Of a DNA stretch of 29,392 nt, positions 1 to 29,392 are shown piece after piece. Source of the stretch: a virus; IMG/VR virus record IMGVR_UViG_3300046002_004295, positions 1 to 29,392 of that record. The stretch is one strand, 5' to 3'. The notes beneath the pieces were generated by a model. It was not told where the DNA came from. It saw only the letters and a list, made by a program, of their open reading frames with translations, and searched no databases. The position numbers and the translations under genes are program-made. The number at the start of each line of letters is the position of its first letter. Position 1 is the first letter of the stretch.

Positions 1-176
1 AAATTGCCGGATATCTTTTTCAAACGTTCTGACATCAAGTAGTCAATTTCAGTCTGCGGAATGATTCCATAGTCAGTACGTGTGTCGGTAACGACAACAT
101 CATGCCTTTGTGCTTCTAATCGTTGCACTACATTGTGTCCAATCAGCCCAAGTCCGCCGGTTACTAGTATTTTCAT
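1..176 (-). CDS. NAD-dependent epimerase/dehydratase (extended SDR), C-terminus outside window
   Basis: Only the first 58 codons are present; the gene runs off the left edge. The product opens with MKILVTGGLGLIGHNVVQRL, the glycine-rich TGGxGxIG NAD(P)-binding motif of the extended short-chain dehydrogenase family, followed by an acidic residue after the second strand (VVVTDTR) that suits NAD binding. Such enzymes epimerise, dehydrate or reduce nucleotide sugars. The substrate cannot be told from this fragment. The ATG overlaps the TGA of the gene at 173-508 (ATGA), so the two are translationally coupled. With the glycosyltransferase-like, FkbM and sulfotransferase-like genes in the window it hints at glycan metabolism, which is inference. 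Confidence 0.85.
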   Translation of the reverse strand, partial: MKILVTGGLGLIGHNVVQRLEAQRHDVVVTDTRTDYGIIPQTEIDYLMSERLKKISGN

Positions 177-508
177 TTGTTAATTCCACCCCATTTAAGA
201 GTCCAGAAAGTCTGGTCTTGCTCACTGAGTCTAGCCATGACTTTGAACTTGTGTCCCCATGAATTGTAATCTAATGACTGTATCCAATAAGGTTTCTCTA
301 CAGCATGCTCCATTGTCCATTGCCCTGCTTCACTTTGTTGCCATTGCCATAGCGGCTCTGCGGCATACAATTCTGGATCTTCCACATCTCCCATGGAGAA
401 TTCGTGTACACATACGTCGTTATAACGCACAGCACGATCGCCGATGAGTTTTACTTCTTCGGCTTTCCAGTGTCTGTAATCAGATTCAGGTCTGTGTGCT
501 ATTGCCAT
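173..508 (-). CDS. Conserved hypothetical protein, 111 aa
   Basis: I do not recognise a family. The protein is acidic and rich in tryptophan and tyrosine (for example WQWQQ and YWIQSLDYNSWGHKF), with no signal peptide or membrane segment, so it is probably a small soluble protein. It follows thyX by 20 bases and its stop overlaps the start of the epimerase gene. A promoter-like site (514-542) lies immediately upstream, with its -10 only six bases from the ATG. Transcription from it would give an essentially leaderless message, so readthrough from thyX is the safer assumption. Confidence 0.8.
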   Translation of the reverse strand: MAIAHRPESDYRHWKAEEVKLIGDRAVRYNDVCVHEFSMGDVEDPELYAAEPLWQWQQSEAGQWTMEHAVEKPYWIQSLDYNSWGHKFKVMARLSEQDQTFWTLKWGGINK

Positions 509-513
509 ACTCT

Positions 514-542
514 AGTATAGCATAAGGATCAGTTGTTAGCAA
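514..542 (-). promoter_or_regulatory. Possible sigma70 promoter at the 3' end of thyX
   Basis: Minus strand TTGCTA (537-542), 17 bp, TATACT (514-519), preceded by TGC as in an extended -10. The predicted start of transcription falls on the ATG at 508, so this site is weaker evidence than the other promoters here. Confidence 0.4.
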
Positions 543-1221
543 CCAAGTCGGCTGCCATTGGAAAGATTGCTGTGATGGCTAGAGCGCAAGCTCTTGCAAT
601 TTCCATGTGCTCTTTTTGTGTGCCATTGGCCGCACGTAGCTCAATGTAATGAATCCATGAGCGTAGCGTACCATTCATGTACATACGGCTAATAGTAAGT
701 CCTTCGGGTAACACAGCACGGGCCTGTTCTTTGGCAATGCCATTTTTAATTGCCCAAGAGTATTCTTGTTTAACTGAAAACAGCACACGCCGCTGAGCAC
801 GTTCCCATTCAAATGCAATCAACCGTTGCTGTTCATCTGACAGATCTAGTTCTACACTGTTCTGACGATTCTTTGCGTCTTGGAATCGTGCTTCACGCAG
901 AACAAACGCTTCGTCGAGTTCTTGTGTAGGATCAGCATAACGCTGAGAGAACTCTTGAAAACTAAAACTACGATGACGTAAGATCTGTCTTGCAATATCA
1001 CGTGTGGTTGTAATTTCCATACAGGCCGAAACCATTTCCAGTGGGCTCCAGTGTTGGTGTCGAACTAGATACTTGATTAGTTTTTCACTGGTTTCTGTGT
1101 TGAGTTGATTGGCAGGATTGCTGACACGGGCGCAGTACGCAATTAGTTCTTGCGCATCTGCAACACCCTGGTCAGCAAACTCCTGGGTTGGTTGGCTGTA
1201 AGATACAAGTTGTATTTTCAT
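529..1221 (-). CDS. thyX: FAD-dependent thymidylate synthase ThyX
   Basis: Converts dUMP to dTMP with methylene-tetrahydrofolate as carbon donor and FADH2 as reductant. It supplies dTMP for phage DNA synthesis without needing a dihydrofolate reductase. The 230-residue length is usual. The ThyX signature RHRX7S is intact at about residues 82-92 (RHRSFSFQEFSQRY), and the C-terminal part has the expected LRSWIHYIELR segment near the substrate-binding arginine. The ATG overlaps the TGA of the upstream gene (ATGA), so it belongs to the small-gene operon running down from about 2.5 kb. No strong ribosome binding site is visible, which fits coupled translation. Confidence 0.96.
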   Translation of the reverse strand: MKIQLVSYSQPTQEFADQGVADAQELIAYCARVSNPANQLNTETSEKLIKYLVRHQHWSPLEMVSACMEITTTRDIARQILRHRSFSFQEFSQRYADPTQELDEAFVLREARFQDAKNRQNSVELDLSDEQQRLIAFEWERAQRRVLFSVKQEYSWAIKNGIAKEQARAVLPEGLTISRMYMNGTLRSWIHYIELRAANGTQKEHMEIARACALAITAIFPMAADLVANN

Positions 1222-1520
1222 AAACCGTTTAAGATTTTATTGGTTTCAGGTTGAACAAGATTGGCCACAGCACCAACATCTACCACAAAGTCTATGTCGC
1301 GAATTTCGTCATCTAATTCTGCAAGGGTACGAGTCAACATCACTTCAATTTCGTCCACACTCATACCTTGCTTTTGTAGTGTGGACAAGTTAAACGTCTT
1401 CTGACGACCGCCGTGAAATTTAAGAATTACTTTCTTGATACATTCTAACGGTACATCAGTTTTGGATACGTCGGCAATAATGTGTTCCCAAGCAGTCAGG
1501 AAGTCTTTATTGTGTTCCAT
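1218..1520 (-). CDS. Conserved phage-type hypothetical protein, about 100 aa
   Basis: Function unknown. The chosen start (MEHNKDF) overlaps the preceding gene by 14 bases; an earlier ATG at 1553 is possible but would overlap by 47. The protein is predicted helical and acidic toward its C-terminus, with a run like LAELDDEIRDIDFVVDVG and the segment VQPETNKIL. It is part of a tight block of co-directional small genes (2462 down to 1), which suggests a shared transcript with thyX. From memory, similar small proteins occur in T4-like phages of aquatic bacteria. I could not check this. Confidence 0.8.
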   Translation of the reverse strand: MEHNKDFLTAWEHIIADVSKTDVPLECIKKVILKFHGGRQKTFNLSTLQKQGMSVDEIEVMLTRTLAELDDEIRDIDFVVDVGAVANLVQPETNKILNGL

Positions 1521-2256
1521 CGGCAACAGCAGTCTTAACTTTGTTAGGGCCACGTGTGCGTTTTGCAGACACAGCCGGCTCGGTTGCTACTGGTTTGCTT
1601 TTGCTTGGGCGACTAACTGTGGGATCCATGCGTTCAGCATCTTTCTTCATACGTGCCGCTTCTGCGATCATTGACTTGGCATTTGCTTCCATTACCTGTG
1701 CTTGTGACAACATGTTGGCAGCAATGTCGCGATCAGTCAACGCACCACCTTCACCGGCTCGCAGTACTGGAGGAGCAACATAACCAGGTGCTGACTTGGC
1801 AGCCTGTCCGGCTTTGTATTCTGCTTCTGCTTTGCGTTTGACTTCTGGCGCTACCATTCCGCGGCTGGCATCATTTTGTGCCATACGCTTGATGGCTTCT
1901 TCGCCTTGCTTCATTTCATTCAACATCTTGTTGAGTTCATCTAGGCGAATTCTTGCATCGCCGGAAGGTGTAACAATGATGTCACTAGAACGTACCTTCT
2001 TGATCATGCGCTCTTGGTGCAGAGTTTCCAAGATAGGACGACCATCTGGGAAGTAACTGCGATGTAGCGCATCGGCAAATTCTTCTGCTGATTGACCAAT
2101 TGTACTTTCCAATACCTTTTGCACAGAATCTTGCCAGTGTGCCTGTAGCGTTTCGGGATAGACAACTAGACTCATGTGATCTTCTCCGGGTACCTGACGG
2201 AACAAAATGCAGACCTTACGGTCACCGTGTTTACCAACGTGTTTCATAAATGCCAT
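1507..2256 (-). CDS. Conserved phage-type hypothetical protein, 249 aa
   Basis: The N-terminal half (about 1-110) looks globular: it starts MAFMKHVGKHGDRKVCILFR and contains YPETLQAHWQDSVQKVLES. The C-terminal half is low-complexity, rich in Ala, Lys, Arg and Glu, helical at first and then disordered and basic near the end (SAKRTRGPNKVK), which could bind nucleic acid. I recall related N-terminal sequences in cyanophage-like myoviruses but know no function. It follows the 67-residue gene by 2 bases and has an upstream GGAG-like ribosome binding site. Confidence 0.85.
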   Translation of the reverse strand: MAFMKHVGKHGDRKVCILFRQVPGEDHMSLVVYPETLQAHWQDSVQKVLESTIGQSAEEFADALHRSYFPDGRPILETLHQERMIKKVRSSDIIVTPSGDARIRLDELNKMLNEMKQGEEAIKRMAQNDASRGMVAPEVKRKAEAEYKAGQAAKSAPGYVAPPVLRAGEGGALTDRDIAANMLSQAQVMEANAKSMIAEAARMKKDAERMDPTVSRPSKSKPVATEPAVSAKRTRGPNKVKTAVADGTQ

Positions 2257-2258
2257 TG

Positions 2259-2462
2259 TTACTCTCCTTGTGTGTTACTGGCCGCAGATTCTTCCTGGGC
2301 CTTGGCTTGTGCTACTACTGCTTCAAGGAAACTGGTTAGTTTGTTGTAAACTTCTCCAATCTCCTTCATTTCTGCGGCACGGAAGGCACCGCGTGTGCTT
2401 GCTAAGTCAACGATATCTTTTAACAGATTTAAATCGGCGATAGTAATTTCTTTGTTTTCCAT
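2259..2462 (-). CDS. Small helical hypothetical protein, 67 aa
   Basis: A short acidic, almost wholly helical protein with no recognised domain (DLNLLKDIVDLASTRGAF at about residues 10-27, then a possible coiled coil and an acidic tail). It is the first gene of the tight block with 1507-2256, only 2 bases away, so it may act with that product. The roughly 100 bases upstream (2463-2560) hold no gene. Confidence 0.75.
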   Translation of the reverse strand: MENKEITIADLNLLKDIVDLASTRGAFRAAEMKEIGEVYNKLTSFLEAVVAQAKAQEESAASNTQGE

Positions 2463-2560
2463 ATAGATATTTAATAAAAAAATGTGCAGTGCAAAAGTTT
2501 TTTACTGTGGATTACACTCAAAACTGGTCACTTAGGACAAATTGATCATCCTAAACTAGA

Positions 2561-2794
2561 TTAAAATTCCACCAATTGCTTTACATCTTTTGTTGGAACC
2601 CACATGACATTGTGAATGTCTTGTTTGACTTTTACCGGAAGATCGGCATGCACCAGCACACGTTTTTCCTGTGCTCTTACCACAGTACCAATGAATGGCA
2701 CTCCAGTAAAACGGCCAAATACTCTAGTTCCAAGATCAAACTTGGGCCGCGGAGTATCTTTGTTTTTGTCGGCAAAGTATTCGGCATAGCCCAT
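2561..2794 (-). CDS. Small basic hypothetical protein, 77 aa
   Basis: The sequence has alternating beta-prone stretches (RVFGRFTGVPFIGTVVRAQ, then RVLVHADLP and VMWVPTKDV) that look like a small SH3-like or KOW-like barrel. That is inference from pattern only. The start codon shares one base with the stop of the upstream gene (TAATG), so translation is coupled. Confidence 0.75.
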   Translation of the reverse strand: MGYAEYFADKNKDTPRPKFDLGTRVFGRFTGVPFIGTVVRAQEKRVLVHADLPVKVKQDIHNVMWVPTKDVKQLVEF

Positions 2795-3021
2795 TATTCA
2801 AAATGCTCTTTTAATGTTTTTACACTTTCACTAATTGTGCATTTAACAATGCCTTGTTGGAATGTGGTCATGGCACAATGCATAGGTGTTGCATCTACAA
2901 CTTGAATGCATTCTTCAATTAACAATTCTGCAAATTTTTCCAATGGAATATACACATCGTCGGGTAAGTTGTCTATTTTTAATCCTGCCTGCAATGCAAG
3001 ATCGTGTAGTTTTTGTTTCAT
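2794..3021 (-). CDS. Small hypothetical protein, 75 aa
   Basis: No family recognised. The protein is mostly helical, with two cysteines in a segment reading EECIQVVDATPMHCAMTTFQ and a segment DNLPDDVYIPLEKFAELLIE that resembles phage proteins of unknown role. It lies 2 bases downstream of the signal-peptide protein gene and one base overlaps the following gene. It is part of the operon behind the VWA/metallopeptidase gene. Confidence 0.78.
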   Translation of the reverse strand: MKQKLHDLALQAGLKIDNLPDDVYIPLEKFAELLIEECIQVVDATPMHCAMTTFQQGIVKCTISESVKTLKEHFE

Positions 3022-3023
3022 TT

Positions 3024-3380
3024 TTAAAATCTCATTTTAATATCAAGACGAATATTGCGATTTACTACTTCTAGTCTACCCAAGGTTACTCCGACCATGA
3101 ATCCCAGCCGATTTTCATTAAGGTAATCAAACAAATAATATTGTCCTATCAGTTGTCCTATGAAAAACATATCAATTTTTTGAGTTGATGGATACGTTCC
3201 TAATATAGGATTAGTTTCGTAGTATATGGGGTTTCTAGAAAGGTATCTAGTCTGGCTCCAGTCCATTGTAGTAAGCACAGTATTAGCAACAAACACCACT
3301 TTTTCTACATCCGTCCAAGGCCTATTCTCTGCGTTAACATTGGTAAAGAATAATAGTAACAGTGATAGAATAAATTTCAT
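3024..3380 (-). CDS. Exported or membrane-associated protein with signal peptide, 118 aa
   Basis: Begins with a clear signal peptide: Lys near the start, hydrophobic core FILSLLLLFF, and a likely cleavage after VNA near residue 17. The mature part carries the motif DWSQTRYLSRNP and then YETNPILGTYPST, which I recognise from a small family of uncharacterised membrane-associated proteins in proteobacteria and their phages, followed by weakly hydrophobic segments. It should act in the inner membrane or periplasm. A lysis role is possible but nothing specific supports it. Its ATG overlaps the stop of the VWA gene (ATGA). Confidence 0.82.
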   Translation of the reverse strand: MKFILSLLLLFFTNVNAENRPWTDVEKVVFVANTVLTTMDWSQTRYLSRNPIYYETNPILGTYPSTQKIDMFFIGQLIGQYYLFDYLNENRLGFMVGVTLGRLEVVNRNIRLDIKMRF

Positions 3381-4672
3381 TCTTCCTCTTCACCGAAGTA
3401 GGCATATTGTCCAAATGGTGGAACTATAGTTCTGGTGCCGTGCAAGATGAACACTGTTTCTGTATAGTTCTCGTCGCCCCATGAACCAAATGGGTATCCG
3501 TCTGTAAACATGACCAGTCGCTTGGGCTCAATCTCGTTGTCTTTCAAGTACCGGTACACACAATCAAAGTCTGTGCCACCACCACCTTCTGGCTCGTAGT
3601 CGCAGATAGTATCCAAGTTGTCACTGTCGTATTGTACAGGATTGTAAGTTTCTGTATCAAAACTAACAACATGAATTTTATATGCCGGAAACGATTCCAT
3701 AATGCCTTGGACTTCACCAAGCATGTCCTTGGCCATCTCGTTACTAATGGAACCCGACATGTCGATAGCCACTGCAATATCGATCATGGGCTCTAACTTC
3801 ATGCCCGGCATAATAGCATCCATGTCCCAACCTTTACGGCCGGTTCGCATCCAGGTATAGTCACTCTTAATAGTGCTTTCTAACTGCATACGGAGCAGTT
3901 CGCGCCAGTTCATTTTGGGCTCAGTCAAGTCCTTTAAGATACGACGAACACCTGCGGGCAAGTTGCCTGCGCCATCTGCGTCTGCGGCCACTGCCGCCAA
4001 CATGGCTTCTTTAATCTCATCTTTAATTTGTTGACGATCTTCTGGGCTCAACTTGGGACGACCCCGGCCTTTTTTATCGCCTTCTTCACCTGAGCCACCG
4101 CTGTCGTCATCGCCCTCACCATCCAAGTGCTCGTCAATCATCTGTTCCATCAATTTGCCAATGTCGATCTTGTCTGCTTTTTCATACAAGATATCGTACA
4201 CTTCCTCGGCACACAGGCCTTCGTATTTTTTGTCGTACAAGCAAGGAACACTGGTAATGAACTCGCCGACACCGTGCTTCTTCAAGTCCCCGTTCACACA
4301 ATAGTCGTCTGCAATATTCCACAGCATGGGATCTCGTTCACCTCTGCGTCCAAAGTGGTCATATACACAATGCAACACCTCGTGTCCAAACAGGAATTCT
4401 ACTTCTTTGGGTTTCAGCAGTTTAATGAATTTGCAGTTATAATAGAAGTTACGGCCGTCTGTTGCGGCAGTAGGGCACCATTCGTCTGCGTTGACAAGCT
4501 TCAACCGAGTTGCCAAGTTACCAAAGAAACTGGCCTTAAGCAACAGTCCCACACGGGCTGTGGTCAAAATTTCTCGTACTTCTCGATCCAGTTTAGGATC
4601 CATTTTACCTACGAGATCTTTAAACTTGTCGTTTTCTTTAGAGTCTGCAGTGGTACCTTTTTTGGCGCTCAT
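3377..4672 (-). CDS. VWA domain protein with metallopeptidase-like N-terminus, 431 aa
   Basis: The N-terminal half has an HExxH zinc motif (HEVLH, residues 97-101) in a DUF2201-type putative metallopeptidase domain. An acidic, glycine-rich linker follows (about 183-205). The C-terminal half is a von Willebrand A-like domain with the MIDAS motif DMSGS at about 304-308 and a later TDG. This arrangement is typical of the VWA partners of MoxR-family AAA ATPases. Those pairs act as chaperone-like or metal-insertion machines; the phage role is unknown. The MoxR-like gene lies just upstream (5097-6182) with one small gene between. It has its own strong promoter (4700-4728) and an AAAGGA-like ribosome binding site. 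Confidence 0.92.
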   Translation of the reverse strand: MSAKKGTTADSKENDKFKDLVGKMDPKLDREVREILTTARVGLLLKASFFGNLATRLKLVNADEWCPTAATDGRNFYYNCKFIKLLKPKEVEFLFGHEVLHCVYDHFGRRGERDPMLWNIADDYCVNGDLKKHGVGEFITSVPCLYDKKYEGLCAEEVYDILYEKADKIDIGKLMEQMIDEHLDGEGDDDSGGSGEEGDKKGRGRPKLSPEDRQQIKDEIKEAMLAAVAADADGAGNLPAGVRRILKDLTEPKMNWRELLRMQLESTIKSDYTWMRTGRKGWDMDAIMPGMKLEPMIDIAVAIDMSGSISNEMAKDMLGEVQGIMESFPAYKIHVVSFDTETYNPVQYDSDNLDTICDYEPEGGGGTDFDCVYRYLKDNEIEPKRLVMFTDGYPFGSWGDENYTETVFILHGTRTIVPPFGQYAYFGEEEE

Positions 4673-4699
4673 AACATTCCTTTTGTTGCTTATGTATGT

Positions 4700-4728
4700 A
4701 TTATAGCAGAATATGCATTATTCGTCAA
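4700..4728 (-). promoter_or_regulatory. Sigma70-type promoter before the VWA/metallopeptidase gene
   Basis: Minus strand TTGACG (4723-4728), exactly 17 bp, TATAAT (4700-4705) with a TG one base upstream of the -10. The predicted transcript starts near 4693, about 20 bases before the ATG at 4672. Confidence 0.85.
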
Positions 4729-4730
4729 GC

Positions 4731-5063
4731 TCAAACAGTTTTAGGATGACTCAACATAAACCAATTTAGTTCTTTGTCTGTGGCCACATAGATTCTATAA
4801 TCATTGTACCGAGCACTGTATGCCCACAAAGGATTGACATCATCCGGCTCAAACAGCAGGGGATTGGCACTGCCGCTTTTGATCATGGCAACACGGGTTT
4901 CAACATCTTGGCTCCATCCAAATGTCTTATTAAACCATTTCCGACCATGATCAAAATCCAACACACCTGTGCCTTTCCAGTGTGCCTTTGAGAATTCAAT
5001 CATGTACTGAAAGTATTCTTTTTGACTGTACCGCTTGTCGAGTCTAGTAATTTTGTATTTCAT
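4731..5063 (-). CDS. Conserved hypothetical protein, 110 aa
   Basis: No domain recognised. It is a basic, aromatic-rich soluble protein (YFQYMIEFSKAHWKGTG, then WAYSARYNDYRIYVATDKEL). It sits between the MoxR-like ATPase and its VWA partner, so it may be an accessory part of that system. A rho-independent terminator (5070-5091) ends about 7 bases before its start codon, which would make its expression depend on readthrough, so its dose may be kept below that of the ATPase. Confidence 0.8.
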   Translation of the reverse strand: MKYKITRLDKRYSQKEYFQYMIEFSKAHWKGTGVLDFDHGRKWFNKTFGWSQDVETRVAMIKSGSANPLLFEPDDVNPLWAYSARYNDYRIYVATDKELNWFMLSHPKTV

Positions 5064-5069
5064 AATAAA

Positions 5070-5091
5070 GAAGCGGTATCTCTACCGCTTC
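5070..5091 (-). terminator. Rho-independent terminator after the MoxR-like gene
   Basis: Perfect 9-bp stem on the minus strand (GAAGCGGTA / TACCGCTTC) with a GAGA loop, followed by TTTATTATG. It lies only 5 bases after the stop of the MoxR-like gene. The U-tract runs into the start codon of the next gene. Confidence 0.85.
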
Positions 5092-5096
5092 CTTGT

Positions 5097-6182
5097 TTAC
5101 GCTCTAGCCTGCAAAATGTACTTGCCGTACTTCTGGTGGAACTCGTCAAAGTTCTTCAGCTTGGTAGGCTGGAATGGCAAGTCGTATGTGGTAAGAGCAA
5201 TACGAGCACCCATAACAACTAGTTCTGTCTCAAAGTTCTTCATCATGTAGCCCAGGAAGTTGTCAGACATAGTATGGAACTCTTTGTCTGGCACTTTACG
5301 GGCCACTGCATCTTTGAGCTCGTAGCACATACTGATGACCAAACTGTACATGGCACTGACTTCTTTAACAGACAGGTCGGTTACCTTGCCACTCAAAATG
5401 TCCTCGGGCTTGGGCAGTTTAGAACTAATCTTACGATGAGCCATAAACTTAACAGCAAGGCCTTCGCCAATTGTACCAGCAATTAAGTTGGTCAAAGTAT
5501 CGTTGTCTGTGTCCTCGTCATCCAACAACTGGCTCACAAAGGTCCATGAGCGTGGAGTAGCAAAGGCACGGCTGGCACTCTTAGCGTCAAAGTCGTACAG
5601 GTCCTGTTTGGCAAAACTCAAATAACCCACAACATCTTTGTGGATGTTGTGTTGAACAGCCCAGGCCTGGTAACTGGCAAAGTCCACTTTCATCTCTTGG
5701 TGGATGAAACGATTGGCAAGCGGAGTAGGCATACGATAGGTAACGCCTTTGTCGCTTTCTCTGTTGCCGGCGGCCACCATAACAACATTGTCCGGCAGTT
5801 TATACTTGCCCACACGACGGTTCAAAATAAGTTGGTAAGCGGCAGCCTGCACGTTGCCTGCGGCACTGTTCATCTCGTCCAAGAACAGCACTACAATAGG
5901 ATACTGGCTGGCAGTTTCCTCGTCCGGCAAGTCGATGGGAGGAGCCCAATCCATTTTGCCAATTTCTTTGTTGTAAAAAGGAATGCCTCGAATGTCTGTG
6001 GGCTCCATCTGTCCCAGTCGGCAGTCGTACATAATGCCACCTAGTTCGTTTGCAAGTTCCTCTACCAGTTCACTTTTGCCGATACCGGGAGGACCCCAAA
6101 GGAACAATGGACGTTTAACTTTAAATGCCTTGAGCAAGCTCTTGCGAGCCTGTGTAGAGGTAACTGTACGGGTATCTGACAT
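5097..6182 (-). CDS. MoxR-family AAA ATPase, 361 aa
   Basis: The Walker A motif GPPGIGKS is at residues 30-37 and Walker B with catalytic acids is at VVLFLDE (about 96-102). Between them is the segment METPD-like QMEPTDIRGIP typical of MoxR ATPases, and sensor residues follow near AAGNRES. MoxR ATPases form hexamers that remodel client proteins with a VWA partner; the predicted partner is at 3377-4672. A dedicated sigma70-type promoter lies upstream (6213-6241) and a strong terminator lies downstream. Length is a little above the usual 300-350 residues. The client in the infected cell is not evident. Confidence 0.92.
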   Translation of the reverse strand: MSDTRTVTSTQARKSLLKAFKVKRPLFLWGPPGIGKSELVEELANELGGIMYDCRLGQMEPTDIRGIPFYNKEIGKMDWAPPIDLPDEETASQYPIVVLFLDEMNSAAGNVQAAAYQLILNRRVGKYKLPDNVVMVAAGNRESDKGVTYRMPTPLANRFIHQEMKVDFASYQAWAVQHNIHKDVVGYLSFAKQDLYDFDAKSASRAFATPRSWTFVSQLLDDEDTDNDTLTNLIAGTIGEGLAVKFMAHRKISSKLPKPEDILSGKVTDLSVKEVSAMYSLVISMCYELKDAVARKVPDKEFHTMSDNFLGYMMKNFETELVVMGARIALTTYDLPFQPTKLKNFDEFHQKYGKYILQARA

Positions 6183-6212
6183 AGTGTTTCCTTGTTGCTA
6201 GTGAATGTATGT

Positions 6213-6241
6213 ATTATACGTTTAAACTGTTTTTCCGTCAA
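6213..6241 (-). promoter_or_regulatory. Sigma70-type promoter before the MoxR-like gene
   Basis: Minus strand TTGACG (6236-6241), 17 bp, TATAAT (6213-6218). Its -35 overlaps the last codons of the gene at 6222-6608. The transcript should start near 6206, giving a leader of about 24 bases. Confidence 0.85.
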
Positions 6242-6608
6242 CCAGTCTACGGATTCGTACACCCATGTCCTCGGGCGTGTCGCCTTTGCCTGTGAGCATG
6301 TAGGCAGTGTACTCTACCATGTCGGCCTGTTTGAACTCCAAGGCAATGCCCAAGTTCCGGAACACAAGGTTGACTTGTTTGAGAGTTTCTTCTACTGTTT
6401 TTTGCACAATGTCTACGTGGTCGGGGTCAACTTCGTCTTGCTCGTAGCCCATGTCACCCAACACGTTGTGAAAGGCTATTTGGTCGTCCATAATGCAAAA
6501 CTTGCCAAACGCCTTGTTTAGGGCGTCGTCACCAAAGTCCTCAATGTGTTCACCAATGTCGTTGCTGTCGATCCAGGAAAGTTCTGTCTGTTTTGTGTAT
6601 GTATGCAT
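6222..6608 (-). CDS. Hypothetical acidic protein, 128 aa
   Basis: No known domain. The protein is strongly acidic, with motifs such as DIGEHIEDFGDDALNKAF and a helical C-terminal half ending RRLVDGKTV. It has its own promoter (6638-6666) and a good ribosome binding site (AAAAGGAG about 8 bases before ATG). It stands directly before the MoxR-like ATPase, so a role near that system is possible but unproven. Confidence 0.82.
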   Translation of the reverse strand: MHTYTKQTELSWIDSNDIGEHIEDFGDDALNKAFGKFCIMDDQIAFHNVLGDMGYEQDEVDPDHVDIVQKTVEETLKQVNLVFRNLGIALEFKQADMVEYTAYMLTGKGDTPEDMGVRIRRLVDGKTV

Positions 6609-6637
6609 TGTTGGCTCCTTTTAGTTACTATACAAGT

Positions 6638-6666
6638 ATTATAGCAAAATGGAATTTATTGGTCAA
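6638..6666 (-). promoter_or_regulatory. Sigma70-type promoter before 6222-6608
   Basis: Minus strand TTGACC (6661-6666), 17 bp, TATAAT (6638-6643) with the extended element TTTTGC just before the -10. Nearly identical in its -10 region to the promoter at 6994-7022. Confidence 0.9.
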
Positions 6667-6675
6667 TCGTTTTGT

Positions 6676-6695
6676 GTGTTGTGTTTTTACAACAC
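6676..6695 (-). terminator. Intergenic hairpin after 6687-6962, terminator-like without a U-tract
   Basis: A 7-bp stem (GTGTTGT / ACAACAC on the plus strand) encloses a T-rich loop GTTTTT. On the minus strand it is not followed by a run of T, so classic termination is doubtful. It overlaps the stop codon region of the upstream gene and stands directly before the next promoter. A similar but longer hairpin occupies the same position at 7053-7084. Confidence 0.5.
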
Positions 6696-6962
6696 GTTTC
6701 CGTTGCTGTCAAACACAACTGGATCATTGAATTCAGGGAAATCTAGCCCGTGCGGGGCCAAACATTGTGCTACTCTTAATAAGGTAATGCCTAGAATTTC
6801 AGCAATATCCTCGGGATCAAAATCACCCATAACATAAAGATTACTGATATTCCAATCTACTGGTTTTGTAGTATCTACATAATCGTCTGAATCAATATCA
6901 GGACCATCATCACATTCTAATATTAATCTAGTATCATAATCAGCATATTCAATAACGGGCAT
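6687..6962 (-). CDS. Hypothetical acidic protein, 91 aa
   Basis: Function unknown. Very acidic N-terminal half (YDTRLILECDDGPDIDSDDY) and a C-terminal part that could be a small helical domain (DPEDIAEILGITLLRVAQCL). The latter resembles a helix-turn-helix but is too short to be sure. It has its own promoter at 6994-7022, and AAGGAG about 8 bases before ATG is a good ribosome binding site. Confidence 0.8.
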   Translation of the reverse strand: MPVIEYADYDTRLILECDDGPDIDSDDYVDTTKPVDWNISNLYVMGDFDPEDIAEILGITLLRVAQCLAPHGLDFPEFNDPVVFDSNGNVL

Positions 6963-6993
6963 TATCGACTCCTTATTAAGTTACAATACAAGT

Positions 6994-7022
6994 ATTATAG
7001 CAAAATGGGAATTATGGGTCAA
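6994..7022 (-). promoter_or_regulatory. Sigma70-type promoter before 6687-6962
   Basis: Minus strand TTGACC (7017-7022), 17 bp, TATAAT (6994-6999), with TTTTGC before the -10 exactly as in the promoter at 6638-6666. Confidence 0.9.
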
Positions 7023-7052
7023 CCGGGCAAAAAGTGTCTATTTTTTAAGCAG

Positions 7053-7084
7053 AATGTAGTGTTGTTTTTACGCAACACTACATT
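7053..7084 (-). terminator. Intergenic 12-bp perfect hairpin after the metallophosphatase gene
   Basis: The arms 7053-7064 and 7073-7084 are perfectly complementary over 12 bp with an 8-base A/T-rich loop. The hairpin spans the stop codon of the metallophosphatase gene and precedes the next promoter. The minus-strand sequence after it has only two T, so it may protect an mRNA 3' end or insulate the promoter rather than terminate on its own. Confidence 0.6.
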
Positions 7085-7683
7085 GTAGGGCCGTTGCCGT
7101 TCCTAAACCCAATCTCACCACCTTCTGCTGTGATGCGCTTGTAAACGTCTTCCAACAAAATGGGGGCAAAGTCAGTCTGCTCCACGCATACACAATGATA
7201 ACGCACATCGTCCTTGTCACTGTACAATACAGTTCCGGTCTTGGCATCAACGCCACGTGCCTTCTTTACACGACTAGCATGCAAGTGTCCGTGAATGTTG
7301 GTACCAAATCGACCCAAGCTGGCTTCATGCACAGGGATATGACTCAAGATCATCCCGTTCAACACATGGTATGCTCGTAACTCACGAAAGTACTCACGAT
7401 ACTCTGCATCAGGAAAAATGTCGTGGTTGCCACGGATCAACACTTTGTCTCCGTTCAACCTGGCCAATGTTTTCAAGGCCCGGCGGTTGATCACAACATC
7501 ACCCAAATGGTACACCTTGTCCGAAGGACGCACACGGTCGTTCCAACGTTGGATCATTTCTTCATCCATCTCATCAGGATCCGTCCACGGACGCAATTTC
7601 ACTTCAGGATCGTCAGGGTGTGTGAAGCGACAGACACCGGCGTGTCCAAAGTGTGTGTCGCTTACTAAAAATACTGCTGGCAT
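7078..7683 (-). CDS. Calcineurin-like metallophosphoesterase, 201 aa
   Basis: All parts of the two-metal phosphoesterase signature are present in order: SDTHFGH (about residues 8-14), HLGDVV, RGNHD, SHIPVH and NIHGHLH. Such enzymes hydrolyse phosphomonoesters or diesters; phage members include nucleotidases and 2',3'-cyclic phosphodiesterases. The substrate cannot be assigned here. It has its own promoter (7709-7737) and GGAG before the ATG. The stop codon is embedded in the hairpin 7053-7084. Confidence 0.93.
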   Translation of the reverse strand: MPAVFLVSDTHFGHAGVCRFTHPDDPEVKLRPWTDPDEMDEEMIQRWNDRVRPSDKVYHLGDVVINRRALKTLARLNGDKVLIRGNHDIFPDAEYREYFRELRAYHVLNGMILSHIPVHEASLGRFGTNIHGHLHASRVKKARGVDAKTGTVLYSDKDDVRYHCVCVEQTDFAPILLEDVYKRITAEGGEIGFRNGNGPTM

Positions 7684-7708
7684 CTTGTGCTCCTTTCTTT
7701 AAACAACA

Positions 7709-7737
7709 AGTATAGCACAAGATGATTTTTTGGTCAA
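7709..7737 (-). promoter_or_regulatory. Sigma70-type promoter before the metallophosphoesterase gene
   Basis: Minus strand TTGACC (7732-7737), 17 bp, TATACT (7709-7714) with an extended TGC before it. It sits immediately after the stop of ahcY. Confidence 0.88.
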
Positions 7738-7739
7738 TC

Positions 7740-9026
7740 TCAGTATCTATACGTTTCTGGCTTGTATGGACCTGCAACAGTGACGCCAATGTATGCGGCC
7801 TGCTTTTCAGTCATGGTAGTGAGTTCTGCACCAATCTGCTCTAAGTGCAGTCGTGCAACTTTTTCATCTAGATGCTTGGGCAACAAATACAGTCGACCTG
7901 TTTCGTACTTACTGGTGTTGTTATACAGGTCAATCTGTGCCATCACTTGGTTGGTAAAACTGTTTGACATCACAAAGCTGGGATGACCAGTGCCGCAACC
8001 CAAATTAACCAGTCTACCTTCAGCCAACAAGATAATGCGCTTGCCACTGGGGAAGATAACATGATCTACCTGCGGCTTGATGTTCTCCCACTCACAATCC
8101 TTGATGCTGGCAACATCGATCTCTGTGTCAAAGTGACCAATGTTACACACAATAGCATTGTTCTTCATTTGATCCATGTGCTGGCGTGTGATAACATCTA
8201 CGTTGCCTGTGGCAGTTACAAAGATGTCTGCTTTGTCTGCCGCGTATTCCATTGTGACCACACGGAAGCCTTCCATAGCGGCTTGTAAGGCACAGATAGG
8301 ATCTGCTTCAGTGACCCAGACCTGGGCCGAAAGTGCTCGCAAGGCTTGTGCAGAGCCCTTGCCCACGTCACCATAGCCGGCTACTACAGCAACCTTGCCT
8401 GCAATCATAACGTCAGTGGCACGTTTGATAGCATCCACTAGACTTTCTCTGCAACCGTACAGGTTGTCAAACTTGGTTTTGGTCACTGAGTCATTTACGT
8501 TGATAGCAGGCATCCGCAGTGTGCCTGCGGCAATGCGTTCCAACAACTTGTGAATACCTGTTGTGGTTTCTTCTGTAACACCTTTAATGCCAGGGATGAG
8601 ATCAGGGTGCTGATCATGGATATAACCAGTTAAGTCATGTCCGTCATCAAGAATCATGTTTGGTGTCCAACCATCTGGTCCACGCACAGTTTGTTCAATG
8701 CACCACCAGTATTCTGCTTCTGTTTCGCCCTTCCAAGCAAACACAGGAATTCCTTCAACTGCCAATGCCGCGGCTGCTTGATCCTGAGTGCTAAAGATGT
8801 TGCAACTACTCCACCGCACACTGGCGCCAAGTTCAATTAGTGTTTCGACCAGCACAGCCGTTTGAATGGTCATGTGCAAACTGCCCACAATACGTGCACC
8901 AGCGAGTGGTTTGGATCCTGCGTATTCGCGACGAATGGCCATAAGGCCTGGCATCTCGTGTTCAGCAATGGCAATTTCTTTACGACCCCACTCAGCCAGG
9001 CTGATATCTTTAACTTTGTAATCCAT
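7740..9026 (-). CDS. ahcY: S-adenosylhomocysteine hydrolase (adenosylhomocysteinase)
   Basis: Splits S-adenosylhomocysteine, the by-product of methyltransferases, into adenosine and homocysteine, so methylation is not product-inhibited. The 428-residue product has the NAD-binding GYGDVGKG motif in the middle, the NVDVI and HFDTEID segments and the conserved C-terminal YKPETYRY that closes over the neighbouring subunit. The chosen start MDYKVKD is preceded by AAAGGAAAAT and lies 8 bases after the previous stop; an ATG 15 bases upstream is less likely. A full-length AhcY is uncommon on phages and suggests heavy methylation demand or host-cycle rerouting, which is inference. The FkbM methyltransferase at 18568-19302 is one candidate consumer. 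Confidence 0.96.
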
Positions 9027-9034
9027 ATTTTCCT

Positions 9035-9241
9035 TTAACATTCTATGTCTATGTGTCGACCTTTGTCTAAATCTAACCGAAGATTTCTACTAGTTCGATC
9101 TGCAATAATTTGTTCAAATCTACGTTGTTCAATAACACGGCTATAATCTTCAGACCGCTGTTTTTCTAACCGAGACTGATCCAACCGATACTGTTCTTGA
9201 TTGTATTTTATAGCACTTTGTTCGGCTCTTGATATTTGCAT
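9035..9241 (-). CDS. Small charged helical protein, about 68 aa
   Basis: Very rich in Arg, Glu, Gln and Asp, and predicted to form one long helix or coiled coil ([20 protein letters not shown]). No domain recognised. The start at 9241 (MQISRAEQ) is preferred because it overlaps the upstream gene least; an ATG at 9256 is possible. It is followed closely by ahcY. Confidence 0.72.
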
Positions 9242-9246
9242 TTTGA

Positions 9247-9594
9247 TTAATCCCAATACATTTTATTATTTTTTTGAAAATAATAATCTTTTACTAAATC
9301 CATCATGTCGCTGTGATCAACTCTATACTGCTGGTGGTTCACAGATATTCTTACATAACTTGCTGGAGCACTCTCGGGCCTGGGCGTTGTGATTTTGTAA
9401 TGAACAAACCAATGTTGATTTGGCGTTGTAAATGAGCAACCATTGTTGTCAAGCCAATTATCTAGTAGATATTCAAACTGTTCTGCAGACATTGCATACG
9501 TGTGTGCATGACTATCAGTAATACGTATGGTGATGTCAATTGATTGTTTATCTTTAAACAGATAAATTTTTAATGGTTTTTTAAATGGTAGCAT
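9247..9594 (-). CDS. Hypothetical protein, 115 aa
   Basis: No family recognised. It starts MLPFKKPLKIYLFKDKQ and is rich in aromatic residues and histidine, with mostly beta-type patterning in the first half and an amphipathic helix near the end (SDMMDLVKDYYFQKN). It is the first gene after the five-tRNA cluster, 13 bases past tRNA-Gly, so it is probably read from the consensus promoter at 10222-10250 after tRNA processing. Confidence 0.78.
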   Translation of the reverse strand: MLPFKKPLKIYLFKDKQSIDITIRITDSHAHTYAMSAEQFEYLLDNWLDNNGCSFTTPNQHWFVHYKITTPRPESAPASYVRISVNHQQYRVDHSDMMDLVKDYYFQKNNKMYWD

Positions 9595-9607
9595 GTTATT
9601 TATAAAA

Positions 9608-9681
9608 TGGAGCGGGGTAAGAGAATCGAACTCTCAGCATTAGCTTGGAAGGCTAAGGTATTACCACTATACGAACCCCGC
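9608..9681 (-). tRNA. tRNA-Gly (anticodon TCC)
   Basis: Complete cloverleaf with a 7-bp acceptor stem (GCGGGGT), anticodon loop CTTCCAA, T-loop TTCGATT and encoded CCA. Last of five tRNAs read from the promoter at 10222-10250. Confidence 0.97.
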
Positions 9682-9688
9682 ATATACT

Positions 9689-9764
9689 TGGTAGGACGTG
9701 ACGGGATCGAACCGCCGACAGCTTCGGTGTAAGCGAAGAACTCTACCAACTGAGTTAACGTCCT
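9689..9764 (-). tRNA. tRNA-Val (anticodon TAC)
   Basis: Acceptor stem AGGACGT, anticodon stem CTTCG/CGAAG with loop CTTACAC, normal T-loop TTCGATC and encoded CCA. Spaced 7 bases from tRNA-Gly. Confidence 0.97.
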
Positions 9765-9777
9765 AAAAATTCTTTAC

Positions 9778-9851
9778 TGGTCTCGGTAGCAGGAATCGAA
9801 CCTACGCTCGAACGTCCCAAACGTTCAGTGATACCATTTCACCATACCGAG
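9778..9851 (-). tRNA. tRNA-Pro (anticodon TGG)
   Basis: Acceptor CTCGGTA/TACCGAG, anticodon stem GAACG/CGTTC with loop TTTGGGA, T-loop TTCGATT, discriminator A and encoded CCA. The small gene at 9858-10010 lies just upstream. Confidence 0.97.
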
Positions 9852-9857
9852 AAAAAC

Positions 9858-10010
9858 TTAACTGGGAATCATATGAGGCAAATAAGGAACTGCTCTGGGA
9901 CCGTGTAGTTGTTGCAACAACTTGCGAGCCTCTTCTGCAGAGTCAGCACCCACACGAGCCTTAAACTCCTTGCCGTCGGGTCCTCTAACTGTTGCTTCGT
10001 ATAATTTCAT
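9858..10010 (-). CDS. Small protein, 50 aa, inserted between tRNA genes
   Basis: An ATG-to-TAA frame that fills the gap between tRNA-Thr and tRNA-Pro. The product starts MKLYEATVRGPDGKEFKARV, a two-strand beta pattern, then a helix ADSAEEARKLLQQLHG, and ends PYLPHMIPS. The beta-beta-alpha layout and helix resemble the short phage or bacterial proteins often annotated as hypothetical; I cannot name a family. The clean pattern makes it likely real despite its size. No strong ribosome binding site is seen. Confidence 0.75.
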   Translation of the reverse strand: MKLYEATVRGPDGKEFKARVGADSAEEARKLLQQLHGPRAVPYLPHMIPS

Positions 10011-10025
10011 TTTGTAACTTTAAAA

Positions 10026-10100
10026 TGGTGCCCAATGTCTGATTCGAACAGACGACCTACCGCTTACAAGGCGGTTGCTCTACCCCTGAGCCAATCGGGC
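10026..10100 (-). tRNA. tRNA-Thr (anticodon TGT)
   Basis: Acceptor GCCCGAT/ATTGGGC with one G-U pair, anticodon stem ACCGC/GCGGT with loop CTTGTAA, T-loop TTCGAAT and encoded CCA. Confidence 0.97.
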
Positions 10101-10118
10101 GTGTTTCTATTTATATCG

Positions 10119-10204
10119 TGGTGCGAGTGGCCGGAATCGAACCGGCACGCCATTACAGCGGCAGATTTTAAGTCTGCTGTGGCTACCGATTACACCACAC
10201 TCGC
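10119..10204 (-). tRNA. tRNA-Leu (anticodon TAA)
   Basis: Class II tRNA with a long variable arm, acceptor GCGAGTG, anticodon stem GCAGA/TCTGC with loop CTTAAAA, T-loop TTCGATT and encoded CCA. First tRNA after the perfect consensus promoter. Confidence 0.97.
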
Positions 10205-10221
10205 ATTTCTAACTTGTATAT

Positions 10222-10250
10222 ATTATACAATAAATCAAGTTAATTGTCAA
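10222..10250 (-). promoter_or_regulatory. Consensus sigma70 promoter for the five-tRNA cluster
   Basis: Minus strand TTGACA (10245-10250), 17 bp, TATAAT (10222-10227). Both hexamers are perfect matches to the consensus. The predicted start is near 10215, about 10 bases before tRNA-Leu. Confidence 0.93.
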
Positions 10251-10262
10251 CCTCTATAGAGA

Positions 10263-10769
10263 TTAACTGTTCAAGACTTTTGCCACCGAGTTCATCACTG
10301 AGGCAATACGGCCAATGTCACGAAGTTGTTCTACAGAGTAGCCTTCGGTCTTTAATGTTTCGTAATGTGCTTTCACACAGAAGTGACACCGGCCCACAAT
10401 ACTTGCTGCCAAACTAAATGCTTCAAAGTTTGACTTAGTAGTTCCGCCATGTGACGCAATGGCGTTCATGCGTAGCTGTGCTGGCAATCCTTTCAATGCA
10501 GGATCATCAGCCATTTCAACATAGGGATACCATACGTTGTTCTGTGCCATAATGCTTGCGGCTGTCATTGCCGACTCTGCGTGTACTGGAGCATCTGCTA
10601 AAATTACTGATAGGATTTTACCGTTGCCGGTTGCAGCCAATGCAGCCACAGCACAACCCATGGCCACATCTGCATCTAGTGTGCTACGTAACAGTACAGC
10701 ATCAAGATTTAACTTGGTATCTTTGGCATAGCCTGGCAATGCACCTTTTACTGCGTCAATAAAAGCCAT
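10263..10769 (-). CDS. ahpD: AhpD-like alkylhydroperoxidase, 168 aa
   Basis: Reduces AhpC after peroxide turnover and has weak peroxidase activity itself. The AhpD active-site pattern E-X11-C-X2-C-X3-H is exact at E116, C128, C131 and H135 (CHFCVKAH). The protein is all-helical and the length is close to the 170-180 usual for the family. It overlaps the membrane protein gene by one base (TAATG) and is the last gene of an operon that begins with ahpC at 12631. The AhpC here has the three-cysteine layout of AhpC proteins that use AhpD, so the pair should work together. Confidence 0.94.
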   Translation of the reverse strand: MAFIDAVKGALPGYAKDTKLNLDAVLLRSTLDADVAMGCAVAALAATGNGKILSVILADAPVHAESAMTAASIMAQNNVWYPYVEMADDPALKGLPAQLRMNAIASHGGTTKSNFEAFSLAASIVGRCHFCVKAHYETLKTEGYSVEQLRDIGRIASVMNSVAKVLNS

Positions 10770-11458
10770 TATTTTCTATCACCAAACAACTGCAACAAGT
10801 TCAAGAACAAGTTGATAAAGTCCATGTACAAGGTCAGTGCTCCACGCACTTCTGCTGAATCGCTGGTTTCCATACTGAGTTCTTCACGAATCTTCTGTGT
10901 GTCGTAAGCAGTTAAGCCAAGGAAGATGATAATTGCCAATGCTGAAATTACCATCTGCATCACTGTTGATCCGATAAAGATATTCACAATGCTGGCAATG
11001 ACAATAGCAATCAATCCTACAAACATAAACTTGCCCATGCTGTCTAGACTCTGTTTGGTAAAATAGCCATAGCCACTCATCACTCCAAACAAGATGCCTG
11101 CACCCATGAATGCTGACACAATTGATCCCATGGTGAACACAGCAAAGATCATAGCAAAACTTAATCCCATCAAGGCTGCAAAGCCGTGCAAGCATAACTG
11201 TGCTACACCTTTACTAGGATTATTACCTAGCACATAGCTGACACCAAAGATGGCTGCCAGTGGTGAAAAGATCACAATCCATTTCATTACACCTGTAAAA
11301 AAGAATGCCAGCAACTCTGGACTAGAGCCCACAAAGTAACTCACAAACATTGACACAATCACAGCCAGACTCATGTGTCCATACACACGGCCCATTGCAG
11401 AGTTGATTTCACTGGCAGAACGATATGCGATCCCACCTGTATAACTTGTTCCAAACAT
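10769..11458 (-). CDS. Bax inhibitor-1 / YccA-like integral membrane protein, 229 aa
   Basis: About seven hydrophobic segments and a short loop near the C-terminus with TAYDTQKIREEL match the Bax inhibitor-1 family. The N-terminus (GTSYTGGIAYRSASEINSAMGRVYGHM) is also typical of bacterial members. Bacterial YccA blocks FtsH protease; other members are pH-sensitive calcium leak channels. In a phage it could protect proteins from FtsH or alter membrane stress responses, which is inference. It is the third of four genes in the ahpC operon and overlaps ahpD by one base. An AAGGAGAA ribosome binding site precedes the ATG. Confidence 0.92.
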   Translation of the reverse strand: MFGTSYTGGIAYRSASEINSAMGRVYGHMSLAVIVSMFVSYFVGSSPELLAFFFTGVMKWIVIFSPLAAIFGVSYVLGNNPSKGVAQLCLHGFAALMGLSFAMIFAVFTMGSIVSAFMGAGILFGVMSGYGYFTKQSLDSMGKFMFVGLIAIVIASIVNIFIGSTVMQMVISALAIIIFLGLTAYDTQKIREELSMETSDSAEVRGALTLYMDFINLFLNLLQLFGDRK

Positions 11459-11468
11459 AATTTTCTCC

Positions 11469-12092
11469 TTAAAATTTACCTGATGCTAGTACGATTTGAC
11501 AAATATGTTCTAATCGTTCAATGTGTTCAAATGCCCGCCACGGGCTGGTATCTATAGCAACTACACCGTGACCTTTGATGCCCACAATGTCAAAACCAAC
11601 AGTGCCATCTTTTCTTAGCCAGAGATTTTCATGGCAACGATCCGCAAGCTCTTGACTAATTGGAGGCACGTCGCCTACGTTCTTGGCCACTTTTGTATAG
11701 CGACTAAGTTCAGGAAAGCTGTCAGCAAGACTGCTTAGTTCAATACCACGATGCATGGCAGCTACACAGTAGGTAGGGTGTAGATGAACCACTACCCTGA
11801 CATCAGTACTGTGCTGACCCATTGCTCGTTGTAGGCCAAAATGTAGGGGAATTTCTCCACTGGGCTTGAGATTGGCGCTGATGTCAGAGTAAGGCTCTTC
11901 TCTCCATGCTAAACTGCTGACAATCTTGATCTTTTTAAATTGGTCAGGTTGCATGGTCTGCTTACGGACGCCACTGGGTGTGATATAAAAATGATCACGG
12001 TCGTGATGACGAATTGACACATTGCCATCACGACTGGTAATCCAGTTGCGTCTATATGCTTCAACCAAGGTATCGCATATAGTTTCTAACAT
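11469..12092 (-). CDS. Class II aldolase/adducin-family protein, 207 aa
   Basis: Zinc-dependent enzyme of the FucA/AraD/MtnB superfamily. Visible landmarks are GNVSIRHH (23-30), FYITPSGVRK (35-44), KPSGE with the likely catalytic glutamate at 80, the zinc ligands HLH (103-105) and GHG with the third histidine at 175. It could be a sugar-phosphate aldolase, an epimerase or the methylthioribulose-1-phosphate dehydratase of methionine salvage; the sequence alone does not decide. Presence of ahcY in the same genome makes a link to methionine metabolism worth noting. The ATG overlaps the ahpC stop by one base. Confidence 0.9.
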   Translation of the reverse strand: MLETICDTLVEAYRRNWITSRDGNVSIRHHDRDHFYITPSGVRKQTMQPDQFKKIKIVSSLAWREEPYSDISANLKPSGEIPLHFGLQRAMGQHSTDVRVVVHLHPTYCVAAMHRGIELSSLADSFPELSRYTKVAKNVGDVPPISQELADRCHENLWLRKDGTVGFDIVGIKGHGVVAIDTSPWRAFEHIERLEHICQIVLASGKF

Positions 12093-12631
12093 TACAGAGT
12101 CTCGCCACCTACTGTGCGGTTACATGCACACAGTTCACCTGTTTGCAATGCATCCAATACACGAAGTGTTTCTTCTGGGCTACGACCCACGTTCAAGTTG
12201 TTCACAGTAACGTGTTGAATTTCATTGCTTGGATCCACAATGAATGTTGCACGTAATGCCGCACCTGCTGGAGTATAGAACACACCTAGTTGTTCAATCA
12301 AGCTCAACTCACCACGCTGTGTGTCAGCAAACTGATGATGGGTGATCTTCTTTAGATCTGCGTGTGCTGTTTGCCAAGCAACTTTACAAAACTCATTGTC
12401 TGTGCTACCTGTAAGCAATACAGCATCACGATCAGCAAAGTCTGATGCCAACTTGTCATAGGCCACAATCTCTGTTGGGCATACAAACGTAAAATCTTTT
12501 GGATAGTAAACAATTACTTTCCATTTGCCTTCAAACGATTCGTCTGTAATTGTATAGAAAGCATCTTCTGGTTGTCCGGGACGGACACCTGTGACTGCGA
12601 ATGGGGCTAATTTGTCGCCAACTGTTTTCAT
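12092..12631 (-). CDS. ahpC: AhpC-like peroxiredoxin, 179 aa
   Basis: Thioredoxin-fold peroxidase that reduces hydrogen peroxide, organic peroxides and peroxynitrite. The peroxidatic cysteine is C51 in YPKDFTFVCPTEI. The C-terminus carries two more cysteines in GELCACN (C168, C170), the layout of the mycobacterial AhpC that is recharged by AhpD, and ahpD is in this operon. The start MKTVGDKLAP is chosen because GGAGATAAC precedes it; an in-frame upstream ATG at 12715 lies in the promoter. First gene of the ahpC-aldolase-BI1-ahpD operon, driven by the promoter at 12687-12715. Confidence 0.96.
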   Translation of the reverse strand: MKTVGDKLAPFAVTGVRPGQPEDAFYTITDESFEGKWKVIVYYPKDFTFVCPTEIVAYDKLASDFADRDAVLLTGSTDNEFCKVAWQTAHADLKKITHHQFADTQRGELSLIEQLGVFYTPAGAALRATFIVDPSNEIQHVTVNNLNVGRSPEETLRVLDALQTGELCACNRTVGGETL

Positions 12632-12686
12632 GTTATCTCCTTTGTGTTGAATGAAAATGTTTGCAGAAGTTGTTCTGCATGTGTGT

Positions 12687-12715
12687 ATTGTACAGTTATT
12701 TACATGAGAAATCAA
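12687..12715 (-). promoter_or_regulatory. Sigma70-type promoter before ahpC
   Basis: Minus strand TTGATT (12710-12715), 17 bp, TACAAT (12687-12692). The transcript should start near 12680, giving a leader of about 49 bases. The -35 is weaker than in the other promoters. Confidence 0.78.
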
Positions 12716-12779
12716 CCATCTCTCATGGTTTCTACTGAATATATTTCTATGGCTGCCATAGAAAAAATCAATAAAGAAA

Positions 12780-12804
12780 ACCCGCCAAAAGGGGTTGGGT
12801 GGGT
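12780..12804 (-). terminator. Rho-independent terminator after the glycosyltransferase-like gene
   Basis: A 7-bp G/C-rich stem (780-786 with 798-804, one G-U pair) on the minus strand is followed by TTTTCTTTATT. It lies 33 bases after the stop of the gene at 12837-14156 and insulates ahpC. The plus strand also has TATTTT after the stem, so it may work both ways. Confidence 0.8.
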
Positions 12805-12836
12805 ATTTTAAACTAGCTCAGAAGCGTGGGTCTTGC

Positions 12837-14156
12837 TCATTGAGATCTTAACCACTGAATTAGTCGTCGATGCAAATTATAAAGTTTTTTACTAGATCCC
12901 GGATCTTGTTTTAATATTTTTTTTCGTATCGCTCTTCGAAATGTGCCACGTGGTTTTTTGGCGAGTCGAAATGCATCTATAAAATTCGTTTTTAATTCTT
13001 CAATTACCTGTTGCTGAAAAATGTCGCTAAAAAAATGTTTTTTGTTAAAATCCGCTATGCGTCTAATTTCTAGTAAAAATTGATCAAACTCTGGTGCGCC
13101 AAGAGAATTAATTTTATTCATGCTATTGATAATTTTTTCCAGTCTTAGCAAACTATCTGTCTCTTGATCATAACTTTCGTCGATCCAAGGATCAAATGTT
13201 TTAAATCCGTAACTTCTTAGATATTCTAAACTATGCGGGCCTGCTGCCAACACAAATGGATGTCCGCAGGCAATTGGTCTCAGTGTTTTTTCTGTTAGGT
13301 GAATTCTTGAGTCGTCGAATATAGTTTCTGAAACTACACTTATTGCAGTTGAATTAAAATCATCATGATTGTACAGTGCGCTCTCGTTGCTACCACATTG
13401 GTTGTCCTTGAGCAGATCTAATACAGTGATATCTTTGAGTTCAAAATTTATATTTTTAAATTTGTGGTCTCGGTAATGATATCCTTGATCACCTTCGGAC
13501 ATTCTCGATATACTGATTTTACTTTGTTCATGCAACCCATGTTTGACCAGCAACTCCAAAAACTTTAATCTGTATTCTCTAGTGTTGCCCCAGGCACGAT
13601 TGTATATTAGGAATTTTTTACAAACTTGAGATTGCGATGTTAGCCGAGCATCTATCTCGGCAAATCTATACCAGTCACGAGCAATAATTGCATGGCACCA
13701 ATAATAAACTGGTAAAAAATTATTTTGAGAATACTGTTCTAAGTCAACAGAATTTTTTTCAGAATGCAGTAAAATTGCCTGTTCATAAAGAGATCCACAC
13801 AATAATGGTATTGACAATAAATTTTTATCAGCTGCCGCTTGACTGCTTATTTTGGCCACAGTGGGTTCGTTTAACGCAATGTGTAATGACACAGGATCAA
13901 TATTTGTATAAAAATCATAATGCAATGGCTCTTGGTCGTGCGCAACAACTGGAATGTTAATAAAATATGTTAGGCCGTCAACGCCATTGGCGTCAAGAGC
14001 AGTCAATGTATCAAGATCAGTCAATGTATCAAGATCAGTCAATGGTCTAAGGTCAGAAATATCTTTACTACCGTGAGGATAAAATCTGTAAAATGCTGTT
14101 GGAACAGGTATAATTGATTGCACCCAGTGGTACAAATTGTCTAAGGGAATGTTCAT
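12837..14156 (-). CDS. GT10-like (fucosyltransferase-type) glycosyltransferase family protein, 439 aa
   Basis: The C-terminal half has the segment SETIFDDSRIHLTEKTLRPI followed by SLEYLRSYGFKTFDPWID, matching the donor-binding region of GT10 alpha-1,3-fucosyltransferases (TEK, then a G-P-hydrophobic stretch). Two other proteins here, at 23389-24483 and 25109-26041, share the same pattern and are probable paralogues. The N-terminal half carries an 18-bp tandem repeat encoding TLTDLD units (14001-14044). It ends with a basic tail. It could glycosylate phage DNA bases, proteins or host surface sugars; the acceptor is unknown. The terminator at 12780-12804 follows. No promoter is obvious; the tmRNA terminator lies just upstream. 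Confidence 0.72.
   Translation of the reverse strand: MNIPLDNLYHWVQSIIPVPTAFYRFYPHGSKDISDLRPLTDLDTLTDLDTLTALDANGVDGLTYFINIPVVAHDQEPLHYDFYTNIDPVSLHIALNEPTVAKISSQAAADKNLLSIPLLCGSLYEQAILLHSEKNSVDLEQYSQNNFLPVYYWCHAIIARDWYRFAEIDARLTSQSQVCKKFLIYNRAWGNTREYRLKFLELLVKHGLHEQSKISISRMSEGDQGYHYRDHKFKNINFELKDITVLDLLKDNQCGSNESALYNHDDFNSTAISVVSETIFDDSRIHLTEKTLRPIACGHPFVLAAGPHSLEYLRSYGFKTFDPWIDESYDQETDSLLRLEKIINSMNKINSLGAPEFDQFLLEIRRIADFNKKHFFSDIFQQQVIEELKTNFIDAFRLAKKPRGTFRRAIRKKILKQDPGSSKKLYNLHRRLIQWLRSQ
14001..14044. repeat. Tandem repeat, 18-bp unit, 2.4 copies, in-frame in 12837-14156
   Basis: Two perfect copies of AGTCAATGTATCAAGATC (14001-14018 and 14019-14036) and the first 8 bases of a third. The unit is a multiple of three, so copy changes would keep the frame and only alter the count of TLTDLD repeats. 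Confidence 0.9.
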
Positions 14157-14176
14157 GCCATTGGATTTTGTCTTTG

Positions 14177-14216
14177 AATAAAAGGTAATTTAATTCTGTT
14201 ACGAGGATAAATTACC
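14177..14216 (-). terminator. Rho-independent terminator of the tmRNA gene
   Basis: Perfect 9-bp stem GGTAATTTA / TAAATTACC (14208-14216 with 14184-14192), then TTTTATT. It closes the tmRNA coding piece 18 bases after the tag-stop hairpin. Confidence 0.82.
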
Positions 14217-14234
14217 AAAAACCCTAGGCAGTGT

Positions 14235-14318
14235 TTAGACTGCCAATGCTTCCTTGGCTGTACGAGCAGAGAACTTGACGTTCTTACCAGAAACAGTTAC
14301 GGTTTTGTTTACGTTTGC
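14235..14318 (-). other. Predicted tmRNA tag reading frame, 27 codons plus TAA
   Basis: The likely resume codon is GCA at 14318-14316, in a context (AAAAACGTAAAT GCA AAC) like that before the E. coli tag ANDENYALAA. The predicted peptide starts ANVNKTVTVSG and ends ARTAKEALAV before TAA. The stop lies in a hairpin (GGCAGT / ACTGCC), as in other tmRNAs. The resume position is inferred by alignment with known tmRNAs by eye; a few codons either way are possible. Confidence 0.65.
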
Positions 14319-14529
14319 ATTTACGTTTTTTGCTTCTTCGGCCGAGTTTCCCCAACCCTACGGGTTTCACATTCCCGAGCTGTCCACTTCAATACTTCTG
14401 ACCCAATCGATAGCCTGGTCACCCCCACCTAAATATACCTTATACACTTAGGTGGAGGTGGCGGGAGTCGAACCCGCGTCTTGAATCCATTTTTATCGGC
14501 TTCATACAGCAATAACACTTATTTATAAT

Positions 14530-14604
14530 TGGTTGCGGGGGAAGGACTCGAACCTCCGGCTTCCAGGTTATGAGCCTGGCGGTCTACCACTGACGTACCC
14601 CGCG
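14530..14604 (-). tRNA. Initiator-like tRNA-fMet (anticodon CAT)
   Basis: Begins CGCGGGG and ends CCCCGCA, so position 1 (C) and 72 (A) do not pair, the hallmark of bacterial initiator tRNA. Anticodon loop CTCATAA is the initiator loop. The anticodon stem CCAGG/CCTGG keeps two of the three G-C pairs usual for initiators; position 29-41 is A-T. T-loop TTCGAGT, encoded CCA. Confidence 0.92.
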
Positions 14605-14610
14605 ATAAAT

Positions 14611-14700
14611 TGGCGGAAGCGGTGAGATTCGAACTCACGAGGGACGTTAATCCCTGCTGGGTTAGTAATCCAGTGCCATCGGCCACTCGGCCACGCTTCC
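14611..14700 (-). tRNA. tRNA-Ser (anticodon ACT)
   Basis: Class II tRNA with long variable arm, acceptor GGAAGCG/CGCTTCC, discriminator G and encoded CCA. The 7-base loop TTACTAA gives anticodon ACT with U33 and A37 in place. The anticodon stem CTGGA/CCCAG has an A-C mismatch next to the loop. An A34 serine tRNA for AGU is unusual since GCT is normal, and a GCT copy exists at 21013-21102. Confidence 0.88.
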
Positions 14701-14710
14701 TACAGTTGTT

Positions 14711-14944
14711 TTATGGCAAAATTTCGCTGGATAACACACCAGGTTGTGTGGCTACCCAGTTTGTGTATTCAGTTGCTCTTTCAAGCGTGGGCCATGTTCT
14801 TTCAACAGTTCGATTACCGTTTTCGAGTAGTATCTCTGTTGGCCACTCACCAATCCCTTCTCTCCATGTTATCTCTTTGAGAACATTTTTTGCGGCCTCT
14901 GTTAATACGTATCCTGCTTCTACGAGTATTTTTGTTTTATACAT
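14711..14944 (-). CDS. Small hypothetical protein, 77 aa
   Basis: No family recognised. Starts MYKTKILVEAGYVLTEAAKN with beta then helix pattern, and later EYTNWVATQPGV. It lies between the YkuK-like gene and tRNA-Ser(ACT), only 10 bases before the tRNA, so it is probably on the same transcript. AAGGAAAAT precedes the ATG as a ribosome binding site. Confidence 0.8.
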   Translation of the reverse strand: MYKTKILVEAGYVLTEAAKNVLKEITWREGIGEWPTEILLENGNRTVERTWPTLERATEYTNWVATQPGVLSSEILP

Positions 14945-14967
14945 TATATTTTCCTTTAATAAATGTG

Positions 14968-15468
14968 CTAGAATTTTTCATTGATTCTGGCACGATAACT
15001 TGCAGTTGATAATCCTTTAAACCGATCTGCCGCATAACTGGCAGCAAATGCATTGGGTTTAACTGATGGAGTTACATTACACGTTCCTTTAATGTAGCCA
15101 ACAGCCTGTGATATTACACAACTTGACCCATATTTATTGTCTGGATTGATATCTAAATGTACTTCAACATGACGATTTTCTAATACTTCGCCCAATTTCA
15201 AATACAGTTCCGATACTTTGTAAACTTCATTCATCAGACGCATACTTGGACGTGATGTTTTTTGATCAAAGTCCCGTTCACGATGTACTTCACCAAACAG
15301 TTTGCACCCACTGTTACCATTGATATGCACCACAACTGCCAACACATAATCAGCATACCAAACACCGTTTACACGATGCCGCACAGAATCACACCCAAGA
15401 TAAATCTTAGTCTCGGGAGTTTGTTCTTCAATGAACTTTTTTACTTTAACAAGATTTATCTTTTCCAT
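14968..15468 (-). CDS. YkuK/DUF458-like RNase H-fold protein, 166 aa
   Basis: The segment IYLGCDSVRHRVNGVWYADYVLAVV (about 22-46), with the acidic residue in GCDS, and later VEVHLDINPD match the YkuK family, which is predicted to have a ribonuclease H-like fold and is found in bacilli and in phages. No enzymatic activity is firmly established. It follows tRNA-Leu(TAG) and precedes the 77-residue gene. Confidence 0.8.
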   Translation of the reverse strand: MEKINLVKVKKFIEEQTPETKIYLGCDSVRHRVNGVWYADYVLAVVVHINGNSGCKLFGEVHRERDFDQKTSRPSMRLMNEVYKVSELYLKLGEVLENRHVEVHLDINPDNKYGSSCVISQAVGYIKGTCNVTPSVKPNAFAASYAADRFKGLSTASYRARINEKF

Positions 15469-15480
15469 AATATTGTACCT

Positions 15481-15565
15481 TGGTGCGGATGGTGAGACTC
15501 GAACTCACACGCCTTTCGGCGACGGCTTCTAAGACCGTTGCGGCTACCAATTACGCCACATCCGC
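15481..15565 (-). tRNA. tRNA-Leu (anticodon TAG)
   Basis: Class II tRNA, acceptor GCGGATG, anticodon stem ACGGT/GCCGT with loop CTTAGAA, short variable hairpin GCCGAAAGGC, T-loop TTCGAGT and encoded CCA. Confidence 0.97.
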
Positions 15566-15576
15566 ATTGTTTTTAT

Positions 15577-16512
15577 TTATTGACCGAGTTTTGTTGCAAA
15601 TGATTCAAACGTGCGGTCCATGGTTTTGATATTTTGCAAATCTAATTTGTAGTCACCAGACTTACTGACCAGATGTTTTTGAACCAATTCAGGCATGGCC
15701 AGTTTGATTGCTTGATTCAGGTCCTTGACAACTTGATCTCGCACTTCCCGAGGAGTGTCTTTTCTTATAAAGAAACTGTATCCTGCCACTAAGTTTTGAT
15801 AGTCAGAGAATCCGGGACTTGTTAAATTAGGCAAATCTGGAAAGTCAGTTGACTTCTTGTTGTCAAACACAAACAGCGGCTTTAGTGTTCCGGCAGTGAT
15901 GTGTTGATTAATATTACCGTAGCTGATAACAGCAAAGTCAAGTTGATTGTTTAAAATATCCACAATTACCTGAGGTATACTTTTGTAGTTGACCAAAATT
16001 CCTTTGACTTTCATCTTGTCTATGGCCAATGATCCGTAAATGTGAAGAGGACTTCCTGCTACAGTGCTACCATATGTTAGTCCTTTTTGTTTGCCTAGTT
16101 CTGCTAGCTCAGTGAGATTCTTGATGTTTCTTTTGCTGTTAGTAACCAATACCCATTGTGGAGAATAGAAATGTGACACTGGTTCAAAATGCTGTTCGTA
16201 ATCAAATCCTGTTGATGGTTTTGCACTGGCATAGGCAGTTGATGCGTAGAACAAAATTGTATGCCCGTCTGCAGGGGCCGACATCACATGTTGAGACGCT
16301 ATGGCAGCGGCTCCGCCGGGTTTGTTCATTACTACAACGCCAGATTTCCAGATTCCGTCTAGTTTTTCTGCCACAGTTCTTGTGATAAGATCAAGTCCGC
16401 CGCCTGCTCCTGTGGGAACAATTAGTTGTACAGGTTTCTCAGGAAACGACATTGCAGTGGCGCTGACACTTATAACAAGTGCGGTTAATAATGTTGATAC
16501 AATTTTCTTCAT
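15577..16512 (-). CDS. Bug/TctC-family periplasmic solute-binding protein, 311 aa
   Basis: Periplasmic receptor of the tripartite tricarboxylate transporter (TTT) family. It opens with a signal peptide (MKKIVSTLLTALVISVSATA, cleavage near residue 20-22), then FPEKPVQLIVPTGAGGGLD, the typical first strand of Bug proteins, and later QLDFAVISYG. Length is normal (310-325). The family is hugely expanded in Burkholderiales and binds carboxylates, amino acids or nicotinate-like ligands. No TctA/TctB membrane genes are present, so it would have to use host partners or act as a free ligand scavenger. Presence in a phage region is unusual. It sits between tRNA-Leu(TAG) and the PP-loop gene. Confidence 0.93.
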   Translation of the reverse strand: MKKIVSTLLTALVISVSATAMSFPEKPVQLIVPTGAGGGLDLITRTVAEKLDGIWKSGVVVMNKPGGAAAIASQHVMSAPADGHTILFYASTAYASAKPSTGFDYEQHFEPVSHFYSPQWVLVTNSKRNIKNLTELAELGKQKGLTYGSTVAGSPLHIYGSLAIDKMKVKGILVNYKSIPQVIVDILNNQLDFAVISYGNINQHITAGTLKPLFVFDNKKSTDFPDLPNLTSPGFSDYQNLVAGYSFFIRKDTPREVRDQVVKDLNQAIKLAMPELVQKHLVSKSGDYKLDLQNIKTMDRTFESFATKLGQ

Positions 16513-16533
16513 GGTTGCTTTCTTTAAAATTAA

Positions 16534-17667
16534 TTACGATCCAATGTCGTATTCCTTGCTCCAAATAAACGGCAAGTCATATAACATATTTTGCCGTTTA
16601 GTTCGAAATAGATTGTTATGCTTAAAATGATTTACTAGTGTTGTTTGGTTGTATAGATTATATACGCCTTTTAAGAAGTTTGCGGCCTCGGGTCGTCCAG
16701 ATTTTAGATCTTCAACCAGGAATCTACTCTCCGGTGATGCTGTCTCGATGTCTTGCCAAGAACCGGTTAGATTTACATTTGAAATTCCTGCTAAACGTTC
16801 ACTTAGCATTTTCTGCGATCGACTCACTCCATAGTTTAATTCCTGGTGTCGCCCGCAATCTAAACTCATTTGTTCAAATCCTTTGGTGGTTTTTTTATAA
16901 TTGGCCTCAGCCAGCCCGCCATTGTGTAACTTTAGTTGATTTTGTTGAATGTACTTTTTAACATTGTTCTTGAACACATGACTTTGTTTGACAGCCAGCA
17001 CTGGATCTAAAAAGAACGCTTCGATATGTGGCCTATTAAACCCTTGATCTAAAACCATTGCCAGTTGTCTACTAAACCATCGACCGTTTCTATAAACAAG
17101 TCTGGGTTTTTCGTACCCTGTGATGCATTTGAAAGTGTGCCCGCTGTACTTTTGGTATACCGCATCTTCTGTTGTGGTAAATGGAAGATTAAAATATCTA
17201 ACTAACTCTGTTCTCTTGCTATTAAAAATCCAGTCTTCGCTGTTGACAAATGGATTGTGTTTGTTAGGTGCTCGGGCATCCAGCAACGTTATTTCGGTAT
17301 GCGGATCCCAGTGATTCTTTTTTACCCATTCATACGCACTGGTAGGGAACCATGCAAATTCTTCTGAGGCAGCAACAATTATCTCATCTAGATGTATTTT
17401 ATGTTTGGCAAATACATTGTAAATGGTTTGGCTGTCAAACCCACCACTGTAGTATAGCACTAATTTTTCGTATTTGTTCCTGAGCTCAAAGGCTCGATAC
17501 GCCATTAAATTATCAAATGAATCAGTTGATTCTGTAGTCCAGTCAACCTTATCGTATTGATCTTCGTTTAGATAGAACTTGACTGGATGCCCAGTTTCAG
17601 TAGAGTTTATCCAAGCAAGATATACATTGTTATAAGGTTGGTTGTTTACAGTGTAAAAAGCGTTCAT
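16534..17667 (-). CDS. PP-loop ATP-pyrophosphatase-like protein, 377 aa
   Basis: The motif LVLYYSGGFDSQTI (about 69-82) is the PP-loop SGGxDS that binds ATP in asparagine synthetase B, QueC, GuaA and related adenylating enzymes. No glutamine amidotransferase domain precedes it. The C-terminal half is not recognised. Such stand-alone PP-loop proteins are frequent in aquatic phages, with unknown substrates; amide-bond formation or nucleobase modification are possibilities. It lies 16 bases after tRNA-Asn and 21 bases before the solute-binding protein gene. Confidence 0.85.
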   Translation of the reverse strand: MNAFYTVNNQPYNNVYLAWINSTETGHPVKFYLNEDQYDKVDWTTESTDSFDNLMAYRAFELRNKYEKLVLYYSGGFDSQTIYNVFAKHKIHLDEIIVAASEEFAWFPTSAYEWVKKNHWDPHTEITLLDARAPNKHNPFVNSEDWIFNSKRTELVRYFNLPFTTTEDAVYQKYSGHTFKCITGYEKPRLVYRNGRWFSRQLAMVLDQGFNRPHIEAFFLDPVLAVKQSHVFKNNVKKYIQQNQLKLHNGGLAEANYKKTTKGFEQMSLDCGRHQELNYGVSRSQKMLSERLAGISNVNLTGSWQDIETASPESRFLVEDLKSGRPEAANFLKGVYNLYNQTTLVNHFKHNNLFRTKRQNMLYDLPFIWSKEYDIGS

Positions 17668-17683
17668 TTATTTTTATTTAAAT

Positions 17684-17759
17684 TGGCTCCCCAACGTGGG
17701 CTCGAACCACGGACCAACAGATTAACAGTCTGCTACTCTACCGACTGAGCTATTGGGGA
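17684..17759 (-). tRNA. tRNA-Asn (anticodon GTT)
   Basis: Acceptor TCCCCAA/TTGGGGA, anticodon stem GCAGA/TCTGT with loop CTGTTAA, T-loop TTCGAGC, discriminator G and encoded CCA. Confidence 0.97.
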
Positions 17760-17765
17760 ATAATC

Positions 17766-17921
17766 TTACTTGCGTTCTTTAGACGAGAATGATGCAGGTG
17801 TTGCCTGTGCATCAATCATGGCTCTTTTAAATCCGTTGCGATCGTGTTGATCTTTAAACTTTAACAATGCCATCAATGTTTTTGTACGTTTGCTTAGTTT
17901 GAATGCTGATGTTGTTTTCAT
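17766..17921 (-). CDS. Small basic protein, 51 aa
   Basis: ATG-to-TAA frame 6 bases before tRNA-Asn. The product starts MKTTSAFKLSKRTKTLMALL and ends ASFSSKERK; it is basic, helical in the middle and without known relatives. AGGAAAC about 4 bases before the ATG is a plausible ribosome binding site. It diverges from the plus-strand gene at 17973. Confidence 0.72.
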   Translation of the reverse strand: MKTTSAFKLSKRTKTLMALLKFKDQHDRNGFKRAMIDAQATPASFSSKERK

Positions 17922-17972
17922 TTGTTTCCTTTGGGGTATTTATTTGGGTAAAATTGCGATATAAATATCTGT

Positions 17973-18158
17973 ATGCAAACGCAAACACAAGATTTTATTT
18001 CAGTTAGTGGACATCTACAAGTGCATCTGTCACTTAGTGAGTATAACACATCTTATATTTTTGTCAATGATATTTTCAATGATCGGCTAATTATGCGTTA
18101 CTTTAGTGATCATGAAACTGCTGTCAATTGGATCAAGACTCTTAAAGACCACTATTGA
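17973..18158 (+). CDS. Small plus-strand hypothetical protein, 61 aa
   Basis: One of only three plausible plus-strand genes in the window. The product has alternating beta segments and the sequence MRYFSDHETAVNWIKTLKDH, a natural-looking amphipathic helix, so it is probably real. No ribosome binding site is seen. The sequence TATAAATA (a T4-late-like -10) ends a few bases before the ATG, which is too close for a normal leader. It ends 8 bases before the 3' end of tRNA-His on the opposite strand. Confidence 0.6.
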   Translation: MQTQTQDFISVSGHLQVHLSLSEYNTSYIFVNDIFNDRLIMRYFSDHETAVNWIKTLKDHY

Positions 18159-18166
18159 TCATATGC

Positions 18167-18242
18167 TGGGGAGAAGTATGGGAATCGAACCCATATTAAC
18201 GGAATCACAATCCGTGGTGTTGACCTTTACACTAACTACTCC
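18167..18242 (-). tRNA. tRNA-His (anticodon GTG)
   Basis: Has the extra 5' G(-1) opposite C73 that marks tRNA-His. Acceptor GAGTAGT/ACTTCTC contains one T-T mismatch. Anticodon stem ACGGA/TCCGT with loop TTGTGAT, T-loop TTCGATT, encoded CCA. Confidence 0.95.
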
Positions 18243-18247
18243 GTAAT

Positions 18248-18322
18248 TGGTCTCGCTTGCAAGAATCGAACTCACATTCAAGAGGTAGAAGCTCTTTGTA
18301 TTATCCATTATACTAAAGCGAG
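18248..18322 (-). tRNA. tRNA-Arg (anticodon TCT)
   Basis: Acceptor CTCGCTT/AAGCGAG, anticodon stem AAGAG/CTCTT with loop CTTCTAC, T-loop TTCGATT, encoded CCA. Reads AGA/AGG. Confidence 0.97.
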
Positions 18323-18324
18323 AA

Positions 18325-18402
18325 TGGCAGAGGGTACTGGATTCGAACCAGTGATCATGGAGTCAAAGTCCAATGCTTTAGGCCAAACTAAGCTAACCCC
18401 CA
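18325..18402 (-). tRNA. tRNA-Gln (anticodon TTG)
   Basis: Acceptor TGGGGGT/ACCCTCT with position 1-72 unpaired (T-T), in line with the weak first pair that glutaminyl-tRNA synthetase opens. Anticodon loop CTTTGAC, T-loop TTCGAAT, discriminator G, encoded CCA. Confidence 0.95.
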
Positions 18403-18413
18403 GTAATAATTGT

Positions 18414-18487
18414 TGGAGCGGGATAGGAGAATCGAACTCCTGACTAAACCTTGGCAAGGTTTCGTTTGACCATTAAACTAATCCCGC
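18414..18487 (-). tRNA. tRNA-Gly (anticodon GCC)
   Basis: Acceptor GCGGGAT/ATCCCGC, anticodon stem AAACC/GGTTT with loop TTGCCAA, T-loop TTCGATT, encoded CCA. Complements the TCC isoacceptor at 9608. Confidence 0.97.
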
Positions 18488-18490
18488 ATG

Positions 18491-18565
18491 TGGTGGTGAT
18501 GAGTAGAATCGAACTACCACTGGACTCCGTATGAAGGAGGCGCACTACCGTTATGCTACATCACC
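18491..18565 (-). tRNA. tRNA with anticodon CAT (elongator Met, or Ile after lysidine modification)
   Basis: Acceptor GGTGATG/CATCACC with a paired first position, so not an initiator. Anticodon loop TTCATAC, T-loop TTCGATT, encoded CCA. Met and modified Ile tRNAs cannot be separated with confidence here. Confidence 0.93.
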
Positions 18566-18567
18566 GA

Positions 18568-19302
18568 TCAGTCGAAGTAGTATTCAAGATCAGAGAGACC
18601 AGCCACGTTAGAATAATCTAAGCCGTGTATGTAAGACTCGCGACGCAAGTCATTTCCGGGAACCAAGTCTCGGCGAATGTGTGTCAATTCCATACATCCA
18701 AAAACGCCATCAGTGTCATAGCCCACGTGATTGTTGCCGTGTACGTGTACAATGGCATAGTGCTCTTGCCACCGCTCCACAGCCTGTTGCCATTGTTTGC
18801 TACGATTGGCACAGTTGTGCCATTCCATTGCAACGCCCACAATACGGTCGCGATGTTGTACGATACTTTCAATCAAACTGTATTCACCACCTTCAATGTC
18901 CATCTTGATGAACACCTGGTCTACGCCCATTCTGTCTAGTGCTCGTGCAAAGTTTTCTGGCCCAATGAACTCTGGCCAATGTTTTACGTTACCTTGAAAG
19001 AATTCATCGTACATGGCTCGAATATCCAAGTGTCCACGAACAGGCGTATTGATGCTGATACGCATGGTATCTCTGGTGACACTGGCGTCATACATCTGAA
19101 TTGGATCCTGTGGCTTGAGATCATGCCAGTCTTGGTCAAATGTAAAATCGTCACCTAGACCAAAACTTAGTAGGCCCTGTGCTTGTTCCACTGCTGAACG
19201 TGGCACAATGTAGCCGCCATCCATTTTTCCACCTAATCTAATTAGGTCAGGCACTGCAACGGGGCAGAGCCAATGTAGTTCTTGGGGTAGTTTAATTTTC
19301 AT
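18568..19302 (-). CDS. FkbM-family SAM-dependent methyltransferase, 244 aa
   Basis: The central motif FIKMDIEGGEYSLIESI is the FkbM methyltransferase signature (acidic D-x-E-G-x-E after a strand), with LLSFGLGDDFTFDQDW upstream as the likely SAM-binding region. FkbM enzymes O-methylate sugars and secondary metabolites. The gene runs between tRNA-Lys and tRNA-Met (only 2 bases from the latter), preceded by the hairpin element 19330-19424. Its product SAH would be cleared by AhcY. A lipopolysaccharide or phage-glycan target fits with the glycosyltransferase-like genes but is inference. Confidence 0.87.
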   Translation of the reverse strand: MKIKLPQELHWLCPVAVPDLIRLGGKMDGGYIVPRSAVEQAQGLLSFGLGDDFTFDQDWHDLKPQDPIQMYDASVTRDTMRISINTPVRGHLDIRAMYDEFFQGNVKHWPEFIGPENFARALDRMGVDQVFIKMDIEGGEYSLIESIVQHRDRIVGVAMEWHNCANRSKQWQQAVERWQEHYAIVHVHGNNHVGYDTDGVFGCMELTHIRRDLVPGNDLRRESYIHGLDYSNVAGLSDLEYYFD

Positions 19303-19329
19303 AATTTTATTTATTGACTGGTTTTACAC

Positions 19330-19424
19330 ACCATATAAAAGCACACTATATGCGCCCTGGTTGTTAAGCGTCACTAACAGCCTGCAACCACGCAGGGTAG
19401 CCGTGTAATGTGCTTTTATATGGT
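19330..19424. ncRNA. Candidate structured RNA element with 16-bp terminal stem
   Basis: Arms 19330-19345 (ACCATATAAAAGCACA) and 19409-19424 are perfect complements over 16 bp. Inside, CCCTG/CAGGG, GGTTG/CAACC and GTTA/TAAC can stack into one long bulged hairpin. The right arm contains the CCA end of tRNA-Lys. Read on the minus strand it lies between tRNA-Lys and the FkbM gene. It could be an RNase III-type processing site, a leader regulator or an independent small RNA. Confidence 0.55.
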
Positions 19425-19494
19425 AGGGGTGCAGGGGAACGATCCCTGTTTTACGGATTAAAAGTCCGTTACTTCACCTTAAAGTTTCACCCCC
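19421..19494 (-). tRNA. tRNA-Lys (anticodon TTT) with atypical T-loop
   Basis: Acceptor GGGGGTG/CACCCCT, anticodon stem ACGGA/TCCGT with loop CTTTTAA, encoded CCA. The T-loop reads ATCGTTC where TTCGANN is expected, so 54 and 58 are A and T, not T and A. Confidence 0.93.
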
Positions 19495-19616
19495 AATGGT
19501 TCTTGTTTTTGTGCTCGTCGCAAAGCCTTGTTGGTCTTGCGATGCGCACCTGCTTTGCGAAATAGTGCAAGACGAACGAAGCAGTTACGTTCGCGCACGA
19601 TCGGTTTATGTTTCAT
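19479..19616 (-). CDS. Small very basic protein, 45 aa, overlapping tRNA-Lys
   Basis: Frame starting MKHKPIVRERNCFVRLALFR, then KAGAHRKTNKALRRAQKQ. The pattern RxRNxFVxxALFRKAGAH recalls short conserved proteins I have seen in proteobacterial phages and plasmids, function unknown. The last 5 codons and stop overlap the first 16 bases of tRNA-Lys on the same strand. GGAAATT precedes the ATG. Confidence 0.65.
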   Translation of the reverse strand: MKHKPIVRERNCFVRLALFRKAGAHRKTNKALRRAQKQEPLGVKL

Positions 19617-19635
19617 ACAATTTCCTTTTATAAAA

Positions 19636-19709
19636 TGGTGGAGGATGCGAGAGTCGAACTCGCGAATGAGCCTTGCAAAGGCACCGGTTTCCCACTAGCC
19701 TAATCCCCC
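19636..19709 (-). tRNA. tRNA-Ala (anticodon TGC)
   Basis: Acceptor GGGGGAT/ATCCTCC, anticodon stem GTGCC/GGCTC with one T-T mismatch and loop TTTGCAA, T-loop TTCGACT, encoded CCA. Confidence 0.96.
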
Positions 19710-19711
19710 AA

Positions 19712-19912
19712 TATGCTCTGCATCCCCCGGCGGTAATTATAGAGTATCAAGATATGACGCTATCATACCCATCACACACTCCTTCCACCCGCTTCCCGGC
19801 AGGGACCGTTCTCGCATTGCCAGCGGCCTTTGGGTTCGAAGACTACCACCCGTAGCTGTCACACTACTTCTCATCGTCAGGGTCTGACTATCCGGAGACA
19901 CCCGGAACGTTC
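19712..19912. other. G+C-richer 200-base gap between tRNA-Tyr and tRNA-Ala
   Basis: More G+C-rich than the surroundings and without a clear tRNA or conserved gene. It contains several short complementary G/C-rich segments on the minus strand. A 45-codon frame (19737-19874) covers most of it. Whether it is a small gene or a structured RNA cannot be settled by eye. Confidence 0.4.
19737..19874 (-). CDS. Possible small protein, 45 aa
   Basis: ATG frame with product starting MRSSVTATGGSLRTQRPLAM and ending MGMIASYLDTL. The frame stays open upstream into tRNA-Tyr, and no ribosome binding site is visible, so coding is uncertain. The C-terminal helix-like end and sensible residue choice make it worth keeping. 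Codon use is more G+C-rich than in neighbours. Confidence 0.35.
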   Translation of the reverse strand: MRSSVTATGGSLRTQRPLAMRERSLPGSGWKECVMGMIASYLDTL

Positions 19913-19996
19913 TGGTGGAGATGATAGGGATCGAACCTATTGTGACTAAGTCGGAGGATTTACAGTCCCCTGCCATACCATTACGGCGGCATCTCC
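19913..19996 (-). tRNA. tRNA-Tyr (anticodon GTA)
   Basis: Class II tRNA with variable arm, acceptor GGAGATG/CATCTCC, anticodon stem GGGGA/TCCTC with loop CTGTAAA, T-loop TTCGATC, encoded CCA. Confidence 0.97.
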
Positions 19997-20001
19997 ATGT
20001 G

Positions 20002-20076
20002 TGGTACTCGATAGCGGAGTCGAACCGCTCTTGCCTGGATGAAAACCAGATGTCCTAACCGATAGACGAATCGAGC
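20002..20076 (-). tRNA. tRNA-Glu (anticodon TTC)
   Basis: Acceptor GCTCGAT/ATCGAGT, anticodon stem TCTGG/CCAGG with loop TTTTCAT, T-loop TTCGACT, encoded CCA. The hairpin element 20085-20149 lies just upstream. Confidence 0.97.
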
Positions 20077-20084
20077 AAAAAGAG

Positions 20085-20149
20085 GAGAGCCACGGTTGCA
20101 GGACCTAGTGTCTCGTTGCCGAGAGAAGTGTCCAGGCGATGCGGCTCTC
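20085..20149. ncRNA. Structured 65-nt element between tRNA-Asp and tRNA-Glu
   Basis: On the minus strand the ends GAGAGCC and GGCTCTC pair over 7 bp. An inner GGAC/GTCC helix and an apical TCTCG-GCAA-CGAGA hairpin with a GNRA tetraloop sit inside, and CTCTTTTT follows. The size and the 7-bp terminal stem recall a tRNA, but there is no T-loop, anticodon arm or CCA. It could be a small RNA, a degenerated tRNA or a processing or attenuation element. Confidence 0.55.
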
Positions 20150-20155
20150 AAAACT

Positions 20156-20230
20156 TGGCGGTCTGTGGGGGAATCGAACCCCCGTAAGTGGATAGACAAT
20201 CCACAGTAATAACCTCTATACGAACAGACC
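20156..20230 (-). tRNA. tRNA-Asp (anticodon GTC)
   Basis: Acceptor GGTCTGT/ACAGACC, anticodon stem GTGGA/TCCAC with loop TTGTCTA, T-loop TTCGATT, discriminator G, encoded CCA. First tRNA after the long leader 20231-20513. Confidence 0.97.
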
Positions 20231-20238
20231 AAAATCTA

Positions 20239-20471
20239 CTATTTTAAAACATACTAAAGGAACCATTGTGCATCTATGTCTACCTATAGGACCGTCTCCT
20301 ATAGACCTGCACGGTCATTACTGCCTACATGCTCCGCCGCTTTTCTGGACATTTCTGCCCGGTTTCATAGACCTAGCTTGAGCGTGGGCGGCCCCACAGT
20401 CCTCGCCTTAGATCCCTAACGGTGTAGGTAACCTTTAATACGTTTTAAAATAGCAACCCTTGCAGGTTACC
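20239..20471. ncRNA. Candidate structured leader RNA upstream of tRNA-Asp
   Basis: No convincing reading frame in about 280 bases. Visible structure: a 12-bp inverted repeat at the ends (CTATTTTAAAAC 20239-20250 with 20442-20453); an 8-bp hairpin 20427-20434 with 20464-20471 whose loop contains the right arm of that repeat; and CTATAGGA/TCCTATAG (20284-20291, 20297-20304), whose loop CCGT can pair with ACGG at 20311-20314 as an H-type pseudoknot. The competing helices suggest a switching or processing leader. I do not match it to RNase P, 6S, SRP RNA or a known riboswitch. Confidence 0.5.
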
Positions 20472-20522
20472 AAAAACAACAACTTTTTAAAGAACGTCTA
20501 GTTAATTTCCTAACTAGTCTCT

Positions 20523-20551
20523 AGTATAACACAATGGCTATATCTAGTCAA
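20523..20551 (-). promoter_or_regulatory. Sigma70-type promoter (proximal) for the tRNA-Asp operon
   Basis: Minus strand TTGACT (20546-20551), 17 bp, TATACT (20523-20528). The transcript should start near 20516 and run through the structured leader into tRNA-Asp. Confidence 0.85.
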
Positions 20552-20564
20552 TTTGTTTTGCAAA

Positions 20565-20585
20565 GTCCCTACACTGTGTAGGGTT
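20565..20585. repeat. Hairpin CCCTACAC/GTGTAGGG, copy 1
   Basis: CCCTACACTGTGTAGGG is a near-perfect palindrome just upstream of the proximal promoter. A sister hairpin with CCCTAC/GTAGGG lies at 20667-20684 in the same position relative to the distal promoter. Confidence 0.7.
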
Positions 20586-20620
20586 ATTTGCAGATCCAGC
20601 TAATTTCTTAACTTGTTTCT

Positions 20621-20649
20621 ATTATAGCAAAACGGCATTAAATGGTCAA
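20621..20649 (-). promoter_or_regulatory. Sigma70-type promoter (distal) for the tRNA-Asp operon
   Basis: Minus strand TTGACC (20644-20649), 17 bp, TATAAT (20621-20626) with TTTTGC before the -10. The sequence just downstream is similar to that after the proximal promoter. Confidence 0.9.
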
Positions 20650-20666
20650 GTTAGTACTTTAGTATA

Positions 20667-20684
20667 CCCTACAGCAAGTAGGGT
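20667..20684. repeat. Hairpin CCCTAC/GTAGGG, copy 2
   Basis: CCCTACAGCAAGTAGGG, a 6-bp stem with a 5-base loop, between tRNA-Trp and the distal promoter. It may end the upstream tRNA transcript, though the following T-run is weak. Confidence 0.65.
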
Positions 20685-20690
20685 TATTAT

Positions 20691-20764
20691 TGGCGTACCT
20701 CCAGGGACTCGAACCCCGACGAACAGTTTTGGAGACTGTCATGCTGCCATTACATTAGGGATAC
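20691..20764 (-). tRNA. tRNA-Trp (anticodon CCA)
   Basis: Acceptor GTATCCC/GAGGTAC with one C-A mismatch, anticodon stem ACAGT/ACTGT with loop CTCCAAA, T-loop TTCGAGT, discriminator G, encoded CCA. Confidence 0.95.
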
Positions 20765-20770
20765 ATTATT

Positions 20771-20844
20771 TGGTAGCCTGTAGAGGTAACGATCCTCTGT
20801 CGCTCGATTATCAGTCGAGTGCTCTACCATTGAGCTAACGGGCT
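20771..20844 (-). tRNA. tRNA-Ile (anticodon GAT) with atypical T-loop
   Basis: Acceptor AGCCCGT/ACAGGCT with one C-A mismatch, anticodon stem CTCGA/TCGAG with loop CTGATAA, encoded CCA. The T-loop reads ATCGTTA, with the same swap of residues 54 and 58 as in tRNA-Lys. Confidence 0.93.
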
Positions 20845-20851
20845 AAATTTT

Positions 20852-20926
20852 TGGCGGGTCCTGCAGGAATCGAACCCACACCACTTGGTTCGAAGCCAAG
20901 CATGATATCCATTTCACCAAGGACCC
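20852..20926 (-). tRNA. tRNA-Arg (anticodon TCG)
   Basis: Acceptor GGGTCCT/AGGACCC, anticodon stem CTTGG/CCAAG with loop CTTCGAA, T-loop TTCGATT, discriminator G, encoded CCA. Reads CGN with the TCT copy covering AGR. Confidence 0.97.
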
Positions 20927-20930
20927 TGAT

Positions 20931-21006
20931 TGGTAGGAACGATTGGACTCGAACCAACCACACCCAGATTTTCAGTCTGGTGCTCTACCTGATGAGCTAC
21001 GTTCCC
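20931..21006 (-). tRNA. tRNA-Phe (anticodon GAA)
   Basis: Acceptor GGGAACG/CGTTCCT, anticodon stem CCAGA/TCTGG with loop CTGAAAA, T-loop TTCGAGT, encoded CCA. Confidence 0.97.
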
Positions 21007-21012
21007 ACGACG

Positions 21013-21102
21013 TGGCGGTGTGACTCGGACTCGAACCGAGAACCCGGATTACGCCGAGCGACGGTTTAGCAAACCGCTCCGATACCATTACGGGACCACA
21101 CC
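21013..21102 (-). tRNA. tRNA-Ser (anticodon GCT)
   Basis: Class II tRNA with long variable arm, acceptor GGTGTGG paired to TCACACC, anticodon stem GCGGT/ACCGT with loop TTGCTAA, T-loop TTCGAGT, discriminator G, encoded CCA. Its first 15 bases overlap the 3' end of the sulfotransferase-like gene. Confidence 0.96.
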
Positions 21103-21702
21103 GTTGATCATTTTCAAATACTCTTGTTGTAATTCTTCCCAATTTAAAATTATGTCTTTGTACCGATACGGACTTGGTTGATGTACATGACCAACTTGCA
21201 ATTTGTTGTAGCGTAAATCTAATTTATCAGCAACAAATTTTGCACCTTTATCTATTAGATCTTCATAATAGATGGTTACAACTTTTTTATAACCGGACAA
21301 GATTAAATTACTTGCCCACATCAAATTATTCACTAACTCAATAAATTCTGCTTTATCAAAAACCAGTGGCTCTACAATCTTGTTGCTGTAATCTTTACCA
21401 CTCCATTCATCAACTAGTAGAGCTACGCACATACTCATCAGTTGGGCAAATATATCTCGTCTGAGACTCAGTATTAATGTCACAGTTGATTTATCTAAAT
21501 CTCTAATTTCTATGAGATTATGAAGATGTATCACTGTGTTTTGATCTTTAATACCCTGCTGATATTTTTCTTTGTTGGCTGGGAGCCATATTGCATATGC
21601 GTCAGCTAATCCCCCTTTAGTGCCTATAGGTCCGGTCAACATTTCTAATATGATGTGACTTCCGGTTCTTCCAGGAGAATAAATTACATATATGTTATTC
21701 AT
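21088..21702 (-). CDS. Sulfotransferase-like P-loop protein, 204 aa
   Basis: The start MNNIYVIYSPGRTGSHIILE carries a 5' phosphosulfate-binding-type P-loop (SPGRTGSH) seen in PAPS-dependent sulfotransferases. The segment LSLRRDIFAQLMSM fits the 3'-phosphate-binding Arg/Ser region, and VVTIYYEDLID is also typical. It would transfer sulfate to a sugar or peptide acceptor. The start was moved from an upstream ATG inside tRNA-Ser(TGA). The last five codons run into tRNA-Ser(GCT). It lies between two tRNA-Ser genes, and the acceptor is unknown. Confidence 0.78.
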   Translation of the reverse strand: MNNIYVIYSPGRTGSHIILEMLTGPIGTKGGLADAYAIWLPANKEKYQQGIKDQNTVIHLHNLIEIRDLDKSTVTLILSLRRDIFAQLMSMCVALLVDEWSGKDYSNKIVEPLVFDKAEFIELVNNLMWASNLILSGYKKVVTIYYEDLIDKGAKFVADKLDLRYNKLQVGHVHQPSPYRYKDIILNWEELQQEYLKMINGVVP

Positions 21703-21727
21703 TGTTGTATTTAAAGATTGATATTGT

Positions 21728-21819
21728 TGGCGGAAGACGGAGGAGTCGAACCCCATCCCTGTTAAGAGAACCTGGTTTTCAAGGCCAGTCGCAGGACCAA
21801 CCCCGCTGCATCATCTTCC
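21728..21819 (-). tRNA. tRNA-Ser (anticodon TGA)
   Basis: Class II tRNA with acceptor GGAAGAT/GTCTTCC, an enlarged D-arm, anticodon loop CTTGAAA with a C-A mismatch beside it, long variable arm, T-loop TTCGACT, discriminator G, encoded CCA. Confidence 0.95.
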
Positions 21820-21828
21820 TAAAATATG

Positions 21829-22590
21829 TTAAAGATTTTTAAAAACTTTTTTTATAATTGCACTGCGATCCAGTTTGGAACTGGCACCCAATACAATGAC
21901 TGCGTACTGTTGTTTGTTGTGTTCTACCAGCATGGCCACACACCATCCAGCAAGATTGGTAAATCCAGTCTTGCTCACGTCTACACGGTCAAACTCTGTC
22001 AACAGTGGACGGGATGTGTGAATGAGATTCACAGAGCTGCCACGAGTTCGATCCGACTTTGTTAACTGTACAGTAGACTGTCCGCTGGCTTCTTGTATAA
22101 ACCAATAGCTGGCAGCAATCTGTACCATTTCTACTAGATCCCGTGCAGTGGTCACATTGAACACACCTAGCCCCGAAGGATCTACAAATTTAGTATCTTG
22201 AAGATTCCACATCCGGGCATGTCGATTCATTTCAGACACAAAGGCAGATCGGCCACCAGGATAGTTCTGTGCAATGGTTTCGGCTGCTCCGTTGTCACTG
22301 CTAACCAGCATGGCCAGCAACAACTGTTCTCTGGTGTATCTGCCAGGCGGCAATCGACTACCAGTGTTTTTTCTCAGCACCAACTGCTGTTGAAGATCTC
22401 TGTTGTGATCCAATGCAACCATGGCAGTCATCAACTTGGTCACACTGGCCATTGATCTGATTTGATCACTATTTTGGCTCAGTTCCGTGCGCTGTGCATT
22501 GATGTTGTAGACCAACACAGTGGGCTCACGTGCGTGGGCCGCCGCATTGGATAAGACTGTACAAAAAAACACTGTGGCAAATAGTTTCAT
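21829..22590 (-). CDS. Penicillin-binding protein, D-alanyl-D-alanine endo/carboxypeptidase (S11, PBP7-like), 253 aa
   Basis: Cuts peptide cross-links or terminal D-Ala in peptidoglycan in the periplasm. The signal peptide is MKLFATVFFCTVLSNAAAHA. The three penicilloyl-serine motifs are intact: SVTK at 49-52 (catalytic S49), SDN at 98-100 and KTG at 207-209. The length is short (253, against about 310 for PbpG) because the C-terminal membrane-anchoring region of PBP5-type enzymes is missing, as in PBP7. In a phage it could loosen the wall for release or block superinfection, which is inference. It lies between tRNA-Cys and tRNA-Ser(TGA). Confidence 0.93.
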   Translation of the reverse strand: MKLFATVFFCTVLSNAAAHAREPTVLVYNINAQRTELSQNSDQIRSMASVTKLMTAMVALDHNRDLQQQLVLRKNTGSRLPPGRYTREQLLLAMLVSSDNGAAETIAQNYPGGRSAFVSEMNRHARMWNLQDTKFVDPSGLGVFNVTTARDLVEMVQIAASYWFIQEASGQSTVQLTKSDRTRGSSVNLIHTSRPLLTEFDRVDVSKTGFTNLAGWCVAMLVEHNKQQYAVIVLGASSKLDRSAIIKKVFKNL

Positions 22591-22608
22591 ATCTTTATTT
22601 TGTAAAAT

Positions 22609-22683
22609 TGGAACACAGGACAGGACTCAAACCTGCATGATACGGATTTGCAATCCGTTGCGTAATCATTCCGCCACCTGTGC
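22609..22683 (-). tRNA. tRNA-Cys (anticodon GCA)
   Basis: Acceptor GCACAGG/CCTGTGT, anticodon stem ACGGA/TCCGT with loop TTGCAAA, T-loop TTTGAGT, discriminator T as usual for Cys, encoded CCA. Confidence 0.96.
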
Positions 22684-22714
22684 ATATACGTCAAACACAC
22701 TGTTTCCAATGTGT

Positions 22715-22770
22715 GTATTAAAGCACTCTAAAATACTTAGGCTGCCTGTTCTTAAAGAATGCTTTAATAC
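22715..22770. ncRNA. Structured leader element before tRNA-Cys
   Basis: Arms 22715-22725 (GTATTAAAGCA) and 22760-22770 are perfect complements over 11 bp, with AGG-CTG-CCT inside. A second small hairpin, ACACA...TGTGT, sits at about 22695-22716. Together they occupy the leader between the promoter at 22835-22864 and tRNA-Cys. Confidence 0.55.
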
Positions 22771-22834
22771 GAACTAATTTTTAGTCCCACAAGAGGGATT
22801 CCATCCTAGTCGCCGCCCGTTTGTGCTTGTTTAT

Positions 22835-22864
22835 AGTGTAGCACAGGACCTCGTTTCCTGTCAA
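22835..22864 (-). promoter_or_regulatory. Sigma70-type promoter before tRNA-Cys and the penicillin-binding protein gene
   Basis: Minus strand TTGACA (22859-22864), 18 bp, TACACT (22835-22840) with an extended TGC. About 145 bases of leader separate it from tRNA-Cys. Confidence 0.8.
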
Positions 22865-22875
22865 CACTTTAGGAT

Positions 22876-23037
22876 CTATGCTGGAAGTTGATTCTTGACT
22901 CGCATGCGAGTTTCGAGCATCAACCTAGCACGTTCCAACTTTTCCCGAATCAACTTTTCACGTTGTTCCGGTGTCAGCGTGTGCTCTGTTGTGTACTTTA
23001 CTTCACGCATTCGTTGTTTTAAATCTAATTTCTTCAT
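22876..23037 (-). CDS. Small charged helical protein, 53 aa
   Basis: Frame from ATG to TAG with product starting MKKLDLKQRMREVKYTTEHT, then LTPEQREKLIREKLERARLM and MRVKNQLPA. It is almost entirely helical and rich in Arg, Lys and Glu, so probably a coiled-coil or nucleic-acid-binding adaptor. AAAAGGAAAA precedes the ATG. It lies between the terminator at 23061-23085 and the promoter at 22835-22864, so its own promoter is unclear. Confidence 0.75.
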   Translation of the reverse strand: MKKLDLKQRMREVKYTTEHTLTPEQREKLIREKLERARLMLETRMRVKNQLPA

Positions 23038-23060
23038 TTTTCCTTTTCTAAAAACAAAAA

Positions 23061-23085
23061 ACCCTAGGGTTTTTAATCCTAGGGT
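23061..23085 (-). terminator. Rho-independent terminator after 23113-23253
   Basis: Perfect 8-bp stem ACCCTAGG/CCTAGGGT on the minus strand with a 9-base loop, then TTTTTGTTTTT. It ends the short transcript from the promoter at 23302-23330. Confidence 0.85.
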
Positions 23086-23112
23086 CCTTGGAGTTTGTGT
23101 GTAAACTTTTAT

Positions 23113-23253
23113 TTACGACATGGTCTCCTGGACCCTGGTACCCTCTGGTGTGCGATCATATGACATGCTATTAATTGCCGACCAAATAGAGGGCGCGAAG
23201 CCGGCCTGTTTGGCTGAACAATTTGACATAGAATGTAATACGTTTGTTTGCAT
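23113..23253 (-). CDS. Small protein, 46 aa, single-gene transcription unit
   Basis: Product starts MQTNVLHSMSNCSAKQAGFA and ends RTPEGTRVQETMS; no relative recognised. It has its own promoter (23302-23330) and strong terminator (23061-23085), an isolated unit that suggests a defined role, perhaps an early or host-takeover protein. That is inference. No strong ribosome binding site is seen. Confidence 0.65.
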   Translation of the reverse strand: MQTNVLHSMSNCSAKQAGFAPSIWSAINSMSYDRTPEGTRVQETMS

Positions 23254-23301
23254 TTTTGTTTCTTTAAATTTACATACACCTTTTTATTGGCGCATGTGTG
23301 T

Positions 23302-23330
23302 ATTGTATAGGTTTATTTATACAAGGTCAA
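23302..23330 (-). promoter_or_regulatory. Sigma70-type promoter before 23113-23253
   Basis: Minus strand TTGACC (23325-23330), 17 bp, TACAAT (23302-23307). The start is near 23295, leaving a leader of about 42 bases. Confidence 0.82.
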
Positions 23331-23388
23331 CCACTTGGTTGCTCAAAATACAAATTTTTTTCAAGATATTTGCCTTAATAAGTACACT

Positions 23389-24483
23389 ATGCAACAGGCA
23401 TTCAACGGAGTACACAGCGGCGAGATTTGGAATCAAAGCCAATGTCTAGTACACGAATACAACATCAATAACACAATATATCAAATACTACGCGATACCG
23501 GGTTTAGTGTAACTGACAATCCACGGATATGGAAAAAATCAAACCAAACAGTGATCGTCTGCCTGGTTGACGATATACGAAGTTGTAGTACAGACTATCA
23601 CAGTGACTTGCCCTACTTGTTTGATGCCAATACCACAGTCATAACCGACAACTATATCACTTGTCCCACACAGTACCGTGTGGTAAGATTGCCCGCTAGT
23701 TTCTTGGGAATCTATCACTATGTGCCCAGCAATTACACATGGCGGCCAGAACGAGATTTTTCTTTTGCAGTAAATCGAATTGACCAACGCAGATTTATGC
23801 TGATGTTGGAAATCGGACTCAGAGTACATTTGCACAAAGGCCATGTAAATTTCAACTGTTATCGTCCAGGAAATTCCGTAGTGTCAGACCCTGCTCTTAT
23901 TTCCACAACCCGGGCATTAGAACATTGGAATGACCATTGGAACCAGACCAGCAACGAAGACAAATCAAAATATCAAAAAAGTTATGAATTGCTAACAGCA
24001 CAAATGCCTGTGCGCAATTATGAAATAGAACATGATGAAATTTTTAATCGGTCATATGTTAACATTGTGGCCGAAACCTACAGCAGTGACAACAACATAT
24101 CACTGAGTGAAAAAATATTCAGAGCATTAGTAACACCTGCTCCGTGGACCGTGTCGTCGGGTCGATACACAGTGGCCTATTTAACTAGCTTGGGATTTGA
24201 TACTGTGTCAGATCTAATAGACCACAACCATTACGATAGACTAATAGAAGTGCAAGAGAAGCAACGCATATTTGTATGGAAAAGCCTTGAAACTATTAAA
24301 TCATTGAAGTCTCAAGATCTAGCTCTGCTACAAGACAGATGTCAACGTGCTGCCACACACAATCAAACTGTATTGGCCGTAATGGCTGCTCGGTGGCCCA
24401 ATGACTTTGCTCAGTGGATCAGCATACTTACACAAACGCTAACCAATCCACAGGCGATCGGGCCCATTCAGTATCAAATTTAA
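23389..24483 (+). CDS. GT10-like glycosyltransferase family protein, 364 aa (plus strand)
   Basis: Contains AETYSSDNNISLSEKIFRAL and then VAYLTSLGFDTVSDLID, the same arrangement as in the proteins at 12837-14156 and 25109-26041, with the SEK in the position of the fucosyltransferase TEK motif. The N-terminal part is not recognised. The start MQQAFNGVHSG is preferred; an ATG at 23335 would overlap the opposite promoter. The 3' end overlaps the minus-strand gene 24428-25081 by 56 bases tail to tail. Acceptor and donor are unknown. Confidence 0.72.
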   Translation: MQQAFNGVHSGEIWNQSQCLVHEYNINNTIYQILRDTGFSVTDNPRIWKKSNQTVIVCLVDDIRSCSTDYHSDLPYLFDANTTVITDNYITCPTQYRVVRLPASFLGIYHYVPSNYTWRPERDFSFAVNRIDQRRFMLMLEIGLRVHLHKGHVNFNCYRPGNSVVSDPALISTTRALEHWNDHWNQTSNEDKSKYQKSYELLTAQMPVRNYEIEHDEIFNRSYVNIVAETYSSDNNISLSEKIFRALVTPAPWTVSSGRYTVAYLTSLGFDTVSDLIDHNHYDRLIEVQEKQRIFVWKSLETIKSLKSQDLALLQDRCQRAATHNQTVLAVMAARWPNDFAQWISILTQTLTNPQAIGPIQYQI

Positions 24484-25081
24484 AATTCTTAACTTGTGCG
24501 TCAAGATAATTTTGCATCATTGTCAGTCTGAGATCACTACTGTGCAGATGGTGGCCGGTGCTTTGATCGCCAATTTCTAACCACTCAAGTCCGTAGTCAG
24601 CACCAAACTGTGTGGCAGTAACTAATATTGTTGTGTTGTTGGCATCAAATTGGGTCAGTCTTATCAAGTCTTGATCGTTGTTAATTTGCTGCCAAGTGTT
24701 GTATTGTACAGCGTTCGATGCTGTGCATGTTATAACAACACTGACTGTGGATATTTTGGGATTTAGTTGCAGTGTCATCAGTCGTGTGTCGCCACAATCA
24801 ACTACGTACTGTTCATGTTGTTGGTGTATCAACAAGGGCTTTCGTATGGGCTCTTTGTGTAAATTTTGATAAAAATAGTTGACCCGCAGTAATTTTGCAA
24901 TTTCGTTTTGCAGTCCCGCCGGCCAAGACAACAAATCAGTGCCATACAAATCTAATGCTTGATTTACCACAGAACAAGATCCTTCGAGTGTCTGTACCGG
25001 AGTTAGTTGTGCAATGGGAAATGCTGGATGATAAAACATACAGTATGTTGATCCAAGTGCTGTTTTTATTATATCTGTCAT
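24428..25081 (-). CDS. Hypothetical protein, 217 aa
   Basis: No domain recognised. The start MTDIIKTALGSTYCMFYHPA is chosen over ATGs further upstream because those would overlap the plus-strand gene at 25109. The sequence alternates beta-strand segments (KISTVSVVITCTAS, TTILVTATQFG) and ends WARSPVDWLAFV. It lies between the two plus-strand glycosyltransferase-like genes and overlaps the first by 56 bases, so it may take part in the same pathway. Confidence 0.72.
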   Translation of the reverse strand: MTDIIKTALGSTYCMFYHPAFPIAQLTPVQTLEGSCSVVNQALDLYGTDLLSWPAGLQNEIAKLLRVNYFYQNLHKEPIRKPLLIHQQHEQYVVDCGDTRLMTLQLNPKISTVSVVITCTASNAVQYNTWQQINNDQDLIRLTQFDANNTTILVTATQFGADYGLEWLEIGDQSTGHHLHSSDLRLTMMQNYLDAQVKNFKFDTEWARSPVDWLAFV

Positions 25082-25108
25082 GTTAATATTTACTTGTAAA
25101 TACAGGCC

Positions 25109-26041
25109 ATGATTGAAATACACGGTCCTACTTACACCTACTCTGGCGAGATTCTGTCCAGCCCCGAAATTATTTTGGTTCGTGACCACCACTATAGTCC
25201 CGACGAACACTGTTATCATGTGGAAAAATTATTGGAAAACAGTTCATGTGATCCGCAACAGCATCTGTTGGTATTTGATCATGTGACAGTACAAGAAGGA
25301 TTAACTGAATATCCGTATGTTTGTTTACCTATGTTTTTGGCCCGAGAAAATAAAGAATTTATACATCAAGACATACAACCAGATTGGAGCCGTAAAACAG
25401 CTACATTCAACTTTATGATCAACAAACCCAGATCCAACAGACGTCGATTGTTGGCATTAATCGAACAACATAAATTAACCAATTATTGTCATTCTCTTGC
25501 GTGGAAAACAAATGACATTAATACCATACCTGTAACCAACTATGTCTTTGGCCCCGAAGTTGCGATGGACCAAGGAGTTCGTAACGGTTCATTTAAAAAT
25601 GCACACACCTATAATAAATTGTTGCAGAAAACAGTGTTTGAACCCACTTGTATTTCTTTAATAACTGAACCTGCGTATTATGAAAAAGAAACCATAGTAA
25701 CAGAAAAGACACTGATGGCATTATACGCAGGAACTATTCCAATGTGGGTCGGCGGTTGGCGCATAGCAGATTATATGGCCAGCATGGGATTTGATGTGTT
25801 TGATGATGTTGTTGATCACAGTTACCAAACAGAGTTGGATCCTGGTCGCAGATGTGATCTTGCAGTGGAACTTAATCTTGGATTGCTGACCAACTTTGAT
25901 CTGGCACACCGCAGTCTTAATTTAGTACGTCTACAGCACAATTATGATCTGTTGCAACAAAATGTGTTTTTAAAAGATGTGTTAGAAAAAGCCCGACAGC
26001 GACCAGAGTTGCAGTCAATAGTTGCGCAGGAACTTTTCTAA
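25109..26041 (+). CDS. GT10-like glycosyltransferase family protein, 310 aa (plus strand)
   Basis: The best match of the three to GT10 fucosyltransferases: TEPAYYEKETIVTEKTLMAL, then YAGTIPMWVGGW, which is the G-x-[IV]-P-x-[WY]-x-G stretch that binds the nucleotide sugar, then IADYMASMGFDVFDDVVD. Also FNFMINKPRSNRRRLLALI, the N-R-x-x-R-type segment typical of GT10. About 27 bases separate it from the opposite-strand gene, and its 3' end overlaps the gene at 26015 by 27 bases. Likely uses GDP-fucose or a similar GDP-sugar. Confidence 0.78.
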   Translation: MIEIHGPTYTYSGEILSSPEIILVRDHHYSPDEHCYHVEKLLENSSCDPQQHLLVFDHVTVQEGLTEYPYVCLPMFLARENKEFIHQDIQPDWSRKTATFNFMINKPRSNRRRLLALIEQHKLTNYCHSLAWKTNDINTIPVTNYVFGPEVAMDQGVRNGSFKNAHTYNKLLQKTVFEPTCISLITEPAYYEKETIVTEKTLMALYAGTIPMWVGGWRIADYMASMGFDVFDDVVDHSYQTELDPGRRCDLAVELNLGLLTNFDLAHRSLNLVRLQHNYDLLQQNVFLKDVLEKARQRPELQSIVAQELF

Positions 26042-26380
26042 ATCACCATACAGTTGTGCCATGACTGCTTCACGACTGCCAAACATATAAACACCGGTTG
26101 GAATACGTTTGTCTATTCTAATGTAATACGGACTTTGCAGTTTACGGTCAAGAGTTAACACAATGCGTCGGTTGCCCGGTGTTGGTTTAATTTCTAGTTC
26201 ATAATGTGCCAGATCTAACACACGACTGAATACATAAAATCCATGTTCGGTAAGACGCAGGCCACCAGTCTTGCGAATGTTTGCCCACCAAGTCTTAACA
26301 GCAACTTCAACGGGCTCGGCAAATTCTTCTGGCAGATTGGCCACCAGTGCTTGGGTTAATTTTAGTTTATCACGCACCAC
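26015..26380 (-). CDS. Conserved hypothetical protein, 121 aa
   Basis: Helix-rich N-terminus (EVAVKTWWANIRKTGGLRLT) and a beta-rich C-terminal half ending in SPYYIRIDKRIPTGVYMF. I recall this C-terminal SPYY pattern in T4-like phage proteins of unknown function. It overlaps the next gene upstream by 11 bases and the plus-strand gene by 27 bases. Confidence 0.8.
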   Translation of the reverse strand: MVRDKLKLTQALVANLPEEFAEPVEVAVKTWWANIRKTGGLRLTEHGFYVFSRVLDLAHYELEIKPTPGNRRIVLTLDRKLQSPYYIRIDKRIPTGVYMFGSREAVMAQLYGDLEKFLRNY

Positions 26381-26666
26381 TGGGCTGAACTGTGTCGCCC
26401 TGGGTCAACAATACCACAGTGAACTTGTCGGTCTTGAACTGTGCGTTTAGTTTCTTTGAAAGATTGTGTGCATGGCCGGGATTGGAGAAACTGACTTTCT
26501 TGTACTTGGGCCCAGGGTGTTGCACTAACATGTTGCTGGTTTTGAGATTGATAGGAGAGTTGTTGTAGAACACAGCCCACACTCCTGCTGACGATAAAAC
26601 CTGTTCAGTTTTGTACGTGGTTTTGTTTGTCAGTTCTAGAATAACTTTGGGTTTTGGTCTTGACAT
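26370..26666 (-). CDS. Hypothetical protein, 98 aa
   Basis: Small basic protein: VFYNNSPINLKTSNMLVQHP, then GPKYKKVSFSNPGHAHNLSK. No domain recognised, and probably a nucleic-acid-binding or structural helper given the charge. AGGAG lies about 9 bases before the ATG. Confidence 0.78.
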   Translation of the reverse strand: MSRPKPKVILELTNKTTYKTEQVLSSAGVWAVFYNNSPINLKTSNMLVQHPGPKYKKVSFSNPGHAHNLSKKLNAQFKTDKFTVVLLTQGDTVQPSGA

Positions 26667-26709
26667 TCATTAAACTCCTACATTTATTTATGACAAATAT
26701 AGGGACTTT

Positions 26710-26916
26710 TTAAAATGCTCCGCCCTTCATTTCCACTGTGATTTCGCTTTCTTGTGCGGCATTTACAGCAGATTCTCTTGCAGCCTGTAGTGCGATCAAC
26801 AGCCTGGTAAGGTCAGCATGCAGGTCCTTGGCATCTTTAATGGGCATGGTAAAGTCTCTGGCACCACGTGCTTCAAAGCCTTGAAGGCGTTCAATAAATT
26901 TTTGTATGTGTATCAT
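26710..26916 (-). CDS. Small helical protein, 68 aa
   Basis: Almost entirely helical, with LHADLTRLLIALQAARESAV as a likely coiled coil. The start MIHIQKF is chosen because its ATG overlaps the TGA of the MazG-like gene (ATGA). Unknown function. Confidence 0.8.
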   Translation of the reverse strand: MIHIQKFIERLQGFEARGARDFTMPIKDAKDLHADLTRLLIALQAARESAVNAAQESEITVEMKGGAF

Positions 26917-27281
26917 CTTGTCAAGTATCCTTTTAAGTCTGGCGGAGTCCATCCCACTGGCTTGAGCACTTTACCATCTTCGCGTTTACGCACCCGGCCT
27001 GTTTCGTGATCAATCTTGGCAAAGTTGGTTGCCATAACTTCTTTCCAGGCACCCTCGGCATCAAATCCTGCTGAATGAATGGCACCAATTGTAACAACCA
27101 ATATATCGATCAGCGCATCCAGTTGTTCAGTCAAGTCATCGGCTTCAACTGCTTCTTGCAGTTCTCGATGCTCTTCGTCTATTAGACTCAAATACATTTT
27201 ATATTGTGAAATAGAGTAGGCATCAACCTTTTGGTCACAGGCCTTCATGAACTTTTCTTGATCTCGGAATGGATTTGTCAT
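26913..27281 (-). CDS. MazG-like nucleotide pyrophosphohydrolase, 122 aa
   Basis: All-alpha NTP pyrophosphatase family, with the metal-binding helices EEHRELQEAV (about 36-45) and LDALIDILVV, in which the acidic residues E-x-x-E and D-x-x-x-D sit in place. Such phage enzymes remove damaged or excess dNTP, or ppGpp-like signals. It overlaps the preceding and following genes by 4 bases each (ATGA). The C-terminal tail KVLKPVGWTPPDLKGYL resembles phage and phosphoribosyl-ATP pyrophosphatase-like members. Confidence 0.87.
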   Translation of the reverse strand: MTNPFRDQEKFMKACDQKVDAYSISQYKMYLSLIDEEHRELQEAVEADDLTEQLDALIDILVVTIGAIHSAGFDAEGAWKEVMATNFAKIDHETGRVRKREDGKVLKPVGWTPPDLKGYLTR

Positions 27282-27715
27282 AGTGTCACTTGTTCTTTGT
27301 TCTTAAACGGGCCTTGGTAAGGATAGCGTTGTAGTGCAATCAGTTTGGGATCCTGAATGATCTTCCAATTTCGTCCACGCTTGATAGAATACCATCCTGC
27401 GGCAAACCAACTTTTGCTTTTGGCAGTCTTGGTATAAATTGGCAAGTGATGCACCACGTCCCACACAGGATTATAACAACGACCTGCTACCGGATACCCG
27501 TGTACCACGGTATTGTCAGGTTTGGATGTTGTTTCTTCTTTGGCAAATACAATGTTTGATTCTTTGGCTGCAAGTTTGATTGTTTTAAATTGCTTTACTT
27601 GATTGTTGATACGAACTTGATATCCGCCATTCCATGCTTCGATGTTGCCAACTTTGCGATCATCTTCTTGTAAGATCCAAAACTGTTTGTCTGCTACGAC
27701 TTTAGCTACTAACAT
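27278..27715 (-). CDS. Conserved phage-type hypothetical protein, 145 aa
   Basis: No function known. It starts MLVAKVVADKQFWILQEDDR and has FKTIKLAAKE and then a basic, aromatic C-terminal half (WYSIKRGRNWKII). I recall a protein of this type in cyanomyoviruses next to the exonuclease. AGGAG precedes the ATG and it overlaps the exonuclease gene by 14 bases. Confidence 0.82.
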   Translation of the reverse strand: MLVAKVVADKQFWILQEDDRKVGNIEAWNGGYQVRINNQVKQFKTIKLAAKESNIVFAKEETTSKPDNTVVHGYPVAGRCYNPVWDVVHHLPIYTKTAKSKSWFAAGWYSIKRGRNWKIIQDPKLIALQRYPYQGPFKNKEQVTL

Positions 27716-28709
27716 TTAAAACTCCTTTGTATGTTTCATTTAACCAACGGCCAAACCCTTCAGCATTTTCACTACACCGTACTAGATCATACTTGCCGCA
27801 AAATTGCATAAACCTTACGCCCACCTGTCCGATATCCTTGTGCGAGATCTGTTCAATGATAGCAAGATCCACTGTGTCTTTTACTGCCTGTGGTTGATGT
27901 GTAAGATCAATCAACTGACGATTGCGTTCATAGTCATCCAACACACGGTGTTCTTCACCGTTATGGTCGGTCCATCTTTGCAACATCATGTTGTTCCAGT
28001 TGTAGCCTTTGGTTGTACGGTCTGCAAATGCTTCTTGTAGACCCACCTTGTTCTTGGTGCCTTTTGTTCGCACACCAGGAAATGCACTAAACACATTGTC
28101 GCTGGTATCGCCACGCATACATTTTTCGAACAACAACCATGCAGGATCAGGAATCTGTTTGGGTTCCTTGGTCTTCTTATCAACTACAGGTCGACCTTTG
28201 GCATCATAGATGCCTTCGGTGGTGATAAGTTCGTCTGTGATACCATTGTATTGTTTTACGTTTGCGGCCAGCAACTGCACAAAATCTGTGTCGCTACTGA
28301 TCACAATGTGTTCGTCTTGGGGATGTAGAGCAATCCAGCGGGCAATAATGTCATCGCCCTCTGCAGTGGGACATCGAATCACACTGCAATTGGTTCTTTC
28401 TGACAAGTATTTAGTCAAATTATCATACGTTTCCCAGAACATTTTATCTTCTTCTGCTTCTGTTTCTGTAAGCGCGGCACGGGCTACAGCACGGTTTGCT
28501 TTGTAGGGTTTGTAGTGATCTTTGCGCCAGCTACGTCCCTCCAGTGCAAAAACAACATGGTCTGCTTCAAAACGTTTAACAACCTTGTTGGCACTCATCA
28601 GCGTTGTGTGCAGTGCTACTCCAACTTTTTCCCATGGATCTGACGCACGAAATGCAGTGTGCCTTGCACGAAAAAACATATTAGCTGTGTCAATTAACAC
28701 ATAACGCAT
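27702..28709 (-). CDS. 5'-3' exonuclease / RNase H of the FEN family, 335 aa
   Basis: Removes RNA primers and trims 5' flaps during phage replication, like T4 RNase H. Metal-binding acidic residues occur in order: VLIDTANMFFRAR, TAEGDDIIARW, ISSDTDFVQLL and GDTSDNVFSAFPGV, the last in the helix-hairpin-helix-like region. The start MRYVLIDTANM lies 8 bases after the preceding stop; the ATG upstream of it lies inside that gene. Length is close to that of T4 RNase H (305). Confidence 0.93.
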   Translation of the reverse strand: MRYVLIDTANMFFRARHTAFRASDPWEKVGVALHTTLMSANKVVKRFEADHVVFALEGRSWRKDHYKPYKANRAVARAALTETEAEEDKMFWETYDNLTKYLSERTNCSVIRCPTAEGDDIIARWIALHPQDEHIVISSDTDFVQLLAANVKQYNGITDELITTEGIYDAKGRPVVDKKTKEPKQIPDPAWLLFEKCMRGDTSDNVFSAFPGVRTKGTKNKVGLQEAFADRTTKGYNWNNMMLQRWTDHNGEEHRVLDDYERNRQLIDLTHQPQAVKDTVDLAIIEQISHKDIGQVGVRFMQFCGKYDLVRCSENAEGFGRWLNETYKGVLNVSS

Positions 28710-28717
28710 AGAGAACC

Positions 28718-29392
28718 TTAGACTTTGTTGTGGGTATTGATATATTGTAACATAAAACGATTCCAAAAGCTATGGCCATCCTTGCCAAAATGCCAAGAAT
28801 TGGGTGCAACTGTTTCTATTCCAGCGGCTCTGATTCGAGCATTGTATGTGCCTTCTGAGTTGTATGGGTCAATATAACTGTTGCCCCATTTTTTTGATTT
28901 CTTAATGCTACTAAAATCATTATTACCATTGAAGAAGATATGATTAACGCCCAGTTTGTTTAGTTCGGTATGTAACTGCCAAATTTCATCGTGCGCTTGT
29001 TGGGTCTTTTCTTTCCAATCTACTCCAACCACAAACTCTTTGTAGCGTTGTTTATGCTCGTCGGGGACATCATCCTGGCCACTGGCACCAATTTGATAAT
29101 ACACCCCATCAATCAGCCACTCTTCTCGTTCCCAGGTGCTCCATTGTATTACCATTAGCACTTCTTCGACATGATGTATTTTTTTTAACCAATCTCTGGT
29201 TGTGCGTAAAATTCTAGTGTTACTACTGGCACTTTCAGCATCACAGTGAAAACTGGCTCGTAGTGCATCGCTTAATCGCCTGCCCCAACTCACTGCTAAG
29301 TTTTCTGGATGCGGAGCACGACCCATGTAAAACAACTGTCCATCGTCCATGGCAAATGCATGCGGATTAACTGCTTCGGCAGCCGCAGTTCC
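28718..29392 (-). CDS. SGNH/GDSL-like hydrolase-type protein, N-terminus outside window
   Basis: The frame is open to the right edge, so the start lies outside; 224 codons are visible. The segment SWGRRLSDALRASFHCDAES and then SSNTRILRTTRDWL resemble block II of SGNH esterase-like phage proteins (gSN.rI), and IFFNGNNDF plus DGHSFWNRFM look like the later blocks, with a D-x-H near the end. Substrate unknown, possibly an acetyl group on a surface glycan. Confidence 0.65.
   Translation of the reverse strand, partial: GTAAAEAVNPHAFAMDDGQLFYMGRAPHPENLAVSWGRRLSDALRASFHCDAESASSNTRILRTTRDWLKKIHHVEEVLMVIQWSTWEREEWLIDGVYYQIGASGQDDVPDEHKQRYKEFVVGVDWKEKTQQAHDEIWQLHTELNKLGVNHIFFNGNNDFSSIKKSKKWGNSYIDPYNSEGTYNARIRAAGIETVAPNSWHFGKDGHSFWNRFMLQYINTHNKV

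Follow-up and report, generated by a model that had tools for sequence, protein, structure and literature searches.

tmRNA genes have been reported in 402 of 18,146 phages, and 53 of 133 unique phage tmRNA structures have been called two-piece (PMC9004378); the phage-borne permuted tmRNA is thus, as a kind, already known. The two-piece tmRNAs of that survey, including that of Methylophilales phage Melnitz, are phage-borne and permuted like the one described here, but Melnitz belongs to a different phage group, and the tag described below is not mentioned in the available part of the paper. Huge phages harboring both a tmRNA and SmpB have been published (PMC7162821), and the roles proposed for phage tmRNA are host-protein recycling and host-state sensing (PMC9004378, PMC7162821). 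The tmRNA of mycobacteriophage DS6A is also phage-borne; it is, however, tRNA-like only, lacks a tag, and is a reported inhibitor of the endogenous tmRNA (PMC4131195, PMC11915505).

Some jumbo phages carry a tmRNA, Clp genes, or both. For the Sinorhizobium jumbo phage AP-J-162, one tmRNA and six Clp ORFs were reported, and no link between them is drawn in the accessible part of the report (PMC11242549). Bacillus phage G, listed with an ssrA gene (PMC4131195), has ClpX- and ClpP-like genes and a ClpX loop reading RKH, and gave no match to the Rfam model RF04321. Sinorhizobium phage Phosso harbors a permuted tmRNA (an RF04321 match that ARAGORN missed) together with a ClpX reading RKN; its tag, ANDNVSTKVALAA, is of the ordinary -ALAA type, unlike that of the DNA analyzed here, which makes up an entire IMG/VR virus record (29,392 bases; hereafter, the window). 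A permuted tmRNA is also present in Stenotrophomonas phage Mendera, unannotated in the stretch consulted. The model for a private degron is the ssrA of Mesoplasma florum, whose 27-residue tmRNA tag is read by the organism's own protease Lon; that pair is bacterial, uses Lon instead of Clp and, to our knowledge, is unrelated in sequence to the phage tag.

The window minus strand from 14511 to 14235 is a circularly permuted tmRNA gene (Rfam tmRNA_permuted RF04321, 96.2 bits, E 9.6e-18, gathering score 47, match spanning the full model 1-213), and ARAGORN independently called a permuted tmRNA at 14542-14144 (-). A search among subtypes gave beta_tmRNA (RF01850) as the best match, with 70.6 bits. 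Compared to the betaproteobacterial-type permuted tmRNA (RF04321; RF01850), the window gene is alike in gene order, acceptor stem, spacer, T-arm, and resume and stop codons; it differs in scoring below the RF01850 gathering score of 84, in small insertions in the tRNA-like domain, and in a tag that is 27 residues long, basic, and ends in -LAV. A second RF04321 match at 19719-19940 was rejected, being below the cut-off (22.7 bits) and overlying tRNA genes. The features of the locus are as follows.

14611..14700, minus strand: tRNA-Ser (act), upstream neighbor in the same tRNA run (ARAGORN, Rfam)
14530..14604, minus strand: tRNA-Met (cat), immediately 5' of the tmRNA (ARAGORN, Rfam)
14451..14511, minus strand: acceptor (tRNA-like 3') piece, 5' end approximate (sequence, Rfam)
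14477-14461, minus strand: T-arm GCGGG-TTCGACT-CCCGC (sequence)
14460-14454, minus strand: acceptor 3' strand CACCTCC (sequence)
14453-14451, minus strand: A73-C74-C75 (ACC) (sequence)
14427..14450, minus strand: spacer between the two pieces, 24 bases, 18 of them A/T, excision predicted (sequence)
14420..14426, minus strand: acceptor 5' strand GGGGGTG, the 5' end of the coding piece (sequence, Rfam, acceptor-stem comparison)
14319..14419, minus strand: tRNA-like D-region and predicted pseudoknot-1 region, up to the resume codon (Rfam alignment)
14238..14318, minus strand: tag reading frame, 27 codons, ANVNKTVTVSGKNVKFSARTAKEALAV (ARAGORN and comparative reading)
14235..14237, minus strand: tag stop codon TAA (sequence, Rfam)
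14228..14243, minus strand: short helix GCAGT/ACTGC around the stop codon (pairing across 75 loci)
14180..14216, minus strand: inverted repeat at the 3' end, GGTAATTTA/TAAATTACC, followed by TTTTATT (sequence; conserved block nearby in relatives)

An earlier sequence-only reading had placed the acceptor half 5' of the coding half on the minus strand and had paired GGGGGTG with CACCTCC across a 24-base AT-rich spacer. Sequence and full-model match agree with both points, with seven of seven pairs at the positions claimed, and the covariance search that it had proposed as a check returned the RF04321 match given above, with ARAGORN concurring. Its attribution to a phage also stands, since the window is a virus record and its longer relatives are T4-type; the surprise that it implied does not, such phage tmRNAs having already been published. 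It did not include the tag peptide (14318-14238, stop 14237-14235), which is the unusual part of the gene.

The 3' end of tRNA-Met and the start of the Rfam tmRNA match are separated by 18 bases. The gene does not encode the last A of CCA, having a T at 14450, and the seven pairs of the acceptor stem include G3-U70. The tag frame has an Ala resume codon, an in-frame stop, and a hydrophobic end (ARAGORN, comparative reading), and the region 14319..14419 that precedes it is strongly divergent in the alignment of relatives. As in other tmRNAs, the stop codon is enclosed by a short helix, which has five of five pairs in 52 of 75 loci and four of five in the remaining 23 (best of five offsets, no shuffle control). 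The inverted repeat at 14180..14216 is possibly a terminator or a pseudoknot. It is absent from the list given by a consensus promoter/terminator scan, in which nothing rose above shuffled sequences and 14244-14227 was listed instead (one found vs. 1.2 expected in shuffles).

The acceptor stem was compared across the 75 loci of the tag family described below (window included, some loci from one contig) and was located in 71 of them; none was located in L123, L142, L148, and L161. All 11 distinct stems are fully paired (7/7), a result partly selected by the search itself, which demanded a leading GG and at least six pairs and kept the best-scoring candidate. G3-U70, which the search did not demand, is present in all 11 distinct stems and in all 71 stems located. 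Positions 4-7 vary on both sides with pairing kept, and swapping the partners among stems left a paired fraction of 0.737 (sd 0.049, maximum 0.896 in 2000 swaps).

We regard it as very probable that this is a working two-piece tmRNA of a T4-related jumbo phage, processed by the host, charged with alanine via G3-U70, served by host SmpB, and adding a lineage-specific, selected tag. What has been observed is the gene anatomy, the family of tags, the pattern of selection, the co-variation of the acceptor stems, and the gene content of relatives; processing, charging, and tagging are taken over from known two-piece tmRNAs. The gene would be transcribed at the end of the tRNA run, and host tRNA-processing enzymes would trim the transcript to two RNAs, one acceptor and one coding, which pair through the acceptor stem. 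The host alanyl-tRNA synthetase would charge the acceptor RNA with alanine through G3-U70, host SmpB would load the tmRNA onto stalled ribosomes, and the ribosome would resume on the phage message, appending the 27-residue lineage-specific tag. Dependence on host SmpB is likely, since a SmpB gene was found in none of the 31 related records searched, many of them fragments.

The tag ANVNKTVTVSGKNVKFSARTAKEALAV is a member of a family of basic tags of 27-31 residues, nearly all ending in -[LF]AV. A degenerate pattern for the middle of the tag retrieved 57 viral loci, and a tag frame of 27-29 residues is readable in all of them. Among these, ARAGORN itself called a tmRNA at four of the five loci found earlier and at 27 of the 52 newly found ones, and RF04321 scored above its cut-off in all of the 50 records, out of the 57, that were searched. 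With the loci found otherwise, the family comprises 75 loci, whose tags have 44 different DNA sequences and give 38 peptides, each 27-31 residues in length. In the core VTVSGKNVKFSAR, the pooled pN/pS is 0.19 (44 distinct DNAs), and it is 0.30 in a tag-independent sample obtained via the neighboring exonuclease gene (17 distinct DNAs, 19 loci), vs. 0.99 in the tag outside the core; the pairs compared are not independent, so these values are descriptive and not a test, and 0.30 is the fairer core figure, since the first pattern had part of the core built in. By this measure the core is under amino-acid selection. Neither the tag family, nor its selection, nor tag swapping, nor a phage-Clp link was found described in the open-access literature, where the string GKNVKFSAR also had no mention in the part searched.

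A scan of the genomes of 84,980 species with the single pattern GK[NS]VKFSA, which covers only the core and contigs of at least 3,000 bases and could miss variants, gave seven matches, all of them in ordinary proteins and none in a tag. That the tag may differ from the host's own is suggested by these zero tags in seven matches of a one-pattern scan. No tag match was obtained by tblastn in cultured phages (one family member as a query of 27-29 residues) or in plasmids (the window's tag as query), both searches being without a positive control.

For a sample of viral tags independent of this family, a pattern for the permuted acceptor was used, which at least 119 IMG/VR stretches match. Among the matches listed, ARAGORN gave permuted tags in 101 of the 119 stretches, corresponding to 55 distinct tags, of which 12 have 22 or more residues and for which the commonest length is 10 residues, also the commonest tmRNA tag length in the literature (PMC11915505). 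Several viral permuted tmRNAs (L004, L017, L055, L057, L060, L107, and others) bear long tags unrelated to the family, such as ANAFKPEVTVPMSVFADQELVAA, ANDKALDNVSFVNFGEQKDVRLSEDFALAA, and VNAKADTFDFSAMSFTGNTVRGAANDSRFALAA, the last of which finishes like a complete ordinary tag.

Concerning the carriers, protein-gene DNA is common to the window and 49 of the 57 tag-pattern loci; none was detected at that sensitivity in the other eight (1.4-9.3 kb). One contig (L006) is 99.985% identical to the window over 13,647 bases, and related records reach 344-347 kb, a length from which the long ones appear to be nearly complete. Judging from their sequences, the viruses that carry the tag belong to the T4-related jumbo phages: six of 31 related records have a capsid protein of the gp23 family, the window's fragment not being one of the six. 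The capsid protein of one long record (G002) has as nearest cultured relatives Vibrio phage 2.275.O (65.9%) and the PA5oct group (65.1%), and PA5oct is also the nearest cultured phage for the window exonuclease (51.1%). The beta-type RNA and a TctC-family protein point to a Burkholderiales host, but only as a hint.

The neighboring exonuclease gene was also used to follow the tag among relatives, 80 of at least 567 confirmed loci being kept from the exonuclease query. Of 107 loci with at least 250 exonuclease residues, some of which repeat a contig, a tag could be read in 53 (long in 41, short in 11, and of another kind in one) but not in the remaining 54, many of which are short pieces. In the exonuclease tree of 45 rows (midpoint root for drawing only), a group of 40 rows contains 33 long and seven short tags, and the remaining five rows are four short tags and L030. 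The long/short label requires four changes on this tree, at least two of them forced by starred branches. The short -ALAA tags in seven of the 40 rows imply that the long tag is not indispensable. L030 is 91% identical to the window along 226 bases that run from the acceptor piece into the first part of the tag, after which it continues with a different tag. The tree places L075 next to L030 as a close sister, and aligned stretches of their DNA are 84-88% identical; their tRNA half and spacer are nearly identical, whereas the message half, including the pseudoknot region, differs. The switch in L030 and the difference between these sisters indicate that tag and RNA scaffold evolve separately. 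In a manual alignment, the long tag looks like an insertion into an ordinary one (ANAS-NDEV-FALAA vs. ANAS-TGEV-(18 residues)-FAV).

The window, a 29 kb fragment, has no Clp gene. Two long relatives of 340-344 kb (G002 and G018) both have genes for a ClpX of 398-402 aa (with a C4 zinc finger, AAA_2, and D2-small), for a ClpA-like protein of 757-759 aa (with Clp_N, AAA, and D2-small), and for ClpP and ClpS. In these two records the Clp gene nearest to the tmRNA is ClpA, at a distance of about 52-60 kb; ClpX and ClpP are over 100 kb away. Of 21 records, two had ClpP and the other 19 were shorter pieces; of 12 long records with ClpX, 11 had it (in G051 as a divergent copy alone; G060 has none); G052 and G054 have both ClpX and ClpP. 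In nine of these 12, a divergent ClpP-like protein (e.g., L267 5657-6229) accompanies the high-scoring ClpP, which stands without it in G018. The ClpP-like gene of phage G is annotated as a capsid-maturation protease, and the divergent copy could be one too. As for adaptors, ClpS was present in two and SspB in none of the five records searched.

In E. coli ClpX, T199, V202, R228, and H230 are reported among the residues contacting the ssrA end. Of 236 confirmed viral ClpX sequences, 80 were compared at the tag-reading loop, which is RKH in 41 of them and different in the other 39. An RF04321 search of 19 of these 80 contigs (96-364 kb) gave nine matches, seven above the cut-off and two below it (G057, 38.3 bits; G064, 22.5 bits). 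Ten long records combine ClpX with a readable tag, G002 and G018 included and G064 left out. Those with long -LAV tags read RKV (G002), RKQ (G018), RKS (G052), and RKT (G054, whose tag is of the window's subtype); those with short -AA tags read RKS (G051), RKN (G053), and RKH (G055, G056, G057, and G058). The H230 equivalent is thus changed in all four long-tag records and also in two short-tag ones. Long tags in four of six non-RKH vs. zero of four RKH records give a one-sided Fisher value of 15/210 = 0.07, or 15/126 = 0.12 without G057, both calculated by hand and ignoring shared descent. The link between ClpX residue 230 and tag type is suggestive only, and weak, because G051, G053, and the cultured Phosso (RKN) have ordinary -ALAA tags.

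It is quite possible that rescued peptides bearing this tag are handed to ClpX or ClpA of the phage, working with its ClpP. These enzymes would degrade the tagged peptides in a tagging-proteolysis line partly separate from that of the host. More tentatively, the full arrangement might be a jumbo-phage tag-and-degrade line, in which a virus-only tag (basic core, -[LF]AV) would be recognized better by the phage's Clp unfoldases, altered at a residue that reads the -AA end, than by those of the host, and in which recombination in the message half of the permuted gene would swap the tag as a module. A conserved tag that these searches encountered in viruses alone, its exchange among close relatives, and the Clp genes of long relatives make the purpose of a viral tmRNA testable and, if the private degron were true, the tag would be a new orthogonal degradation tag.

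An unlikely scenario is that ClpXP/ClpAP of the host would read the tag as an ordinary degron, its middle a neutral linker and its -LAV end tolerated, the phage tmRNA merely boosting host rescue. The ends remain hydrophobic, Ala being the penultimate residue ([LF]AV), relatives have plain -ALAA tags, and -LAV could be an ordinary weak degron, since -AAV tags are still destabilizing in other bacteria, albeit less than -LAA (PMC9097571, PMC5732988). A core pN/pS of 0.19-0.30, however, is not what one would expect of a neutral linker. Moreover, the net charge lies between +2 and +5 in the 38 long peptides, whereas seven short tags from relatives have -1 or -2, and, among the matches listed, only three of the 55 distinct viral tags of the independent sample end in -AV, all three of the long-tag family.

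Even less probable, in our opinion, is that the tag is not a degron and that rescued peptides are instead stabilized by it, sent elsewhere, or made functional, for example as an RNA-binding or regulatory peptide set free in the course of infection. The basic, conserved middle and the altered end would fit such a role, as would the core variants, which are mostly conservative (V to I/F, N to S/G, K to R), with L235 departing more. The hydrophobic end is nevertheless kept in all 38 long peptides (24 LAV, 13 FAV, and one LAA), and the long records of the lineage keep Clp genes. Furthermore, in each of 21 related records the tag has a single match, the tmRNA itself, and a search of solved structures with the tag gave repeat-protein noise only, neither of which favors a peptide with a function of its own.

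It is very improbable that the gene serves as a decoy to titrate SmpB of the host, or that it was acquired from a host genome and is decaying: the DS6A form, with little beyond the tRNA-like domain, is reported to inhibit the endogenous tmRNA (PMC11915505, PMC4131195), and the window's tRNA-like helices have four non-standard pairs in the RF04321 alignment, but the full tag frame is under selection, and the co-varying stems, the constant G3-U70, and the stop-codon helix are found lineage-wide. We give equally little credence to RNA structure, rather than the peptide, as the cause of conservation in the tag region, since, although some stretches of the core are strongly conserved at the nucleotide level (AAG and TTC codons, for example), synonymous changes per site exceed amino-acid changes there, and L030 and the short-tag relatives retain the tRNA half with another message.

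As for the rest of the window, ARAGORN found 25 tRNA genes at 9608-22683, on one strand over about 13 kb and covering all 20 amino-acid types. Host-type metabolic genes lie at 7740-12715 and 15577-16512 (-); the set consists of S-adenosylhomocysteinase, a Bax-inhibitor-1-like membrane protein, a class II aldolase, a peroxiredoxin, a carboxymuconolactone decarboxylase-like protein, and a TctC substrate-binding protein. Three genes, at 12837-14156 (-), 23335-24483 (+), and 25109-26041 (+), look like paralogues by eye; their proteins, none with a Pfam match, have a common stretch (LTEKTLRPIACGHPFV / LSEKIFRALVTPAPWT / VTEKTLMALYAGTIPM).
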